A stretch of DNA of 64,000 nt from an uncultured Rhizobiaceae group bacterium (GTDB lineage: Bacteria; Pseudomonadota; Alphaproteobacteria; Rhizobiales; Rhizobiaceae). A model generated the notes under the pieces. The model ran no database searches and was not told where the DNA came from. It saw only the letters and a list, made by a program, of their open reading frames with translations. The stretch covers positions 620,001-684,000 of the forward strand of contig CALHBJ010000001.1 of assembly GCA_937930845.1 (NCBI GenBank), in the 5' to 3' direction. Positions within the stretch are counted from its first letter, which is position 1; every line of letters starts with the position of its first letter. Below, in pieces: positions 1-64,000 of the stretch. Both the position numbers and the translations under genes were made by a program.

Positions 1-1
1 T

Positions 2-568
2 GCTGCCAAAAGCTGGAAAGAAGTAATCCGTCAGCGGGTTCTCAACAAAAAGGCAACGCCCGCAGTCGAAGCCTTTAAGGAAAAAGGCGAAGACTTTGTG
101 GTGGCCGACAATCTGGAAGACCTGATCCGGGGCATGAACCGGATTGGTGGCAATGATCTGCTGAACTACGAGCGGATTCACGCGGAAATTGCGGCGCGGG
201 ATTCGCAGATCGACAATCCGTTTTCAAAGGATGCCCAGGTGATGGCGATCCATGCGGCACGTAATTATCGCGGCGACAGAATTATGCGCACCGCAAAGCC
301 GCACCGTATTCTTGACCCTGCCAACGGGCCGTTGATCGCAGTGCGACTGAACATCCTCACCCGCAAAACGCTGGGGGGATTGCAAACCAACCTCAATGGT
401 CAACTGGTCGGGGAAGATGGGCGCACGATCCCAGGCTTGTTTGCCGCCGGTGAGGTCGCCGGGTTTGGTGGCGGCGGCTATCACGGATATAATGCTTTGG
501 AAGGCACTTTCCTGGGTGGCTGTATTTTTTCAGGCCGCAATGTGGGGCGCGCCGACACCATCGCGTAG
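2..568 (+). CDS. FAD-binding dehydrogenase, C-terminal part (partial)
   Basis: The reading frame is open from the window edge to a TAG stop, so only the last ~188 residues are present. The tail has the glycine-rich signature of the fumarate reductase/3-ketosteroid dehydrogenase flavoprotein family: PGLFAAGEVAGFGGGGYHG followed by NALEGTFLGGCIFSGR, which closes the FAD site near the C-terminus. A segment reading ILTRKTLGGLQTNLNGQL is the typical substrate-side strand before it. The N-terminal GxGxxG dinucleotide motif lies outside the window. The protein is most like the large 'FAD-binding dehydrogenase' group often annotated as KstD-like. The substrate cannot be told from this fragment. Confidence 0.85.
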   Translation, partial: AAKSWKEVIRQRVLNKKATPAVEAFKEKGEDFVVADNLEDLIRGMNRIGGNDLLNYERIHAEIAARDSQIDNPFSKDAQVMAIHAARNYRGDRIMRTAKPHRILDPANGPLIAVRLNILTRKTLGGLQTNLNGQLVGEDGRTIPGLFAAGEVAGFGGGGYHGYNALEGTFLGGCIFSGRNVGRADTIA

Positions 569-631
569 CTTGAAGGGCGTCATGAAGACAGCCTTCAGTT
601 TGGTGCACCAAACAAATGACTTTTCTGCGCG

Positions 632-958
632 TTATTCTACGCCCGCCTTTTTCAGCTCCCGTGCCATTTGGCCGGTGATGAAATAAAAGAACATGCGAAA
701 ATCACTGAACAGGGACCAAAGCGGATAGGTGAACGTGGCAGGTTTGTTACGCTCAATGAAACCGTGGCTCACCCATGCAAACAAATATCCCGCAATCACC
801 GCCACCAGCAAAAACCACCAGCTTTGGGTCAACACGGCATAGGTGAGAACCGCTATTGCAATCGCAGTGCCCACATAGTGCCAGGCCCGGGTCGCCGGTT
901 TGCTGTGCTCACGCAGGTAGTAAGGCCAGAATTCTAAATAGGTTTTAGGGTCACTCAT
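632..958 (-). CDS. Mpo1-like / DUF962 small membrane protein
   Basis: A protein of about 108 aa with two hydrophobic segments (AIAIAVLTYAVL and WFLLVAVIAGYLFAWVSH). It matches the DUF962/Mpo1-like pattern: FWPYYLREHSKPATRAWHYVGT near the N-terminus, a HGFIERN motif after the second membrane segment, then PLWSLFSDFRMF. Yeast Mpo1 is an Fe(II)-dependent dioxygenase of 2-hydroxy fatty acids, and the conserved His residues here fit metal binding, but the bacterial role is inferred. An ATG 12 bases upstream is possible. The chosen start has GGAGG five bases before it, which settles the choice. Transcribed away from the TIM-barrel gene that follows. Confidence 0.8.
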   Translation of the reverse strand: MSDPKTYLEFWPYYLREHSKPATRAWHYVGTAIAIAVLTYAVLTQSWWFLLVAVIAGYLFAWVSHGFIERNKPATFTYPLWSLFSDFRMFFYFITGQMARELKKAGVE

Positions 959-1056
959 ATTCGCCTCCATAATTGGGATTAATACAATGATGGTTTCAAA
1001 TTTTCTGCTGCCGGGGCAACATCCAGCAACCTATAATAACAGGTCGGGAGCACGGA

Positions 1057-1932
1057 ATGAAACTTGGCGTGATATGCGATGGCATCAGCCGCGACCTCGC
1101 CCATGCACTGGATGTGATGGATGAGTTCGGCCTTGAATATGCCGAGCTGCAATTTGTTGGCGAACATGAAGTCGGTGACCATTCTGCATCTGAAATCGCT
1201 CACATCGATCGATTGTTACGCGACCGGGGAAAGCCGGTTTCGTGCCTGTCTCGGCACATTTTTGCCGGCATGACCAGCGCCAACAGGCCAGGCGATGAAC
1301 TCCACACCAGCCACATGGATGCGCTGAAACGGGTCATCGACATGGCCCATATTGTTGGTTCACCGCTCGTGCGGATTATGACCCAGAAGAAAGAGCAGAT
1401 CTTGTGGGGAACCAATGGCGCGGAAAAATGGAATGTGGCCCTTGGTGCCTGGGATTCAATGGCGCCAATGATCGAACCTGCGGTCAATCTGGCGCGGGCA
1501 GCAGGCATCACCCTAGTTGTCGAAACCGGCAATGGCACGATGGTCAATTCCAATTACACGGCGCGGCGATTGATTGACGAGCTGGACGCCAAAGACGTGC
1601 TGAAAGTGTTGTGGGATCCGGGCAATAATTGCTGGTGCCACGAACTCGCTTTCCCCGACGGTTATAACGAAATCCGCGATGGCTATCTTGGACATATTCA
1701 CATCAAGGACGTGTTTGTAGACACACCAAGGGCCACACTGGAAATACGCCCCATGGGCGAAGGACAACTCGGCCCGCTATTCAAGCCAATCGCCAACGCC
1801 TTGCGCAATAATGGCTATGGTGGTGTCATCTCATTTGAAAGCGTCTACCACGCGGGGGATGGTGATTTTGAATCGGGTTTTCGAGCCAACGTGACCCGTT
1901 TCAAAGAGATATTTGGGCGCACCTCGGATTGA
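1057..1932 (+). CDS. Sugar phosphate isomerase/epimerase-like TIM-barrel protein
   Basis: A 291-aa protein of the xylose isomerase-like TIM-barrel superfamily (AP endonuclease 2 fold). It begins MKLGVICDGISRDL and has the expected strand motifs: YAELQFVG, LVRIMTQ, LVVETGNGTMV, LKVLWDPGNNCW, YLGHIHIKDVF and ISFESVYH. The Glu, Asp, His and Glu residues in these motifs are the usual divalent-metal ligands. Members interconvert ketose sugars or sugar acids; the substrate is not determinable here. The start has GGGAGCACGGA before the ATG. It stands alone, followed by a 390-base gap before the AT-rich island. Confidence 0.8.
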   Translation: MKLGVICDGISRDLAHALDVMDEFGLEYAELQFVGEHEVGDHSASEIAHIDRLLRDRGKPVSCLSRHIFAGMTSANRPGDELHTSHMDALKRVIDMAHIVGSPLVRIMTQKKEQILWGTNGAEKWNVALGAWDSMAPMIEPAVNLARAAGITLVVETGNGTMVNSNYTARRLIDELDAKDVLKVLWDPGNNCWCHELAFPDGYNEIRDGYLGHIHIKDVFVDTPRATLEIRPMGEGQLGPLFKPIANALRNNGYGGVISFESVYHAGDGDFESGFRANVTRFKEIFGRTSD

Positions 1933-2322
1933 GACTTGGCAATACAGTTGACGGTCGAATTGAAATTGGGCGGCTAACCAAATTTCGGCACACCGTTCAA
2001 GATCGCATCGCATTGTAATGCAGCCATTGACGCAAGCGGGAAATGACTGCTTTGAGCCCAAGTTTATTCGGCCATCGGTTTCAATTTGGTCAATTTGCGA
2101 CAAACAGAAATCTCTCAATGAATGGCCAGTAGCAGCGATTGAAAGTCGAGACATAGCCTAGTTGTGTGACTACATTCATGCACAAAGCGCACAAAATTCC
2201 TGCAATGACAATGAAGCCTTGGGGAGGTCATCCTCACAGGACATACAATCCGATCAGCGCAAGCTCTAAACCGAAACAGAGCAGGCTGGTATACGCATAC
2301 GAATTGGGAATGGGTTCACCAT
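1933..2322. other. Intergenic stretch at the left edge of the AT-rich island
   Basis: About 390 bases without a convincing gene. The short frames here lack recognisable motifs. The 14-base word ACTGCTTTGAGCCC occurs at 2046-2059 and again at 2327-2340, the second copy spanning the C-terminal codons of the neighbouring small gene and the bases beside its stop. No tRNA, integrase or clear terminator was seen. The composition shifts toward AT from here to about 6.5 kb. Confidence 0.5.
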
Positions 2323-2760
2323 TTAAACTGCTTTGAGCCCGATGGAGTAAGTTGCAATTTCTAGAATTGCATCATCAGAAAGAGAATCGATGTGGTAAAC
2401 ATCGGCATTTCTGAGCTCAAATTTTGGCCCGCCTAATTCAACGACATATGCAGCCCTTAGTGAGGTTGACCTTTTAATCTGAGAAAACTCAAATTGAGTA
2501 GGCAAGGTTTGACGGTAATTAGCCGAGTTAAGCAATACAGATACCTCACAATGCGAGTAGACGAACCGCATTATCTCAAAAATATCGTAGCCAAATTGAT
2601 CACCAACATAATTTACATAGTTATAAAATCTCAGACCTTGAAAGCGAGACATTGCATCAATTCTTGAAGCGGGCGCTGCCGCGTCTCCAGAATAACTCAA
2701 TGCGATGTCGAAGAGACCGATGCTTCGCTCTATCTTGTCAAATGAGGTCTTCAGCGACAT
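2323..2760 (-). CDS. Small protein overlapping the TIR-like NACHT gene, unknown function
   Basis: About 145 aa, no family recognised. The sequence looks globular and soluble: alternating polar and hydrophobic residues (IGLFDIALSYSGDAA, FYNYVNYVGDQFGYDIFEIMR, AAYVVELGGPKFELRN) and no membrane segment or Cys cluster. Its start overlaps the last ~23 bases of the upstream NTPase gene on the same strand, which indicates translational coupling and a shared role. A GTG 24 bases further upstream is an alternative start; the ATG used has a weak GGAAA-like site. It is the last gene of the putative defence operon. It could be a regulator, chaperone or effector partner of the NACHT protein; nothing in the sequence decides. 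Confidence 0.65.
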   Translation of the reverse strand: MSLKTSFDKIERSIGLFDIALSYSGDAAAPASRIDAMSRFQGLRFYNYVNYVGDQFGYDIFEIMRFVYSHCEVSVLLNSANYRQTLPTQFEFSQIKRSTSLRAAYVVELGGPKFELRNADVYHIDSLSDDAILEIATYSIGLKAV

Positions 2761-5650
2761 CTCGTAGTTTTCCAGAGAATACACCTTGCGAAATCAGTCT
2801 TTCTACAGCGTTTTGATAAGATGGGGCTATCATATACCATTGCTTATCCTTTTTTTTAGCGTTGAGGACGATCACCTCATGCTTTCTAAAGGTGCGAAAC
2901 ATTTTTCTAAATTGCACACTTGGATTTCGTCTAGCGTAGTGTTTGGCTAAATAATCTTCAGTGAAATCAACAAATACGCCACCTGAATAATAAATATAGA
3001 CAAATGAAGTGATGTCCGTTCTGACCTTCGTTTGGGTCTCATCCACACGAACCTGCCCAGCCGAGAAAACCTTCTCGAAGACATCGTCGAATATACAATT
3101 TGCATCAAAAGTCTTCTCAGTGATACCGCTGTCACGTGACCTTACACCGTCACAGGAAATAAATCGGCAACGATTGAAGTATGATTTTTCATCAAAAGAA
3201 CAAGACCAGATATCAACCGAGTGAAAAAGGCACTCTGAAAAGGTAAGTCCTCGAAAATCAATTCGTGTGCCGGTTTCATCAGAATGTGCAGTATCGATGA
3301 TTGCCATTCTTGATATTGTGTCGTTTGTAGAAAAAATATCCTTTATGGCAAACGTGAAGTTCTCAGCTGAAACGCGATTGTTCTGACTCTGCTGTTCAGA
3401 AACCAGCGTAATAAGACTGTATGAAAATTCGGATGAGGTGCTTCCTGGCTTGAGGATATTGCCCTCGTCCTCTGTTAGGTGGTCAGTGATGAGCCGTTCC
3501 CCAGCATCATGGAAATCAATGATGGTCAGGCCAAATTCATCATCTGAGGTGTTCAAACGTTTCACTAAGCCACTGCACATAGCCGATCGCTCTGAGCAGT
3601 ATTTTATAAAGATCGATAGGTCGACAACATCAATCGCAGTATCGCTTTTGAGCTTACGGCTTAGATGAAGCATAAGGAAATGTTCCTTCATGAAGTCAAA
3701 CCGGAGATTGACTATCGCCCGACCGCGCACTCTCACAACCGACAAAAACGGATGGGACAGAAAAGCATCCACCATATCACCGACTGAACGAAGCCCAGTG
3801 GCGGACATCACCAATTCCGTTATAAGAGCTCCATCGGGCGCCCCATTTTTGCCTTCAGTTGCGACGGCAATTTTTGAGAACAGATCAACCTGTTGATCTA
3901 CGTTCATGCAACGCAGCGGGTCACCAATTTTGGTTATTTCTCTCTCGCAAAATTGACCAATAATTCTGTCGCTGTGGTCCAGCGGATTGAGTTGTTCAGA
4001 ACTAAAGTCATGAAATTTGATGGCTCTACCACCGTCTGCTTCCTCCAATAGAATGTCCACGATCAGACTCAACACAAATGGAACGTATCGCGAGGCTTCA
4101 GGGATTAGAGCAAGGGTGTCACTCATTTCGACGGCTGTTTCTATGGTCTTGGTCAGTGCGCCGAGGCTATCTCTGAAATATTTTTCTCTTGATGGAGCAT
4201 CAAACGCCAATAGCTCATACGACTGCACACTTGGATAGCGAATGACATATTCAAAATGATCGAAGAACAGAGTCCGACAGGAAATAAATATTTTTCCATT
4301 CGAACCTGTCCCCAATCTTTCTTGAATGTCCTCAAAAAACGCGTCAGGTTGAAACGTTGCTCGATGGCGCGCTATGACTTCATCTAAGCCATCAACAAAG
4401 ACTATTATGTTTCCAATCGCTAAGGCGTTGTAAAACGTTTCTGGCGATAAAATGGTTTCTTTGGCTTCCATCATAGCCCTCGAAACTGACGCATGATAGA
4501 GATCATAGAGTGTGATATTGCCGCTAACATCATTCAGCATTGAGCTGGGGCGATTGATGTCTGTCGAGGAAATGAATATCACTTTCCGGGACATCTTTTT
4601 TCTGAATGATACTTCACCTCTCACGATACGTCTGTGTAACTCCTTCATTGTCCATGTCTTGCCGATCCCGCCCTGTCCTTCGATTACGACTATCCCGGAG
4701 TCCTCACTTTCGAGCCAGGATACCACTCTTTCGAATTCCGATCCGTCTGCATTGTCGGGCAATAAAGATCGCTTAAGTTGGGGCTCTAAGAAATAATGGT
4801 CAGATACGAAAGATGCTTCGTCTATGGCCTGCAGCCCGACTTGAGAAATTTGTTGAGATACGATATCCTCAATGTATCTGACCTTATCGGTCTTTAATGC
4901 ACGTTTTATGTTGTCGATCCGATCTGAAAGCCTCGTCTGTCTGCGTTCGTGGCTGAGAACAAAGAAAATGTCTCCCTTGCACTCCAGTATCCTTGGGTTC
5001 GCCATAATGTGCGTTGCTGATTTTGATATTGTTGTTCCTCTGAACAAGTGAATATACAAGGCTTCAGTTTGATAGAATTTGTGACGTGCTGAGTAAACGT
5101 CATAAGCTACCCTGTCTTCGGGCACGCGCTCCTCTGAAACAAGCTCGATCGCGCTTGCAGACTCAATAGCCGCAATGACAGACGCGGCTCCTTCAAATGC
5201 TGAGTGCGCTTCTTCGGGGTCTATCAACTCCTCCAGTTTGCCAACGATAGCCAGTAACTGATTTCGAGTTTGGGTGGTGTCGAGATACCATTGGAGATTT
5301 CCGATCCAGCTCGTCTGGATTTGACTTACAAGTTCTTCTTCCAAAATAATTGGGTAAATTCTGACACTTTGCCCTCTTGTGGCAAGCGAGAAAATCCTAT
5401 TCATCGTCCCTGCTTCCAACGCCTCACCAGACGAAGCACGCCTAGTATGGAACCAGCCCGCTGAGATCAGCAATACTACAAGGGCAGTTTCCTCATTTAC
5501 CAAAGTATCGGCTTTGCTCGAAACGACGGTATCAACGTCACAGGGGAAGTTGGTAATCAAAGACAAATTGTTTTGCGCGAGCAGTCTGGCGATCTGCGTG
5601 CCAGCTCGCAATCCATCCGGTTGACAAATTATACTAACACTCGGATTCAT
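2738..5650 (-). CDS. TIR-like domain NACHT (STAND) NTPase with pentapeptide-like C-terminus
   Basis: A 970-aa protein. Residues ~5-125 resemble a degenerate TIR fold: a first strand (VSIICQPDG), an ALVVLLISAGW strand followed by Ser and Glu (SSGEALEA) where TIR NADases hold the catalytic Glu, and VRIYPIILEEEL. Residues ~180-300 are of unknown type. A NACHT-like NTPase follows: Walker A GQGGIGKT near 325-332 and Walker B IIVFVDGLDEV near 415-425. Residues ~796-858 contain degenerate pentapeptide-like strands (RIDFRGLTFSECLF, CSFDEKSYFNRCRF). The start was placed at MNPSVSI because an AGAAGA-type site precedes it; an ATG 57 bases upstream is possible but would overlap the divergent gene's promoter. 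Bacterial NACHT proteins with TIR effectors are known antiphage sensors. The defence role here is inference. Confidence 0.75.
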   Translation of the reverse strand: MNPSVSIICQPDGLRAGTQIARLLAQNNLSLITNFPCDVDTVVSSKADTLVNEETALVVLLISAGWFHTRRASSGEALEAGTMNRIFSLATRGQSVRIYPIILEEELVSQIQTSWIGNLQWYLDTTQTRNQLLAIVGKLEELIDPEEAHSAFEGAASVIAAIESASAIELVSEERVPEDRVAYDVYSARHKFYQTEALYIHLFRGTTISKSATHIMANPRILECKGDIFFVLSHERRQTRLSDRIDNIKRALKTDKVRYIEDIVSQQISQVGLQAIDEASFVSDHYFLEPQLKRSLLPDNADGSEFERVVSWLESEDSGIVVIEGQGGIGKTWTMKELHRRIVRGEVSFRKKMSRKVIFISSTDINRPSSMLNDVSGNITLYDLYHASVSRAMMEAKETILSPETFYNALAIGNIIVFVDGLDEVIARHRATFQPDAFFEDIQERLGTGSNGKIFISCRTLFFDHFEYVIRYPSVQSYELLAFDAPSREKYFRDSLGALTKTIETAVEMSDTLALIPEASRYVPFVLSLIVDILLEEADGGRAIKFHDFSSEQLNPLDHSDRIIGQFCEREITKIGDPLRCMNVDQQVDLFSKIAVATEGKNGAPDGALITELVMSATGLRSVGDMVDAFLSHPFLSVVRVRGRAIVNLRFDFMKEHFLMLHLSRKLKSDTAIDVVDLSIFIKYCSERSAMCSGLVKRLNTSDDEFGLTIIDFHDAGERLITDHLTEDEGNILKPGSTSSEFSYSLITLVSEQQSQNNRVSAENFTFAIKDIFSTNDTISRMAIIDTAHSDETGTRIDFRGLTFSECLFHSVDIWSCSFDEKSYFNRCRFISCDGVRSRDSGITEKTFDANCIFDDVFEKVFSAGQVRVDETQTKVRTDITSFVYIYYSGGVFVDFTEDYLAKHYARRNPSVQFRKMFRTFRKHEVIVLNAKKKDKQWYMIAPSYQNAVERLISQGVFSGKLRDVAEDLI

Positions 5651-5690
5651 GATAAATCTTCTTCTATTTTTAAAAGTAGGAAACAACATA

Positions 5691-6146
5691 ATGCCTGAGG
5701 ATAGCAAGTCATTTTATGATGGATCAGCCAAGCTGACCGTCTATATAAACTATTGTGATGCAATTGAGAAAAACATCGATCGCAGGTACCTAACTAACAG
5801 ATTCTACTTCACAGTGCTTGCAGCGACGATTGCGGCAATTGGTTATCTAACTGCTCCCAGCGATCATCTATCGAGTAGTTTCATCAATCATGCACCCAAA
5901 CTCTTGAGCGTTGCATGGTTTGTGATATCGATTTCCTGGTTATTCCAAATACTTAGATTTCGAGAGATCTCAAGAGTGAAATTCGAAGTAGCGCTTGAGA
6001 TGGAAAAAGAGCTTGAGATTGCTGCCTATAGTAGAGAAAGCGTAGTAACGAGACGTTCGAATTTCTGCTTCGAATATACTCAGATTGAGCTACTTTTGCC
6101 CGCGGCATCGATACTATTTTCGGTCGTTTCGTTTTTCCTAGCATAG
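5691..6146 (+). CDS. Small multi-span membrane protein (RipA/SLATT-like)
   Basis: About 151 aa with three hydrophobic segments: FYFTVLAATIAAIGYL, LLSVAWFVISISWLFQIL and a C-terminal ELLLPAASILFSVVSFFLA. Between the second and third lies an amphipathic stretch (RVKFEVALEMEKELEIA). The layout, with IEKNIDRRYLTNRFYF before the first span, resembles the RipA-type octameric membrane proteins and the two-TM SLATT effectors linked to bacterial conflict systems; this is a by-eye resemblance. The start has AGGAAA upstream. It diverges from the TIR-like NACHT gene with only ~40 bases between the two starts, so the two probably share a regulatory region. It could be a pore-forming effector or an unrelated membrane protein. 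Confidence 0.65.
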   Translation: MPEDSKSFYDGSAKLTVYINYCDAIEKNIDRRYLTNRFYFTVLAATIAAIGYLTAPSDHLSSSFINHAPKLLSVAWFVISISWLFQILRFREISRVKFEVALEMEKELEIAAYSRESVVTRRSNFCFEYTQIELLLPAASILFSVVSFFLA

Positions 6147-6513
6147 TCAATCCGTCATTCGTGGTGTCTTGTTGGACAAGACATTCAAAACGGTTTCACA
6201 GTGTTGAGTATGGCTCCAAAATTTCGCGTTCATCTGCTCTGATTGCGCCTCGCGTCGAATGTCTCAAACGTCCGCATAGCCGTCCTTGAGTATATGTTCT
6301 GCCAATTTCACCTCTGGAAAAAATGGTCAAGGTCTCTTTCGAGCCCTTTTAAAACCTTGAGTTGTTGTTGCACTTGAAACAGGTAGCGCTTGAAATTAAA
6401 GCGGGAAATGGTTCATTCACCGCGTCATATTACGCCACATCATTGGTGAGCGACGTTAGCTCAAATGCACCCGCAACTTGTTTCAAGTTGCGGGCAGCTC
6501 GTCCATATCAGAT
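6147..6513. other. Intergenic stretch at the right edge of the AT-rich island
   Basis: About 367 bases between the small membrane protein and the alanine dehydrogenase stop. No coding frame with recognisable motifs, no tRNA and no transposase remnant was seen. The only structured element is a perfect hairpin at 6470-6494, described separately. Confidence 0.5.
6470..6494 (-). terminator. Candidate terminator hairpin after ald
   Basis: A perfect 11-bp inverted repeat, CCCGCAACTTG, with a TTT loop, lies 19 bases past the alanine dehydrogenase stop. There is no clear U-tract on the minus strand after the stem, so it may pause or protect the RNA 3' end rather than act as a classic intrinsic terminator. 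Confidence 0.5.
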
Positions 6514-7623
6514 TCAAATCGCTTTCATCACCTCTACCATCTCCAGGCCCAGCGCTTCCGCAACAGCTAGATTGGTGATTTTACCCTTATGGACATTCAA
6601 CCCATTGGCGAGGTTTGTGTCACGCTTCAAAGCGCCCAACCCCTCATCCGCCAACGCCAAACCAAATGGCAATGTCGCATTGTTCAAAGCAAGGGAGGAT
6701 GTGAGCGGCACCGCACCTGGCATGTTCGCCACACAATAGTGGACGATGCCATCAACATCATAAATTGGATCAGCGTGAGTGGTGGCCTTTGAGGTTTCAA
6801 AACAGCCGCCCTGGTCGATAGCGACATCGCACAACACCGCGCCGGGCTTCATGCCGGACAGCATTTCGCGCGTTACCAGCTTTGGAGCAGCAGCACCGGG
6901 TATAAGCACAGCACCTACCACTACATCGGCCGAATAGACTTCTTCTTCCAATGCTTCCTTTGTGGAGAATCGCGTCGTCAATCGGCTTTCAAAATGCTCG
7001 TCCAATTGGCGCATGCGCTGTAGCGAGCGATCCAGAATGGTCACTTGAGCGCCCATACCGACCGCCATCATTGCTGCGTTGGTTCCAACAACCCCGCCGC
7101 CGATTATCACAACCTTGCCCGGCGCAACGCCTGGTACACCACCAAGAAGTACGCCGCGGCCGCCATTGGCCTTTTGCAGAGCAGTCGCAGACGCCTGCAG
7201 CGACAAACGTCCTGCAACCTCCGACATCGGCGCCAGTAGCGGCAGACCGCCATGGTTGTCGGTCACAGTTTCATAAGCAATCGCCGTGCAACCGGATTCG
7301 AGCAGACCTTTGGTTTGCTCCGGGTCCGGAGCCAGATGAAGGTAGGTATAAAGTATTTGCCCTTCCTGAAGCTGGGCCCATTCAGCCGGTTGCGGCTCTT
7401 TCACCTTCACGATCATGTCAGCTTTGGCAAAAACTTCTTCTGCCGTATCGACAACCGTCGCTCCCGCAGAGCGGTAAGCATGATCATCGGCACCAATGCC
7501 GAGGCCACAATTGGTCTCGGCAATTACGTCATGACCGCGGGCAACATACTCACGAACAGACCCCGGCGTCAGCCCAACCCGATATTCGTGATTTTTGATT
7601 TCTTTTGGTACGCCAACGATCAT
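6514..7623 (-). CDS. ald: Alanine dehydrogenase
   Basis: 369 aa, the usual length. It catalyses reversible NAD-dependent deamination of L-alanine to pyruvate and ammonia. Motifs: MIVGVPKEIKNHEYRVGLTP at the N-terminus with the pyruvate-binding Arg, KVKEPQPAEW with the catalytic Lys region, the HLAPDPEQTKGL segment with the active-site His, the Rossmann loop VVIIGGGVVGTNAA, and AIDQGGCFETSK. The start is set by AGGGAG seven bases before the ATG; a frame extending nine codons upstream has no such site. It diverges from an Lrp/AsnC regulator 150 bases away, the usual arrangement for ald control by alanine-responsive Lrp proteins. Confidence 0.95.
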   Translation of the reverse strand: MIVGVPKEIKNHEYRVGLTPGSVREYVARGHDVIAETNCGLGIGADDHAYRSAGATVVDTAEEVFAKADMIVKVKEPQPAEWAQLQEGQILYTYLHLAPDPEQTKGLLESGCTAIAYETVTDNHGGLPLLAPMSEVAGRLSLQASATALQKANGGRGVLLGGVPGVAPGKVVIIGGGVVGTNAAMMAVGMGAQVTILDRSLQRMRQLDEHFESRLTTRFSTKEALEEEVYSADVVVGAVLIPGAAAPKLVTREMLSGMKPGAVLCDVAIDQGGCFETSKATTHADPIYDVDGIVHYCVANMPGAVPLTSSLALNNATLPFGLALADEGLGALKRDTNLANGLNVHKGKITNLAVAEALGLEMVEVMKAI

Positions 7624-7774
7624 AGTTTTCTCCCTGCAGGCTAAATTCACCTCTCAAAATATCCACGAAGGAATATCACTCATGGAAGTTGATGTCCTTG
7701 CGAAGAGTGTGTGGATCAAGCATTATTGAGATTATTTGTTGCGCCAGTTGCAGATTTGGTGAGGAATAATTGCA

Positions 7775-8263
7775 ATGACTGAACTAGATGCGATTGATCA
7801 CTCCATTTTGAGTGAACTTCAAATCGATGCCCGAATTCCCAATGTCACGCTTGCCAACACAGTGGGGCTGTCTCCGTCCGCCTGCTCCCGCCGCGTCGAT
7901 GCGTTGGAGAAAAGCGGGGTCGTGCGCGGGTATCACGCAAGGCTTTCGTCGCGCGCGCTTGGTCACCCCATCATTGTCATCGTTTATATTACTCTGGAGG
8001 GCCAATCGGTCAGCCAATTGGCAGCTTTCGAAGACGCGGTGAAAGAATGTCCCAACGTGCTGGTATGTTACCTCATGTCCGGCACAAGCGACTACCTGCT
8101 CCGCGTTGCCGCAAGAGACGTCGCCGACTACGAACGCATCCACAAGGAATGGCTCTCTGCCATGCCTGGGGTCGCGCGAATGACAACCAGCTTTGCACTT
8201 CGAGAAGTCATCAACCGGCCCAGCGTCGATGTGCGCATAAACGCCGGAGTAGTGCGGACTTAA
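7775..8263 (+). CDS. Lrp/AsnC-family transcriptional regulator (probable ald activator)
   Basis: 162 aa. An N-terminal winged helix-turn-helix (LDAIDHSILSELQIDARIPN, then LANTVGLSPSACSRRVDALE) is followed by a RAM/ligand-binding domain (VIVIVYITLEGQ, NVLVCYLMSGTSDYLLRVAA). The ATG is preceded by GAGGAA. Its divergent position next to ald suggests that it senses alanine or another amino acid and activates ald, as AldR and PutR-type regulators do; that role is inferred from position. The intergenic region is ~150 bases, long enough for several Lrp sites, but I could not pick out a reliable operator. Confidence 0.9.
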   Translation: MTELDAIDHSILSELQIDARIPNVTLANTVGLSPSACSRRVDALEKSGVVRGYHARLSSRALGHPIIVIVYITLEGQSVSQLAAFEDAVKECPNVLVCYLMSGTSDYLLRVAARDVADYERIHKEWLSAMPGVARMTTSFALREVINRPSVDVRINAGVVRT

Positions 8264-8504
8264 AAGGGGACAGCATTGTCGCCCTCTGGCTTGAACTATA
8301 TCAACGAACATCTTGATCAAGCGAATGATCAGGACAAATGGTTCAAACTTCCAAGGCCCCTAGGCTATTCCTGGCGGAAATCAATTTGCCTCAACAAATG
8401 GCAAAAGTGATGCGGAGAGGTCTGTGGCAAGCATGACAGTTATTGAATTCGGAAACAGCTAATGGTCCCCTATGCAGCAGAGTCATAATCGCTCATAATT
8501 CTGC

Positions 8505-9143
8505 ATGCCTACTATTGAATACGTCTATTCCGCCCATTCCGCCTTTGCGTATCTCGGCTCGAAACGTTTGCTGGAAATTTGTGCTGACCACAGCGTGAAA
8601 CTAATACACAAGCCCATCTTGCTTTCGCCTGTTGTTGAAGCGCAGAACAGCCTTCCGTTTGGTGCTCGCACTCAACCCCATGTCGACTATTTTTTCGGAC
8701 GAGAGATTGAGCGCTGGGCTGAATATCGCGGTGTGCCAATCATAAATTCCAGACCAACATATCACGACGCCGACTACAGTCTTGCTTCAGGCATGATCCT
8801 CGCGCTCGGCGATACCGGAGCCAATGTCGATACTATGGCGCACACTATTTTGAAAGCTCACTGGTGTGATGATGCTGATCTTTCCAGTCTCGAAGTGCTT
8901 GAAAAGATTGGCACAGATCTTGGGCATGACCCACGCGCACTCATGGACCAGGCAAAATCAGATCTGGTCCAGGAAAAAGTACGGGCGAATTCGGATTGGG
9001 CAAAGAACCAGAATGTCTTTGGTTCGCCGACCTATATTCTCGATGGAGACCCGTTCTACGGGCAAGACCATCTGGAAATACTGGAACACGCCCTCAACAA
9101 ACCCTTCGCAGCAACGAGTTGGGTCAATCCTTCTGTAAACTGA
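8505..9143 (+). CDS. 2-hydroxychromene-2-carboxylate isomerase / DsbA-family protein
   Basis: 212 aa, kappa-class GST/DsbA-like thioredoxin fold. It starts with a YVYSAHSAFAYLGSKRL strand-loop, where Ser replaces the CxxC cysteines as in HCCA isomerases. The C-terminal half has the cis-Pro loop VFGSPTYILDGDPFYGQDHL, diagnostic of the HCCA isomerase/FrnE group. These glutathione-dependent isomerases act in naphthalene-type aromatic degradation, but many homologues have other roles. It lies alone between the Lrp gene and an exported protein, with no other aromatic-ring genes adjacent. The upstream gap of 241 bases has no visible gene. Confidence 0.85.
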   Translation: MPTIEYVYSAHSAFAYLGSKRLLEICADHSVKLIHKPILLSPVVEAQNSLPFGARTQPHVDYFFGREIERWAEYRGVPIINSRPTYHDADYSLASGMILALGDTGANVDTMAHTILKAHWCDDADLSSLEVLEKIGTDLGHDPRALMDQAKSDLVQEKVRANSDWAKNQNVFGSPTYILDGDPFYGQDHLEILEHALNKPFAATSWVNPSVN

Positions 9144-9255
9144 TGGGCAGGTTGGGGGCCTTAGCGCCAAAACTCGACGGGTATGCATGTACCCTTTGCA
9201 ACAATCGAAAAATCAAACGTTCCTATAGACTCAGGAGACATGCGGTCTGATTTCA

Positions 9256-9822
9256 CTAATGTGTCATTTGTCCTGTTGCCATTCCAAGGTGGTGTAGCTG
9301 ATGATGAGAGCCTGTAGCCATCAGTCCAAAGAAACCTAGACCAAGAACTTTGTATTTCTTGTTTTCGGACACAGGTTGCACCCGCAACTTAGCTCCATTG
9401 GTTTGAAGTGTTGCGGAAGCTGACCAATCAGCCATTTTTTCAAGCTCCTTTGCATGCGCCGGAACCATTACCTTGATCGCATCTAGAGTGCTGCCTTGGC
9501 CCGTTACGATAAATGTAACGCTATTGTTGTCCACTGTCCGCTCAACACGTGCTCGCAGGGTCAGATCGTTCATATTTACAAGATGATTGCGCAATGCGGG
9601 AATGTTGACCTTTGACCAATCCGTGTTGGGGTTGGATTCGAGGATATGGACAATCTCTGCGATGGCGGCAAAAGCAGACTGACCCATTTCAGATGCACTG
9701 TCACCTCTCAAAACTGGTTTGATGTGGTTACCGTGCGAGCTATATTGTTGTGTTGCAAATGCGGTTACAGCACCTCCGAAAATTGCAGCCATAACCATAT
9801 GGGTAATTGTTTTAAGCGACAT
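9256..9822 (-). CDS. Exported or membrane-anchored protein of unknown function
   Basis: About 188 aa. The N-terminus MSLKTITHMVMAAIFGGAVTAF is a single hydrophobic helix that could be a signal peptide or anchor. The rest is soluble, with GQSAFAAIAEIVHILESNP, a VTFIVTGQGSTLDAI strand, and a C-terminal Gly/His-rich segment (LGLGFFGLMATGSHHQLHH) that could bind metal. No family recognised. The start was chosen because AGGAG lies seven bases before this ATG; two in-frame ATGs upstream lack such a site. It diverges from a Crp/Fnr regulator only ~75 bases away, suggesting it is that regulator's target. Confidence 0.65.
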   Translation of the reverse strand: MSLKTITHMVMAAIFGGAVTAFATQQYSSHGNHIKPVLRGDSASEMGQSAFAAIAEIVHILESNPNTDWSKVNIPALRNHLVNMNDLTLRARVERTVDNNSVTFIVTGQGSTLDAIKVMVPAHAKELEKMADWSASATLQTNGAKLRVQPVSENKKYKVLGLGFFGLMATGSHHQLHHLGMATGQMTH

Positions 9823-9897
9823 TTGAATGCTCCTGTTCATGGAGAACTTATAGGAATTTTCATTGCCTCCATATGATTTCAATCATATTATTGTCAG

Positions 9898-10464
9898 ATG
9901 TTGCCCAAGCCATTCAACTCGCTCATTCACAAAGCCTGCACTACCAAAGTGCTCGAAAAAGGCGAGTTTGTGTTCCGGCAAAATGATCATCCATTTGCGA
10001 TGTTCTTTTTGACGACGGGAATTGTTCAGTTGGAGAGGCACACTTCGAGCGGCGACAAGGTTATTATTCATCGCGCGACTGATGGGCAAACGTTCGCTGA
10101 GGCCTCACTGTTTTCAGCAACGTATCATTGTGATGCAATTGCGATTGCAGACGCTCAAATTATTGCCCTCGACAAAGCTTCAATCTTGAAAGCTATGAAA
10201 GCAGATCCAGATTTTGCAGAGACCTTAGCGGCACGGTTTGCAGAACAAGTTCAATCATACCGACGCCAAATTGAGATTAGAACGATACGCCCTGCCATCG
10301 AGCGTGTTTATTCATCGTTAGCGGCAGGAATGCTGACTAATGATATTATGTCGTTTGCAAATGAAATTGGCCTGTCTCACGAAGCCACCTATCGCGCGCT
10401 TTCAGAATTAGCAGCAGTTGGAAGGATTGGAAAATCTGGGCGCGGGACATACTTGCTTACGTAA
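9898..10464 (+). CDS. Crp/Fnr-family transcriptional regulator
   Basis: 188 aa, slightly short for the family. The N-terminal cyclic-nucleotide-binding-type beta roll is clear (VLEKGEFVFRQNDHPFAMFF, TTGIVQLERH, GQTFAEASLFSATYHCDAIA). A long dimer helix follows (AARFAEQVQSYRRQIEIRTI), then a winged helix-turn-helix (SFANEIGLSHEATYRALSEL, VGRIGKSGRGTYLL). No N-terminal Cys cluster of the FNR type is present, so it is not an oxygen-sensing Fe-S FNR. It probably controls the divergently transcribed exported-protein gene. The ligand is unknown. Confidence 0.88.
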   Translation: MLPKPFNSLIHKACTTKVLEKGEFVFRQNDHPFAMFFLTTGIVQLERHTSSGDKVIIHRATDGQTFAEASLFSATYHCDAIAIADAQIIALDKASILKAMKADPDFAETLAARFAEQVQSYRRQIEIRTIRPAIERVYSSLAAGMLTNDIMSFANEIGLSHEATYRALSELAAVGRIGKSGRGTYLLT

Positions 10465-10670
10465 AGCTGCGAATGCGTTGCAGTTACATTGAAATAAACG
10501 GAGATCTGCCTGTTAGCGCTAATGCAGCTTTAGTCACTAACGTCCCCATTGTTGCCCTTGACCGCATTTTATCAATGCCACCTCGGGTCAAAACATTGGT
10601 GACTTCTCGTTGCACACTGTTTCAACCATGCAACCCAAAACTCTGGACCGAGACGCCCCCAAATATTTGG

Positions 10671-11915
10671 CTAGCTCGCCAACAAGTCTGCGGCTTTGGC
10701 AAAGAAATCTGGCGCGCCAAAATTGCCTGACTTCAGGGCGATTGTGAGCGTGTTGGAGGCGCGTAAGCATGGTACGCCGGGGTCTATTTCCGGGCCTATG
10801 GCCAGTTCGGCAATGTCGAGAGCTTCCACCACCGCGCCGGAGGTCTCGCCACCTGCCACGATGAGTCGCTCAATTCCCGCGGCCACAAGTGCCTTGGCGA
10901 CATTGCCGAACAGATTCTCGATTGCCTGCGCTGAGATTTCTCGGCCAAACTGCCCCTGCGCCGCCTTGACGGTTTCGGGATCGGCAGAACTATAGACAAC
11001 CGGCAAGCCATCTGCACTCAAGACCCAATCGACAATGCTTTTAACGCAGACCTTGCCGTTGATGACATCAGCTGCTGAGATTTCGAGGCCGGGATGGATT
11101 TGCAAGTGTTGGGCCAATTGCCCGCGCGTTGCCTGCGAACAGGAGCCTGACAGAATTGCGCAGGGGCCGCCCTGCCCTTGCCAGATGCTGGAGGCGTCGC
11201 CCAATTGTCCGGCATTGCGGAAATTGGCCGGCAGCCCCAGCGCCACGCCCGAGCCGCCGGTGACGAGTGGCAATCCGCTTGCCGCCGCGCCAATTTCCCG
11301 CAAGTCATCATCCTGCAGCGCGTCCACTACAATCAGCCGTTTGCCCGCCTCATGTTCCCGTGCCAGGGCATTTTTGATGGCGTCAGCACCTTGCAGAACA
11401 TCGCGCGCGGCAACATGGCCCACATCGAACTTGGTTTGTGGTTTCAGCCAGCGCCGGATGTCGGGATCAGTCATTGGCGTCAATGGATGGTTTTGCATAC
11501 CTGATTCATTCAACAGCACATCATTGACGAATAAATGTCCCTGGTAGATTGAACGGCCCGTGCCGGGGAAAGCCGGGCACACAATCACTTTGTGAGCATC
11601 AAGTGCTTCCGCCAGCGCCTCGGCCACCGGCCCGATATTGCCTTGGGGTGTTGAATCAAAGGTCGAGCAATATTTGAAGAAAAACTGGCTGCACCCTTGT
11701 GCTTTGAGCCATTCAAGCGCCGCCAGCGACTGGCGTACAGCTTCACCGGGGTCAATCGAGCGCGACTTGAGCGAGATTACCCCCGCTTCCACATCTTGCG
11801 CGGCTGGCTGATTGGGAATTCCAGAATACTGGACAACCCGCATTCCTTCTTTGGCAAGCGTGTTGGCCAGGTCTCCCGACCCTGTGAAATCATCACCTAT
11901 GCATCCAAGTATCAT
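10671..11915 (-). CDS. otnK: Four-carbon acid sugar kinase family protein (3-oxo-tetronate kinase-like)
   Basis: 414 aa, the DUF1537/OtnK family. N-terminal domain: GCIGDDFTGSGDLANTLAKE with the Asp-Asp substrate loop, FFKYCSTFDSTPQGNIGP, and VIVCPAFPGTGRSIYQGHLF. C-terminal ATP-binding domain: LIVAGGETSGAVVEAL and PGVPCLR. Characterised OtnK proteins phosphorylate 3-oxo-tetronates made from D-erythronate or L-threonate. The usual partners (OtnC aldolase, OtnI isomerase, LtnD/DenD dehydrogenase) are not adjacent here, so the exact sugar acid is uncertain. The start ATG follows GGGGTGA; an in-frame GTG lies six bases upstream. Confidence 0.85.
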   Translation of the reverse strand: MILGCIGDDFTGSGDLANTLAKEGMRVVQYSGIPNQPAAQDVEAGVISLKSRSIDPGEAVRQSLAALEWLKAQGCSQFFFKYCSTFDSTPQGNIGPVAEALAEALDAHKVIVCPAFPGTGRSIYQGHLFVNDVLLNESGMQNHPLTPMTDPDIRRWLKPQTKFDVGHVAARDVLQGADAIKNALAREHEAGKRLIVVDALQDDDLREIGAAASGLPLVTGGSGVALGLPANFRNAGQLGDASSIWQGQGGPCAILSGSCSQATRGQLAQHLQIHPGLEISAADVINGKVCVKSIVDWVLSADGLPVVYSSADPETVKAAQGQFGREISAQAIENLFGNVAKALVAAGIERLIVAGGETSGAVVEALDIAELAIGPEIDPGVPCLRASNTLTIALKSGNFGAPDFFAKAADLLAS

Positions 11916-12065
11916 GCTCACCCCGTTTGTATTGACCGCCGCCTGAGATTGTTGCGGCTCAAGGGTTTTCTATCGAATGGGCTTTTCCTGCAAGTGCTGG
12001 AATGTTTGCCTCCCCTTATCAACTAGCTGGTGATGCCGCATTTATTTGGCCCCGCCTGACTGGGC

Positions 12066-12839
12066 ATGGGATTGGCATTGGCTAAAATGCCTGGGCAAGA
12101 AAATGAACGAACCTTGAGTTTCCAAATGGACGTACAATCCAAAACTGAAGCCTTGCAACAGCAACCAGCTTTGTCGCGTCAATTGTTTGCGGAATTGATT
12201 GGCACAGCATTCCTGCTCGCCACCGTGGTGGGTTCCGGCATCATGGCGGAAAATCTTGCCGGCGGAAATGTTGCGATAGCCTTGCTGGGCAATACAATTC
12301 CCACGGGCGCCATATTGGTGGTGCTGATCACCATGCTGGGGCCAATTTCCGGCGCACATTTCAACCCGGCGGTGTCGGTGGTTTTTGCCATGAAAAAAGA
12401 ACTGACATGGCGCAGATGCAGCTTGTTTATTCTCGTTCAGATTATTGGCGGCATATTGGGAGTGTGGGCGGCCCACGGGATGTTCGGCATCGATGTGCTG
12501 CAATTTTCCCAAAAAGTTCGCACCGGCGGCAGCCAATGGTTTGCTGAAGGTGTGGCCACTTTTGGGCTGGTGTTCACGATATTGGCCACGTTAAAGGCGC
12601 GTGAGAATGCGGTCGCCATGGCCGTGGGCCTTTATATTACGGCGGCCTATTGGTTCACGGCTTCGACATCTTTCGCCAATCCAGCTGTGACTGTGGCGCG
12701 CGGCCTGTCTAACACATTTGCCGGCATCCGCCCCGCTGACGTGGTGCCGTTCATCCTTGCACAAATGGTGGCCGCACTGGTGGCATATATGGTCTGTCGA
12801 TGGTTGCTGGCGGATGGCGAAAAGGAGAGTTCCCAATGA
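12066..12839 (+). CDS. aqpS: Aquaglyceroporin of the arsenic-linked AqpS type
   Basis: 257 aa, MIP family. Six membrane helices and the two pore half-helices are visible: GAHFNPAVSVVFAM and TSFANPAVTVARGLS, both with intact NPA. The gene overlaps arsC by four bases (ATGA), which strongly suggests a role in arsenic handling. In Sinorhizobium meliloti AqpS lets arsenite leave the cell after ArsC reduces arsenate, replacing the usual efflux pump. No arsR or arsH is seen nearby. The start is uncertain: ATG codons at 12066, 12087 and 12126 all lack a clear ribosome site, and the conserved region begins after the last. Confidence 0.85.
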   Translation: MGLALAKMPGQENERTLSFQMDVQSKTEALQQQPALSRQLFAELIGTAFLLATVVGSGIMAENLAGGNVAIALLGNTIPTGAILVVLITMLGPISGAHFNPAVSVVFAMKKELTWRRCSLFILVQIIGGILGVWAAHGMFGIDVLQFSQKVRTGGSQWFAEGVATFGLVFTILATLKARENAVAMAVGLYITAAYWFTASTSFANPAVTVARGLSNTFAGIRPADVVPFILAQMVAALVAYMVCRWLLADGEKESSQ

Positions 12840-13189
12840 CAATTGTTATTCATCACAATCCCGATTGCGGCACGTCTCGCAACGCTTTGGAATTGATCCG
12901 CAACAGCGGTGAAACTCCGGTGATCATCGATTATTTGACAACCGGTTGGACGCGCGAATACCTGCTTGCCTTGTTCGCGGCAGCGGATCTGTCGCCCCGC
13001 GAAGCGCTGCGCACCAGCAAGTCCCCTGCCGACGAGCTTGGGCTTACCGACCCCAATATATCAGATGATAAATTGCTCGACGCCATGGTGGCCCATCCCG
13101 TTTTGGTCAACCGGCCCATTGTCTGTTCGCCCCTTGGTGTGAAACTGTGCCGCCCCAGCGAAACAGTGCTTGATTTGCTCCCCCGGTAA
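12836..13189 (+). CDS. arsC: Arsenate reductase (glutaredoxin type)
   Basis: 117 aa, ArsC/Spx thioredoxin-like family. The redox site is HHNPDCGTSRNALELIR with the single catalytic Cys and the GTSR anion loop. RPIVCSPLGVKLCRPSE contains the downstream Arg contacts. It reduces arsenate to arsenite using glutaredoxin and glutathione. The ATG overlaps the TGA of the aquaporin gene, so the two are translated together. Length is close to the E. coli enzyme minus a short tail. Confidence 0.92.
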   Translation: MTIVIHHNPDCGTSRNALELIRNSGETPVIIDYLTTGWTREYLLALFAAADLSPREALRTSKSPADELGLTDPNISDDKLLDAMVAHPVLVNRPIVCSPLGVKLCRPSETVLDLLPR

Positions 13190-13321
13190 GCGGGCCGTGA
13201 AATCAAGAAACCGAAGGCCCAAAACGCAAGGATTGCGGCAATTGAGGTCGCGAATTGAGCGGAATCTTGCCAATGTCTGAACGAGATTGGTGAAAATCAA
13301 TGTGCAAATTCCGGAACCGAG

Positions 13322-14425
13322 ATGTTTCAGATTCATCCCACAGCGCGCATCCGCCCCTCACCATTCTACAATTCTGCTATTGCGGAGGGAATGACATCTG
13401 CGAGCATCTATAATCGCATGATCTTGCCAACCTCCTATGGCGACCCGGAGGCGGAATATTGGCGGATCATCAATGGGGTATCCCAATGGGATGTGGGGGT
13501 GGAACGGCAGGTTCAGGTCAAAGGACCGGATGCGGCTGCATTGGCACAGATTTTAACTGTGCGGGATTTGTCCAATTGCAAAACCGGGCAGGGCAAATAT
13601 GCGCCGATCTGTAACCATTCAGGGGTCATCATCAATGACCCGATCGTGCTAAAACTGGCGGATGATCTGTTTTGGTTTTCGATTGCCGATTCTGACATCT
13701 GGTATTGGGCGCGCGTCATCGCGGCTGAACGCGGCATGGATGTTGAGGTCAGTGAGCCGGACGTGTCGCCGCTTGCGGTACAGGGACCAAAAGCAGAGGA
13801 CGTTGTGGCGTCGATCTTTGGCGACCGGGTAAGGGCGCTGAAATATTTCTGGTTTCTGGAAACGGAAATCGAAGGCATACCGGTCGCAGTTGCCCGTTCG
13901 GGATGGTCCAAACAGGGGGGCTTTGAAATCTATTTGATGGATGGAACCAAAGGCGACCACCTTTGGAACATCGTCAAAGAGGCCGGTCAGCCCTATGATA
14001 TTGGCCCCGGTGCCCCCACAACGGCGGAAAGAACCGAAAGCGGTCTGGTTTCAGTCGGTGGGGATACTGACGAGCGGACCAATCCTTATGAAGTGCGGTT
14101 GGGCAGTTTTGTGAACCTGGACATTGGTGATGATGTGGTCGGCATCAAAGCATTGCGGGACATCGCCACGCGCGGGGCAACGCGCCAGCAACTTGGCCTT
14201 GTGTTGGAAGGGGACGCCCCCTCGCCGCTTGGGTTTGAATGGGAAGATATTGAATTTAACGGTAAGAAAATCGGCAGCATGACCAATTGTGTGTGGTCAT
14301 TTCGCATGGAGAAAAACATTGGCTATGCGCTGATCTCCAACGAAGCAAAGCCGGGCACAGATGTGACCATCAAACGCCTGAACGGTGACGTTACGGCCCA
14401 GCTTGTCGAACTGCCGTTCCTTTAA
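13322..14425 (+). CDS. dmdA: DmdA-like aminomethyltransferase (DMSP demethylase family)
   Basis: 367 aa, GcvT/aminomethyltransferase fold with tetrahydrofolate as methyl acceptor. Several stretches match what is known of DMSP demethylase DmdA: NRMILPTSY, WDVGVERQVQVKGPDA, RDLSNCKTGQGKYAP, WFSIADSDIWYWA, EPDVSPLAVQGPK and RSGWSKQGGFEIYL. DmdA moves a methyl group from dimethylsulfoniopropionate to tetrahydrofolate, giving methylmercaptopropionate. Homologues outside the proven clades may act on other methylated compounds, so the substrate is a probability. No dmdBCD genes are adjacent; an acyl-CoA ligase of the right superfamily lies 29 kb away. The gene is followed by a palindrome that may end the transcript. 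Confidence 0.75.
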   Translation: MFQIHPTARIRPSPFYNSAIAEGMTSASIYNRMILPTSYGDPEAEYWRIINGVSQWDVGVERQVQVKGPDAAALAQILTVRDLSNCKTGQGKYAPICNHSGVIINDPIVLKLADDLFWFSIADSDIWYWARVIAAERGMDVEVSEPDVSPLAVQGPKAEDVVASIFGDRVRALKYFWFLETEIEGIPVAVARSGWSKQGGFEIYLMDGTKGDHLWNIVKEAGQPYDIGPGAPTTAERTESGLVSVGGDTDERTNPYEVRLGSFVNLDIGDDVVGIKALRDIATRGATRQQLGLVLEGDAPSPLGFEWEDIEFNGKKIGSMTNCVWSFRMEKNIGYALISNEAKPGTDVTIKRLNGDVTAQLVELPFL

Positions 14426-14444
14426 ATACAGTCAAACAAAAAAA

Positions 14445-14479
14445 CTAGAGCGGTTCAAGCTTAGCTTGAATCGCTCTAG
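14445..14479. repeat. Long palindrome between convergent genes (REP-like or bidirectional terminator)
   Basis: Two 16-base arms, CTAGAGCGGTTCAAGC and GCTTGAATCGCTCTAG, surround a three-base loop and differ by a single G-U-compatible position. A run of A precedes the left arm on the plus strand, so the minus-strand transcript would end in U. It sits between the DmdA-like gene and the oppositely transcribed dehydrogenase. Similar intergenic palindromes are dispersed in rhizobial genomes; whether this one is repeated cannot be seen from one window. Confidence 0.55.
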
Positions 14480-14529
14480 ATATAAATTTGTGCTCACGCT
14501 GTCAGGCTTCGCGTTTCGCTGCGCAGGCG

Positions 14530-14544
14530 CGGCGCAATGCGCCG
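14530..14544. repeat. Short GC-rich hairpin
   Basis: CGGCGC and GCGCCG arms with an AAT loop, in the same intergenic space as the larger palindrome and ~45 bases from the stop of the dehydrogenase. It may be part of the same dispersed element or the 3' hairpin of the dehydrogenase mRNA. Confidence 0.4.
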
Positions 14545-14587
14545 GGTCGGCATATGCCTCCCAGAGTTTCCACTTGAGTGAAAAACA

Positions 14588-16015
14588 CTAGATGCCGCCC
14601 ATAAGCATGTATTTCAGTTCGGTGAATTCTTCGATGCCATGGCGGGAGCCTTCACGCCCGACACCGCTTTCCTTCACCCCACCAAAGGGGGCAACTTCGG
14701 TGGACAAAACGCCTGTATTGATCGCGACCATGCCATATTCGAGCGCCTCTGCAACGCGCCAGATGCGACCGATATCGCGGGCGTAAAAATAGGACGCCAG
14801 ACCAAACTCGGTGGCATTGGCCAGTTCGACCACTTCTTCATCCTTGCTAAAACGATAGAGCGGTGCCACGGGACCAAAGGTTTCTTCGCGCGTGATCTTC
14901 ATTTCGGTGGTCACTTCGGTCAGCACTGTGGGGGCAAAGAAATTCTCCCCACTTTCGTGCGGTTTTCCGCCGATAGCGATTTCCGCACCCTTCGCCACTG
15001 CATCCGACACGTGGTCCTTGGCTTTGGCAACGGCGGCGGCATTGATCAGCGGACCAGTGGTCACGCCAGCCTCATCGCCAGGGCCCACTTTAAGTTTGGC
15101 CACTTCTGCTGTCAGTTTGCGGGCAAATTCATCATACACACCGTCCTGGACATAAATCCGGTTGGCGCACACACAAGTCTGGCCGGCATTGCGGAACTTT
15201 GAGGCCATCGCACCCTGAACGGCTGCGTCAATATCCGCATCGTCAAAGACGATAAAGGGAGCGTTGCCACCAAGTTCAAGACCGAGCTTTTTGACTGTAT
15301 CAGCGCATTGGCGATAGAGAATTTTGCCGACCGGTGTGGACCCGGTGAATGTGAGTGTGCGCACTTCCGGTCTGGTGCACATGACGTTGCCAATTGCCAC
15401 GGCATCGCCTGAAATGACATTGAGCACCCCATTGGGCAGGCCAGCATCCTGTGCCAATTTGGCCAATGCAAACGCCGTCAACGGCGTATCTGGCGCGGGT
15501 TTGACTACCGCTGTGCATCCGGCTGCAAAAGCCGGTGCGACCTTTCGGGTGATCATGGCAGCAGGAAAGTTCCACGGGGTGATGGCGGCCACCACGCCCA
15601 CAGGCTGACGCACCACAATGATACGACCATCCTTGAACGGGCTTGGAATGGTCTCACCATAAATCCGTTTGGCCTCTTCAGCATAATATTCGACAAAGGA
15701 TGCCGCGTAGATGATTTCTCCGCGGGCTTCTGCCAGGGGCTTGCCCTGCTCCTGGGTGAGGATGGCGGCCAGCTCATCGGCATTTTCCACGATCAGCTCA
15801 AACCAGCGGCGCAGGATGGCCGAGCGGTCTTTGGCAAGGCTGACGGACCAGGTTTTAAACGCTTCACTGGCCGCATCCACGGCTTGTTGAGCTTGTACGT
15901 CGCCAAAGTTTGGCACTTTGGCAATGACTTCACCATTGGCCGGATTCGTAACGGGTGTGTCTTCACCACCTGTCCATTTGCCATCGATCAGGCACTGAGT
16001 TTTGCGCAATGTCAT
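14588..16015 (-). CDS. gabD: NAD(P)-dependent succinate-semialdehyde dehydrogenase
   Basis: 475 aa, full-length ALDH. It has the Rossmann/substrate motif TPWNFPAAMITRKVAPA, the catalytic Glu loop LGLELGGNAPFIVFDDAD and the catalytic Cys in RNAGQTCVCANR. The overall pattern (EQGKPLAEARGEI, FGPVAPLYRF, APFGGVKESGVGREGS) is that of GabD-type succinate-semialdehyde dehydrogenase. It oxidises succinate semialdehyde to succinate. The start has AAGGAG upstream. It heads toward the PHA region and could return 4-hydroxybutyrate carbon to the TCA cycle by way of succinate semialdehyde; this link is inferred. A related glutarate-semialdehyde specificity is possible. Confidence 0.88.
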   Translation of the reverse strand: MTLRKTQCLIDGKWTGGEDTPVTNPANGEVIAKVPNFGDVQAQQAVDAASEAFKTWSVSLAKDRSAILRRWFELIVENADELAAILTQEQGKPLAEARGEIIYAASFVEYYAEEAKRIYGETIPSPFKDGRIIVVRQPVGVVAAITPWNFPAAMITRKVAPAFAAGCTAVVKPAPDTPLTAFALAKLAQDAGLPNGVLNVISGDAVAIGNVMCTRPEVRTLTFTGSTPVGKILYRQCADTVKKLGLELGGNAPFIVFDDADIDAAVQGAMASKFRNAGQTCVCANRIYVQDGVYDEFARKLTAEVAKLKVGPGDEAGVTTGPLINAAAVAKAKDHVSDAVAKGAEIAIGGKPHESGENFFAPTVLTEVTTEMKITREETFGPVAPLYRFSKDEEVVELANATEFGLASYFYARDIGRIWRVAEALEYGMVAINTGVLSTEVAPFGGVKESGVGREGSRHGIEEFTELKYMLMGGI

Positions 16016-16061
16016 GGGACGTTGCTCCTTAAAAAATATTTGGCTGCTATCAGCTCAGGTT

Positions 16062-16952
16062 TCAGTTGTTTTCCAGCCAGTCAGAAATGACGGCCACTTG
16101 TTCTTCATTGCGCAGGGTGGGTGTGTGGCCGGTATCATCAAACTCAACGAGAGTGGTTTCAGGGCCACGCGCAAGCATGCGGGTCGCAGTTTCTTCGCTC
16201 AGGAACGATGATTCACGTCCGCGCAGAATGAGGACCGGACACGTGATCCGTTCCCAGGTTTCCCACATGTCCACATTGAAATAAGAGATCGAGTCGCGAA
16301 AGGCTTCGCCAACCCGGCTATCAACTTTAAGCCGAAACGTGCCGTGGTTGGTGCGGCAGCAGGAATATTTCGCCATATGCGCCCAATCGGCATCCGACAT
16401 GGGGGCAAATTCCTTGTAAATGGAGCGCAGCAGCGCCTCCACTTCATCGACGCTGGCAAATTCCTCAGAACGCCCAATATATTCCGCAATCGACATCAGG
16501 GCTTCGCGAGAAACCTCCGGGCCAATGTCATTGACCACCAGGCGGCGAATGGGCGATTGGGCAACCGATGCCAGCACCATGCCGATGATGCCACCCATGG
16601 ACGTGCCAATCCAGTTGATCTCAGTCACACCCAAACGGGCGATCAGGGCGTTCATATCCGAATTATATTGCAGGTAATTATAGCCATCCGGCGTGGTGAT
16701 ATGGTCGCTGTCGCCGCGTCCCACAACATCTGGACACACAACCCGGTATTTCGTGCACATGCGTTCGGCGAAATAGTCGAAATCGCGGGCGTTGCGCGTC
16801 AGTCCATGCACACATAACAGCGTTTCCTGATGCTTGAACTGCTCCGCATCTCCCCATTCCAGATAGTTGATGCGGTGGAACCCGTGAAACCCAAGCCCCA
16901 AATGATAATGCCTTGAATAGGCCTTGGGGGGTTGTTTTATTCGATGCGGCAT
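16062..16952 (-). CDS. Alpha/beta hydrolase, possibly PHA-related
   Basis: 296 aa. Alpha/beta fold: ETLLCVHGLTRNARDFDYFAE carries the oxyanion HG, IGTSMGGIIG the nucleophile elbow with Ser, ITCPVLILRGRESSFLSEE the acid region, and FDDTGHTPTLRNEEQ the catalytic His. It lies 16 bases after phaR and 46 bases before the succinate-semialdehyde dehydrogenase gene on the same strand, so the three may be one transcript. That position suggests hydrolysis of hydroxyalkanoate oligomers or thioesters, but the fold alone does not show this. No signal peptide is seen, so it is intracellular. Confidence 0.8.
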   Translation of the reverse strand: MPHRIKQPPKAYSRHYHLGLGFHGFHRINYLEWGDAEQFKHQETLLCVHGLTRNARDFDYFAERMCTKYRVVCPDVVGRGDSDHITTPDGYNYLQYNSDMNALIARLGVTEINWIGTSMGGIIGMVLASVAQSPIRRLVVNDIGPEVSREALMSIAEYIGRSEEFASVDEVEALLRSIYKEFAPMSDADWAHMAKYSCCRTNHGTFRLKVDSRVGEAFRDSISYFNVDMWETWERITCPVLILRGRESSFLSEETATRMLARGPETTLVEFDDTGHTPTLRNEEQVAVISDWLENN

Positions 16953-16968
16953 AGATCGAAAATTCCTG

Positions 16969-17622
16969 TTATTTCAATTCTTTAAGTCGGTTTTGAAGGG
17001 CGTCGATCTTATCTTGAATTTGTTGCAGTTCCTGGCTGCGGTCCATGTCTGAGCCTTGCGAGGCTGCGGAAGTTCCTGATGCATGATCGCCGGGCGCTGC
17101 TTCGTTCGCTTGATCGGCACGTCCTGCCATGCCGCCAAACATCTCCCAGGAGCGGCGGAACAATTCCATATTCTGGCGCGCCAGACTTTGGCTGAACTCC
17201 ATCATTTGCCGCGTGTTGCGTCCCACGACAGATTCCATCGCTTCGCTCATGCGGTCCCGTTCGCTGACAAACAGTTTCATGGATTCAGTAAGATAGTCGG
17301 GCATCATCTGCCCATAGGTATCGCCATACATGGCAATCAATTGTTTCTGCACTTCCAGGGGGAAGTGATAGTTGGATGGCTTGGTTTCCTGTTCAAAAAT
17401 AATCTGATTGAGGATGCTGCGGGTGATGTCTTCCCCCGACTTCTTGTCTTCAATGACAAATTCAACCCCGTTGCGGACAAGCTCGACAATATCATCGAGC
17501 ACGATATAGGCGCTGGTTGCCGTATTGTAGAGGCGACGGTTGGGGTATTTTTTGATCAAAATTGGCCGCGGCTGGTCGTGACTTGGCTCGCCATCGGTCT
17601 TTGGATTCTCATCGTCTGCCAT
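16969..17622 (-). CDS. phaR: Polyhydroxyalkanoate synthesis repressor PhaR
   Basis: 217 aa. The N-terminal PHB/PHA-accumulation DNA-binding domain (residues ~20-80) is unmistakable: LIKKYPNRRLYNTATSAYIV, DDIVELVRNGVEFVIEDKKS, GEDITRSILNQIIFEQE. A second conserved block follows (LEVQKQLIAMYGDTYGQMM). The C-terminus is a short coiled coil (LQQIQDKIDALQNRLKELK). PhaR binds DNA to repress phasin and PHA genes and is released by binding PHA granules. A 15-base sequence in its own promoter (17714-17728) is repeated inverted upstream of the phasin gene, consistent with autoregulation and phasin control. Confidence 0.95.
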   Translation of the reverse strand: MADDENPKTDGEPSHDQPRPILIKKYPNRRLYNTATSAYIVLDDIVELVRNGVEFVIEDKKSGEDITRSILNQIIFEQETKPSNYHFPLEVQKQLIAMYGDTYGQMMPDYLTESMKLFVSERDRMSEAMESVVGRNTRQMMEFSQSLARQNMELFRRSWEMFGGMAGRADQANEAAPGDHASGTSAASQGSDMDRSQELQQIQDKIDALQNRLKELK

Positions 17623-17713
17623 AATTTACTTGCCCACTCGCCCTCATGTTAGGAGCAACATTGGGCATATGAGCATGACATAGCGCTTTCACGGGGTGAA
17701 AAACAAGGCGAAT

Positions 17714-17728
17714 TGGTGCGGCGCACAA
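17714..17728 (-). promoter_or_regulatory. Candidate PhaR operator upstream of phaR
   Basis: Reads TTGTGCGCCGCACCA on the minus strand, containing the perfect palindrome GTGC-GCC-GCAC. The identical 15-mer occurs at 18315-18329 upstream of the phasin. It lies ~90 bases before the phaR start. Assignment to PhaR is by position and repetition. Confidence 0.65.
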
Positions 17729-17731
17729 CAG

Positions 17732-17761
17732 AAAAAGCCGCCAGTCCCGGGAGGCGGGGCT
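17732..17761 (-). terminator. Probable intrinsic terminator after the phasin gene
   Basis: On the minus strand a GC-rich hairpin with CCGCC/GGCGG arms and an inner TCCCGGGA is followed directly by TTTTT. It begins ~46 bases after the phasin stop and separates the phasin transcript from phaR. Confidence 0.65.
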
Positions 17762-17807
17762 GACGGCCTGTTATTTGCCTGACGGCTAATCCTGGGAGGA
17801 GGTAGGA

Positions 17808-18188
17808 TTAGAAGTTTACAGCAAAGCTCTTGGAGTAAGCGAGGCGTGCAGCTTCGCCGTTTTCTTTCATCACGCGACCGGAAAGTTCGGCAACGCCTTT
17901 AGACTGTTCGGTGATGCGCTCAGCAGTTGCAGCCATGTTGGATGTGGCAACTTTGTAGAACTCAGCAACATCGCTGGTTTTGTTCAATGCTTTAACGCCG
18001 TCAAAGCCCGCCGCCATGTTGGCAACGTAGTTGTCATAGACTTTCTTGGCCAGAGCTTCGCCGCCTTTGAACATTGCAGCGTTCATCTCGATCATGCTCT
18101 CAACCATCTTCTCGGAATTGGCGATGTTTTTCGTCACATATTCCTGGGACTTTTCGAAAGTTTCAGTCGCATCCATTTTCTTAGTCAT
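17808..18188 (-). CDS. phaP: Phasin, PHA granule coat protein
   Basis: 126 aa, almost wholly helical with the phasin-2 pattern: AAMFKGGEALAKKVYDNYVA, MAAGFDGVKALNKTSDVAEF and MAATAERITEQSKGVAELSG. Phasins coat PHA granules and set their number and size. The frame stays open 654 bases further upstream, but the ATG at MTKKMDATETFEKSQEYV has AAGGA before it, and the upstream part would run through the promoter region and into the divergent gene. It is divergent from the ThDP-enzyme operon and has its own terminator, as expected for a highly expressed single gene. Confidence 0.9.
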   Translation of the reverse strand: MTKKMDATETFEKSQEYVTKNIANSEKMVESMIEMNAAMFKGGEALAKKVYDNYVANMAAGFDGVKALNKTSDVAEFYKVATSNMAATAERITEQSKGVAELSGRVMKENGEAARLAYSKSFAVNF

Positions 18189-18510
18189 TTCAAAATCCTT
18201 GTTGATCATCGGTTCAAACCCAAAAACGAGGAACCGCCAGCAGGGGAAATCGGGAGGAGGACTGCCCTGCTGTGACACCAACATAAGGATATTTTTGTGC
18301 ATTGCAACATTTTTTTGTGCGCCGCACCATTTTTTATTCTCTGTTGCGCATTTTGCAGGGCTGACCTGCGGCCTTCTCGCTGGTAACATGTATATTGTCG
18401 TGCTTTGAGCCGCCGTGTCAGACCGGCCTGCCCAGACCGGTGACCAGAAACTTGTGCCTGGTTGGATAGAGAGCCAATTGGAGCGTCTCAAAGAGGGATT
18501 TAAGGAACAA
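18189..18510. promoter_or_regulatory. Divergent phasin / PHA-operon control region
   Basis: About 320 bases between the phasin start and the chosen start of the ThDP enzyme. T-rich tracts alternate with TGC words. The nonamer TTTTTGTGC occurs at 18292-18300 and 18312-18320, exactly 20 bases apart (two helical turns), and the second copy leads into the candidate PhaR operator. An extended reading frame from 18415 enters this space but lacks a ribosome site. Confidence 0.6.
18315..18329 (+). promoter_or_regulatory. Candidate PhaR operator upstream of the phasin and ThDP-enzyme genes
   Basis: TTGTGCGCCGCACCA, identical over 15 bases to the reverse complement of 17714-17728 in the phaR promoter. 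Contains an 11-base palindrome, GTGC-GCC-GCAC. Located ~127 bases upstream of the phasin start and ~182 bases upstream of the ThDP-enzyme start, so one site could control both directions. Confidence 0.65.
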
Positions 18511-20166
18511 ATGGGAACAAACACGATCCGTGCAGCCAAGCTGCTGGTTAAATGCCTTGAGAATGAAGGTGTTGAATATATTTTCGGCATTCCCGGCGAA
18601 GAGAATATTGGGGTGATGGATGCGTTGCTGGACAGCAATATCAAATTCATTATCACCCGCCACGAGCAGGCCGCGGCCTTTATGGCAGACGTATATGGAC
18701 GATTGACCGGGCGAGCTGGTGTTTGCATGTCGACCCTGGGGCCAGGTGCCACCAACCTTGTGACTGGCGTTGCCGATGGCAATATGGACCGGGCACCAAT
18801 GGTGGCAATTGCCGGCCAGGGCGCCACCACCCGCATGCACAAGGAAAGTCATCAGGTTCTGGACCTGGTCAATTTGTTTGCGCCGATCACTAAATACAGT
18901 GTCCAAATTCGTGAGCCGGAAATTGTGCCCGAAATTGTGCGCAAGGCGTTCAAATTTGCACAAAACGAAAAGCCGGGCGCTTCCTTCATCGATTTCCCCG
19001 AAAATATTGCGGAAATGGAAATTGAAGACATGCCGCCCCTGCGGGTTCAACACGCTTCGGCCGCGTGTGCAGCTGTTGGCAAATGCAAACAGGCCGCCGA
19101 CCTGATTGATGGCGCAAAAAACCCAATCATCATCGCGGGCAATGGTGTCATTCGCTATGGCGCAAGCGACGAATTGGTCGCTTTGGCGGAAGCCATCAAC
19201 GCGCCCGTGGCAACCACCTTCATGGCCAAGGGTGCCGTTCCATCTTCTCACCCCTTAAGCCTTGGCACAGTGGGTTTGAAAGCACACGATCTGGTCGCCT
19301 TTGGCATCGATGAAGCCGATCTGGTGATTTGCATCGGCTATGACATGGTCGAATATGATCCGGCCCACTGGAATCCCAATCACGACAAACAAATCATTCA
19401 TATTGATGGCTCCCCGGCGGAGGTGGACACCAATTACATCGTTGCTGCTGGCGTCATTGGCGACTTGAAGGATTCCATGAACCGCATCGCGGCCCGCAGT
19501 GAACGCTCGCCCAGCAAGCCGATGGCAAAGTTGCGCCAAAAAATTGTCAAGGAACTCAACGCTCACGCCGATGACATGAGCTTCCCGGTCAAGCCTCAAA
19601 AAATCATTTATGACATCCGCAAAGTGCTGAACCCGGAAGACGTGGTGATTTCCGATGTGGGCGCACACAAAATGTGGATGGCCAGAATGTTCCAGGCCGA
19701 ACGCCCCAATACCTGCATCATCTCCAATGGTTTTGCCTCAATGGGCATCGCCCTGCCCGGCGCGATTGCGGCCAAGCTGGTTTATCCGGAGCGTAACATT
19801 GTGGCTGTTTGCGGCGATGGTGGTTTCATGATGAACAACCAGGAAATTGAAACTGCAGTTCGCCTCGGCCTGAACATCACCGTTTTGATGTTCAACGACA
19901 ACAAACTGGGCCTGATTGAATGGCATCAACTGCGCGAATATGGCCGTAAATCCAACGTTGATGTGGGCAATCCGGACTTTGTAAAATTTGCCGATTCATT
20001 TGGCGCCAAGGGCTACAAGGTGGAGCGTGCCGAAGACCTTCAGGACATTCTCACAACGGCCCTAAACGATGGGCACGTGTCGATCATCGACTGCCCGGTT
20101 GATTATTCAGAAAACATGAAATTGACGCATCGCCTGAAAAGCATGACGTCGTTTGAAGAGGAATAG
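18511..20166 (+). CDS. ThDP-dependent enzyme: 2-oxoglutarate decarboxylase or acetolactate synthase-like
   Basis: 551 aa from MGTNTIRAAKLLVKCLENEG, preceded by AAGGAA; a longer frame starts at 18415. ThDP fold: RHEQAAAFMADVYGRLTGR holds the activating Glu, followed by TLGPGATNLVTGVADGNMD. The C-terminal ThDP/Mg motif is CGDGGFMMNNQEIE running to MFNDNKLG. By family it is annotated acetolactate synthase, but no small subunit follows. This sub-type includes the Synechococcus PCC 7002 enzyme shown to be 2-oxoglutarate decarboxylase, which makes succinate semialdehyde. The following Fe-alcohol dehydrogenase (9 bases away), PHA synthase and CoA-transferase make that activity attractive. Acetolactate formation remains possible. 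Confidence 0.8.
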   Translation: MGTNTIRAAKLLVKCLENEGVEYIFGIPGEENIGVMDALLDSNIKFIITRHEQAAAFMADVYGRLTGRAGVCMSTLGPGATNLVTGVADGNMDRAPMVAIAGQGATTRMHKESHQVLDLVNLFAPITKYSVQIREPEIVPEIVRKAFKFAQNEKPGASFIDFPENIAEMEIEDMPPLRVQHASAACAAVGKCKQAADLIDGAKNPIIIAGNGVIRYGASDELVALAEAINAPVATTFMAKGAVPSSHPLSLGTVGLKAHDLVAFGIDEADLVICIGYDMVEYDPAHWNPNHDKQIIHIDGSPAEVDTNYIVAAGVIGDLKDSMNRIAARSERSPSKPMAKLRQKIVKELNAHADDMSFPVKPQKIIYDIRKVLNPEDVVISDVGAHKMWMARMFQAERPNTCIISNGFASMGIALPGAIAAKLVYPERNIVAVCGDGGFMMNNQEIETAVRLGLNITVLMFNDNKLGLIEWHQLREYGRKSNVDVGNPDFVKFADSFGAKGYKVERAEDLQDILTTALNDGHVSIIDCPVDYSENMKLTHRLKSMTSFEEE

Positions 20167-20175
20167 GATTTCCCA

Positions 20176-21330
20176 ATGCAAACTTTTCAATTCCAAACGA
20201 CAAAGTCCATTCTTTGTGAAGTGGGCGCAACGGCCAAAATTGGCGAACTCATGGCTCAGATGGGCTGTAAGAAAGTTGCTTTCGTTACTGACAAGATCAT
20301 TCTGGAACTGGGCCTTGCCCAGGCCTCTCTTGACGGTTTGAAAGCCGCAGGCGTGGATGTCCATATCATTGACGATGTGGTTGCTGACCCGCCGGAAGCC
20401 ATGATCCTTGCTGCGGTTGAAGAATCCAAATCAGCGGGCGTTGATGGCGTCGTCTCCGTTGGCGGCGGGTCGTCGCTGGATACGGCTAAGCTCATTGCCG
20501 TTCTGGTGGGTTCCGATCAGCCAATCTCAGAAATGTATGGCGTTGGTCTGGTTCGCGATGATCGCTTGCCGCTGGTATTGGCCCCCACCACGGCGGGAAC
20601 GGGGTCGGAAGTTACTCCGATTTCCATCGTGACCACGGGGTCGAGTGAGAAAAAGGGTGTTGTGTCGCCCCAGCTTTTGCCCGATTGGGCAATTCTTGAT
20701 GCAGAACTGACCGTTGGTCTGCCAGCCCACGTCACGGCGGCTACAGGCATTGACGCTATGGTACATGCCATTGAGGCCTATACATCCAAGCACAAGAAAA
20801 ACATCGTCTCCGATACACTGGCGCGTCAGGCGCTGGAATTGCTTGGCGGCTCTATCAATACGGCCTGTACGGACGGACAGAACCGCGAGGCGCGCTCCAA
20901 CATGTTGCTCGGCTCCATGTTGGCGGGCATGGCTTTTGCCAATGCCCCGGTGGCGGCTGTTCATGCGCTCGCCTATCCATTGGGCGGTCATTTCCACGTA
21001 CCCCACGGCCTGTCGAATGCGCTGGTGCTGCCTTATGTGCTGGACTTCAACATGAGCGAAGCCAGCGGACTTTATGCCGAACTTGCGCCAATCATCTTCA
21101 AAGATCTGGCCGGTAAAAGCGCGGATGAAGCTTGTGCCGGCATGGTGCAGGGCTTTAAGGCGCTTGGCCCGCAATTGGGCATGAAGAGCAAGCTTGCCGA
21201 GGTTGGGGTGAACCACAACAACCTGCCAATGCTGGCCGAAGACGCCATGAAACAGACCCGTCTTTTGGTCAACAACCCGCGCGAAATGACCTATGAGGCC
21301 GCGCTGGACATCTACACCCAGGCTCTTTGA
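20176..21330 (+). CDS. Iron-containing alcohol dehydrogenase, possible 4-hydroxybutyrate dehydrogenase
   Basis: 384 aa, group III Fe-ADH. The NAD loop is SVGGGSSLDTAKLIAVL; TAGTGSEVTPISIVT follows. Metal ligands are Asp and His in TGIDAMVHAIEAYTS and two His in HALAYPLGGHFHVPHGLSNA, all intact. The family reduces short aldehydes, including succinate semialdehyde to 4-hydroxybutyrate (4HbD of Clostridium kluyveri belongs to it). It lies nine bases after the ThDP enzyme and 44 before phaE, so co-transcription is likely. The substrate is inferred from context; lactaldehyde or a diol is an alternative. Confidence 0.88.
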   Translation: MQTFQFQTTKSILCEVGATAKIGELMAQMGCKKVAFVTDKIILELGLAQASLDGLKAAGVDVHIIDDVVADPPEAMILAAVEESKSAGVDGVVSVGGGSSLDTAKLIAVLVGSDQPISEMYGVGLVRDDRLPLVLAPTTAGTGSEVTPISIVTTGSSEKKGVVSPQLLPDWAILDAELTVGLPAHVTAATGIDAMVHAIEAYTSKHKKNIVSDTLARQALELLGGSINTACTDGQNREARSNMLLGSMLAGMAFANAPVAAVHALAYPLGGHFHVPHGLSNALVLPYVLDFNMSEASGLYAELAPIIFKDLAGKSADEACAGMVQGFKALGPQLGMKSKLAEVGVNHNNLPMLAEDAMKQTRLLVNNPREMTYEAALDIYTQAL

Positions 21331-21374
21331 GCCTGGGATATTTCATTCATCGCAACCTTTGAAAAGAGTTTCCC

Positions 21375-22178
21375 ATGGCAAAATCCGATGACAACATGGA
21401 GCAGTTCTTCAACCTTTGGAAAGAAGGACAGGAAACGTTTCTAAAGACCCAGCAGGAACTCTATGATGGGTTTCAGGGCGCTTTGCAGGGGGCCAGCGAC
21501 GCCGGCGCTTCGTCGATGGATGATCCGGTCAAGACCTGGCAAAAAATGGTGGCGCTGTGGGCACCGCAATTTGAAAATTTCGCTGCCCAATTTGATGCTC
21601 CCATTGATGGCAATGCATTTTTCAACAAGGGACGTGATGCAATCTTTGCCATGATGGACCCGGCGCACTGGAATAAAATCATTCCCGAACAATTGCGCGG
21701 AATTCTTGAGACAGTAGCGCAAGGCCCCCGCTTTGCTGATCTGGCAACACCACAGATTGATGCCGCCCATTCATGGCGGGAGACTTTGGACTACCAAACG
21801 GCATCAGCCGATCTTGCCAAGGTTTTGCAAGGGGCCTGGGGGCGCGCCTATCAAAAATTCAGTGAAGACTATTCCCTGAACGACTTGCAATCCGGCGGCA
21901 CAGACGAAGCGCTGGAGGCATGGCTTGCGTGCGCCAATAAGGAATTGCTGGATACCCAACGTGCGCCTGAATTCATGGATGCCCAGCGGCGCATGATCCG
22001 CGCTTCCATGGAAATCAAAGCCCGCCAGCGCGACCTGGCCGAAGCATGGTCGGAGAATTACCAAATCCCCACACGGTCCGAAGTGGATGACCTGACCAAG
22101 ATCGTCCACGAGTTGAGGCGCGAATTGCGCCAGGTAAAACGCGATCTCGCCAATGTGCGTTCGGAGAAAAGTAAATGA
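21375..22178 (+). CDS. phaE: Class III PHA synthase subunit PhaE
   Basis: 267 aa, hydrophilic and helical, with features of PhaE: FFNLWKEGQETFLKTQQELY near the N-terminus, WQKMVALWAPQFENFAAQFD, EAWLACANKELLDTQRAPEF, and a C-terminal coiled coil (VDDLTKIVHELRRELRQVKR). PhaE has no catalytic residues but is required for activity of the class III synthase complex. Its stop overlaps the phaC start by four bases, confirming the pair. Similarity to the family is by pattern and length, not by a diagnostic motif. Confidence 0.8.
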   Translation: MAKSDDNMEQFFNLWKEGQETFLKTQQELYDGFQGALQGASDAGASSMDDPVKTWQKMVALWAPQFENFAAQFDAPIDGNAFFNKGRDAIFAMMDPAHWNKIIPEQLRGILETVAQGPRFADLATPQIDAAHSWRETLDYQTASADLAKVLQGAWGRAYQKFSEDYSLNDLQSGGTDEALEAWLACANKELLDTQRAPEFMDAQRRMIRASMEIKARQRDLAEAWSENYQIPTRSEVDDLTKIVHELRRELRQVKRDLANVRSEKSK

Positions 22179-23383
22179 TGCCGGTTAAGCGCGGTACTGA
22201 TGGCGAGCCCATTGATGTGAATGAAGCCGCAGCCCAGGCTTGGGCTTTGGCGTGGCAGCAAATGATGGAAGCCGGTGCCCGTACCGTAAAATCCAACGCC
22301 TTTTTATCCCGCACCAAAGACGACGAAGTCGCTATTGCCGAAACACCGGCGGATCTGGTTTATCAGATCGACAAGATCCAGGTGCTGCGCTATCGGCCAC
22401 TTACGGATAAAAAAGCTGATTTGCCACCCGTCCTGATTTGCTACGGATTGTTTGGCCGCCAAACGATGATCGACCTGCAGGAAGATCGCTCACTGGTCCG
22501 CAATATGCTGGAGGCCGGTGTTGATGTTTATGTGGTTGACTGGGGCAATGCCACACGCGCCGACCAGTTCCTCAATTTCGATGATTATGTGGATCACTAT
22601 CTTGGCTCCTGCGTGGAACATCTGGTGGATGCCAATGGCGGCAAGCCGATTACTCTGTTTGGAATTTGCGAAGGCGGCACTTTTGCAGCGGCGCTGGCGG
22701 CATTGCGGCCCAAATTATTCGCCGGATTGGCGCTGGCGATCACGCCCATTGATTTTCACGGTAAACCGGATGAGTTCCGGGCTGGTGAAGGTTTTTTGAA
22801 TAGTTGGATTGGCAATCTCGACGAAGCCGATGTGGACCTGATCATCGACACCCATGGCATGTTGCCAGGTGCATTCACGGGAGCCGTATTTTCATCTCTG
22901 ACCCCCATCAACAGCATGACGAAATACAATCTGGGACTGGCCGCCATGGAAGGCAATGAAGCCGCCATGCTGAATTTCCTGCGTATGGAAAAATGGATTG
23001 CCGATCGCCCCGACCATCCAGGCGGGGCGGCGCGCCAGTGGCTGAACCAGCTATATCGCGAAAACGCGCTCGTGCGCGGCGAACTGGTGATTGGCGACGA
23101 AAAGGTTGACCTGAAGAAAATCGCCTGCCCGGTGGTCAATATTTATGCGCTTCAGGATCACATCATCCCGGTGAGTTGCTCAAAAGCGCTCAGCACATTC
23201 ATCGCGCCTGACAAATATCACGAAATTGGATTTCCCGGCGGACATGTGGGTGTGTTTGTGAGCCGCAAGGCCCAGGGTGTTGTAGCCGGTGGGTTGCTGG
23301 AATGGATGCAAGATTGCCTTGCCACTGACGCCGCCAAGCCAAAGCACGCGGCCGCGAAGGGCAAGAAACAGTCAAAGAAATAA
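22175..23383 (+). CDS. phaC: Class III PHA synthase catalytic subunit PhaC
   Basis: 402 aa, the short form typical of class III (class I enzymes are near 570-600 aa). The lipase-like box is FGICEGGTF with nucleophile Cys about residue 165; YALQDHIIPVSC supplies the Asp and FPGGHVGVFVSRKA the His. It polymerises hydroxyacyl-CoA at the granule surface, with PhaE. The C-terminus ends in a Lys/Ala tail (KHAAAKGKKQSKK). Class III synthases are best known from purple sulfur bacteria and cyanobacteria, so one in an alphaproteobacterial context is noteworthy; class III enzymes accept short-chain monomers including 4-hydroxybutyryl-CoA. Confidence 0.93.
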   Translation: MMPVKRGTDGEPIDVNEAAAQAWALAWQQMMEAGARTVKSNAFLSRTKDDEVAIAETPADLVYQIDKIQVLRYRPLTDKKADLPPVLICYGLFGRQTMIDLQEDRSLVRNMLEAGVDVYVVDWGNATRADQFLNFDDYVDHYLGSCVEHLVDANGGKPITLFGICEGGTFAAALAALRPKLFAGLALAITPIDFHGKPDEFRAGEGFLNSWIGNLDEADVDLIIDTHGMLPGAFTGAVFSSLTPINSMTKYNLGLAAMEGNEAAMLNFLRMEKWIADRPDHPGGAARQWLNQLYRENALVRGELVIGDEKVDLKKIACPVVNIYALQDHIIPVSCSKALSTFIAPDKYHEIGFPGGHVGVFVSRKAQGVVAGGLLEWMQDCLATDAAKPKHAAAKGKKQSKK

Positions 23384-23434
23384 CATCTGGGCGCTTCGTG
23401 GAATTGCCCATGAAGGCCTTTTGGGAGAATTACG

Positions 23435-25369
23435 ATGGTCGATAAAGTGGTTTCCCTCGAAGACGCGATAGCGACAATCGACACGGGCGATACCGTGTGC
23501 GTTTCCGGATTTGTTGGCATCGGTACGCCTGAATGTCTGTTGCGGGGCTTGGAAGACCGCTTCCACCGCGATGGCTTGCCGCGCGATATTTCGCTGTTGT
23601 TTGCAGCGGCACCCGGCGATGGGAAAGAACGGGGCCTGAACCGGCTTGCCCACCCCGGCCTTGTCAAACGGGCCATTGGCGGACATTGGTCCCTTGTGCC
23701 CAAACTTGGGGCCATGGCGGTAAGGGAAGAAATCGAAGCCTATAATTTACCCCTGGGCTGCATATCGCAGCTTTATCGCGATATCGCAGCGGGCAAACCC
23801 GGCATGTTTTCAAAAGTGGGATTGCGCACCTTTGTCGATCCCCGCCAATCCGGCGGAGCGATCAACAGCCGTTCGGTGGAAAAATTAGTCACTCTTGAAA
23901 ACCTGTTGGGCGAAGAATGGCTGTTCTACCATTCCATACCCGTGGATGTGGCACTTATTCGCGGCACCACCGCGGATCCTTCCGGCAACATCACAATGGA
24001 GCGTGAGGCCCTGACCCTCGACATGCTGCCAATCGCCATGGCTGCCAAGAACAGTGGTGGACTGGTTATTGCCCAGGTTGAACGCATTGCTCAAAATAAT
24101 TCGCTGGCACCTCGTGAAGTGGTGATCCCGGGCAATCTTGTGGATTGCCTTGTGGTGGCGGAACTCGACGAGCATCACCAGACTTATCAGACCCATTATC
24201 ACCACGGATATGCAGGACGCATGCGCGGCGTTGTCGATCAACTGCCACCCATGCCGCTGGATGAGCGCAAGGTGATTGCCCGGCGGGCCGCCATGGAACT
24301 GCCGATCAATGGGGTGGTCAATCTGGGCATTGGCATGCCGGAAGGTGTGGGGTCGGTGGCTAATGAAGAGGGCATTATCAGTCATATCACACTGACAACC
24401 GAAGCAGGTGTCTTGGGTGGTGTTCCCCAATCGGGGCTGGATTTTGGCGCGGCCATCAATGCCAATGCCATCATTCAGACCAATCAGCAGTTCGATTTCT
24501 ACGATGGTGGCGGGTTGGACCTTGCCTGCCTTGGCATGGCTGAAACCGATGCCTGTGGCAATGTGAATGTCAGCCGGTTCAAAGACCGCTTTGCCGGTGC
24601 GGGCGGGTTCATCAACATCTCGCAAAACGCCCGCAAGGTTTTGTTCGTGGGCACTTTTACCGCAGGCGGCCTGAAAGTGGAGACCGGCGATGGCCAGCTC
24701 AAGATTGTTCAGGAAGGCCGAAACCGCAAATTCATCGAAGAAGTGGAACAGATCACCTTCAACGGTCGCTATGCGGCCGAACAGGGCAAAGAGGCTTTGT
24801 TCATCACCGAACGCTGTGTGTTCAACCTGACCGACAAAGGTTTGGAACTGATTGAAGTGGCCCCTGGTGTTGATCTGGAGAAGGATATTCTTGCCCAGAT
24901 GGCGTTTGAACCCATCGTGGGCACGCCAAAATTGATGAGCAAAAGGCTGTTCATGGACAAGTCCATGAAGCTGCGTAAGCAGTTGCTGGATATGAGCGTT
25001 ACTGACCGGCTCTACTATGATGCCGCGCAAAATATTCTGTTTGCCAATCTCAGTGGTCTGGAGATTGCCAATGATGGGGACTTGCGCAAATTCAGCGAGC
25101 CATTTGTCGGCTTCCTTGAAAACGTCGGTTACAAGGTCAATCTGATATCCAACTATGATGGTATTTCGATTGCGCCTGCCATGTCGGGCAAATTTGCTGA
25201 CTTCCTTACCCAGGTTGAGCAGGATCACTACCTCACAGCAACACGGTACACGACCAGTGCATTCCTGCGCCAAAAGCTGGGGCAAGACTTGAAGAGCAGG
25301 TCCATTGCACCGCATATTTTTGAGACACGGGAAGAAGCCGCGCAATATGTTGCCAATGAATTGAAGTAA
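23435..25369 (+). CDS. Fused acyl-CoA:carboxylate CoA-transferase with C-terminal extension
   Basis: 644 aa. Family I CoA-transferase with alpha and beta halves fused, as in propionate CoA-transferase Pct and YdiF. Alpha-half glycine loop: VCVSGFVGIGTPECLLRGL. Beta half: NLGIGMPEGVGSVANEEG, then LTTEAGVLGGVPQSG with the catalytic Glu near residue 323. Pct/YdiF proteins are about 510-530 aa; here ~110 residues extend the C-terminus (ending FETREEAAQYVANELK), of unknown role. It would transfer CoA from acetyl-CoA to a hydroxy acid, supplying monomers to PhaEC just upstream. 4-Hydroxybutyrate, 3-hydroxy acids, lactate or propionate are all possible substrates. Confidence 0.9.
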   Translation: MVDKVVSLEDAIATIDTGDTVCVSGFVGIGTPECLLRGLEDRFHRDGLPRDISLLFAAAPGDGKERGLNRLAHPGLVKRAIGGHWSLVPKLGAMAVREEIEAYNLPLGCISQLYRDIAAGKPGMFSKVGLRTFVDPRQSGGAINSRSVEKLVTLENLLGEEWLFYHSIPVDVALIRGTTADPSGNITMEREALTLDMLPIAMAAKNSGGLVIAQVERIAQNNSLAPREVVIPGNLVDCLVVAELDEHHQTYQTHYHHGYAGRMRGVVDQLPPMPLDERKVIARRAAMELPINGVVNLGIGMPEGVGSVANEEGIISHITLTTEAGVLGGVPQSGLDFGAAINANAIIQTNQQFDFYDGGGLDLACLGMAETDACGNVNVSRFKDRFAGAGGFINISQNARKVLFVGTFTAGGLKVETGDGQLKIVQEGRNRKFIEEVEQITFNGRYAAEQGKEALFITERCVFNLTDKGLELIEVAPGVDLEKDILAQMAFEPIVGTPKLMSKRLFMDKSMKLRKQLLDMSVTDRLYYDAAQNILFANLSGLEIANDGDLRKFSEPFVGFLENVGYKVNLISNYDGISIAPAMSGKFADFLTQVEQDHYLTATRYTTSAFLRQKLGQDLKSRSIAPHIFETREEAAQYVANELK

Positions 25370-25387
25370 CCCCACCCGGATTTAGAT

Positions 25388-26416
25388 TTGGAAGTCAGCA
25401 TTCATCTCAAGACTTTTTGGGCGCTTGCTATCGGCCTTGTCGGTTTTGGTGGCGCGTGGGGGCTTGGGTTCCCTGCACCATCGCTGACCGGCGCTGCATT
25501 GATGGTGAGTATCGCTGGTGTGGCGGGAATGCGCCTCGACGTTTCCCCCATGGTGCGCAACATCGCTTTCACCATCATTGGCATGTCCATGGGCACGGGT
25601 GTGACGCCCGAATTTATTGACAGTGCTCGGCAATGGCCCGTCACCATTTTGGCGTTGAGCGTGGGCATTGTTGCAATATTCGCTGCCTGTGCGGTGTTGC
25701 TGCAGCGGGTGTGGAAATATGACGTTGGCACAGCCGTGCTCGCCTCCACGCCGGGGCATCTGAGTTATATTTTGGGCCTGTCTACGCAAACCGGTGGCGA
25801 CATTGCGACCGTTTCCATTATTCAAAGCATTCGCGTTCTTGCACTCACACTGGTGGTGCCGTTTGCTGTGGCGCTTTCGGGCATGTTGCCTGAAATTCCA
25901 AATACGCCACCTGCTTCCATGGGTCTGATTGCCCTGGCCATCAGTTTCGTTTTGGCTGGCATCATCGGCGCTGCCCTTGGCTGGCTCAATGTGCCTGCGG
26001 CGCTGTTATTGGGTGGCATGATCGTATCCACGCTGACCCATCTAACGGGGACAATTGAAGGCATTGTGCCCGGCTGGTTGGCACAACCTGCATTCATTGT
26101 GCTTGGCACGTTGATTGGAACACGCTTCTCCGGTGTTACTTTTGCCATGTTGCGCAAGAGTGTGAGTGCCGGACTGTCCGTGACGCTGGTTGCCAGCATT
26201 GTCACCATCGTCTCAGCTTACCTTACCTCATTGGTCGTGCCGATTGATCTTGTTCAATTGCTGATTGCATTTGCGCCCGGCGGTGTGGAAGCGATGGCGG
26301 CAATGGCTGTGATCATGCAAGTGGACCCCACATTTGTTGCCGCCCATCATGTGATCCGGCTGACGATCCTCACCATACTCGCGCCCTATATCTTGTATCG
26401 GGCCACACGGACGTAG
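25388..26416 (+). CDS. AbrB-family membrane protein
   Basis: 342 aa with ten or so hydrophobic segments in two homologous halves, the AbrB/AmoA-like duplication family. Repeats are visible: PAPSLTGAALMVSIAGVAGM versus NVPAALLLGGMIVSTLTHLT, and ASTPGHLSYILGLS versus FAPGGVEAMAAMAVIM. The function of the family is not firmly established; some members are proposed regulators or transporters. The start is unusual: it appears to be a TTG 18 bases after, and in the same frame as, the CoA-transferase stop, with no ATG before a conserved region is entered. It is probably the last gene of the PHA operon. Confidence 0.8.
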   Translation: MEVSIHLKTFWALAIGLVGFGGAWGLGFPAPSLTGAALMVSIAGVAGMRLDVSPMVRNIAFTIIGMSMGTGVTPEFIDSARQWPVTILALSVGIVAIFAACAVLLQRVWKYDVGTAVLASTPGHLSYILGLSTQTGGDIATVSIIQSIRVLALTLVVPFAVALSGMLPEIPNTPPASMGLIALAISFVLAGIIGAALGWLNVPAALLLGGMIVSTLTHLTGTIEGIVPGWLAQPAFIVLGTLIGTRFSGVTFAMLRKSVSAGLSVTLVASIVTIVSAYLTSLVVPIDLVQLLIAFAPGGVEAMAAMAVIMQVDPTFVAAHHVIRLTILTILAPYILYRATRT

Positions 26417-26426
26417 CAGGGAACGG

Positions 26427-29400
26427 CTACAGATCGACTTCGATAGTTCCACCAGGTTTTGCAGCACGGGACTGGCATAGAATAACGGATTTTTCCCGCT
26501 GGGCATTGGACAGCACAAAATCACGATGTTCGACCTCACCATCGATCAGGCCGCACTTGCACACCCCACAAATGCCGTCAGAACATTTCACATCCACATG
26601 AATGCCGTTTTCGGCCAGCACATCGGTTGCCGATTTGTCTGCGGGAACGCTCAACGTCTTGCCAGACTGAGCCAGTTTCAGCGTGAAATCGAAATTCTCC
26701 CATTCGGGGGCTTCCGGCACCGAAAAATATTCCAGATGTTTGTTATCTTCGGCAATGCCCGCCTTGTCCGCCGCGGCCATGACCGATTGCATGTAGACAT
26801 CCGGGCCACACGTATAAACGTGATCCCCTTGCCCGGCCTTGCTCAAGATTGCATCAAGGTCGGCGCGGGTGCCCTCATCTGACACATGAATATGCACCTT
26901 GTTGGCCCAGGGCATCTGCTCCAAGTCTTTCAGATATCCGGCTGTCTTGCGCGAGGATATGGAATAGTGAAATGCGAAATCATGCCCGGCCTTGTGGGCC
27001 TCATGGGCCATGGCAATCATCGGCGTGATGCCTATGCCGCCGCCCAACAGGTAAGACTTGGTCGCCGTATGGTCGAGGGGGAAATGATTGATGGGGCGGG
27101 AGATGAATATCTTGCGCCCCTTGTTGAAAATGCGGTGGAGCAATCGCGAGCCGCCCCGCCCCAGATCTTCGCGCAGCACACCAATTTGATATTTACTGCG
27201 GTCCGATGGATCACCGGACATCGAATATTGGCGCAGGAACTCCGGTGCCACGACAATGTCCAGATGGGCACCGGCCTGCCATTGGGGCAATGGAGAACCA
27301 TCCAGGGATGAGAACTCAAATTTGGTGACGCCCTCAGCCATGTTTTCAGCTTTCGTGATTTCCACACGGATGACCGGTGCGTCCCCGTCGATGCGAAACT
27401 CGTGGATCACATCACCGATCTCACCCGCAGCCAGCTTCGCCTTATATTCTTTAGCGGTAACCATCGCCTGGTAGGCTTCGATGCCCTTTTCCCGATCCAT
27501 GGGAAACGGAAATGGCCAGGGATGGGGCGCAAGGGGCGCGGGATAGACCGCCAATGTTTGATCTTCAAACTTAAGATCGAGATCTTTTTGCAGACTGCGC
27601 GCGTTCACCGCACGTGTGGTTGGCCGGTAAGCACCATCACCGGAAAGCTCCAGATCCCACCACCATTTCTTCACCGGGTTCAAAGAGCCATTGTCCACCG
27701 CATCATCGAGTTTTGCCAGAAGCGGTGCGGCCTGGGGCACATTCATCGCCGCCCAGCGGAAGGGTTTTTCGGCAAACAGTCCCTCCAGGTTCCAGGGACA
27801 TGTTTTCATACACCGGCCACACATGGCCCCACCGGGTGTGTTGATCCGGTAGGTGGCACATTTTTGACTATCAGATTTCCATATCTCGTAGCCGTTGAAC
27901 ATCAGTTTTGGCCCCGCCGTGATCGCACCAGACGGGCATTCACGGGCACATTTGTTGCAGCTTTCACAAAATTTCTGCAGGCCAAAATCAATCGGCTTGT
28001 CATGCGCCATTGGCAGGTCCGTGGTGACCACCCCGGATTTTAGCCGGGGGCCAAGATAGGGGTTAAGAATAACCTCACCGATGCGCGACACTTCTCCCAG
28101 CCCCGACAATAGCAAAAGCGGGGGCTGAAGAACCTCTCCATCCAGAACCGAATGGACCCGCGCCTTGTAGCCCAGATTGCGTATTTGCTTGGCAACCACG
28201 CCGCCAAGCAGTGAAAAGCGCAAATAGGCCCGCATGGATTGGGCGACCGAAATCCAGTCGTCGCCGGACGCGCCCTCCATGGTTTCATACCCCTGATCGA
28301 TGATCATCGAGATGGCCTGGTCGTGGGGCGGGTCGATTGGTTCGCCAATGGCATCGTGGGAATACCAGGTCCAAGGCGGGCAACGGGATATGCCCACCGC
28401 GTCCACTCCCAGAAAATAACTTGTCGCCTTGACCAGTTCGGCAGCCTCGACTGGGTCAATCATTGCCTTTTCAGGCGCCGGCTCTCCATCCTGTATCAGC
28501 ACAAATGCGCCAAGTGCGCGGCGTTGCGCGGAGGAAGGCGCGCTTTTGCGCACATAATGCCCGCCTTTTGCCCCATCTTGCAGCGGTTTTCCCATGTCAC
28601 CAAACTGGGCGCGGGCGAACATGTCGGCGCGTTTAGGCACCCGCGCCACGCGGGGTTCGTCAATGAATGTTGTTGGTGTTTCAACCCGTTTAAGTTTCTC
28701 AAACGGATGTTGCCCATCAACAAACCGGCGGCCGGAAAACGGCTCCCGGTTCATGGCATTTTTGGCAAAGCCCTTACCCAGTTTCCAGGCCAGACCATGG
28801 GTTTTAGAACGGGGCTGATCCGCCAACGGGACAAGAGGCCGGTCCGTGGCAAAAGGCATTTGCGTGGTGACAACGGCCAACCCAAAACGGTTTTCCAAAT
28901 AAGGATTGGTCAATACCCCATTTTCAACGGTGGCAAGACCGGCGGCGACAGCCAGTTTCCCCAGGTCAACATCACTGGTGGATACCGAGTGTGCCCTGGC
29001 ATCATATCCCAGCAATCGGATATAATTGGCGATTACAGTGGCTGTTTCATTTGCGCGCAATCCGGCCCTGGCTTGCTGGGCATTTTCAATCCAGCCCGTT
29101 CCCGGTTCATCGCAAGTGGGGTCGCGGGGATATTCATACAAATAGACAATCGCGTGGGTGTGGTGATCCATCGAGGTGGGCGGTGCCTCCATGGATTCCT
29201 TCAAATCCGCCATGATCAGATCAATGCCTGCCGCCAGGGTCTTGGTCTGTCTGGTGCGCAATGCCTGGGCCAGCGCATCAATATCTGGATTTCGAAATGG
29301 TTTGTCCAACCGGGCAGCATCGTCAAGCAGACAAGTGCCGACCATGGAAGCGTCATTGAAATATCCAAACGACTTTAAATGATTGGCGCACTCCTGTTCG

Positions 29401-29633
29401 TCATCTGGAATTTCAGACCGAACACGGTTGACCAGACCATCACGAATGGCATCCAGCATGGCCTGAAATTCCGCCATCGCATTGACGATGTTTTGCGGCG
29501 CATCGGGGCGGTCGAACAAAACAGGTTGCATGGCAGGAACGGCGGCCAGGTCAACTTTGTCGCAACGCGCCAGGCGTTCCAGTGGATAGGGACCAAGATG
29601 TACAGGACGGTCTTTATCGGAGAAAATTCGCAT
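26427..29633 (-). CDS. Self-sufficient reductive dehalogenase-like protein (RdhA fused to FMN/2Fe-2S reductase)
   Basis: 1068 aa. Residues ~395-615 form an RdhA-like core with two 4Fe-4S motifs: Cys 556, 559, 562, 566 (CESCNKCARECP) and Cys 592, 605, 608, 612 (CGRCMKTCP). Residues ~157-265 repeat part of the core without Cys (TNPYLENRFGLAVVTT versus LNPYLGPRLKSGVVTT). Residues ~750-980 are a phthalate-dioxygenase-reductase type module: FMN site RQYS 801-804, NAD loop GGGIG ~864-868. A C-terminal plant-type ferredoxin has Cys 1017, 1022, 1025 and 1053. This layout is that of the oxygen-tolerant B12-dependent dehalogenases NpRdhA and BhbA. No Tat signal, so cytoplasmic. The substrate is unknown, but the neighbouring phenylacetate genes point to aromatic acids. 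Confidence 0.82.
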   Translation of the reverse strand: MRIFSDKDRPVHLGPYPLERLARCDKVDLAAVPAMQPVLFDRPDAPQNIVNAMAEFQAMLDAIRDGLVNRVRSEIPDDEQECANHLKSFGYFNDASMVGTCLLDDAARLDKPFRNPDIDALAQALRTRQTKTLAAGIDLIMADLKESMEAPPTSMDHHTHAIVYLYEYPRDPTCDEPGTGWIENAQQARAGLRANETATVIANYIRLLGYDARAHSVSTSDVDLGKLAVAAGLATVENGVLTNPYLENRFGLAVVTTQMPFATDRPLVPLADQPRSKTHGLAWKLGKGFAKNAMNREPFSGRRFVDGQHPFEKLKRVETPTTFIDEPRVARVPKRADMFARAQFGDMGKPLQDGAKGGHYVRKSAPSSAQRRALGAFVLIQDGEPAPEKAMIDPVEAAELVKATSYFLGVDAVGISRCPPWTWYSHDAIGEPIDPPHDQAISMIIDQGYETMEGASGDDWISVAQSMRAYLRFSLLGGVVAKQIRNLGYKARVHSVLDGEVLQPPLLLLSGLGEVSRIGEVILNPYLGPRLKSGVVTTDLPMAHDKPIDFGLQKFCESCNKCARECPSGAITAGPKLMFNGYEIWKSDSQKCATYRINTPGGAMCGRCMKTCPWNLEGLFAEKPFRWAAMNVPQAAPLLAKLDDAVDNGSLNPVKKWWWDLELSGDGAYRPTTRAVNARSLQKDLDLKFEDQTLAVYPAPLAPHPWPFPFPMDREKGIEAYQAMVTAKEYKAKLAAGEIGDVIHEFRIDGDAPVIRVEITKAENMAEGVTKFEFSSLDGSPLPQWQAGAHLDIVVAPEFLRQYSMSGDPSDRSKYQIGVLREDLGRGGSRLLHRIFNKGRKIFISRPINHFPLDHTATKSYLLGGGIGITPMIAMAHEAHKAGHDFAFHYSISSRKTAGYLKDLEQMPWANKVHIHVSDEGTRADLDAILSKAGQGDHVYTCGPDVYMQSVMAAADKAGIAEDNKHLEYFSVPEAPEWENFDFTLKLAQSGKTLSVPADKSATDVLAENGIHVDVKCSDGICGVCKCGLIDGEVEHRDFVLSNAQREKSVILCQSRAAKPGGTIEVDL

Positions 29634-29715
29634 TGCTACTCTCGTTCACCCCGGTATTCGCCCATCCATTGGCACAGGATAAACAGCAGACTGCCAAGCT
29701 GCAAACGGGCATGCG

Positions 29716-31182
29716 TCATGTGCCGCAAAATGTGTGCCTTACCTGTTCATTTACGCTTGGTGGATCACGATAAGCAGCGCGCCCGGGCTGGTCGATGAAA
29801 GGGTTTGCCAGAACCGCATTGAGTTCTTCAAAGGGTGCGTAGTCCCCTTCCCGCGCCGCACGGATGACCTGTTCGACCCGGTGATTGCGCGGGACAAATG
29901 CCGGATTTTTCGACTTCATAAATGTTTCGCGCGCATGGGCTGTTTCGTGCAACTTACCAACACGCTTTTGCCAGCGTGTGAACCATTGCCCCGCCATTTC
30001 GGTGTTGCCCAACGCAGAGACGATTGGTTCCGGTTCAGCTTCGCTCAAAGTTCTGAATGTGTTGGTAAAATCGGCTCCCTGGTCTGCCATCGCCTTCAGC
30101 AGATCATTGATCAGCGACTTGTCTTCGTTTGAAACCTGATCATCTGGAATGCCGATCTTACCGCCAAATACGTTCATAAAGGCAGCTTCGTAGCGGGCTT
30201 GAAATGAATCAACGATCGCCTGGGCAACAGCGACCGCCGCCTCTTGCGTATCCCCCAGAAGCGGCAGGAGCGCTTGTGCAAACTGAACCAGATTCCAATG
30301 GGCAATTGGTGGCTGGTTCTCATAGGCATAGCGACCCATTTCATCGATGGAACTGAAAACACGCTGGGGGTGAAAATCATCCATGAAGGCGCAGGGGCCA
30401 TAGTCAATTGTCTCACCGGCAATCGACACATTATCCGTGTTCATCACACCATGAATGAAACCCACACCCATCCAGCGGGAAACCAGATCAATCTGCGCTT
30501 CGACAACAGACTCAAAAAATGCCGCATAGGGTTGGTCCTGCTCGCGGCACTGGGGATAAAGGCGGTCGATTGTGTAATCAGCGAGTTGTTTTAATCCTTC
30601 TTCGTCTTTGCGAATGGCGAAATACTGGAACGAGCCGACCCGGATATGTGCACGGGCAACACGGGCCAAAATTGCGCCCGGCAAAAGCTCTTCGCGAAAG
30701 ATTGCATCACCAGTGGTGACGGCAGCGAGCGCTCTTGTTGTCTTGATGCCGAGTGCGGCCATGGCCTCGCTAACAATATATTCGCGCAGTACCGGGCCGA
30801 GCCACGCTCTGCCATCGCCCATGCGTGAAAACGGCGTGGGGCCTGACCCTTTCAGCTGGATATCAAAGCGGGTGCCATCGGGTGACAATACCTCGCCCAG
30901 CAAAAGCGCTCGCCCATCGCCCAATTGGGGGGACCAATTGCCAAATTGTTGACCGGCATAGGCCATGGCGAGGGGTTGTGAACCGCTGGCCACTTCATTG
31001 CCAGCTAGCATGGCAATGCCATCGGGCGTACGCAATTGCGCTGCATCAAGCCCAAGTTGGTTTGCAAGGGCATCATTGAGGACGATCAATCCCGGGTTCG
31101 ACACCGGCGTTGGATCAAGCCGCGCGTAGAATTTGTCCGGCAGGCGGACAAACGAATTGTCGAATGGTATGTTGATTTGCAC
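29716..31182 (-). CDS. selO: Protein adenylyltransferase SelO (YdiU family)
   Basis: 488 aa, the pseudokinase-fold SelO family, which transfers AMP from ATP to protein Ser/Thr/Tyr and is linked to redox control. Motifs: AYAGQQFGNWSPQLGDGRA, GTRFDIQLKGSGPTPFSRMG, REYIVSEAMAALGIKTTRAL, FIHGVMNTDNVSIAGETIDY and GPCAFMDDF. All are intact. The start is GTG placed directly after the paaK stop (TAG-GTG), so translation is coupled to paaK. It sits between paaK and the reductive-dehalogenase gene on one strand, an uncommon context for selO. Confidence 0.92.
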   Translation of the reverse strand: MQINIPFDNSFVRLPDKFYARLDPTPVSNPGLIVLNDALANQLGLDAAQLRTPDGIAMLAGNEVASGSQPLAMAYAGQQFGNWSPQLGDGRALLLGEVLSPDGTRFDIQLKGSGPTPFSRMGDGRAWLGPVLREYIVSEAMAALGIKTTRALAAVTTGDAIFREELLPGAILARVARAHIRVGSFQYFAIRKDEEGLKQLADYTIDRLYPQCREQDQPYAAFFESVVEAQIDLVSRWMGVGFIHGVMNTDNVSIAGETIDYGPCAFMDDFHPQRVFSSIDEMGRYAYENQPPIAHWNLVQFAQALLPLLGDTQEAAVAVAQAIVDSFQARYEAAFMNVFGGKIGIPDDQVSNEDKSLINDLLKAMADQGADFTNTFRTLSEAEPEPIVSALGNTEMAGQWFTRWQKRVGKLHETAHARETFMKSKNPAFVPRNHRVEQVIRAAREGDYAPFEELNAVLANPFIDQPGRAAYRDPPSVNEQVRHTFCGT

Positions 31183-32490
31183 CTATTTTGGCCTGTTATC
31201 GACAACGCGCACAGCCTTGCCCTGGCTTCGCGCCACTTCACCCGGCGAAAGTACATTAATCTTGGTGCTAACCCCAATAACATCTTTGATACGGGCTGCG
31301 AGGTCTGAACCGCTGGCTTTGCGATGTTCCGGTGATGCGGCATCGGCCAGCGCCTCCACATGAACGCTCATGGAGTCCATGCGGCCTTCCCGTGTCAGCT
31401 CGATCTGGAAATGCGGTGCCAGCCCGGCAACCTTCATCAACTGCTCTTCAATTTGAGTGGGGAACACATTGACCCCACGCAAAATGATCATGTCATCTGA
31501 GCGGCCTGTCACTTTTTCCATGCGCCGCATGCTGCGCGCGGTTCCCGGCAACAGGCGTGTGAGATCGCGGGTCCGGTAGCGGATGATCGGGCATGCCTCT
31601 TTGGTCAGTGATGTGAACACCAGTTCGCCGAATTCACCATCAGGCAAAACCGCTCCGGTCTCCGGATCAATGACTTCCGGATAGAAATGATCTTCCCAGA
31701 TGGTTGGGCCATCTTTGGTTTCAACGCATTCGGAGGCAACGCCCGGGCCGATGATTTCTGACAGGCCATAAATATCAACCGCATGCATGTCGAACGCCTG
31801 CTCCACCTCTTCGCGCATGGCATTGGTCCACGGCTCAGCGCCAAAGACACCAACAGCAAGAGGTGATTTGCGCGGGTCCAGCCCCTGGGCGCGATATTCG
31901 TCGAGTATGGAGAGGAGATAGGAAGGCGTGACCATGATTGTGGAGGGTTTGAAATCTTCGATCAATGTCACCTGACGGGCGGTCATGCCACCGGATACCG
32001 GCACCACTGTGCACCCCAGTTTTTCAGCCCCGTAATGGGCACCGAGCCCACCCGTGAACAGGCCGTACCCATAGGCCACGTGGACAAGATCGCCCGGCCT
32101 TGTGCCCGACGCGCGCAGGGAGCGGGCAACAACACTGGCCCACATATCCACATCATTAGCCGTATAGCCGACCACAGTGGGCTTTCCTGTCGTGCCGGAC
32201 GAAGCGTGAATGCGGGCAACCTCTTCGCGCGGAGTGGCGAACATGCCGAACGGATAATTCGCGCGCAAATCCTGTTTGGTGGTGAACGGAAACTTTGCCA
32301 AATCTTCCAAAGACTGAAGATCCTGTGGATGCACACCGGCGGCACTAAAGGCGGACCTGTAATGGGCCACATTTTCATAGGCGCGGGTTAGGGTCGATTT
32401 CAATCGCTCCACCTGCAGAGCGGAGATTTCGTCCCGTGACGCAATTTCGATGGATTCCAGATCGGATTTATTGGGCGTGAGGTCGCGCAT
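31183..32490 (-). CDS. paaK: Phenylacetate-CoA ligase
   Basis: 435 aa. Activates phenylacetate to phenylacetyl-CoA with ATP. ANL-superfamily motifs: IHASSGTTGKPTVVGYT (P-loop), VFGAEPWTN, DIYGLSEIIGPGVASEC, YRTRDLTRLLPGTARSMRR and GRSDDMIILRGVNVFPTQIE. The C-terminal Lys lies in a short tail ending ARSQGKAVRVVDNRPK. It diverges from paaZ across an intergenic region carrying a PaaX-type operator. The first gene of a strand that continues with selO and the dehalogenase. Confidence 0.95.
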   Translation of the reverse strand: MRDLTPNKSDLESIEIASRDEISALQVERLKSTLTRAYENVAHYRSAFSAAGVHPQDLQSLEDLAKFPFTTKQDLRANYPFGMFATPREEVARIHASSGTTGKPTVVGYTANDVDMWASVVARSLRASGTRPGDLVHVAYGYGLFTGGLGAHYGAEKLGCTVVPVSGGMTARQVTLIEDFKPSTIMVTPSYLLSILDEYRAQGLDPRKSPLAVGVFGAEPWTNAMREEVEQAFDMHAVDIYGLSEIIGPGVASECVETKDGPTIWEDHFYPEVIDPETGAVLPDGEFGELVFTSLTKEACPIIRYRTRDLTRLLPGTARSMRRMEKVTGRSDDMIILRGVNVFPTQIEEQLMKVAGLAPHFQIELTREGRMDSMSVHVEALADAASPEHRKASGSDLAARIKDVIGVSTKINVLSPGEVARSQGKAVRVVDNRPK

Positions 32491-32547
32491 CTGCTGGGTC
32501 GTCTCCCCGTTTTAACTTTTGACGCATCAAGGTTCGGCCCCTGAAAG

Positions 32548-32585
32548 CGTTACAAAGATTTGCAATTCAAGATAATTATGTAACG
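32548..32585. promoter_or_regulatory. Candidate PaaX operator between paaK and paaZ
   Basis: Arms CGTTACAAA (32548-32556) and TATGTAACG (32577-32585), with one mismatch, separated by 20 bases. Same arm sequence and spacing as the site before paaA. The position allows control of paaK leftward and paaZ rightward. Confidence 0.65.
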
Positions 32586-32653
32586 GTTGCATGTCATCTC
32601 GTTGCGGTCAACGATCCGCACGCTCCACTGTCAAACATTCACAGGTAGGCCAA

Positions 32654-34681
32654 ATGGACGTTATTTCCGTATCAAGTTTTGCAACAGGCAAATGGGTTGC
32701 ACCAGATGCCGGGTCACGCCGGGATGTGGCCAGCGCAGTGACCGGCGAGATCATAGCGCAAGTTGGGGGAAATCTCGATTTTGCCGCCATGTTGCACCAC
32801 GCGCGCCATGTGGGCGGGCCTGCGCTTCGCGCCATGACATTTCACGACCGTGCCCGCATGATGAAAGCGCTGGCTTTGCATCTCGACAGCCAAAAGGACG
32901 CGCTGTACCGTTTGTCCCATATGGCTGGATCAACATTGGCAGACGCCAAGATTGATGTGGATGGGGGGATCGGCACCCTGCTTGTCTATGCCTCCAAGGG
33001 CCGCCGCGAACTGCCAGACAGCCATACGTTTTTGGATGGTGACGTGGAAATGCTGTCGCGCGGCGGCACCTTTGTTGGTCAGCATATTTGCACACCAAAG
33101 CTGGGCGTGGCCGTTCACATCAATGCCTTCAATTTTCCGGTTTGGGGCATGTTGGAAAAGCTGGCTTCAACCCTGTTGGCAGGTGTTCCAGCCATCGTTA
33201 AACCCGCGACTGCCACCAGCTATATCACCGAAGCCTGCGTGAAAATGATGGTGGAAAGCAATCTCTTGCCGCAAGGCGCTGTGCAATTGATTTGTGGCGG
33301 CACGGGCAATTTGCTCGATTTGCTCACCGCGCAGGACGTGGTGAGTTTTACCGGTTCGGCGCAAACCGCTTTTGCCCTGCGTTCCAATCCTCACATCTTG
33401 CGCAATTCCATACCGTTTATTGCAGAACAGGACAGTTTGAACGCCACACTGATGGGGCCAGACGTGACCCGTGACGCGCCGGAATTTGACCTTTTTGTCA
33501 AAGAGATCGTGCGGGAAATGACAGCAAAGGCGGGGCAAAAATGTACCGCCATCCGCCGCATATTAGTGCCGGAAGCACTGGTGCAGGATTGCCTTGATGC
33601 GGTGAGCGCAAAGCTTGAAACCATCCGCATTGGCGATCCGGCGCTGGAGACCACCCGCATGGGGGCGCTTGTTTCCCAAGATCAGCGCAATTCGGTTCGG
33701 GCAATCAACAGCCAAATCGGCAGCGAGGCCAGGGCAATACTTTGCGATGATATTCAAAATGTGGACGGGGCAGACGCCCAGGCGGGCGCATTTGTGGCAC
33801 CGGCACTGTTCCATTGCGCAGACCCTGACACGGCACAATTTGTCCATGATTTGGAGGCGTTCGGCCCATCGGCCACGATCATGCCCTATCGCGATGTGGA
33901 CCATGGATGCGCCATTCTAAATCGCGGTGGCGGCAGCCTTGTGGCATCGGTGGTGACCCATGACCCGCAGGTCGCCCGACAGATTGCTGAGAAATCCGCT
34001 GCCTGGCATGGGAGACTTTACATCAACGACCGTGTTTCCATGAAGGAGGCGACCGGACACGGTGCACCCCTGCCCCACATGGTCCATGGCGGGCCGGGAC
34101 GCGCCGGCGGCGGCGAAGAATTGGGCGGCATTCGCGGCGTTATGCACTACATGCAGCGCACTGCCATTCAGGGATCGCCAGACATGATCTCTGCAGTTGG
34201 CGAAACCTGGATACAAGGCGCTTCAACCACCCAACCAAAGACCCATCCTTTCACCCGCAAATATGGCGATCTTCACTTGGGCGAGACGCTGGTTACAGAT
34301 TCCCGCGAAATCACCCTTGAAGACATTGAAACTTTCGCACATTTCACTGGCGACACGTTTTATGCCCACATGGATGAAGAGGCGGCCAAGGCCAATCCGT
34401 TTTTCCCCGGGCGGGTCGCCCATGGATATCTGCTGTTGTCGTTTGCAGCGGGATTGTTCGTGCAACCCGATCCCGGTCCGGTTCTGGCCAATACGGGCCT
34501 GTCCAATCTGACATTTCAAAAACCGGTTTCGCCGGGCGATTCCATTGGTGTAACTCTGACGGTAAAGCGCAAAACACCGCGCAACGAGGAATATGGAGAA
34601 GTACGCTGGCAGGTTGTGCTGCACAATCAGGATGATGAACAGGTAGCCAGCTACACTTTGCACACGATGAACGCTTTTTAA
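32654..34681 (+). CDS. paaZ: Oxepin-CoA hydrolase / 3-oxo-5,6-dehydrosuberyl-CoA semialdehyde dehydrogenase
   Basis: 675 aa bifunctional enzyme. The N-terminal ALDH part has [20 protein letters not shown] and the catalytic Cys in [16 protein letters not shown]. The C-terminal MaoC-like hydratase has the signature [20 protein letters not shown] with the hydratase Asp and His, and [14 protein letters not shown]. It opens the oxepin ring in aerobic phenylacetate breakdown and oxidises the resulting aldehyde. The start [14 protein letters not shown] is chosen because AGGTAGG precedes it; a frame from 32591 would run across the operator region. paaX follows after one base. Confidence 0.94.
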
Positions 34682-34682
34682 C

Positions 34683-35522
34683 ATGGGATCTACGACGACA
34701 GACTTGCCCTTGTCGCCCATGGTTGCCGCCGTCAACAGCCGTGCCCGACTGCGGGTCTGGTCATTGATCATCACCTTTTTTGGTGATGCCATCGTACCGC
34801 GTGGCGGGGCTGTATCTGCCAAAACTGTGCAGGAAGTTCTGGAACGGCTCGATATCGACCCAGGCGCGACCCGAACAGCTTTTTCACGGCTGACCCGTGA
34901 TGGCTGGGTGGTGCGCGAGAAAATCGGGCGATCCAGTTTTTATCATTTGTCCCAACGGGGCGCCCAGCCGTTTCAGGATGCCACCCAGCGGATTTACATG
35001 GGCGACCCCCGGTCCCAGCCTGGACCTGGAACATGGCTGATTGGGGTGCCCCAACCGGCGACGGGCGGATCACCCGGCAATGATGATATTGTTTTTCACA
35101 AACCCAATTCGCACGGCGGGCGCGAAACGCTGGTGAAGGAAAATTATCTTGTCCTGGAGGGGCGTGTTGAGCATTTGCCCGATTGGGTGTTGGCCCGTCT
35201 GGCACCAATCGACATCCGACAGGGTTTTGAACACCTGATGCAGGATCTTTCGGCACTTGCCGATGCGCATCTATCGCCCATCGACACATTGGCGGCCCGA
35301 TGCCTGCTTATTCACGAATGGCGGCGGTTGCGGTTGCGCCTTGTGACAACCGAGCCGGACTTATTGCCGCCGGACTGGCCTTTATTCGCCTGCCGCGACT
35401 TCGTTGCCAAACACTATGCCGCTCTGTTGCCCAAATCCGAGGATTGGCTGAACAACCAAGCCATTGGGCCGCAAGGCACACTGCCCCCGGCGGCGGCCAT
35501 CATGAAAAAGCGCTTTCAATAA
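34683..35522 (+). CDS. paaX: Phenylacetic acid degradation operon repressor PaaX
   Basis: 279 aa, PaaX family. An N-terminal winged-helix domain (SLIITFFGDAIVPRGGAVSA, then ERLDIDPGATRTAFSRLTRD, GWVVREKIGRSSFYHLSQRG) is followed by the conserved PaaX middle and C-terminal regions (WLIGVP, LIHEWRRLRLRL). PaaX repressors leave DNA when phenylacetyl-CoA binds. It lies one base after paaZ and directly before an operator palindrome at 35523, so it probably controls both the paaZX and paaABCDE transcripts and paaK. Confidence 0.92.
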   Translation: MGSTTTDLPLSPMVAAVNSRARLRVWSLIITFFGDAIVPRGGAVSAKTVQEVLERLDIDPGATRTAFSRLTRDGWVVREKIGRSSFYHLSQRGAQPFQDATQRIYMGDPRSQPGPGTWLIGVPQPATGGSPGNDDIVFHKPNSHGGRETLVKENYLVLEGRVEHLPDWVLARLAPIDIRQGFEHLMQDLSALADAHLSPIDTLAARCLLIHEWRRLRLRLVTTEPDLLPPDWPLFACRDFVAKHYAALLPKSEDWLNNQAIGPQGTLPPAAAIMKKRFQ

Positions 35523-35564
35523 TACGTTACAAAATTTTCTTGATATCCATGATTTTGTAACGTA
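35523..35564. promoter_or_regulatory. Candidate PaaX operator upstream of paaA
   Basis: Perfect 13-bp inverted repeat TACGTTACAAAAT / ATTTTGTAACGTA with a 16-base spacer, beginning one base after the paaX stop. The inner arms CGTTACAAA/TTTGTAACG are 20 bases apart, as at 32548-32585. Confidence 0.75.
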
Positions 35565-35594
35565 ACATCGAAATTCAGCAAGAGGATGAAGCTC

Positions 35595-36602
35595 ATGTAC
35601 TCTCAAGGTCTTATTGGTTCCGGTTCTGAAAACGAGGAAAGCGAAGCATTTCTGGCCCGCTTTCAGGCGCGTATCGATGCTGAGGAAAAAATTGAACCCA
35701 ATGACGCCATGCCTCTGGCCTATCGGAAAACTCTGATCCGCCAGATTGGGCAACACGCCCATTCTGAAATCGTTGGCATGTTGCCGGAGGGTAACTGGAT
35801 TACCCGCGCGCCCACGTTGCGGCGCAAAATGGCTTTGCTGGCCAAGGTTCAGGACGAGGGGGGCCATGGGCTTTATCTATATTCGGCGGCAGAAACTCTG
35901 GGAGTTTCGCGCGAAGAAATGACCGAGGAACTGCTTTCAGGGCGGGCCAAATATTCTTCCATTTTCAACTATCCCACACCGACCTGGGCCGACATTGGCA
36001 TGATTGGCTGGCTGGTGGATGGTGCAGCGATTATGAATCAGGTGCCGTTGTGCCGCTGTTCTTTCGGCCCCTATGCAAGGGCAATGGTGCGCGTTTGCCG
36101 GGAGGAAAGTTTTCACCAGCGGCAGGGGTATGAGATTGTCATGACCCTGGCTGAAGGCACGGACGAACAAAAGGAAATGGCGCAGGATTCCCTTAATCGC
36201 TGGTGGTGGCCTGCGCTGATGATGTTTGGCCCCCATGATGCTGACAGTTCCAACAGCGACCAATCCATGCTTTGGAAAATCAAGCGTTTTACCAATGATG
36301 AACTGCGCCAGAAGTTTGTTGATGCCACGGTTCCCCAGGCCGAAAAGATCGGGTTGAAAATTCCCGATCCTGATTTGAAATGGAATCCGGAAAAGAATGA
36401 CGGGGCCGGTGGATATGATTTTGGGGCCCTGGACTGGGATGAGTTCTGGCGGGTTGTCAAAGGTGGCGGACCGATGAACCGCGACAGGATTGCCGCACGC
36501 AAAGCAGCCTGGGAGAATGGCCGCTGGGTGCGTGAAGCTGCACTTGCCCACGCCGCCAAGCGCGAAGAACGCGCGGCAACAGCAAAAGTGGCGGCTGAGT
36601 AA
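35595..36602 (+). CDS. paaA: Phenylacetyl-CoA 1,2-epoxidase catalytic subunit
   Basis: 335 aa, ferritin-like diiron protein. Diiron helices are seen in [36 protein letters not shown] and [20 protein letters not shown], with the expected EXXH ligands. PaaA forms the catalytic core with PaaC and epoxidises the ring of phenylacetyl-CoA. AGAGG nine bases before ATG at 35595 favours this start; the ATG at 35586 overlaps that site. First gene of paaABCDE and directly downstream of the operator palindrome. Confidence 0.96.
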
Positions 36603-36890
36603 ATGGCCACTCACCTTACCCCGCTTTGGGAAGTATTCATTCGTTCACGCAATGGCCTGAACCACAAACACGTGGGCAGCTTGCACGCTGCTGACGGTGA
36701 TCTCGCCTTGCAGTCGGCGCGGGACGTATATACGCGGCGCGAGGAAGGCAATTCGATCTGGGTTGTGCGTTCTGAACAAATCCTGGCGTCGGACCCGGAC
36801 AAAGCTGCCGAAACATTCGAACCGGCTGCCGACAAAGTCTATCGCCACCCCAGTTTTTACGACATTCCCGACGATGTGGGCCATATGTGA
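36603..36890 (+). CDS. paaB: Phenylacetyl-CoA epoxidase subunit B
   Basis: 95 aa, usual length. Motifs: PLWEVFIRSRNGLNHKHVGS, LQSARDVYTRREEGNSIWVV, VYRHPSFYDIPDDVGHM. PaaB is a structural connector of the epoxidase complex. ATG immediately follows the paaA stop. Confidence 0.96.
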   Translation: MATHLTPLWEVFIRSRNGLNHKHVGSLHAADGDLALQSARDVYTRREEGNSIWVVRSEQILASDPDKAAETFEPAADKVYRHPSFYDIPDDVGHM

Positions 36891-37660
36891 TGACATATGC
36901 CCAACCCATAAAAACGGCATTTGTCGAAACACTGATCACGCTTGGAGATGATCACCTCATTCTTGGGCACCGGCTATCAGAATGGTGTGGTCATGCGCCA
37001 ATGCTTGAAGAGGATTTGTCGCTGCCTAATATGGCGCTAGATCTCCTGGGCCAGGCCAACAATCTCTATTCATATGCAGCTGAGCTTGAGGGCGAAGGCC
37101 GTAGCGAAGATGACATCGCCTTCCTGCGCAATGCGCGGCAATATCGCAATCTGTTACTGGTGGAGCGGCCCAATGGAGATTTTGCCCATACGGTATTGCG
37201 ACAATTATATTTCGCCGCCGCCATGCAACCCTTTTGGCAGGCCACGTTAAATTGCAGTGATGAGCGGTTAAATGGCTTTGCCGGTAAGGCTGTGAAGGAA
37301 TTGGCAACCCATATCCGGCATTGCGGTGAATGGGTTATCCGTCTGGGCGATGGAACAGATGAAAGTGCGCAACGTATGCGCAAGGCCGTTGAAGAACTGC
37401 ACATCTATACCGACGAATTGTTCCAGCCCAACGCGGCGATGCGCATTTGTGTGGAAGCCGGATTGATCGCCGACCCGGCGGCACAGCGCGACATTTGGAA
37501 CACGACAATCGCGACCATCTTCAAAGATGCATTTCTGCAAGTTCCCGAAATTGCGTTCCCCCAACAAGGGGGACGAGAAGGTCTGCACACCGAAGCATTG
37601 GGCCATCTTCTTTCTGAACTTCAATATATGCAGCGTACCTATCCGGGCATGACATGGTAG
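36890..37660 (+). CDS. paaC: Phenylacetyl-CoA epoxidase structural subunit C
   Basis: 256 aa, ferritin-like without a full diiron set. Motifs: LGDDHLILGHRLSEWCGHAP, LEEDLSLPNMALDLLGQANN, and the C-terminal EALGHLLSELQYMQRTYPGM. Its ATG overlaps the paaB stop by one base (TGATG). Pairs with PaaA in the epoxidase core. Confidence 0.96.
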   Translation: MTYAQPIKTAFVETLITLGDDHLILGHRLSEWCGHAPMLEEDLSLPNMALDLLGQANNLYSYAAELEGEGRSEDDIAFLRNARQYRNLLLVERPNGDFAHTVLRQLYFAAAMQPFWQATLNCSDERLNGFAGKAVKELATHIRHCGEWVIRLGDGTDESAQRMRKAVEELHIYTDELFQPNAAMRICVEAGLIADPAAQRDIWNTTIATIFKDAFLQVPEIAFPQQGGREGLHTEALGHLLSELQYMQRTYPGMTW

Positions 37661-38163
37661 AGGATACGCTTTCCCGACCAGCATCCATGGACCAGGCCCG
37701 CGCCTGGCGCGTGGCAGCGGGTGTGCCTGACCCTGAAATTCCCTGTGTCACGGTGGCCGATCTGGGAATTTTGCGATCGGTTGAGATCATTGAAGGCGTA
37801 GCCGAAGTTGCCCTCACCCCTACCTATTCCGGGTGCCCTGCTGTCATTGCAATCGAGCTGGCAGTGGAAACCGCGCTCCTTGATGCTGGATTTGAGGTCA
37901 GGATCGAACGGGTCTTTTCACCCCCCTGGACAACCGACTGGATAACTCCGGAAGGCCGCGAAAAGCTGCGTGACTACGGCATTTCACCACCGGCAAAAAC
38001 ATCGACATCGAAAATGGGTATGTTCTCAAACGATGAGGTGAATTGTCCACGATGCAGCTCGCCGGATACCCGCAAAATTTCCGAGTTCGGTTCCACAGCC
38101 TGCAAGGCTCAATATGTCTGCAAGGCATGTGCGGAACCCTTTGAATATTTCAAATGCATCTGA
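37654..38163 (+). CDS. paaD: Phenylacetyl-CoA epoxidase maturation protein PaaD
   Basis: 169 aa. N-terminal MIP18/DUF59 domain (AAGVPDPEIPCVTVADLGIL, LTPTYSGCPAV) and a C-terminal zinc-ribbon: CPRCSSPDTRKISEFG and CKAQYVCKACAEPFEYFKC. PaaD is thought to help Fe-S or metal-centre assembly of the epoxidase. Overlaps the paaC stop by seven bases. Confidence 0.95.
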   Translation: MVEDTLSRPASMDQARAWRVAAGVPDPEIPCVTVADLGILRSVEIIEGVAEVALTPTYSGCPAVIAIELAVETALLDAGFEVRIERVFSPPWTTDWITPEGREKLRDYGISPPAKTSTSKMGMFSNDEVNCPRCSSPDTRKISEFGSTACKAQYVCKACAEPFEYFKCI

Positions 38164-38179
38164 TGGTTGGAGTGCCCTT

Positions 38180-39253
38180 ATGAGCGGTTCGCGCTTTCAT
38201 CCCCTGGCTGTCTCAGCAATTCGGGCAACCACCGAAGATGCCGTGGCCCTGCGTTTCGACATACCCGCTGAGCTGAAATCCACATTTGCATTTGAGCCTG
38301 GGCAATATCTCACCATTGAGACAAAGGTTGATGGGATGGACGTGCGGCGCTCCTATTCTATTTGTGCGCCCAATGATGGCCCGTATGTGGAAATCGGTTT
38401 GAAGCGCGTACCCGGTGGCGTCATGTCCAACCATCTGGCGGCGCTGGATGCAGGTGCCGTGCTGAACGTCATGCCGCCGGAAGGCCGGTTTGTTGCCGAC
38501 CCTCAGCAAATTCAAAATCTGCTTTTGATTGCCGCCGGTTCAGGAATTACGCCCTGCCTGTCGATTGCAGCTTCCGTGCTTGCCCAAAATGCCGAAGCCA
38601 CAATTACACTTGTCTACGGTAATAAGCAGACTAACAGCATCATGTTTCGTGCCGAACTCGATGCGTTGAAAGACAAATATACCCACCGGTTCCGCCTCTA
38701 CCATGTGCTCAGCCGTGAGGCACAGGATGTTGAGCTGATGCGGGGGCGCATTGATGCCGCCAAGCTGAATGATTTTGCCGATAGCGGATTGATCGATCCC
38801 ACCACATTTGATGCGGCCTATATTTGCGGGCCAATGGAGATGACCGAAATCTGTGTGAGCACGCTGGCGGAACTGGGTCTCGATGCACGCAATATTCACC
38901 GAGAATTGTTTGCAACTGCGGGTTCTGGACCAAGCCGGGTCGCCCCTCCGGTTGATCTGGAGGCACCCAGTTCCGGCCAGGTCAGCATCGTACTGGATGG
39001 GGGTGAAAGCCAGTTTCCCATTGATCCTCAATCTGAAACTGTTCTGGCCGCCGCCCGGCGCGCCGGACTGGACATGCCCTATTCCTGCGAAGGGGGCATG
39101 TGTTGTACGTGCCGCTGCAAGCTGGTCGAAGGCGAAGCCGAGATGGACGTGAACTATTCCCTACAGGATTGGGAACTGGAAGCCGGATATGTTCTAGCCT
39201 GCCAGACGCGCCCAAAATCGCCCAATGTGAAACTCGATTTCGACGCGGTATAG
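38180..39253 (+). CDS. paaE: Phenylacetyl-CoA epoxidase reductase subunit
   Basis: 357 aa. FAD domain (RRSYSICAPND), NADPH domain (LLIAAGSGITPCLSI, AYICGPMEM) and a C-terminal plant-type 2Fe-2S ferredoxin (YSCEGGMCCTCRCKLVEGEA, then VLACQTRP). It delivers electrons from NADPH to PaaA. The start MSGSRFHPL follows GGAGTG; a frame 66 bases longer overlaps paaD and has no better site. Last gene of paaABCDE. Its fold order resembles the reductase half of the dehalogenase at 26427-29633. Confidence 0.95.
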   Translation: MSGSRFHPLAVSAIRATTEDAVALRFDIPAELKSTFAFEPGQYLTIETKVDGMDVRRSYSICAPNDGPYVEIGLKRVPGGVMSNHLAALDAGAVLNVMPPEGRFVADPQQIQNLLLIAAGSGITPCLSIAASVLAQNAEATITLVYGNKQTNSIMFRAELDALKDKYTHRFRLYHVLSREAQDVELMRGRIDAAKLNDFADSGLIDPTTFDAAYICGPMEMTEICVSTLAELGLDARNIHRELFATAGSGPSRVAPPVDLEAPSSGQVSIVLDGGESQFPIDPQSETVLAAARRAGLDMPYSCEGGMCCTCRCKLVEGEAEMDVNYSLQDWELEAGYVLACQTRPKSPNVKLDFDAV

Positions 39254-39260
39254 GCTTTTC

Positions 39261-40247
39261 TTACACCCGCGTTTCGGTGATCAGTTTATCAGCACCCATG
39301 GCGATGAGTTGCAGCCCCATATTGCGCCCCAATTCGCGGGGATATTCAGCAGTGGCCGTGAGGACATGGCGCAAAATGGTTTTACCATCCAGTGACATGA
39401 CTGCTGCATGCAGGGTCATCTGATCGTCGGCAATGACCGCATGGGCGGCAATGGGCGAATTGCAGTGCCCGTCCAGCACCCACAAAACTTCCCGCTCCGC
39501 CTCGGCACAGGCCCGTGCCTTAGGGTGATCAATTCGGGCGAGCAATGCACGGGTTTCCCAATCGGCTGCAGCACATTCCACAGCCACGATGCCCTGCCCC
39601 ACGGCAGGCAGCATTTGCGCCACAGGGAAAGTGTGGGCAATTCGGTCTCCAATCCCAACCCGGTGCATCCCAGATGTTGCCAGCATGATTGCGTCGACTG
39701 GCCCAACCTGCGAACCGTCCATCAGCTTTTGAGGGATCGCATTGTCGAGCTTATGCAGGCGCGTGTCGGCAGCGCCGCGAAAATGCACCACTTCTATGTT
39801 GGGCAGCAGTTCATGAATGAACGCAGCGCGGCGCACTGAATTGGTGCCAATCTTATAACCGGCGCCACCATCGCGCATCAGTTCATCAACCGTCAGGCCC
39901 GGGCGTATCGCCATGGAATCCGTTGGATCATCGCGCTGCAAATATGCACCGATTACGAGGTCAGGCGTTTCTTCATTGCCGGGCATGTCCTTGAGCGAAT
40001 GCATTGCGCACTGGCTGCGCCCGGCGACCACGTCTGCGCGAATTTCAGCCACGAATGCACCGCCCTTGCCGCCATGGCGGTCCAGGCGACTGACCTGGTC
40101 ACGGTCTCCACGCGGCTCGTTTTGCGCCAAATCGGTTTCAAGGCCGGGCGATGCATTGCACAAAAGGGTGGAAACAAGTTCCGTCTGCGCCAGCGCCATC
40201 TTGCTCTTGCGCGTTGATATCAAGAACTTTTTCAAGCTCACTCCCAT
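39261..40247 (-). CDS. hemC: Porphobilinogen deaminase (hydroxymethylbilane synthase), divergent
   Basis: 328 aa. It polymerises four porphobilinogens in haem and B12 synthesis. Recognisable blocks: FLISTRKSKMALAQTELV, QCAMHSLKDMPGNEETPDLV, IGTNSVRRAAFIHELLPNIE, FRGAADTRLHKLDNAI and EREVLWVLDGHCNSPIAAH with the dipyrromethane-cofactor Cys. Several blocks differ from the common consensus (IGTSSLRR, RGNVDTRL). It lies next to zur and the znu genes rather than other hem genes. Converges on paaE with a seven-base gap. Confidence 0.9.
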   Translation of the reverse strand: MGVSLKKFLISTRKSKMALAQTELVSTLLCNASPGLETDLAQNEPRGDRDQVSRLDRHGGKGGAFVAEIRADVVAGRSQCAMHSLKDMPGNEETPDLVIGAYLQRDDPTDSMAIRPGLTVDELMRDGGAGYKIGTNSVRRAAFIHELLPNIEVVHFRGAADTRLHKLDNAIPQKLMDGSQVGPVDAIMLATSGMHRVGIGDRIAHTFPVAQMLPAVGQGIVAVECAAADWETRALLARIDHPKARACAEAEREVLWVLDGHCNSPIAAHAVIADDQMTLHAAVMSLDGKTILRHVLTATAEYPRELGRNMGLQLIAMGADKLITETRV

Positions 40248-40274
40248 GTCCCGCGGCTTAAGCGCCGGGCATTG

Positions 40275-40664
40275 TTATTGTGAACTGCAGCGGCGACAGG
40301 CCCCATGCAATTCAATCGTTGTTTTTTCCAGCCGAAAGCCGGTCGAATTCGCCGTTGCCTGCAACGTGCTCATTGCCGCCTCGTCGGCAAGTTCTGCCAC
40401 ATCACCGCAATCGTCACAAATGGCAAATACCGCTGCACCACTATGTTCACACCCTTCGTTGCGGCAGGCGACAAATGCGTTGACGCTTTCGAGCCGGTGA
40501 ACCAGCCCGGCAGCGCAAAGCTTGTCGAGCGCGCGGTACACCTGCAATGGCGCCCGCAAACCGCTGTCGCGCAGTTCCTCCAAAATAGTATAGGCCGACA
40601 TGGGGGCTGCGTGTTTGGAAAGCGCGTTAAACACCAATTGTTGATTGCGTGTCAGATCGGTCAT
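40275..40664 (-). CDS. zur: Zinc uptake regulator (Fur family)
   Basis: 129 aa. Fur-type winged helix (TRNQQLVFNALSKHAAPMSA, LRAPLQVYRALDKLCAAGLV HR region) and a dimer domain with the structural zinc pairs: FAICDDCGDVAEL and HGACRRCSSQ. With zinc bound it represses znu genes. The start is decided by AGGGGAAA upstream and an ATGA overlap with the znuB stop; a longer open frame runs into znuB. A Zur box lies at 42351-42368. Confidence 0.93.
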   Translation of the reverse strand: MTDLTRNQQLVFNALSKHAAPMSAYTILEELRDSGLRAPLQVYRALDKLCAAGLVHRLESVNAFVACRNEGCEHSGAAVFAICDDCGDVAELADEAAMSTLQATANSTGFRLEKTTIELHGACRRCSSQ

Positions 40665-41476
40665 TGCGAGTTTCCCCTGTTCATCCGGTTCAAAACGGAT
40701 GTGGTGAAAAGGCTTGCGAGAAAGAGAATAAAGGCGGCCACAACGATGCTTGGTCCTGACGGGCTGTCGGTGGACAGGGATCCCCACAGGCCAAGGACAA
40801 CGCTAAGGACGCCTGCAAGGGCGGCCGCTGCCGCCATGGCTTGTGGCGTTCGACAGAACGGGCGCACGGTAATGGCGGGGATAATGAGCAGGGCTGTAAC
40901 CAGCAATACACCCACAAGGCGCATGGACACCGCCACAACGGCGGCCACCATGAGCATGAAAAACACGTCCGCCAAACGGTCCGGCAGTCCTTCGGCACGG
41001 GCAATATCTGCGCTGACGGTGCTTGCCAGCAACGGCGTCCACAAGAATATCAATAGGGTAACCAATATCGCGCCCAAACCATATATCAACACGAGATCGG
41101 CCTTGGAAACGGAGAGAATGTCGCCAAACAACAGGGCGTTCAGATCAACCCGTAGCCAGGTCATCATACCCAGCGCGACCAGCCCCAGCGCAAGTGTGGA
41201 ATGGGACAGCATTCCAAGCACCGCGTCCGTTGGCAGAACGCGCACATTGCGCAGCGCGACCAGCATGAGCGATGCAAGTGCACAGATCAAAAATACAGCC
41301 AGCATCAGGTTGAGTTCCAGCACAAGGCCCAGCACCACACCCAATAGCGCGGAATGGGCCAGCGTGTCACCGAAATAGGACATGCGCCGCCAGACGATGA
41401 AACATCCAAACGGCCCGGCAATCAGCGCAACACCAATTCCCGCCAGGACCGCTCGGGTAAAGAAATCATCCAGCAT
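40661..41476 (-). CDS. znuB: Zinc ABC transporter permease
   Basis: 271 aa with about eight membrane segments of the ABC-3 family. It begins MLDDFFTRAVLAGIGVALIA, then RRMSYFGDTLAHSALLGVVL, which holds the conserved ABC-3 cytoplasmic motif, and MRLVGVLLVTALLIIPAITV. Overlaps znuC by 11 bases at its start and zur by four at its end. The longer open frame upstream reads antisense to no motif and belongs to znuC's sequence. Confidence 0.94.
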   Translation of the reverse strand: MLDDFFTRAVLAGIGVALIAGPFGCFIVWRRMSYFGDTLAHSALLGVVLGLVLELNLMLAVFLICALASLMLVALRNVRVLPTDAVLGMLSHSTLALGLVALGMMTWLRVDLNALLFGDILSVSKADLVLIYGLGAILVTLLIFLWTPLLASTVSADIARAEGLPDRLADVFFMLMVAAVVAVSMRLVGVLLVTALLIIPAITVRPFCRTPQAMAAAAALAGVLSVVLGLWGSLSTDSPSGPSIVVAAFILFLASLFTTSVLNRMNRGNSQ

Positions 41477-42299
41477 GTTTGTCGCTCCCATTGTGTGCAT
41501 GGGCGTGAGGTTCATTTTCCGGATGGCAATTTTGGGTAATGCTCCCATCGGCCTGGCGCACGGTGCCGTCGGGCAGATGTTCGTGGTCATGGCGATGGTT
41601 GTAAAAGGCAAAAGCGGCTGCCGCCTTCGGTCCGATCAATTGATGGTAGACATCACTTTCGGCCACCGCCTGGGGTGTCCCCTCACAGCATATATGCCCA
41701 TTGAGGCAGATCACGCGATCGGTTGCAGCCATAACCATATGCAGGTCATGGGAGATCAGGAGTACACCGCAGTTCAGTTCATCCTTCAACTGGGCAATCA
41801 TTTCGTATAATTCCAGTTCGCCGGTGAGATCGACCCCCTGGGTTGGCTCATCGAGCACCAGCAAATCGGGCCGGGTAAGCAGAGCCCGGGCAATCATGAC
41901 GCGCTGAAATTCGCCCCCCGACAATTCCTGAACCGGCTTTTTGAGCAAATGCAGACCTCCCGTGCGTTCAAGCGCACCATGGCAGGTCGCCTTGTCAACA
42001 CGCCCGGTCAACCTCATCAAACCAAGCACGGTCAGCGGCACGGTCCAGTCGATATGGATTTTTTGCGGTACATAGCCCTTGCGAATCCCAGGGGCCGAAA
42101 CAACGCTGCCTTCGCTGGGCTGATTGATGCCAAGCATCATTTTCGCGGTGCTCGATTTGCCGGACCCATTGGGACCAACCAGCGTGACCAACTCGCCACG
42201 GCCAACGGTAAGGCTGACACCGCGCACCAGCCATTTGCCGCGCTGCTGCAAACCCGCATTGGACAGTGTCACCAATGGTGGGGATCCGTTTGGTTTCAT
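41466..42299 (-). CDS. znuC: Zinc ABC transporter ATP-binding protein
   Basis: 277 aa. Walker A LVGPNGSGKSSTAK, signature ELSGGEFQRVMIARAL, Walker B LLVLDEPTQGVD, switch His LLISHDLHMVM. The C-terminus is a His-rich tail (YNHRHDHEHLPDG, HPENEPHAHAHNGSDKH) likely to bind zinc. The start is set at MKPNGSPPL; an extension of 22 codons would run through the Zur box. First gene of znuC-znuB-zur, divergent from znuA. Confidence 0.94.
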   Translation of the reverse strand: MKPNGSPPLVTLSNAGLQQRGKWLVRGVSLTVGRGELVTLVGPNGSGKSSTAKMMLGINQPSEGSVVSAPGIRKGYVPQKIHIDWTVPLTVLGLMRLTGRVDKATCHGALERTGGLHLLKKPVQELSGGEFQRVMIARALLTRPDLLVLDEPTQGVDLTGELELYEMIAQLKDELNCGVLLISHDLHMVMAATDRVICLNGHICCEGTPQAVAESDVYHQLIGPKAAAAFAFYNHRHDHEHLPDGTVRQADGSITQNCHPENEPHAHAHNGSDKHAG

Positions 42300-42350
42300 C
42301 TCTTGCAACAAATTTCTATTGACTCCGGTGTGGCAGGTGAGCCATGACGT

Positions 42351-42368
42351 GTGATGTAATAACATTAC
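42351..42368. promoter_or_regulatory. Zur box between znuC and znuA
   Basis: GTGATGTAATAACATTAC, an imperfect 18-base palindrome (15 of 18 positions symmetric) of the type bound by alphaproteobacterial Zur. Lies ~52 bases before znuC and ~31 before znuA, so zinc-loaded Zur would block both promoters. Confidence 0.8.
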
Positions 42369-42398
42369 GTTTACACATATCGTTTATAGGAGTCCACA

Positions 42399-43343
42399 AT
42401 GTTTCGGCGCTTGGTTTGGTTTGTAAGTACACTTTTGCTGCCTGTCTTTTATGTTCATGGTGCTGCTGCGGAACAGCCCAAAATTCTGGTTACTATCAAA
42501 CCGTTGCACTCTATCGTGTCGGCAATCACCAAGGGAGTGAATTCACCTGACCTGTTGATTGATGGCGCAAGTTCGCCCCATGATTTTTCACTAAAGCCCA
42601 GTCAGGCGCAATTGGTTCAAAGCGCAAATATGATTGTTTGGGTTGGCCCTGCCCTTGAACAATTCATGATCAAACCGCTGGAAACACTGGCTACAAATGC
42701 GGTTCGCGTGCAGTTGGTGGAAAGCGATGATGATGATCATCATGAGGAAAAAACCGAACACAAAGAAGACGAACACGAAGAAGATCATGATGGCCATGAT
42801 GACGGGCATGGTCACGGGCACGGTTCAACCGACCCGCATGTCTGGCTCAACCCTATGGACATGGTTGACGCTGCCAAGCAAATTTCAACAGCACTTTCAA
42901 AAACGGACCCCACCAACGCGGCTGCTTATGCGGCCAACCTGGAAACGCTTATTGGCCAATTGAACGATTTGGATACCGAATTGAAGAGCGCTCTTTTGCC
43001 ACTTAAAGAACGGGCCTTTCTCACCTATCATGAAGGCTATTCTCATTTGATCGAGCGCTACGACCTCACATATGGGGGATCCGTGTCCATTGATGGAGAT
43101 CGTCGCCCCGGACCTGCAAAACTTCAGGCGCTTCAGGCGAAAATCGCCAAGGACAATATTGTTTGCATATTTTCTGAGCCGCAATTCAACAACGATCTGG
43201 CCAACACTTTGTCCGCATCTGGCAATATTGGCACGGGTGTGCTCGACCCGCTGGGAGCGGACCTTCCTGCCGGACCGGAGCACTATTTTCTAACCCTGCG
43301 CGCGCTTTCCAAATCCCTGGTGGATTGTCTTGCTGACTCGTAG
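42399..43343 (+). CDS. znuA: Zinc ABC transporter periplasmic binding protein
   Basis: 314 aa. Signal peptide MFRRLVWFVSTLLLPVFYVHG AA region ending near residue 24. Metal ligands: IKPLHSIVSAI, DPHVWLNPMDM, LTYHEGYSHLIERY, and an Asp/Glu late in the protein. A long acidic His-rich loop (DDDDHHEEKTEHKEDEHEED, then HGHGHGS) at ~110-142 is typical of ZnuA rather than Mn-binding homologues. TAGGAG precedes the ATG. Confidence 0.94.
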   Translation: MFRRLVWFVSTLLLPVFYVHGAAAEQPKILVTIKPLHSIVSAITKGVNSPDLLIDGASSPHDFSLKPSQAQLVQSANMIVWVGPALEQFMIKPLETLATNAVRVQLVESDDDDHHEEKTEHKEDEHEEDHDGHDDGHGHGHGSTDPHVWLNPMDMVDAAKQISTALSKTDPTNAAAYAANLETLIGQLNDLDTELKSALLPLKERAFLTYHEGYSHLIERYDLTYGGSVSIDGDRRPGPAKLQALQAKIAKDNIVCIFSEPQFNNDLANTLSASGNIGTGVLDPLGADLPAGPEHYFLTLRALSKSLVDCLADS

Positions 43344-43459
43344 TTGAAAAGGCCCACGCGCTCGGTATGAAAATCCCAAACCCCCTTGCAACTGTGCAGC
43401 GATATGCCACGATATTTTGATGGAAAATCAAAGTCGCTGACACAGCAAGGGAAGCCACC

Positions 43460-45001
43460 ATGTCGGGATACAGAGTCGTTGACCATCTGGCCAAACACGC
43501 CGACACCCAACCCAACAAGACTGCCACAGTCGAACTTCCATCGGGCCGACGCCACACCTATGCACAGATGCATGAACGCGCGGGACGTCTGGCAGCACAT
43601 CTAAAATCGCTGGGCGTCCAGCCTGGCGATCGGGTTGGGTTCTTGGCGCTCAACACATGCGATATTCTCGACATCGTTTTTGCCACCTGGCGCATTGGTG
43701 GCATTGTGCTGGCACTGAACTTTCGCCTGACTGCTGATGAACTGACTTACATCGTGGAAGATGCGACACCGAAAGTGTTGATCGTCGACGATGATTTTCG
43801 TGAAGTCGCCGAGCGGGTGCGTATGGCAACCCAGGTCGAGCACTGGATATCCTTTGATGGCAAAGGGGGTGACAGTGAATTCGAGCGCGCCATTGCCGGT
43901 GCTGGAGACTGCATAAGCCACCGCATTGACCAGACGCTGGAAGAAACCTGCATGTTGATGTATTCATCGGGCACGACCGGCCGTCCCAAGGGTGTGATGA
44001 TCACCTATGCTATGCTGCATTTTGCGGCGACAGCCGGCATTGGCCCGGCAAATGCGTCCAGCGCCACCGTTTCCCTGTGCTCCATGCCCCTGTTCCATAT
44101 TGCCGCCATGAATGTGTCGGCCCTGCCAAGTATTTTCATTGGGGCAACAATTGTCGTCATGCGCCTGTTTGAAGCAGAAGCTGTATTAAATGCCATTGAT
44201 GATGCGGAGCTGGGAATCACCCATTTCTTTGCCGTGCCATCGGCGTTTAACGTGCTGCGCCAACACCCCAAGGCAGACACGACAGATTATTCACGATTAA
44301 TCAGCGTCAAATCCGGCGCAGAAACCGTGCCACCGCCCCTGGTGAAATGGTGGGGCGAACGGGGCGTCACGTTACAGGAAGGCTATGGGCTGACTGAAAC
44401 TTCAGGTCAGGGATGCATGTTGCCCAAGGAATATGTTGTCAGCAAACCCGGTTCGGCTGGCAAGGCGCTCATGCATGACGAAATGAAGATCATGGCAAGT
44501 GATACGCGCGAAGCCGACGATGACGAAACCGGCGAAATCTGGATGCGCGGTGGCATCGTCACGCCGGGTTACTGGAACTGGCCAGAAGCCACACAAAAGG
44601 CATTTGTGGGGGAATGGTTTCGCACCGGTGATATCGGCAGGCGCGACAGTGACGGGTTTTTCTACATCGAAGACCGGGTCAAAGACATGTATATTTCCGG
44701 CGGTGAAAATGTGTACCCAGCCGAAGTGGAAGGCGTGCTCTACGGCATGGATGCGATCCGTGAAGTGGCGGTCATTGGGGTTGCAAACGACACCTGGGGC
44801 GAAGTTGGGTGTGCCTGTGTCGCCCTAAAAGACGGCGCGACGCTGGATCTGGAGACCGTGCAGGCGTTTTGCGGCGAAAAACTTGCCAAATACAAGCAGC
44901 CTCAACACCTGGTTTTCATTGAGGCCCTGCCGCGCAACGCCACAGGAAAGGTTCAAAAATTTCGCCTGCGCGATACTTACGGACCGCAGTTTGTCAGCTA
45001 A
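43460..45001 (+). CDS. Acyl-CoA synthetase (class I adenylate-forming)
   Basis: 513 aa, ANL superfamily. Motifs: LMYSSGTTGRPKGVMITYAM (P-loop), GYGLTETSGQGCMLP, FRTGDIGRRDSDGFFYIEDR, VKDMYISGGENVYPAEVEG and the C-terminal catalytic Lys in PRNATGKVQKFRLR. The sequence type is the medium/long-chain or cinnamate-type CoA ligase group; the acid is not determinable. GGGAAG precedes the ATG. The following MFS gene overlaps or abuts it, so the pair may import and activate the same organic acid. Confidence 0.9.
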   Translation: MSGYRVVDHLAKHADTQPNKTATVELPSGRRHTYAQMHERAGRLAAHLKSLGVQPGDRVGFLALNTCDILDIVFATWRIGGIVLALNFRLTADELTYIVEDATPKVLIVDDDFREVAERVRMATQVEHWISFDGKGGDSEFERAIAGAGDCISHRIDQTLEETCMLMYSSGTTGRPKGVMITYAMLHFAATAGIGPANASSATVSLCSMPLFHIAAMNVSALPSIFIGATIVVMRLFEAEAVLNAIDDAELGITHFFAVPSAFNVLRQHPKADTTDYSRLISVKSGAETVPPPLVKWWGERGVTLQEGYGLTETSGQGCMLPKEYVVSKPGSAGKALMHDEMKIMASDTREADDDETGEIWMRGGIVTPGYWNWPEATQKAFVGEWFRTGDIGRRDSDGFFYIEDRVKDMYISGGENVYPAEVEGVLYGMDAIREVAVIGVANDTWGEVGCACVALKDGATLDLETVQAFCGEKLAKYKQPQHLVFIEALPRNATGKVQKFRLRDTYGPQFVS

Positions 45002-45023
45002 GCCATCATCGGCGCACGATGCG

Positions 45024-46232
45024 GTGCCCGCACGTGTCCAACCCTCGGTCTGGCTGGCCCTTGCCGTGGGACAAACGATTATTTGGGCGGGTACGTTTTA
45101 TCTGTTTCCCGCACTCCTGCCCGTATTGGAGATTGAGACCGGCTATTCACGCGCGGCGTTGACCGGCGTGTTGACCGCCAGTCTTTTAACGACCGCCGCC
45201 ACATCCACATTTGTCGGTAACCTGATTGACCGGGGGCGCGGCCCGCGAACGGTGATTGGCGGCGCAACGGGGGCTGCGATCATCTTGATTTTGATTTCCG
45301 CCAGCACTGCATTTTGGCAATTTGCCCTTTTGTGGATCCTACTCGGTATTTGCATGGCGGCAAGTCTGTATGAGCCCTGTTTTGCTATTCTTATCCGTCA
45401 CCTGGGCACGGGGGCCAGACCCACCATCACCCGTATCACGCTCATTGCGGGCTTTGCTGGCACGGTTTCCTTTCCCATTGCCAACCTCATCGCCAATTCA
45501 CTGGGATGGCGTGGAGCAGTTGTGTGCTTTGCCCTGGCGATTGGCTTTGTCAGCATGCCTCTGTTTGCGTTTGCCTGGCGCAGACTGAATGTGTCTCACA
45601 ACGCCGATCACATTCCCAATCCCCCCAAAAAAGCGCAGACCTACAGTCGTTCCTACCGGCTGACATTTTGGGCGCTCGCCATAGCAATCATGATGATTTC
45701 CATTCAACACGGCATGATCGTCACACACCTTTTGCCGTTGCTGGCAGAGCGTGGGGTTGCCCCTGCCATTGCCATTGCTGCGGCAAGCTCGATTGGTCCT
45801 ATGCAGGTTTTTGGACGCCTTGCCATGATGGCCTATGAGCGGCGTCTCTCCAACAGCGTGACAATGGTGTGCTGCTTTTGCGGCCAATTGCTGGGTACGG
45901 GGGCCCTGGCCATTGCCGGCGCAACACCTGCACTGATTTTTATGTTTGTGTGCCTGCAGGGTGCCAGCTGGGGCGTTGTGAGCATCATACGCCCGGTATT
46001 GACCAATGAATATCTGGGTGCGGAGCGGTTTGGCGCGCTTTCGGGCCGCATCAGCGGCCTGGCAATGCTGGGCACAGCGCTTGCGCCCTTTCTGGGCACA
46101 TTGATGTGGCAGATCGGTGGATATAATTTGATGCTGGCATTTGCAGCGACAATCGTTCTGCTGGGACTGATTTTACTGGCCACCAGCCACCGCCATCACA
46201 AAAACGTCAGCAAGACAGTAAGTCAAATGTGA
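45024..46232 (+). CDS. MFS transporter
   Basis: About 402 aa with twelve hydrophobic helices. MFS features: TFVGNLIDRGRGPRTVIGGA in the loop 2-3 region and a central cytoplasmic loop (ERRLSNSV lies after helix 8). Helix 1 is VWLALAVGQTIIWAGTFYLF. The start is uncertain: the frame is open back into the acyl-CoA ligase gene; a GTG at 45024 and a TTG at 44991 are the nearest candidates before helix 1, neither with a good ribosome site. It is probably a carboxylate or drug exporter/importer; the context with an acyl-CoA ligase favours an organic acid. Confidence 0.85.
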   Translation: MPARVQPSVWLALAVGQTIIWAGTFYLFPALLPVLEIETGYSRAALTGVLTASLLTTAATSTFVGNLIDRGRGPRTVIGGATGAAIILILISASTAFWQFALLWILLGICMAASLYEPCFAILIRHLGTGARPTITRITLIAGFAGTVSFPIANLIANSLGWRGAVVCFALAIGFVSMPLFAFAWRRLNVSHNADHIPNPPKKAQTYSRSYRLTFWALAIAIMMISIQHGMIVTHLLPLLAERGVAPAIAIAAASSIGPMQVFGRLAMMAYERRLSNSVTMVCCFCGQLLGTGALAIAGATPALIFMFVCLQGASWGVVSIIRPVLTNEYLGAERFGALSGRISGLAMLGTALAPFLGTLMWQIGGYNLMLAFAATIVLLGLILLATSHRHHKNVSKTVSQM

Positions 46233-46346
46233 TCACTCAAGGCTTGTGCCATGGCGGGATCGGGGAAACACTGGATTCTAAATATGCTGGTCGTGCGCCC
46301 GCGCCCTCATATTGGAATTGATCCGACCAAAGAAAGCTTTGTGCCC

Positions 46347-46859
46347 ATGCCCTCACTTGTCAAAACTTCCCTAATTGCCCGATTCAGGTCTCTGTCCCTT
46401 GCGGCAGCCATGGCCCTGAGTATGGGTTCACCGGCTTTGATGACCGCCACGCCTGCCCATGCGGCGACGGGTGATGTCATAGAAATCAAGGGAGAGATCA
46501 TCGACACATGGTGCTATTTCTCAGGCGTCATGGGCGGCACAGATGCTGTGGTTGGCTCCGCTCACCACACCTGCGCCTTGTGGTGCGCTGCCGGCGGCAT
46601 ACCGGTTGGTGTGCGCTCCGATGATGGCAAGGTTTACATGGTGCTCAAATACAAAGGCGAAGGGTCTGCTGCCCAAACCGACACGATTATGGAAGTCCAG
46701 AGCCATGTAATCACCGCAAAAGGACGCCATTTCCTGCGCGATGGTATTGATTATCTGATTGTTGATGATGTCGTCGCCGATGAAGGCATCACCAATCTCA
46801 ATCACAATGACTTTGGCGCGGTGCCTCCCTTTTCCGCCCCCAAGAAACCCAAGAAGTGA
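46347..46859 (+). CDS. Exported Cys/His protein of unknown function, first of a SCO-linked trio
   Basis: 170 aa with a signal peptide (SLAAAMALSMGSPALMTATP, cleavage after AHA). The mature part has IKGEIIDTWCYFSGVMGG and HHTCALWCAAGGIPVGV, giving three Cys and two His that could bind copper or form disulfides. The next gene encodes a protein with a similar layout, suggesting distant paralogues. No family recognised. Start ATG chosen at the signal peptide; the frame extends 96 bases upstream. Twelve bases separate it from the next gene. Confidence 0.7.
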   Translation: MPSLVKTSLIARFRSLSLAAAMALSMGSPALMTATPAHAATGDVIEIKGEIIDTWCYFSGVMGGTDAVVGSAHHTCALWCAAGGIPVGVRSDDGKVYMVLKYKGEGSAAQTDTIMEVQSHVITAKGRHFLRDGIDYLIVDDVVADEGITNLNHNDFGAVPPFSAPKKPKK

Positions 46860-46870
46860 GGAACCGGAGC

Positions 46871-47455
46871 ATGTTGAAGAAAATATCGATTGCGACGCTG
46901 GTTTCCGCAAGCTTGCTGGCAGCCCCTTCTGCCTTTGCCGAGGGTGAGTTTGCCCAGGGCAGCAAAGCCAAAGAATGGGGCTTGCAGGGCGAGGAACTCG
47001 CAACATTTTCCGGCAAGGTTGTTGACGTGTTGTGTGAACTTGCGGGCGATTGCACCGACCAATGCGGAGCTGGCGACCGCCAAATGGGCATTGTGCGCGA
47101 GAGCGACAAGAAGCTGGTATTCGTGTTGAAAAACCGTCAGGCAGCTTTCAACGGAGCCATCGACGATCTGCTTCCCTATTGCAACAAGCAGGTGGATGTT
47201 GATGGGGTGCTGATTGGCGATGATGACGTTGTCACCTCAAAATTCTATATGGTGCAATTTATCAGGGAAACCGGCGCAGGCGAGTGGAACAAGACCAACT
47301 TGTGGACCAAGCGCTGGAAAGAGAAAAACCCAGGTTCCGATGGCAAAGGCCCCTGGTTCCGCCGCGACCCGCGCGTCAAGAAACAGATTGCAAAGAACGG
47401 CCACTTTGGCCTGGGCGCTGCTGCGGATCAAAAATATATCGAAGAGAATGAATGA
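46871..47455 (+). CDS. Exported Cys-rich protein of unknown function, second of the trio
   Basis: 194 aa. Signal peptide MLKKISIATLVSASLLAAPS with cleavage after AFA. Mature motifs: FSGKVVDVLCELAGDCTDQC, GAGDRQMGIVRE and DDLLPYCNKQVDVDGVLIGD. Four Cys fit metal binding. The N-terminal part parallels the preceding protein (strand, VD..C, then Cys pair). The C-terminal half is basic and Trp-rich (WTKRWKEKNPGSDGKGPWFR). CCGGAG precedes the ATG. Function unknown; the following SCO gene suggests a copper- or redox-related role. Confidence 0.7.
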   Translation: MLKKISIATLVSASLLAAPSAFAEGEFAQGSKAKEWGLQGEELATFSGKVVDVLCELAGDCTDQCGAGDRQMGIVRESDKKLVFVLKNRQAAFNGAIDDLLPYCNKQVDVDGVLIGDDDVVTSKFYMVQFIRETGAGEWNKTNLWTKRWKEKNPGSDGKGPWFRRDPRVKKQIAKNGHFGLGAAADQKYIEENE

Positions 47456-47463
47456 TCTGACCC

Positions 47464-48129
47464 ATGGCCAGATCAAACCTATTCATGATGTCTGTGCTGC
47501 TGGCAGGTGGGCTCGCCTTTGGCGCGGGCGTCACATTTGTGTCACACGATCCCACAGCTGTTAAGCAGGACAACACGGCAAGCGCGCAAGCGCCTGCGGC
47601 CTTCATACCGGCGCTGGATAATACGCTTGGATTTCCCGATATAAAAAACGGGGATTTTGAGCTGGTTACCCAGTTTGGCGACACACGGACTTCCAAAAAC
47701 CCCGATGGGCAATATCAATTGCTGTTTTTTGGGTATGCCAAATGCAAGGCAATCTGTTCCGTCGCGCTGCCTAATATCGCACAGGCCACCGACCTGCTTG
47801 ACGGCATGGGGCATACCATCACGCCGTTGATGATCACCGTTGACCCTGAGCGCGATACGCCAAAAGCTTTGCGCGATGAAGCGCCAAAAATGCACCCGCG
47901 CATGGTTGGTCTCACTGGCAGCGAGGAGGCCCTGTCGAAGGCCTATAAAACGTTCCAGGTGCAAAAGAAATTTGTCTATGATCACCCAGATGAGGGGCCG
48001 ATTTATACCCACGGTTCGTTTGTCTATCTGTTGGATGGGGCAGGCAATTTCAAAACCCTGTTCCCGCCGATCACCAGCCCGGTTCGGATTGCCGAGATCA
48101 CAGCGGGATATATCGCAGAGGACGGATAG
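47464..48129 (+). CDS. SCO1/SenC-family copper chaperone / thiol reductase
   Basis: 221 aa. N-terminal membrane anchor (LFMMSVLLAGGLAFGAGVTF). The SCO copper site is present: FFGYAKCKAICSVALP with CxxxC and the distal His in YTHGSFVYLLD. ITVDPERDTPKALRDE is the family signature. SCO proteins deliver copper to cytochrome oxidase CuA or keep its thiols reduced. Here it follows two exported Cys proteins at an eight-base spacing, not cox genes, so the target may be different. Confidence 0.9.
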   Translation: MARSNLFMMSVLLAGGLAFGAGVTFVSHDPTAVKQDNTASAQAPAAFIPALDNTLGFPDIKNGDFELVTQFGDTRTSKNPDGQYQLLFFGYAKCKAICSVALPNIAQATDLLDGMGHTITPLMITVDPERDTPKALRDEAPKMHPRMVGLTGSEEALSKAYKTFQVQKKFVYDHPDEGPIYTHGSFVYLLDGAGNFKTLFPPITSPVRIAEITAGYIAEDG

Positions 48130-48195
48130 CGGCAGCGGCCGTGTGCCGCGCACCCTTGTCGGGAAGCAATGCCTGCCCGGTGCCGACACCGTTCA

Positions 48196-48218
48196 ATCAA
48201 AGCATGAGCTGCTTTGAT
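48196..48218. terminator. Hairpin between convergent genes
   Basis: A perfect 9-bp inverted repeat, ATCAAAGCA/TGCTTTGAT, with a five-base loop, between the SCO gene and livF, which converge. No U-tract on either side, so an intrinsic terminator function is only possible. Confidence 0.4.
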
Positions 48219-48226
48219 CAACCACA

Positions 48227-49531
48227 TTATCCACCAAGGAAGAGCTGACCCACTTTCGGATTGGCCAGAAGATCATCGCCCCGGTCAGCAATCGCGACCT
48301 CGCCACTGACAAGCACATAGCCGATATCGGCAAACTCCAGCCCTTTTTTGGCGTTTTGCTCCACCATGATGATGGTCTTGCCTTCATTGTGTTGAAGGTC
48401 GTGCAGGATTTCAAACACCATATCGATAAAGCGCGGTTCCAGACCAATGGACGGTTCATCGACCAACAGAACTTCCGGGTTCATCACCAATGCACGGGAG
48501 ATTTCCAGCAAACGCCGTTCGCCGCCCGACAGGACTTTAGCCTGATGTTTGCGGCGCGCGGCCAGACGGGGGTATTTGTCAAACACCTCTTCGGCGGAAC
48601 GTTTTGCCTCGATCGGCTGGTCTTTCAAAAAGCCACCCATCCACAGATTTTCCTCAACGGTCATGCCCGGAAACACCGACTTGTCCTGAAGAATGTAGGC
48701 AATACCGGCTTGGGACAATTTTTCATTGGGCGACAGTTTCGTCACGTCCATCTTGTCCGGCCCATCGCCAATCTTGATGCTGCCGGAAAAGATGTTGTTG
48801 AAGCCAAATATGGCATGCAGCACCGTTGATTTGCCGGCACCATTGGGCCCAATCAAACACAATGATTGTTTGCGCCCAACACGCAGGCTCACATCATGGA
48901 GAATTTCCATTTTGCCATACCCGGCACGCAGGTTTTCAATTGTGACATAGGCATCATGACTGGCGAGACCGTCCAGTTGATCGATGGTCACACCTTCGGC
49001 AATTGCAGCAACCTGACGGGTGACTTCCTCCACCGAGATAACCGTTTCCACGCCGCCTGAACCATAGCCCGAAATTGATTTCGCGGCGGCGGCTGCCGTA
49101 GCGGCTGCTGTCGCGGTTTCAGCCACCGTCTTTTTCGCAGTGGTTTTCCTGGCTGTTGATTTGGTGTCGGTCGTTTTTCCTGCAACGGTTTTCTTGGCCG
49201 TCCCTTTCGGGGTGGCAGCTTTTTTCACAGCCGCTGGCTGTTTTGCAGCGCTGGCTTTCGCCGTGGTTTTGCGCGCAGCAGATGGCTTCTTCGCCGCGCT
49301 TGTTTTCGCCGCTATAGCCGGGTCTGGTTTGGCCGGAGCAGGTTTGGAGGCGGATTTGGTCGCCGGCTTCACCGGTGTTTTCTTTGCAGCGCGCGTCGAA
49401 CTGGCCTTTTTCGCAGCCCGCTTGGCAACGGCCTTTGCCGCAGCTTTCTCCTCAAAGATCGCGGCCCGGCGCGCGGCTTCCGTTTTGGCATTCGCCACTT
49501 TGGACGACAATGTGGATTTCTTGGCAGCCAT
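48227..49531 (-). CDS. livF: Branched-chain amino-acid ABC transporter ATPase LivF with histone-H1-like N-terminal extension
   Basis: 434 aa, about 190 longer than normal LivF. Residues 1-~151 are almost entirely Ala, Lys, Thr and Pro, resembling bacterial histone-H1-like tails (AAKKSTLSSKVANAK, KKTPVKPATKSASKPAPAK). Residues ~152-192 link to a normal LivF: Walker A GPNGAGKS at 228-235, signature VLSGGERRLLEISRAL, Walker B LLVDEPSIGLEP. The ATG directly follows the livG stop (TAA-ATG), so the tail is translated in the operon. The AK-rich part may bind DNA, RNA, polyphosphate or the membrane; its role is unknown. Confidence 0.9.
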   Translation of the reverse strand: MAAKKSTLSSKVANAKTEAARRAAIFEEKAAAKAVAKRAAKKASSTRAAKKTPVKPATKSASKPAPAKPDPAIAAKTSAAKKPSAARKTTAKASAAKQPAAVKKAATPKGTAKKTVAGKTTDTKSTARKTTAKKTVAETATAAATAAAAAKSISGYGSGGVETVISVEEVTRQVAAIAEGVTIDQLDGLASHDAYVTIENLRAGYGKMEILHDVSLRVGRKQSLCLIGPNGAGKSTVLHAIFGFNNIFSGSIKIGDGPDKMDVTKLSPNEKLSQAGIAYILQDKSVFPGMTVEENLWMGGFLKDQPIEAKRSAEEVFDKYPRLAARRKHQAKVLSGGERRLLEISRALVMNPEVLLVDEPSIGLEPRFIDMVFEILHDLQHNEGKTIIMVEQNAKKGLEFADIGYVLVSGEVAIADRGDDLLANPKVGQLFLGG

Positions 49532-50272
49532 TTAGTGCGCCCCCAGATAAGCGTCAATTACGCTTTGGTCGTTTTGAATTTCATCGGCACTGCCCGCAGC
49601 CAGCAATTCGCCATGGGCCAGACAATAAATCTGGTCAGCCATGTTCATGATCACCCGCATATTGTGTTCGATGATGAACAACGTAATGCCAAATTCGGAA
49701 TTGGCGCGTTTGAGCCGTTCAATCAGCCCGTTGATCAATGTGGGATTGATCCCCGCTGTTGGCTCATCAAGCAACAGAACCGTTGGCTCATTCATCAGCG
49801 CCATGGCAAATTCAAGCAGCTTTTGCTGGCCAAAGGACAACGAGCCGGAACGCAAAAACCGTTTTTCATACAGGCCGACAAATTCCAAAAGACGCTCAGC
49901 CTTTTCGTGGTCCTGTTTTGAATTGGGTTGAAAATTTTCCCAGAACGTCATTTTTCTGTGCGGCAGTGAGATGAGCATGTTCTCCACGCAATTCATCTCG
50001 CCGTAAATGCGCGTTTGCTGGAAGGTGCGCAGCAGCCCCAGGCGCGCAATCTCAGGCACTTGCATGCGCGAGATTTCCTGTCCCTCAAATTTGATCGAGC
50101 CGGAATCGATGGGATGATACCCCACAATGGAGTTAAACAGGGTCGTTTTCCCTGACCCATTGGGGCCGATCAAACCCGTGATGCCGCCCTTTTCCACGGT
50201 GATGGAAATGTCGGAATTTGCCTTCACGCCGCCATAGCTTTTGGAAACGCTGGAAACATCAATAATGCTCAT
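49532..50272 (-). CDS. livG: Branched-chain amino-acid ABC transporter ATPase LivG
   Basis: 246 aa. Walker A LIGPNGSGKTTLFNSI, LivG-specific QQTRIYGEMNCVENMLI, signature GSLSFGQQKLLEFAMAL, Walker B VLLLDEPTAGINP. Start MSIIDVSSVSKSYGG overlaps the livM stop (ATGA). Forms the ATPase dimer with LivF. Confidence 0.94.
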   Translation of the reverse strand: MSIIDVSSVSKSYGGVKANSDISITVEKGGITGLIGPNGSGKTTLFNSIVGYHPIDSGSIKFEGQEISRMQVPEIARLGLLRTFQQTRIYGEMNCVENMLISLPHRKMTFWENFQPNSKQDHEKAERLLEFVGLYEKRFLRSGSLSFGQQKLLEFAMALMNEPTVLLLDEPTAGINPTLINGLIERLKRANSEFGITLFIIEHNMRVIMNMADQIYCLAHGELLAAGSADEIQNDQSVIDAYLGAH

Positions 50273-51312
50273 TTGGCGGCCTCCGATGCGGCTTCTTTCT
50301 GGTCGATGCGGATGCCAAACCATTCGGGTTTCTTTTGTTGCAACCAACCCATCAGTCCATCCTGGAAATAAACCACCGTGATGACAATCAACGCACCGAG
50401 CGCCACCCATTGCCAACCCAGGAAATAGTTCCAGGTTACTTCTTTAAACACCTGGAACATGATCGCGCCAATGATGGGCCCCCACAATGTGCCCTTGCCG
50501 CCAAGCAGCACGCACACAACCATGAAGATGCCAAGATTGATGGTCTGATAGGCCGATTCCAGAGGTTCAAAACTGATAAGCTGGAATGCGGATATCCCCC
50601 CCACCATGCCGACGAAAAAGGCGGACATGGCCCAGGTCCATAATTTATAGCGCAATGTGCGCAGCCCCATGGCCTCTGCTTTCTCTTCATCATCGCGGAT
50701 GGCGTTGATGGCGGCACCAAACCGCGTGCCGTAGAGCCATTTCAGGAAGATGAACAAAATCACGCCGACCACGGCGAACGCAAAATAGATGAACAATTTT
50801 GTCTGGTCATAATCGCCGCCATAAACCGGCAATGTGATGCCCTGACCGCCGCCAACCCAATCCCAGTTGGACACCAGCTCGCCAGCGGCAATGGCTGTGC
50901 CCAGCGTACCAATGGCAAAATACGGGCCGCGCAGGCCAAACAGAACATAGCCCAGGACGAATGCGCTCAACGCGCAGAACACCCCTGCCCCCAGCGTGCC
51001 AAGGATAAATCCGATAATATATTGCTCATTGGTGAAGTCATATCGCCCGCCGCCCGAGGCACCGGTATATTCTCCCACATCATAGACAAGGCCAATGGCA
51101 ATAACCGCAGCCACATACATGCCCGTGCCATAAAAGAAGATGTTGCCCAGGGAGTTATACCCCATCTGGCCGCCCGTCATGTCCCAGGTCATGGCCACGA
51201 TGATGAACAACCAAAGGGTTGCCAATTGGGTGGTGAAATCAGGAAACAGAAAAGGTGCCGCCACAATGATTGCGAGCAGAATGGCGTAGAAACTGGTTTT
51301 TTGCATGGTCAT
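50269..51312 (-). CDS. livM: Branched-chain amino-acid ABC transporter permease LivM
   Basis: 347 aa with about nine membrane helices. Family motifs: YNSLGNIFFYGTGMYVAAVI, GLRGPYFAIGTLGTAIAAGE, and the EAA-like loop AINAIRDDEEKAEAMGLRTL. C-terminal GGKGTLWGPIIGAIM. GGGAG precedes the ATG. Overlaps livG by four bases. Confidence 0.93.
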   Translation of the reverse strand: MTMQKTSFYAILLAIIVAAPFLFPDFTTQLATLWLFIIVAMTWDMTGGQMGYNSLGNIFFYGTGMYVAAVIAIGLVYDVGEYTGASGGGRYDFTNEQYIIGFILGTLGAGVFCALSAFVLGYVLFGLRGPYFAIGTLGTAIAAGELVSNWDWVGGGQGITLPVYGGDYDQTKLFIYFAFAVVGVILFIFLKWLYGTRFGAAINAIRDDEEKAEAMGLRTLRYKLWTWAMSAFFVGMVGGISAFQLISFEPLESAYQTINLGIFMVVCVLLGGKGTLWGPIIGAIMFQVFKEVTWNYFLGWQWVALGALIVITVVYFQDGLMGWLQQKKPEWFGIRIDQKEAASEAAK

Positions 51313-51326
51313 GATTCCCGCTCCCT

Positions 51327-52259
51327 TTACTGCAGAACCTGGCGGTTACGCTTTTGCTGCAACAGGCGGTATACCAGAACCGCCAGCAACAGCATCACGG
51401 CGATCGCCTGCTGGTAGCCAATGCCGAAAATATGGCTGCCATATTGTTCCGCAGCGCCAATGCCGAGACCGGCGGCGATAACACCAGGCAGATTGCCCAG
51501 GCCTGCTGCTGTCACGATCACAAAGGCACGGACCGAATATGTGATGCCGTAGAAGGGCTGGATCACCCAGACCATCACGATGATGGCGCCGGCCGCACCG
51601 CAGATTGCCGAATTCAGCGAGAAGGTGAATGCGTAGACTTTTTCCGTATCAATGCCCAATACCCGCGCCGCGCGGGCGTCCTGGGCCGTGGCACGAATGG
51701 CCTGCCCCATGCGGCTGCGTTTCATGAACAGGATAACCCCGGTGGCCAATAGCGCGGCGAGCACAACGCCGATCACCTTGGCGGCGGGAAGGTCGATGAG
51801 ACCATCTGCGAAATAGTAATTGTTCTGCAGGCCCAAAATACTGACATCGAGCACAAGGCTTTGGGTATCGGAGCCGAACATGAGGTTCATCAACTGGGCA
51901 TACATAATGGCCAGACCAAACGTGGCCAGCAGGGATGTGAAGAGATCGCGTTCGATCACGCGGGAAATCACAAGCTTATAGGTCAGCCACCCAATGCCCC
52001 ACATCACCACAAATGCAACCGGTACGCCCAGGAGCGGATGCAGGCCAACATTATTGGCCAACCACCAGGAGACATATCCACCACCGATGACAAAGTCGCC
52101 CTGGGCCAGGTTTTTGACATTCATCACCCCCCACACGAGCGCCAGCCCATAGGCGGCGAGCGCGAACAATGCGCCGATCATGACCCCGTCGATGATGATT
52201 TTCAGATTGACCACTGGAAACTGAATCAGCAGGTCAATGTTTCCCAATATCTGATCCAT
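51327..52259 (-). CDS. livH: Branched-chain amino-acid ABC transporter permease LivH
   Basis: 310 aa. Motifs: IDGVMIGALFALAAYGLALV, NLAQGDFVIGGGYVSWW, EAA loop MGQAIRATAQDARAARVLGI, AGLGNLPGVIAAGLGIG. GGGAGAG lies before the ATG. Fifteen bases before livM. First gene of livHMGF. Confidence 0.93.
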   Translation of the reverse strand: MDQILGNIDLLIQFPVVNLKIIIDGVMIGALFALAAYGLALVWGVMNVKNLAQGDFVIGGGYVSWWLANNVGLHPLLGVPVAFVVMWGIGWLTYKLVISRVIERDLFTSLLATFGLAIMYAQLMNLMFGSDTQSLVLDVSILGLQNNYYFADGLIDLPAAKVIGVVLAALLATGVILFMKRSRMGQAIRATAQDARAARVLGIDTEKVYAFTFSLNSAICGAAGAIIVMVWVIQPFYGITYSVRAFVIVTAAGLGNLPGVIAAGLGIGAAEQYGSHIFGIGYQQAIAVMLLLAVLVYRLLQQKRNRQVLQ

Positions 52260-52369
52260 GGATCAGTCTCTCCCTTTGGGCCTGGTCTCTTGCCAGGCTC
52301 AACAACAACCGGTTCCTGCCGGTAACACTATCATGTAAATGGTTCAGCCCGTCGGTCGCAACCCGTATG

Positions 52370-52400
52370 AAAAAAGGGACCGGGTTTTCACCCGATCCCT
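52370..52400 (-). terminator. Intrinsic terminator after livK
   Basis: On the minus strand AGGGATCGGG and CCCGGTCCCT pair around a TGAAAA loop with one mismatch, followed by TTTTTT. It lies 18 bases past the livK stop and limits read-through into livHMGF. Confidence 0.85.
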
Positions 52401-52417
52401 GATTTTGCACCCGGCGA

Positions 52418-53644
52418 TTAAGAGCCGGGCTTGCGTGGGTAATTCAACGGGTGGCTCGCAAATGCGGAAGGGGCGACCACGTTGTATTTGCCATCCTGAA
52501 TCTGGCGCAGCACCATTGGCTTGGCGACGTTGTTACCAGCTTCAGAGAATTTGATGCCGCCATAGAAGGTTTTCATATCTGTGGCAGAAATGGCATCGCG
52601 TACTTTTTCCTTGTCCAGCGAACCGGCACGCTCGAAAGCATCCTTGTAGACATAGATCGCAGCAGATGCCTGGGCAGTCTGATACGGCACTTTCTTCTCG
52701 CCATATTCAGGATAGGCAGCTTTGAACTCTGTTTCATAGTTTGCTGCTGTGCCGAAAATGGGGTCTTCATAAGTGAGCGTTTCAGCCCATTGTGTGGAGC
52801 ACAGGATGTCATTGGCCGCAGCGCCGAAATTGCCCGTCACGTCTGCTGCTTCGCAGTGGGTCATGGCGATCATGGGTGAAGCGATTTTCTGTTCGCCAAT
52901 TTGACGCACAGCCGTTGCTGCACCTTTTGAGTGTCCGGAAACAACCAGAAGATCCGGCTTGATCAGCTTCACTTTGGTCAAAATCGCCGTCATGTCGGAA
53001 AGATCGCGGGGCAGCTTCTCGTCGATGACGATTTTCATGCCAGCTTTCTTGGCGTCTTCCATCACGCCTGCGCGAATGTCGAGTGAGAACGGGTCGTTCT
53101 CAACTGCGATGGCAACTTTAACGTCGCTCATTTCCTTACCGGCTTCTTTGGCTTTTTCGCCAGCCAGGGTCACCGCAGAGGCCAGGTATTGCTCAGACGT
53201 GGACAACACAGCGAACAGATATTTATAGCCCTTGTTGAAGAGTGAACGCGATGCGCCTTCAGCTTCGATCATGGGAATCTGATATTTCTCAGTCACCGGC
53301 GCAATCGCCTTGGTCATGCCGGAAGAGTATGGCCCAAGCATGTACTGAACTTTGTCCTGGTTGATCAGGCGCTCGGCAAGAGTTGCAGCGCGGTCGCCCT
53401 TGGACTCGTCGTCATAATAGGTGACTTTGAATTTGTAACATTTGTCACCGATCTTAACGCCGCCATTTTCGTCAATCTTCTTGATTGCGAACTCATAGCC
53501 GTTTTGGGTGTGAACGCCGTTGGTGGCGTATTTACCGGTCAGTGAAATTGCAGCACCGATATTGATTTCTTCGCAGGCGGCCTGAGCCAGCGCTGTGGAA
53601 GCCATCATCATTGCGAATGAAATGCCGAGTGTTTTGATCTTCAT
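52418..53644 (-). CDS. livK: Branched-chain amino-acid (or amide) ABC transporter substrate-binding protein
   Basis: 408 aa. Signal peptide MKIKTLGISFAMMMASTALA with cleavage at AQA. Periplasmic binding protein type I: INIGAAISLTGKYATNGVHT, YYDDESKGDRAATLAERLIN, MLGPYSSGMTKAIAPVTEKY. It delivers the ligand to LivHMGF downstream. GGGAGGAAA precedes the ATG. The ligand class is broad (branched amino acids, amides, aromatic acids), so the specificity is open. Diverges from glpD across a ~218-base region in which no gene is seen. Confidence 0.9.
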   Translation of the reverse strand: MKIKTLGISFAMMMASTALAQAACEEINIGAAISLTGKYATNGVHTQNGYEFAIKKIDENGGVKIGDKCYKFKVTYYDDESKGDRAATLAERLINQDKVQYMLGPYSSGMTKAIAPVTEKYQIPMIEAEGASRSLFNKGYKYLFAVLSTSEQYLASAVTLAGEKAKEAGKEMSDVKVAIAVENDPFSLDIRAGVMEDAKKAGMKIVIDEKLPRDLSDMTAILTKVKLIKPDLLVVSGHSKGAATAVRQIGEQKIASPMIAMTHCEAADVTGNFGAAANDILCSTQWAETLTYEDPIFGTAANYETEFKAAYPEYGEKKVPYQTAQASAAIYVYKDAFERAGSLDKEKVRDAISATDMKTFYGGIKFSEAGNNVAKPMVLRQIQDGKYNVVAPSAFASHPLNYPRKPGS

Positions 53645-53862
53645 GTATATTTCCTCCCAGAAATCAGGTTTCCAGCATACACAGAAATTTGAGGGCGGCG
53701 CAATGGCTGTGCTGGGCATGAGAAATCACAATTCATCGAAGGGCCCGCGCCTCCACAAAAACGCCAACCCCGCGACAATTGGTTCTCGCAGATAATGTTG
53801 TAGAGTGCTATTTGCGCCGCATCGCCCATTACCAACTGCCCGTTTTCAGGATTCATTGAGCC

Positions 53863-55398
53863 ATGAGCAAGAGTTCCCCATCCCCGCATGTGGACATATT
53901 CATCATTGGTGGCGGCATTAACGGCGTGGGCATTGCCCGCGACGCTGCCGGGCGCGGTTACAACGTGGCGCTGGCAGAATCAAACGATCTGGCCAGCGGC
54001 ACATCAAACTGGTCTTCCAAACTGGTACATGGCGGCGTGCGCTATCTGGAACATTATGAATTTGGCCTGGTGCGCAAGGCACTGACGGAGCGCGAGATAT
54101 TGTGGGCGGCGGCTCCCCATATCATTCGTCCCATGCGGTTTATTCTGCCCCACCACCGCGATCTGCGCCCGGCCTGGTTGTTGCGGCTTGGGCTGTTTCT
54201 CTACGACCATATTGGCGGGCGTAAATTGTTGCCTGCGACCAAGACTGTGGATCTGGCCAATGGCATTTTTGGCCGCCCCCTGAAAGCAATGTTTAAGAAG
54301 GGCTTTCAATATTCAGATTGCCAGGTCGACGATGCCCGGCTGGTGGTGCTCAATGCGGTGTCGGCGCAGGAAAAAGGCGCACAGATTTTCGTGGGCTTTG
54401 AATGCACATCTGCCCATCGCGAAGGCGGCATGTGGCACGTTGAGATGCGCAATTCAGCCACCGGCGAAATCCGCACCATGACCGCATCCTTGATCGTCAA
54501 CGCCGCCGGTCCCTGGGTCGATGCGGTTCTGGGCAAGGCATTTGGGCGCAATAATGCCAAGAATGTTCGCATGGTTCAGGGCAGCCATATTGTGATGCCC
54601 AAAATGTATGATCACGACAATTGCTATATTTTCCAAAATGCCGACGAACGCATTATTTTTGCAATTCCCTACACCCAGGACACCACGCTGATTGGCACAA
54701 CCGACAAGGACTATGAAGGTGATCCGCGGGACGCAAAAATTAGCGGCGAGGAAATCGATTACCTCTGCGCTGCTGCATCGGAATATTTCGAGAAGCCGGT
54801 GCTCAAAGAGGACATTGTGTGGACCTATTCAGGCGTGCGTCCCCTTTACGACGATGGCGCATCTGCTGCCCAGGAAGCCACCCGGGACTATGTGTTCAAA
54901 CAGGAAGGCGGCAGCAATCAAGACAGCGCAGAAGGCGCGCCGCTGATTAATATATTTGGCGGTAAAATCACCACCTATCGGGAATTGTCGGAAAAAATGC
55001 TGGAAGAAATCGCTGATGAAATTGGTCAAAAGGGACGTCCGTGGACAGCACGGGTTCCCCTTCCCGGCGGCGATTTTCCTGTCGAAGGTTTTGATCAACT
55101 GGTTGCCGACATGGCGGCGCGCTATCCCTTTGTGGAACACACCCATCTGGAGCGCATGTGCCATGCCTATGGGACGCGCATCACCATGGTTCTGGCAGGG
55201 GCGACAGAGATCAACCAGCTTGGGATCGATTTTGGCGCGGGTCTTTGGGAAGCCGAAGTGCGGTATTTGATGACGAACGAGTGGGCCCGTACCGCTGAAG
55301 ATGTGGTTTGGCGGCGCAGTAAGCTAGGGCTGGTGATGAGTGCCGAACAGATCGCCGAGCTGGACCGCTGGATGGCCAGTGAGTTGGCCGCCGCCTGA
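53863..55398 (+). CDS. glpD: Glycerol-3-phosphate dehydrogenase (quinone)
   Basis: 511 aa. FAD site IFIIGGGINGVGIARDAAGR, ASGTSNWSSKLVHGGVRYLE, VNAAGPWVDAVLG, VQGSHIVMPKMYDHDNCYIF, LIGTTDKDYEGDP, INIFGGKITTYRELSEKML: all GlpD landmarks. It oxidises glycerol-3-phosphate to dihydroxyacetone phosphate at the membrane and passes electrons to quinone. It stands alone, with no glpK, glpF or glpR adjacent. Converges on ggt. Confidence 0.95.
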   Translation: MSKSSPSPHVDIFIIGGGINGVGIARDAAGRGYNVALAESNDLASGTSNWSSKLVHGGVRYLEHYEFGLVRKALTEREILWAAAPHIIRPMRFILPHHRDLRPAWLLRLGLFLYDHIGGRKLLPATKTVDLANGIFGRPLKAMFKKGFQYSDCQVDDARLVVLNAVSAQEKGAQIFVGFECTSAHREGGMWHVEMRNSATGEIRTMTASLIVNAAGPWVDAVLGKAFGRNNAKNVRMVQGSHIVMPKMYDHDNCYIFQNADERIIFAIPYTQDTTLIGTTDKDYEGDPRDAKISGEEIDYLCAAASEYFEKPVLKEDIVWTYSGVRPLYDDGASAAQEATRDYVFKQEGGSNQDSAEGAPLINIFGGKITTYRELSEKMLEEIADEIGQKGRPWTARVPLPGGDFPVEGFDQLVADMAARYPFVEHTHLERMCHAYGTRITMVLAGATEINQLGIDFGAGLWEAEVRYLMTNEWARTAEDVVWRRSKLGLVMSAEQIAELDRWMASELAAA

Positions 55399-55410
55399 CC
55401 CCGACTTCGA

Positions 55411-57000
55411 TCAGTATCCCAATGCACAACCGTCTTTGCGTGGGTCGCTGCCACCGGTCAGCACGCCGGTGTTCCAGTCAATGGCGATGGCCTGAGACCC
55501 GCCAATTGGTGCCTTGGCCCGTTCAATAACGTGGCCACGGCGGCGCAAATCATCCACAACCGCATCGGGCACAGCCGCTTCGATTTCCACTTGGCCTGAG
55601 AAAGGGTCAACCATGAAACGCGGCGCGTCCTGGGCTTCCTGTATATCAAGGCCGTAATCGAAATAACGGGTCAGGAACTGCATGTGACCCATGGCCTGAT
55701 ACTCCCCTCCCATCACACCAAAGCTCATGACGACCTTGCCGTCCTTCTGCACCATGGCAGGAATGATCGTATGGAGCGGTCGTTTGCCGGGGGCGATGCA
55801 ATTTGGATGGCCTTCTTCAAGTACGAAACCTTCACCCCTATTAGTCAGCACGATGCCGTGCTTTGGCGTGGTGATCCCGCCGCCCCAGCCCCAGAACAGG
55901 GTATTGATGAACGAACAGGCGTTGCGGTCCTTGTCGACGACAGTGATGTAAACTGTGTCCTTGTGGGGTTTTAGTTGAAGTGCATCGGCGGGTAATGTGG
56001 ATCGTGCCGGATCGATATCCGCCAGCAATTGGCTGGCATATTCCATGGATTGCAAATCAGCCATGGGTACGTCTGCATGATCGACATCACCCAAATAAAT
56101 GCCGCGCGCTGCATAGGCGCGGCGACAGACCTCCAATTCCAGGTGAATGCGGTCCGCTGACAACAGGTCCGGTGCGACTTTCGCCTGTGCCATCATGTTC
56201 ATGAACAAGAGCGCGATCACCCCCTGTCCTTGCGGGGGGCATTCCAGAATGGTGTGGCCCCGGTAGTCCGTCGAGATAGGCGTGGTGTAGTCACCCCTGG
56301 CATTGGCAAAATCCTGCAATGTGTGCAGGCCACCTAAGCCTTGAAGTGTATCGACCATTTCCTGGGCAATTTCACCTTCGTAAAAGCCCTCACGGCCTTC
56401 TTCGCCAATACGTTGCAATGCATCGGCCAGTCCGGGCTGGTAATGCAGCGTTCCGCAGTCGGGCACTTTCCCGCCGGGCAGGAATATGCGCGCTAGGTTT
56501 TCATTGCTGCGCAGATGATCGGCATTTCTGGTCCAGTCACTGTGGACCCGTTGTGTTACCGGATATCCGTTGCGGGCATGGTCAATTGCCGGTGCCAGCA
56601 GTTCTGCCAAAGGCATGCGTCCATGATCTTTGTTCAATTGGCACCAGGCGTCCACTGCGCCGGGCACAATGACCGAATGGGGCGAAGTGCGTGTCAGTTC
56701 GGTAACGCCCATTTGAGCCAATTTCTCGCGCGTCGCAGCAGCAGGGGCGCGACCGGAACCATTGAATGAAATCGCGCCTGCTCCAGCCGGGGCATACATG
56801 GCAAAGCAATCGCCACCGATACCTGTTGAACCCGGCTCGACCACACATTGCACGGCGCAGGCGGCAATTGCCGCGTCCATGGCATTGCCACCGGCTTTCA
56901 AAATATCGATGACACATTGTGTCGCGAGCGAATGGGACGTGGACGCCATTCCATTTTTCGACATGACAGGAGAGCGGCCGGGTTTTTCTAAATCGCGCAT
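55411..57000 (-). CDS. ggt: Gamma-glutamyltransferase family protein
   Basis: 529 aa, Ntn-hydrolase precursor. N-terminal GMASTSHSLATQCVIDILKA and GGNAMDAAIAACAVQCVVEP; the autocatalytic Thr is in HKDTVYITVVDKDRN, where it becomes the N-terminus of the small subunit; SFGVMGGEYQAMGH and IGGSQAIAID complete the fold. No signal peptide is visible, so it may act in the cytoplasm, like many alphaproteobacterial homologues of uncertain substrate. A later ATG (MSKNGMAST) is an alternative start. Confidence 0.9.
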   Translation of the reverse strand: MRDLEKPGRSPVMSKNGMASTSHSLATQCVIDILKAGGNAMDAAIAACAVQCVVEPGSTGIGGDCFAMYAPAGAGAISFNGSGRAPAAATREKLAQMGVTELTRTSPHSVIVPGAVDAWCQLNKDHGRMPLAELLAPAIDHARNGYPVTQRVHSDWTRNADHLRSNENLARIFLPGGKVPDCGTLHYQPGLADALQRIGEEGREGFYEGEIAQEMVDTLQGLGGLHTLQDFANARGDYTTPISTDYRGHTILECPPQGQGVIALLFMNMMAQAKVAPDLLSADRIHLELEVCRRAYAARGIYLGDVDHADVPMADLQSMEYASQLLADIDPARSTLPADALQLKPHKDTVYITVVDKDRNACSFINTLFWGWGGGITTPKHGIVLTNRGEGFVLEEGHPNCIAPGKRPLHTIIPAMVQKDGKVVMSFGVMGGEYQAMGHMQFLTRYFDYGLDIQEAQDAPRFMVDPFSGQVEIEAAVPDAVVDDLRRRGHVIERAKAPIGGSQAIAIDWNTGVLTGGSDPRKDGCALGY

Positions 57001-57135
57001 GAGGTGGGAATCCCTGTTTCAATCTTGGCGTGGTGCATTAACACGACATACTGGTTCTGGATTTTGTCAAACCACAATGCGATAGCATCCTCAAGAACCA
57101 CCGCGCTGTGTGCGGCGAAAAAGACGGATGCTGAT

Positions 57136-58464
57136 ATGACCGACCAGGTAGCCCTGCACGACCTATCCCTGATCACCCCACAACAGCGTGCCCAGTTGTT
57201 GCTGAGGGTGGAAGACGATCTTGGGCCGTTCATCGACAAGGTGCGGCCGATAATCGAAGCGGTCAAGAACGAAGGCGATGCGGCACTGGTGCGTTTTGCC
57301 GCACAATTTGATGGCGCCGAGTTCGATATCTCAACACTGGCCGCCACGCGGGCCGAAATAGAGGCCGCCTACGATCAGCTTGACGCGGCATTCATCGACG
57401 TTTTGCGCTATGCCGCTGATAATATCCGCCGCTTCCATAAGCGGCAAATGCCGGAGCTGGAATGGTCCATGGAAATCCGCCCCGGAGCTGTGGTGGGCGA
57501 GCGTTTTACGCCCATTGATTCCGTGGCCTGCTATTCGCCGCGTGGCAAGGGATCGTTCCCGTCGGTTACACTTATGAGCACCATTCCCGCTGTTGTGGCA
57601 GGTGTACCGCAGATCATTGTGCTCACCCCCCCTGGACCAGACGGCAAGATTGACCCGGCAACACTTGTGGCTTGTGATATTGCCGGTGTGTCCGAAATCT
57701 ACAAGGCGGGCGGTGCCCAGGCGGTTGCAGCTGTTGCCTATGGCACGCAAACCATCCCCCGTTGTGTCAAAATTGAAGGGCCGGGCAGCCCGTGGCTTGC
57801 CGCTGCCAAAGCAGTACTGTCCAACCGGATTGATCCGGGCATGCCCGCCGGTCCTTCCGAGGCAATTGTATTTGCCGATGAGAGTGCCACGGCGCAAGTT
57901 GCAGCACTCGACACCATTATCGAAAGCGAACACGGCGATGATTCATCGGTCTTTTTGGTGACAAGCTCAGTTGCGCTTGCAAAAGAGGCGCAAGCTGCCA
58001 TTCCCGAATTCTGGAAATCCATGAGCACCGAACGGGCTGGATATTCCAGCGCGGTCTTAAACAGCCGGTCCGGCGGCATTGTCTTATGCGCGGACGAACA
58101 ACAAGCGTATGATTTTATCAATGATTACGCACCAGAACATTTGCAGATTCTGTCACAGGCTCCTGAGCGGCATGTGGGCCACATCCGCAACGCATCGGAA
58201 ATCCTGTTGGGGGAAGACACGCCCGGTTCAATTGCAAACTATATGATGGGGCCGAATTGTGTTTTGCCCACATCGGGGGCCGCAAAAACCCGTTCGCCCC
58301 TGGGGGTGATGAACTTTCTCAAAGCCTGTTCGGTGGGCAAGCTTGACCGCACTGCACTTCAAGAAATGGGACCAAAGACTGAAATCTTTGCCACCTATGA
58401 GGGCTTTGATGCCCATGCCAATGCGGTGGGTGCCATGCGTGCAAAGGCCCGTGGCAACACCTGA
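57136..58464 (+). CDS. Histidinol dehydrogenase paralogue (HisD family, altered zinc site)
   Basis: 442 aa. Full HisD fold: YSPRGKGSFPSVTLMSTIPA, AGGAQAVAAVAYGTQTIPR, DPGMPAGPSEAIVFADES, DYAPEHLQIL with the catalytic Glu-His pair, and NCVLPTSGAAKTRSPLGV. By alignment with E. coli HisD, zinc ligand Asp360 (GDY) is Asn here (ANY), Gln259 is Glu (IIESEH), and the NHVLP His is Cys. His262 and His419 (EGFDAHANAV) remain. This suggests a different substrate, as in HpsN-type paralogues. No his genes are adjacent. An upstream frame from 57004 is open but overlaps the divergent ggt promoter. Confidence 0.85.
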   Translation: MTDQVALHDLSLITPQQRAQLLLRVEDDLGPFIDKVRPIIEAVKNEGDAALVRFAAQFDGAEFDISTLAATRAEIEAAYDQLDAAFIDVLRYAADNIRRFHKRQMPELEWSMEIRPGAVVGERFTPIDSVACYSPRGKGSFPSVTLMSTIPAVVAGVPQIIVLTPPGPDGKIDPATLVACDIAGVSEIYKAGGAQAVAAVAYGTQTIPRCVKIEGPGSPWLAAAKAVLSNRIDPGMPAGPSEAIVFADESATAQVAALDTIIESEHGDDSSVFLVTSSVALAKEAQAAIPEFWKSMSTERAGYSSAVLNSRSGGIVLCADEQQAYDFINDYAPEHLQILSQAPERHVGHIRNASEILLGEDTPGSIANYMMGPNCVLPTSGAAKTRSPLGVMNFLKACSVGKLDRTALQEMGPKTEIFATYEGFDAHANAVGAMRAKARGNT

Positions 58465-58478
58465 ACCTGGTTTGAAAA

Positions 58479-59180
58479 TCAGCTGTCGGTGTCGAGGGAA
58501 TAGCCCGCACCGCGCACTGTGCGGATGAGGTCGCGGGCACCACCGGAATTGAGAATTTTGCGCAGCCGTCCCACATGCACATCGACGGTTCGCAAATCCA
58601 CATCCGCATCCAGCCCCCAAACGCGGTCCAACAAACTGTCACGGCTCCAGACCCGCTTTGGGCGTTCCATGAAGACGGTCAGCAAGCGATATTCCGTTGG
58701 CCCAAGCTTGAGCACTTTCTCCCCCCGCATGGCGCGATGTTGTTCGGTATCGATGGTAATGTCTTCAAACCGTAAGGTTTCACCTGTGGCCGACGGTCGG
58801 GACTGGCGCAGACGTGCGCGAATGCGGGCGATCAACTCGCCCACCCCATAGGGCTTGACCACATAGTCGTCGGCGCCGGTTTCAAGCCCGCGCACGCGGT
58901 CGGTTTCTTCGCCTCTGGCCGTCAGCATGATGATCGGGATTGCGCTGGTTTCGTCGCCCGATTTCAACCGGCGGCACACTTCAATGCCAGACAATGAGGG
59001 CAACATCCAGTCGAGCACGATCACGTCTGGATTTTCTTCACGGGCCATCAAAATGGCCTCTTCGCCATCTTCACAGGCGGTGACACGATATCCCTCTTTT
59101 TCAAGATTATATCGCAGCATTTCCAGTTGCGACGCTTCGTCTTCAACAACAAGTATGGTCGCCAGCGCCCGCGTGTTCAT
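58479..59180 (-). CDS. phoB: Phosphate regulon response regulator PhoB
   Basis: 233 aa. Receiver domain (ILVVEDEASQLEMLRYNLEK, phospho-Asp in VIVLDWMLPSLSGIEV, Lys in DDYVVKPYGVGELIAR) and a winged-helix output domain (LKLGPTEYRLLTVFMERPKR, DLRTVDVHVGRLRKIL). Length and sequence are those of PhoB. GAGGTGAAA precedes the ATG. Last gene of pstCAB-phoU-phoB. Its kinase PhoR lies outside the window or elsewhere. Confidence 0.95.
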   Translation of the reverse strand: MNTRALATILVVEDEASQLEMLRYNLEKEGYRVTACEDGEEAILMAREENPDVIVLDWMLPSLSGIEVCRRLKSGDETSAIPIIMLTARGEETDRVRGLETGADDYVVKPYGVGELIARIRARLRQSRPSATGETLRFEDITIDTEQHRAMRGEKVLKLGPTEYRLLTVFMERPKRVWSRDSLLDRVWGLDADVDLRTVDVHVGRLRKILNSGGARDLIRTVRGAGYSLDTDS

Positions 59181-59214
59181 GGTTGCTATTTCACCTCGCT
59201 CAACTTGCGGTCAT

Positions 59215-59934
59215 CTACTCAGCGGGTTTTACGAAAGCAGTATTGGTGTTGTCCCGCTTAGGACGGTCGTCGCTTGGCATTTCGCCGGTGATCAAAAAGC
59301 TGATCTGTTCGGCAATCGAAGTTGTGTGATCCCCCATGCGCTCCACATTTTTGGAAATGAACAGCATGTGCATGCAAGGCGTGATGTTGCGCGGGTCTTC
59401 CAACATATAGGTGAGCAGCGAGCGGAACAGATTGTTGTGTATCTGGTCGATTTCCTCATCGCGAATGCGAACTTCCTGGGCGCTGGCATCATCCCGCGCC
59501 AGATAAGCATCCAGCACGTCTTTCACCATCTGGCGCACCATCAGGCACATGCGCTTGATCGTCTTACCGGCATCCCCCACGGGCGGCACCTGCGCCAATA
59601 CGCTGATACGCTTAGCCAGGTTCTTGGCATAATCGCCAATGCGTTCCAGGTCCGAGGCCACTTTCAGCGCGGCCAAAACCGCCCTCAAATCCTGGGCCTT
59701 GGGTTGGCGCAGGGCGATAATACGCACAACCAGTTCATCAATTTCATGCTCGATGGCATCCACCTCGGCATCGGATTCAACCAGCCGGGCCGCCTGTTCC
59801 AGATCGCGATTGACGATGATCGTCGCCGCCTCTTCGATCTGTTTTTCAACGAGACCGCCCATGGTGACAACGAGATTTTCAATTTTGCGCAGGTCGGCGT
59901 CGAATGCCGATACGATGTGGTCTGCCTGATTCAT
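59215..59934 (-). CDS. phoU: Phosphate signalling protein PhoU
   Basis: 239 aa, two three-helix bundles with the metal motifs ESDAEVDAIEHEIDELVVRI and EVRIRDEEIDQIHNNLFRSL, and the conserved ERIGDYAKNLAKR and ERMGDHTTSIAEQ. PhoU links the Pst transporter to PhoR. Start MNQADHIV follows AAGGAG; six extra codons upstream would overlap pstB. Confidence 0.95.
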   Translation of the reverse strand: MNQADHIVSAFDADLRKIENLVVTMGGLVEKQIEEAATIIVNRDLEQAARLVESDAEVDAIEHEIDELVVRIIALRQPKAQDLRAVLAALKVASDLERIGDYAKNLAKRISVLAQVPPVGDAGKTIKRMCLMVRQMVKDVLDAYLARDDASAQEVRIRDEEIDQIHNNLFRSLLTYMLEDPRNITPCMHMLFISKNVERMGDHTTSIAEQISFLITGEMPSDDRPKRDNTNTAFVKPAE

Positions 59935-59944
59935 ATTTTGCTCC

Positions 59945-60766
59945 TTACCCAATGCGACCCGTAATGTAACTTTCGGTGCGCGGGTCTTTTGGGTTGGTGA
60001 ATATATCGTCGGTGCGGCCGGTTTCGACCAATTTCCCCAGGTGGAAAAATGCGGTTTCCTGGCTCACCCGTGCGGCCTGTTGCATGGAATGGGTGACAAT
60101 CACGATGGTGTAATTGGCACGCAGTTCATCAATCAGCTCTTCCACAATTGCCGTGGCAATCGGGTCAAGCGCCGAACAGGGTTCGTCCATTAGAATCACG
60201 CTGGGCGATACGGCAATAGCGCGGGCAATGCACAAGCGCTGTTGCTGTCCGCCGGACAGGCCCGTACCCGGCTCCATCAAACGGTCTTTGACTTCCTCGA
60301 ACAGTCCCGCCTTTTTCAAGCTGGAGACGACAATCTCTTCAAGTTCAGCTTTAGACCCGGCCAGGCCATGAATGCGCGGACCATAAGCGACATTTTCAAA
60401 GATCGATTTGGGAAAGGGGTTGGGCTTTTGGAACACCATTCCCACATCGGCGCGCAATTCCACGACATCGACGGCTTCGTCATAGATGTCCCGGCCATCA
60501 AGAGTGATGCGCCCGGAAACCGAACAGATATCGATGGTGTCATTCATTCGGTTCAGGCAGCGCAGAAATGTGGACTTGCCACAGCCAGATGGCCCAATGA
60601 GCGCTGTTACCTGTTTCGCCTTAATGTCCAGATCAACATCAAAAAGCGCCTGTTTATCGCCGTAGGAAACACAGACCTTTTCGGCCTGCATTTTCAGCTC
60701 ATGGGCTGATGCATCCTGGCCGGTTGGCAGGGATTGCACCGCATTTGTTTCAGCATTTGCATCCAT
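59945..60766 (-). CDS. pstB: Phosphate ABC transporter ATP-binding protein
   Basis: 273 aa. Walker [41 protein letters not shown], signature [15 protein letters not shown], Walker [14 protein letters not shown], switch His [15 protein letters not shown]. The ATG at MDANAETN follows AGGTGA; a GTG four codons upstream is possible. Confidence 0.95.
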
Positions 60767-60794
60767 GGTCTTAGTCACCTGCTTTCAATTTTCA

Positions 60795-62606
60795 CTACCA
60801 GCGGCGCTCAAAGCGCTTGCGCAGTACAACTGCAATTGCGTTCATCAGCACAAGAAATGCCAGCAATACCATTATGGCGGCGGCGGTCTTTTGCTGGAAC
60901 GCCTGTTCGGGGAAGTCCGCCCACATATAAATCTGCACAGGCAACACGGTTGCAGGGTCGGTTATTCCGCCCGGCACATCAACTATAAATGCCACCATGC
61001 CGATCATCAAAAGCGGGGCCGTTTCGCCAAGCGCCTGGGCCATGCCAATAATAGTCCCCGTCAACATGCCGGGCATGGCAAGTGGCAATACATGGTGGAA
61101 AACAGCCTGAATTTTTGATGCCCCAACCCCCAGCGCCGCCTCACGTATGGAAGGAGGCACCGCTTTCAGGGCGGCGCGCGACGCGATGATAATGGTAGGC
61201 AATGTCATCAGCGCCAGCACCATGCCCCCAACCAATGGGGCGGAACGGGGAAAGTTTGCAAAGTTCAAAAATACCGCCAGCCCGAGCAGGCCAAAGACAA
61301 TCGACGGCACGGCAGCAAGATTGTTGATATTGACTTCAATGAAGTCGGTGATGCGGTTTTTGGGCGCGAATTCTTCCAGATAGATCGCGGCTGCCACGCC
61401 TATGGGGAAGGACAGTAACAGGGTCACAACCAGGGTCAGGAATGAGCCAACAACCGCGCCCCAGATGCCCGCCATTTCCGCTTCACGGCTGGCACCGCGG
61501 GTGAGGAACAATGTATTCCAGCCGTTTTCAACGTGACCTGCTTCCTTGAGACTTTCCAGCCAGATAATTTCTGGATCGCTGATTTTGCGTTCGGATTCCG
61601 GGGCCTGGAAAATCTGCAATTCCCAATTCCCTGAAGCCATTTCACCGTCCTGTCGCAGCGGAATAATGGCCTCCCCCCTTGCAGAATTTTCCGACACCGA
61701 CGTTACTTTAACAACGCCGCCAGACGTCTTGATGAACAGCGATGGATAGTCACGGATCAGCTCTTCTGCGCCATTGTTGGCATTTGCCCGCGCGTCCATC
61801 GCGTCCGCGCGGCTTGACAGATCTGCCATCTGGCTTGCGAGATTTTCCAGCGCTGCGATTGCCCCATCAAGGCGGTTACGCGCACGGGATTTGGCCGCTG
61901 CTTCGGTTGCCTCGTCGTCAAGCACTGATTGCGCCGCCTCGCGATAGCCCTTTTGCTGGTCAACAGCGCGTTGCAGATCGACAATTCGCTGGCGCATTTC
62001 GCCAGCTTTAGCGGCAAGGGCTGCGCGGGCATTTTTCAGAAATTCGGCGAATGCGGCGGTGTCAGAGGTGAACTCCACATCACCCTTGGTGCCGGCAACT
62101 ACCAACGTTCCAGATGGGGTGGACTTTTCCAAGGTGCCCGAAATGCCTTTCAGGTACAGATCGGCTGTATCAGAAAACGGCACTTCAATTTCGCGCTCGC
62201 TGCCCAGCAGATCCAGATCAGCCAAAACTCGTTGTTGAAGAATGGTCGGGGCACCGCTGGAAATGAGTTTGCGGGCAGCGCGCACATTTTTGCGCCCTTT
62301 CACATGGGGCAAAGCCTGTTTGAGACCATCGTTCAAAATGCCACGATAGTTGGCACTGCGGGCGTCAGCCGGATCCACCTCGCTGGCGCTTAGATCAAGT
62401 GTCAGCCGCGCCTGATGAAACGTGAAAGCGGGCAGTCCGTTGCCGACAACGGTTGACAGCAACAGCACCAGAAAGCCCATCGCGATCATGACGCAGGCAA
62501 GGCCAGCATATTTGAAACGCGCTTCGGCGGCGAACCGCTTTGCCGTGTGGCGCTTGCGGGCGGTGGCCTTGGAAGCGGCTGGAATTGCGGGGGTCATATC
62601 AGTCAT
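60795..62606 (-). CDS. pstA: Phosphate ABC transporter permease PstA with large periplasmic insertion
   Basis: 603 aa, about twice the length of enterobacterial PstA. After a first membrane helix (ACVMIAMGFLVLLLSTVVGN) comes a ~320-residue periplasmic domain with a predicted coiled coil (EMRQRIVDLQRAVDQQKGYR, ALENLASQMADLSSRADAM). The normal PstA core follows: EEFAPKNRITDFIEVNINNL, AVPSIVFGLLGLAVFLNF, and the EAA loop REAALGVGASKIQAVFHHVL. This long form is common in alphaproteobacteria. The start is one of three close codons (62615 GTG, 62606, 62597 ATG) overlapping the pstC end. Confidence 0.93.
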   Translation of the reverse strand: MTDMTPAIPAASKATARKRHTAKRFAAEARFKYAGLACVMIAMGFLVLLLSTVVGNGLPAFTFHQARLTLDLSASEVDPADARSANYRGILNDGLKQALPHVKGRKNVRAARKLISSGAPTILQQRVLADLDLLGSEREIEVPFSDTADLYLKGISGTLEKSTPSGTLVVAGTKGDVEFTSDTAAFAEFLKNARAALAAKAGEMRQRIVDLQRAVDQQKGYREAAQSVLDDEATEAAAKSRARNRLDGAIAALENLASQMADLSSRADAMDARANANNGAEELIRDYPSLFIKTSGGVVKVTSVSENSARGEAIIPLRQDGEMASGNWELQIFQAPESERKISDPEIIWLESLKEAGHVENGWNTLFLTRGASREAEMAGIWGAVVGSFLTLVVTLLLSFPIGVAAAIYLEEFAPKNRITDFIEVNINNLAAVPSIVFGLLGLAVFLNFANFPRSAPLVGGMVLALMTLPTIIIASRAALKAVPPSIREAALGVGASKIQAVFHHVLPLAMPGMLTGTIIGMAQALGETAPLLMIGMVAFIVDVPGGITDPATVLPVQIYMWADFPEQAFQQKTAAAIMVLLAFLVLMNAIAVVLRKRFERRW

Positions 62607-63990
62607 ATTGTTCACGATATTTCTGCACCACGCGCAACGCGATGACGTTCAAGCAAAGGGTAATGACAAACAGCACCAGCCCCAGGGCGAAAGCAGCCAG
62701 CGTCTTGGCGCTGTCAAACTCCTGATCGCCCACCAGCAAGGTCACGATTTGCACTGTTACGGTTGTCACCGCTTCCAGCGGGTTGATTGTCAAATTGGCC
62801 GCAAGACCGGCGGCCATGACGACAATCATGGTTTCACCCACAGCCCGCGACACGGCCAGCAACATGGCAGACACGATGCCCGGCAGGGCGGCAGGCAACA
62901 CAACCCGGCGGATTGTTTCAGACTTGGTTGCGCCCAGCCCGGCAGACCCATCGCGCAGGGATTGGGGCACCGCATTGATGACATCGTCTGACAGGGATGA
63001 AACGAAGGGAATGATCATGATGCCCATGACAAGACCCGCAGCCAGGGCGGATTCCGATGATACTGACAGGCCGATGCTTTCACCCCATCCGCGAATGGCA
63101 GGGGCCACGGTGAGCGCTGCGAAAAAACCGTAAACCACGGTTGGCACACCGGCGAGAATTTCAAGCAACGGCTTTGCCACCGCGCGAAAACGATCGCTGG
63201 CATAGTCGGACAGATAGATTGCCGACATCAACCCGATAGGCGCAGCCACGGACATGGCAATCAGGGTAATCAACAGGGTTCCTGCAAACAGGGGAACCGC
63301 ACCAAAGACAATCGAATTATCGGCTGAAGACGCATCGCTGCCGGCAGCTTCAAAGGCACTTTGGGGAGACCAGTGAATGCCAAACAGAAAGTCAAAGATT
63401 GAAACCTGTCCAAAGAAGCGCAGGGATTCAAAAATCAATGAAAAAACAATGCCGATCGTGGTGAAAATGGCCACGGCCGCACACGCAATCAGGCCGCCGC
63501 GAATGACCCGTTCAACCACGTGGCGGGCGCGTTTGACCGGAGTAATTTGCCGGAAAGCATAGAAAAACCCGGCCAACGCCAGGGCACAGATACAGATGCT
63601 GAGAAGCAGTGAGGATGTCGCTTGCAGGGACGCAACCAGTTGCGCGGCCTGTTCTTTGGCTTCGTCGCGAAAGCTGACAACACCGCCATTGGCAATGGCC
63701 AATGCATCACGGACAAATGCCTCGACCTGCGGTGTGGTCATCTGATCCAGAGCGTTGGAAAAATTCGACCGGATCGCGCCGTCGATCATTCGTTGGGCAA
63801 TCACATTCCATAACGGCATTATCAGCATGGCGGGCAGCGCTGTGAAAATGGCCGTGTAGAAACCGTGATAGGACGGCCTTGAATGCAACTTGGTCACCGC
63901 ACCATCCACGACTGCGTAAGCTCGTTTGCGGCCCATTCCATAGGCAGCAAAGGCGGCAATGATCACAATCAGGAAGAGTGTCAGGGACAT
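62599..63990 (-). CDS. pstC: Phosphate ABC transporter permease PstC
   Basis: 463 aa, longer than the E. coli protein. An N-terminal extension has two or three helices (LTLFLIVIIAAFAAYGMGRK, FTALPAMLIMPLWNVIAQRM) before the typical PstC start (GIVFSLIFESLRFFGQVSIF). PstC landmarks: LFGIHWSPQ, VPLFAGTLLITLIAMSVAAP, LEILAGVPTVVYGFFAAL, and the EAA loop RDGSAGLGATKSETIRRVVL. Only about 10 bases upstream are in the window, so a Pho box cannot be assessed. Confidence 0.94.
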   Translation of the reverse strand: MSLTLFLIVIIAAFAAYGMGRKRAYAVVDGAVTKLHSRPSYHGFYTAIFTALPAMLIMPLWNVIAQRMIDGAIRSNFSNALDQMTTPQVEAFVRDALAIANGGVVSFRDEAKEQAAQLVASLQATSSLLLSICICALALAGFFYAFRQITPVKRARHVVERVIRGGLIACAAVAIFTTIGIVFSLIFESLRFFGQVSIFDFLFGIHWSPQSAFEAAGSDASSADNSIVFGAVPLFAGTLLITLIAMSVAAPIGLMSAIYLSDYASDRFRAVAKPLLEILAGVPTVVYGFFAALTVAPAIRGWGESIGLSVSSESALAAGLVMGIMIIPFVSSLSDDVINAVPQSLRDGSAGLGATKSETIRRVVLPAALPGIVSAMLLAVSRAVGETMIVVMAAGLAANLTINPLEAVTTVTVQIVTLLVGDQEFDSAKTLAAFALGLVLFVITLCLNVIALRVVQKYREQYD

Positions 63991-64000
63991 ATTTGGGTTT

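Follow-up and report, generated by a model that had tools for sequence, protein, structure and literature searches.

A predicted operon for making a 4-hydroxybutyrate polyester from 2-oxoglutarate in a Rhizobiaceae bacterium

We analysed a 64,000-nucleotide stretch of DNA from an uncultured Rhizobiaceae bacterium (the window) and found an operon that probably makes a 4-hydroxybutyrate (4HB) polyester from the TCA cycle, a reading to which we assign a probability of roughly 0.8. In the proposed pathway, a ThDP-dependent enzyme would decarboxylate 2-oxoglutarate to succinate semialdehyde, an Fe-dependent alcohol dehydrogenase (Fe-ADH) would reduce this with NADH to 4HB, a CoA-transferase would add CoA from a donor, probably acetyl-CoA, and PhaE/PhaC would polymerize the resulting 4-hydroxybutyryl-CoA. 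The phasin would coat the granule, and PhaR may sense the polymer and de-repress both phasin and operon through paired boxes in their shared promoter. A succinate-semialdehyde dehydrogenase (SSADH) and a hydrolase could return the monomer to succinate. Gene order, the ThDP enzyme tree and the characterized dehydrogenase homologue GhbD support this reading, and the initial annotation, which had proposed a route from 2-oxoglutarate to a 4HB polymer, was largely right.

Layout and spread of the cluster

The genes for the ThDP enzyme, Fe-ADH, PhaE, PhaC and CoA-transferase are tightly packed on the + strand from 18415 to 25369 (Table 1), with intergenic gaps of 9, 44, −4 (an overlap) and 51 bases. 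ORF coordinates and family matches bear out this order as first annotated, and profile matches do the same for the adjoining − strand genes: a divergent phasin, PhaR and a hydrolase, with SSADH beyond. The operon had been drawn from 18189, a position just outside the phasin gene (17808–18188, −); the ThDP ORF opens at a GTG at 18415. The ATG at 18511, which gives 551 amino acids and has an AAGGA ending 4 bases upstream, appears from the sequence to be the more likely start; the cyanobacterial homologue MiKGD has 550. A model of intracellular scl-PHA depolymerases matches the hydrolase weakly, at 61 bits against a cut-off of 300, and homologues with 43% identity sit within the GR16-43 and Bosea clusters described below; it is likely to be a polymer or oligomer hydrolase.

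Table 1 Features of the cluster, in window coordinates
Feature	Position	Strand	Evidence
SSADH, gabD type	14588..16015	−	TIGR01780 716 bits, cut-off 646
Alpha/beta hydrolase	16062..16952	−	PF00561 73.5 bits
PhaR, PHA synthesis regulator	16969..17622	−	TIGR01848 118.6 bits, cut-off 109.45
Phasin	17808..18188	−	PF09361 39.2 bits, cut-off 24.9 (scanned with over-long start); start read from sequence
Paired PhaR-type boxes, TGC-N3-GCA	18298..18326		Boxes at 18298–18306 and 18318–18326
ThDP-dependent 2-oxoglutarate decarboxylase (predicted)	18415..20166	+	PRK08322 794.9 bits; groups with MiKGD
Fe-dependent succinate-semialdehyde reductase/4HB dehydrogenase (predicted)	20176..21330	+	Identity to GhbD; tree
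PhaE subunit	21375..22178	+	PF09712 60.6 bits, cut-off 25.7
PhaC subunit, divergent class III type, GICEGG box	22175..23383	+	TIGR01836 306 bits; motifs
Pct/YdiF-family CoA-transferase, predicted 4HB:acetyl-CoA CoA-transferase	23435..25369	+	YdiF 2ahu match

The search for the same gene order that the initial annotation had proposed found an eight-gene cluster, identically ordered, in 13 genomes of five genera and three families, so the arrangement is not due to chance. Together with a partial locus (L165, without ThDP enzyme, phasin and CoA-transferase within its 20 kb), these form the 14 alphaproteobacterial genomes compared here, two of which are under 90% complete (81 and 87%); the phylum sample contains another 52 matches to class III PhaC. 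SSADH adjoins the cluster at six of the 14 loci (the window, L160, L162, L163, L165 and L167). A pair of PhaR-type boxes lies in the shared promoter at all 13 loci, where 13 of their 16 such pairs fall, whereas single boxes are not enriched in the window (41 found versus 45.6 expected by chance).

Re-assembled versions of the set occur in a betaproteobacterium and on plasmids of rhizobia. The betaproteobacterial GR16-43 has the order ThDP-ZnADH-PhaE-PhaC-hydrolase-TctC-CoAT-IDH-phasin, where a Zn-ADH takes the position of the Fe-ADH, and a Bosea plasmid carries acnA-IDH-ThDP-FeADH-PhaE-PhaC-CoAT-phasin-hydrolase-acs-ppa-adk. The IDH-like proteins of Bosea and GR16-43 match isocitrate dehydrogenase models best (443 and 437 bits, cut-off 510). 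An Arenicellaceae metagenome-assembled genome (L044) has SSADH-ThDP-FeADH, its Fe-ADH cut by the contig end.

Polymer synthesis and other PHA routes

The assignment of PhaE and PhaC to a class III synthase stands by architecture, the two genes being adjacent, but not by model cut-offs: the best PhaC model, TIGR01836, gives 306 bits (cut-off 365) and TIGR01834 gives PhaE 60 bits (cut-off 155). PhaC retains Cys–Asp–His motifs (GICEGG, LQDHIIP and GGHVG), and on sequence we call the two a divergent class III-type pair. The PhaC proteins of these clusters form one clade (support 99) with a GxCEGG box. The CoA-transferase matches PF01144 (97.5 bits), and its nearest solved structure is YdiF (2ahu, E = 3.8e-131). 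Its E323 aligns with YdiF E333, which we take to be the catalytic residue; this glutamate and the family match place the enzyme with the Pct/YdiF CoA-transferases.

In whole-genome searches, phaB over the model cut-off occurs in none of the 14 cluster genomes versus 12 of 13 control relatives, so that its absence, first noted for this locus, holds for the whole genome. A second PHA synthase is present in three of the 14 and none was found in the other 11. Ordinary phaCAB-type PHB synthesis is thus not supported, and for most of these genomes we found no PHA route besides the cluster.

Class III synthases polymerize 3-hydroxybutyrate (3HB), and 4HB might be a minor unit beside a 3HB main monomer supplied through PhaJ, through FabG or by import and activation by the CoA-transferase. 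Such a supply would find many SDR proteins in the genome (37 TIGR01829 matches at E ≤ 0.001, the best being the FabG between fabD and acpP), but the distribution of phaB and the distinct PhaC clade with its GxCEGG box make a mainly 3HB polymer unlikely.

The dehydrogenase and the decarboxylase

The Fe-ADH (PF00465, PF25137) is 54.4% identical to GhbD of Sinorhizobium meliloti HM006 and 56.4% identical to the Fe-ADH of the Agrobacterium fabrum blc locus, compared with 32–35% for Escherichia coli FucO, YiaY and EutG. It forms a clade with the first two, split from the E. coli enzymes with support of 100/100 in a tree built from near hits and with three long outgroup branches. It misses the cut-off of the NCBIfam 4HB dehydrogenase NF058672 (237 versus 500 bits), by its name a model of the Cupriavidus enzyme. 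Purified GhbD is reported to reduce succinate semialdehyde with NADH, and GHB build-up in nodules has been tied to it (preprint PMC12636752). The reduction step first suggested from the sequence therefore has experimental backing from a homologue with 54% identity.

The ThDP enzyme (PF02776/PF00205/PF02775) is 57.8% identical to a protein of Microcystis NIES-4325 that we take to be the assayed MiKGD. MiKGD was assayed as a 2-oxoglutarate decarboxylase, an activity demonstrated for the homologues MaKGD and MiKGD (PMC10418658). In a tree of 55 rows picked from 112 aligned, made by a quick method with SH-aLRT support only and long outgroup branches, AlsS rows form their own clade (support 100), and 46 PRK08322-type rows, with the window enzyme and MiKGD, fall on the opposite side (support 92). 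Grouping with AlsS, one of two results that the initial annotation had named as counting against it (the other being a polymer free of 4HB), did not occur; tree placement, beside the assayed KGD and apart from AlsS/IlvB, and identity both favour the 2-oxoglutarate decarboxylase sub-type.

Of the 14 MaKGD pocket residues, in a pocket that is a model with docking, 11 are kept and three differ (Q254K, Y465L and K471H). K386, K471 and Q254 derive from that docking (PMC10418658). K386 is kept, whereas three AlsS rows have Y, Y and H there; H at 471 and K at 254 recur in all 12 other alphaproteobacterial copies. These differences might signal another dicarboxylic 2-oxo acid as substrate, either oxaloacetate, giving malonate semialdehyde and a 3-hydroxypropionate monomer, or 2-oxoadipate, giving glutarate semialdehyde and a 5-hydroxyvalerate monomer. 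Against this stand the SSADH neighbours at six of 14 loci and in L044, the placement of the Fe-ADH among succinate-semialdehyde/GHB enzymes, and the aconitase and IDH-like genes in Bosea and the IDH-like gene in GR16-43. The ThDP enzymes of rhizobial type, that of Bosea among them, share 36–40% identity with that of the window, hardly more than AlsS does (35–37%), so their neighbours inform it only by analogy. Overall, we regard a different 2-oxo acid as very improbable.

Automatic annotation would make the enzyme an acetolactate synthase unrelated to the polymer: PRK08322, so named, has a cut-off of 509 bits, far below the window score, and the AlsS model PRK08617 gives 528 bits (cut-off 510). 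Both models also fire on MiKGD (878 and 521 bits, respectively), so the family names do not decide, and we rejected NCBIfam names alone as evidence. With the AlsS model TIGR02418 missed (483.8 versus 551.1 bits), AlsS in a separate clade and acetolactate decarboxylase (PF03306) in none of the 14 cluster genomes (control matches in three of 14 named genomes), we reject the acetolactate synthase reading as having hardly any chance of being correct. We also rejected a TCA bypass, with KGD and SSADH replacing OGDH, as the main role: OGDH E1 is present in all 14 cluster genomes, so no bypass is needed.

Known systems and implications

The closest described system is the symbiotic P4HB cycle proposed by Geddes et al. 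(2025 preprint, PMC12636752) for the pha-1/pha-2 clusters on pSymA of HM006, where Nile Red and microscopy revealed polymer. These clusters share the order FeADH-PhaE-PhaC-CoAT with the window, and PhaC and CoA-transferase are 45% and 55.7% identical, respectively, to the window proteins. They differ in that the HM006 ThDP match is split over two frames (a broken gene), one-frame ThDP genes of this plasmid type form a clade apart, and acs and att genes accompany the cluster on a symbiotic megaplasmid; acs is absent among ten proteins scanned around the window cluster. The preprint assigns succinate semialdehyde to GABA, and the words oxoglutarate, ketoglutarate, acetolactate and decarboxylase do not occur in its main text. 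The claim that no native operon of this kind had been described thus gives way to a rhizobial P4HB cluster lacking the decarboxylase step, and it survives for entry from 2-oxoglutarate: we found no native 2-oxoglutarate-to-4HB operon described in the open-licence literature, of which our search covered part.

The predicted sequence of decarboxylase, 4HB dehydrogenase, CoA-transferase and PhaE/PhaC equals that engineered into Synechococcus PCC 7002, in which ogdA, gbd1, cat2 and phaABEC lead from 2-oxoglutarate to P(3HB-co-4HB) (PMC7147479, PMC8659255). The engineered parts come from three organisms, whereas the window cluster is native, its CoA-transferase is of YdiF/Pct type and phaB over the cut-off is absent. 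At 12 cyanobacterial OgdA/KGD loci, the ThDP enzyme is 56–59% identical to that of the window, and an aldehyde-dehydrogenase gene (31–38% identical to the window SSADH) lies upstream in eight; there the enzyme completes the TCA cycle, whereas in the window its product would, on our prediction, be reduced and built into polymer. The Agrobacterium blc (attKLM) locus, ordered blcR-SSADH-FeADH-AttM, resembles the window in its Fe-ADH and adjoining SSADH but is catabolic and has a lactonase; the stretch inspected contains neither a synthase nor a decarboxylase.

What is new is the predicted entry from 2-oxoglutarate, how widely it is spread and the finding that most of these genomes show no other PHA route. 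Few wild types are reported to incorporate 4HB when they make polyesters from unrelated carbon (Hydrogenophaga pseudoflava and Bacillus cereus), and P4HB homopolymer, an approved medical polymer, is described as coming from wild types only when 4HB precursors are fed, its production from sugars having taken engineering (PMC7147479, PMC8659255). If our reading is true, a native operon supplies evolved enzymes for it, above all the PhaC subtype with the GxCEGG box. It would also cast some genes called acetolactate synthase in a new light, provide the rhizobial P4HB cycle with another source of succinate semialdehyde and give a testable rationale, in which 2-oxoglutarate directly feeds carbon storage when nitrogen is limiting.

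More tentatively, at a little under even odds, P4HB may be a largely homopolymeric, sole PHA made straight from 2-oxoglutarate, so that a metabolite piling up when nitrogen runs short becomes storage polymer, consuming NADH. On this view, different decarboxylase and dehydrogenase parts would have joined a shared PhaC core on three or more occasions to give the same route, which would also include the type III ‘PHB’ synthase of certain legume bacteroids. Terpolilli et al. reportedly described such a bacteroid type III PHB synthase in 2016. In Rhizobium leguminosarum 3841, a type III PHB synthase is credited with making the bacteroid polymer (PMC5852556), and we suggest that the chemistry of this polymer be re-examined.

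Gene layout and conservation of the cluster

The initial annotation proposed a five-gene operon that would convert 2-oxoglutarate by way of succinate semialdehyde (SSA), 4-hydroxybutyrate (4HB or GHB) and 4HB-CoA to the polymer P4HB. Five open reading frames (ORFs) do lie there, almost touching on the same strand, in the order ThDP enzyme, Fe-ADH, PhaE, PhaC and CoA-transferase (CoAT) (see table). The operon start given by the initial annotation, 18189, is intergenic, and the ThDP enzyme probably begins at ATG 18511.

Features of the cluster and of the surrounding window (window positions)
Feature	Position	Strand	Remark
Low-GC segment	2001-6000		GC 44-45% versus 49-57% in the rest of the window; possible island
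SSADH	14588-16015	-	divergent to operon
Alpha/beta hydrolase	16062-16952	-	divergent to operon
PhaR	16969-17622	-	divergent to operon
Phasin	17808-18188	-	divergent to operon
ThDP enzyme	18415-20166	+	probable start ATG 18511
Fe-ADH	20176-21330	+	
PhaE	21375-22178	+	
PhaC	22175-23383	+	
CoA-transferase	23435-25369	+	
Iron-sulfur protein	26427-29633	-	1068 aa

With the window PhaC as query, matches were found in 12 of 394 genomes of a family sample (E<=1e-60), 6 of 385 of a class sample (E<=1e-50) and 54 of 398 of a phylum sample (E<=1e-60); 52 of these last 54 are class III types, 36-43% identical. We compared neighbourhoods of 9.8-20 kb around 18 PhaC matches. The search for the same gene order elsewhere, suggested by the initial annotation, recovered all eight genes (hydrolase-PhaR-phasin, divergent from ThDP-FeADH-PhaE-PhaC-CoAT) in identical order in 13 genomes including that of the window, spread over five genera and three families (window, L026, L027, L029, L030, L160-L164, L166, L167 and L169). 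L042, a metagenome-assembled genome (MAG) locus filed as Rhizobiaceae MO_188.B5, is apparently the same contig as L166, to which it is equal in length and in match values, and was counted once. A same-genus genome, G739, retains FeADH, PhaE, PhaC, PhaR, hydrolase and SSADH and lacks ThDP, phasin and CoAT at this locus (L165:8654-14945); with this locus included, SSADH adjoins the cluster in 6 of 14 loci. L168 has a parallel cluster, the ThDP enzyme of which lacks its N-terminal part, and four loci with a more distant PhaC (L028, L031 on a 9.8-kb contig, L032 and L033) are without the cluster. In Labrenzia alba, a 226-aa ORF downstream of ThDP-FeADH (L043:13171-13851) reads by eye as a PhaE remnant followed by a hydrolase remnant, suggestive of a cluster that has lost its synthase part. 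Another same-genus genome, G661, has a listed size of only 0.9 Mb at 98% completeness; its sisters have 2.8-4.8 Mb.

In all 13 loci the divergent promoter contains two TGC-N3-GCA boxes, 19-44 bases apart. These account for 13 of the 16 such pairs (15-50 apart) across the 13 loci, one of 64 kb and twelve of 17-20 kb; single boxes in the window occur at chance frequency. According to PMC10888616, PhaR sites are rich in TGC, and the phaP1 promoter of B. diazoefficiens has TGCGACGCA and TGCGTTGCA; we infer that PhaR may bind the paired boxes.

The iron-sulfur protein has Fer4, DmmA-like reductase and Fer2 matches and no Pfam dehalogenase match; its make-up is like that of self-sufficient reductive dehalogenase fusions. 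A 67% identical copy directly adjoins the polymer cluster in another family (L169:16177-19380).

The ThDP enzyme and its relatives

Contigs were scanned for ThDP homologues with the peptide patterns VGAHKMW and GFMMN[NS]Q, and the best 80 of the matches listed (L042-L121) include a homologue from Microcystis aeruginosa NIES-4325 (L113). Its ORF is 550 aa in length and carries each of the 14 residues that PMC10418658 lists for the MaKGD pocket. We therefore take it to be MiKGD, the 2-oxoglutarate decarboxylase of strain NIES-4325, for which assays in the same paper gave a KM of 4.47 mM and a kcat of 4.33 per s. The window enzyme and this putative MiKGD share 57.8% identity. For a tree, 55 rows were chosen from an alignment of 112. 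The operon copies form one clade in it (99) and the acetolactate synthase (AlsS) rows another (100), and 46 PRK08322-type rows, the window enzyme and putative MiKGD among them, stand opposite AlsS at 92 (SH-aLRT support only); the deep order is unsure because the outgroup branches are long. This agrees with the placement apart from AlsS that the initial annotation expected.

The window enzyme keeps 11 of the 14 MaKGD pocket residues, as defined by a docking-based model, including K386; the three AlsS rows have Y, Y and H at this position, and Q at position 471. Where the cyanobacterial enzymes have Q254 and K471, the window enzyme and 12 of 12 other alphaproteobacterial copies have K and H, which leaves two basic side chains, differently arranged. 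Conservation of AHK in L043-L121 is not independent evidence, because the scan pattern contains it, and putative MiKGD is itself labelled acetolactate synthase by both PRK08322 and PRK08617. Acetolactate decarboxylase was found in none of the 14 genomes (13 full clusters and G739), all of which have OGDH E1.

Gene neighbours of ThDP homologues suggest the substrate, by analogy. PRK08322-type genes have an SSADH or aldehyde dehydrogenase gene as neighbour in Leisingera, Haloarcula and Vibrio plasmids, and an SSADH-family ORF occurs in 25 of the best 80 matches, many of which end at contig ends. An Arenicellaceae MAG has SSADH (57%)-ThDP-FeADH, with the FeADH cut by the contig end and the SSADH scoring 677 bits against a model cut-off of 646. 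The betaproteobacterium GR16-43 has ThDP (65%)-ZnADH-PhaE-PhaC-hydrolase-TctC-CoAT-IDH-phasin (TctC and phasin named by eye), and Bosea vaviloviae has, on one strand, acnA-IDH-ThDP-FeADH-PhaE-PhaC-CoAT-phasin-hydrolase-acs-ppa-adenylate kinase. One end of the Bosea cluster would lead from citrate to 2-oxoglutarate and the other would recycle acetate, pyrophosphate and AMP, which is what a pathway that draws its CoA from acetyl-CoA would presumably require. For the IDHs of GR16-43 and Bosea, isocitrate dehydrogenase models give the highest scores, although these stay under the cut-off (437 and 443 versus 510). On a Skermanella mucosa plasmid (L176:2007-10911), L-arabinonate dehydratase and aldolase genes precede ThDP-ZnADH-CoA-transferase, and no PHA synthase is annotated in the stretch; these genes may yield 4-hydroxybutyryl-CoA from arabinose-derived 2-oxoglutarate.

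The ThDP enzymes of Bosea, S. meliloti and Methylobacterium are 36-40% identical to that of the window, hardly closer than AlsS (35-37%), which counts against reading the substrate from neighbours. All three keep K386 and K471, and the Bosea enzyme scores 820 bits with PRK08322.

Predicted polymer synthesis and the rhizobial clusters

In a tree of 34 PhaC rows, 22 (14 alphaproteobacterial, six rhizobial-type, GR16-43 and L031, which has no cluster in view) group together (99), apart from 11 hand-picked other class III PhaC and one distant row. The lipase box is GxCEGG in all 14 alphaproteobacterial rows, the single betaproteobacterial row, five of six rhizobial-type rows and L031; it is GxCQGG in the 11 other class III PhaC and the rhizobial-type row L171. 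The initial annotation had noted no phaA/phaB genes in the window; none of the 14 genomes has a phaB match over the model cut-off, versus 12 of 13 control relatives picked for a distant PhaC match in a frame of ~600 aa or more, that is, class I-like (G082, the fourteenth genome of the control search, is a cluster genome and was not counted). The best phaB-model match in the window genome is FabG, between fabD and acpP. Class I-type PhaC occurs in three of the 14 (G082, G626 and G948), at 473-501 bits, under the cut-off. The CoAT has a C-terminal extension of ~125 residues (about 520-644) past its YdiF match (5-511), present in alphaproteobacterial, betaproteobacterial and S. meliloti clusters and absent from the Rlv3841 match (4-533).

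The window Fe-ADH is 54.4% identical over 384 residues to GhbD of the S. meliloti HM006 pha cluster, and 56.4% identical to the Fe-ADH that lies between the SSADH and AttM genes of an Agrobacterium blc locus. According to a 2025 preprint (PMC12636752), purified GhbD reduces SSA with NADH or NADPH, SSA and GHB build up in M. sativa nodules and bacteroid granules need the pha loci; a P4HB cycle is proposed, with GABA as a likely SSA source. The words oxoglutarate, ketoglutarate, acetolactate and decarboxylase do not occur in its main text. Upstream of ghbD in HM006, the ThDP match is split over two frames, consistent with two annotated pseudogenes mentioned in the preprint; it is in one frame in S. 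meliloti ml45, Bosea and Methylobacterium CB376, and not in Rlv3841 or pPR4. On pRL10 of Rlv3841 (L170:24-1860 and 12001-14977), the type III synthase genes have around them two ThDP copies, both disrupted, and a further Fe-ADH that is split.

The initial annotation knew of no described native operon of this make-up. The later steps of the route are already covered by the preprint cluster; a native 2-oxoglutarate-fed form did not turn up in our searches of an open-licence library. The identical reaction sequence has been engineered in Synechococcus PCC 7002 (PMC7147479, PMC8659255). The PhaC of alphaproteobacterial, betaproteobacterial and rhizobial clusters share one clade, the ThDP enzymes of these clusters branch at separate points of the ThDP tree, and the aldehyde reductase is an Fe-ADH in some clusters and a Zn-ADH in others. 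It thus appears that components were exchanged and the series of reactions was retained, a pattern that speaks for selection on the pathway. A native operon fed by 2-oxoglutarate would provide P4HB with a natural source in central metabolism.
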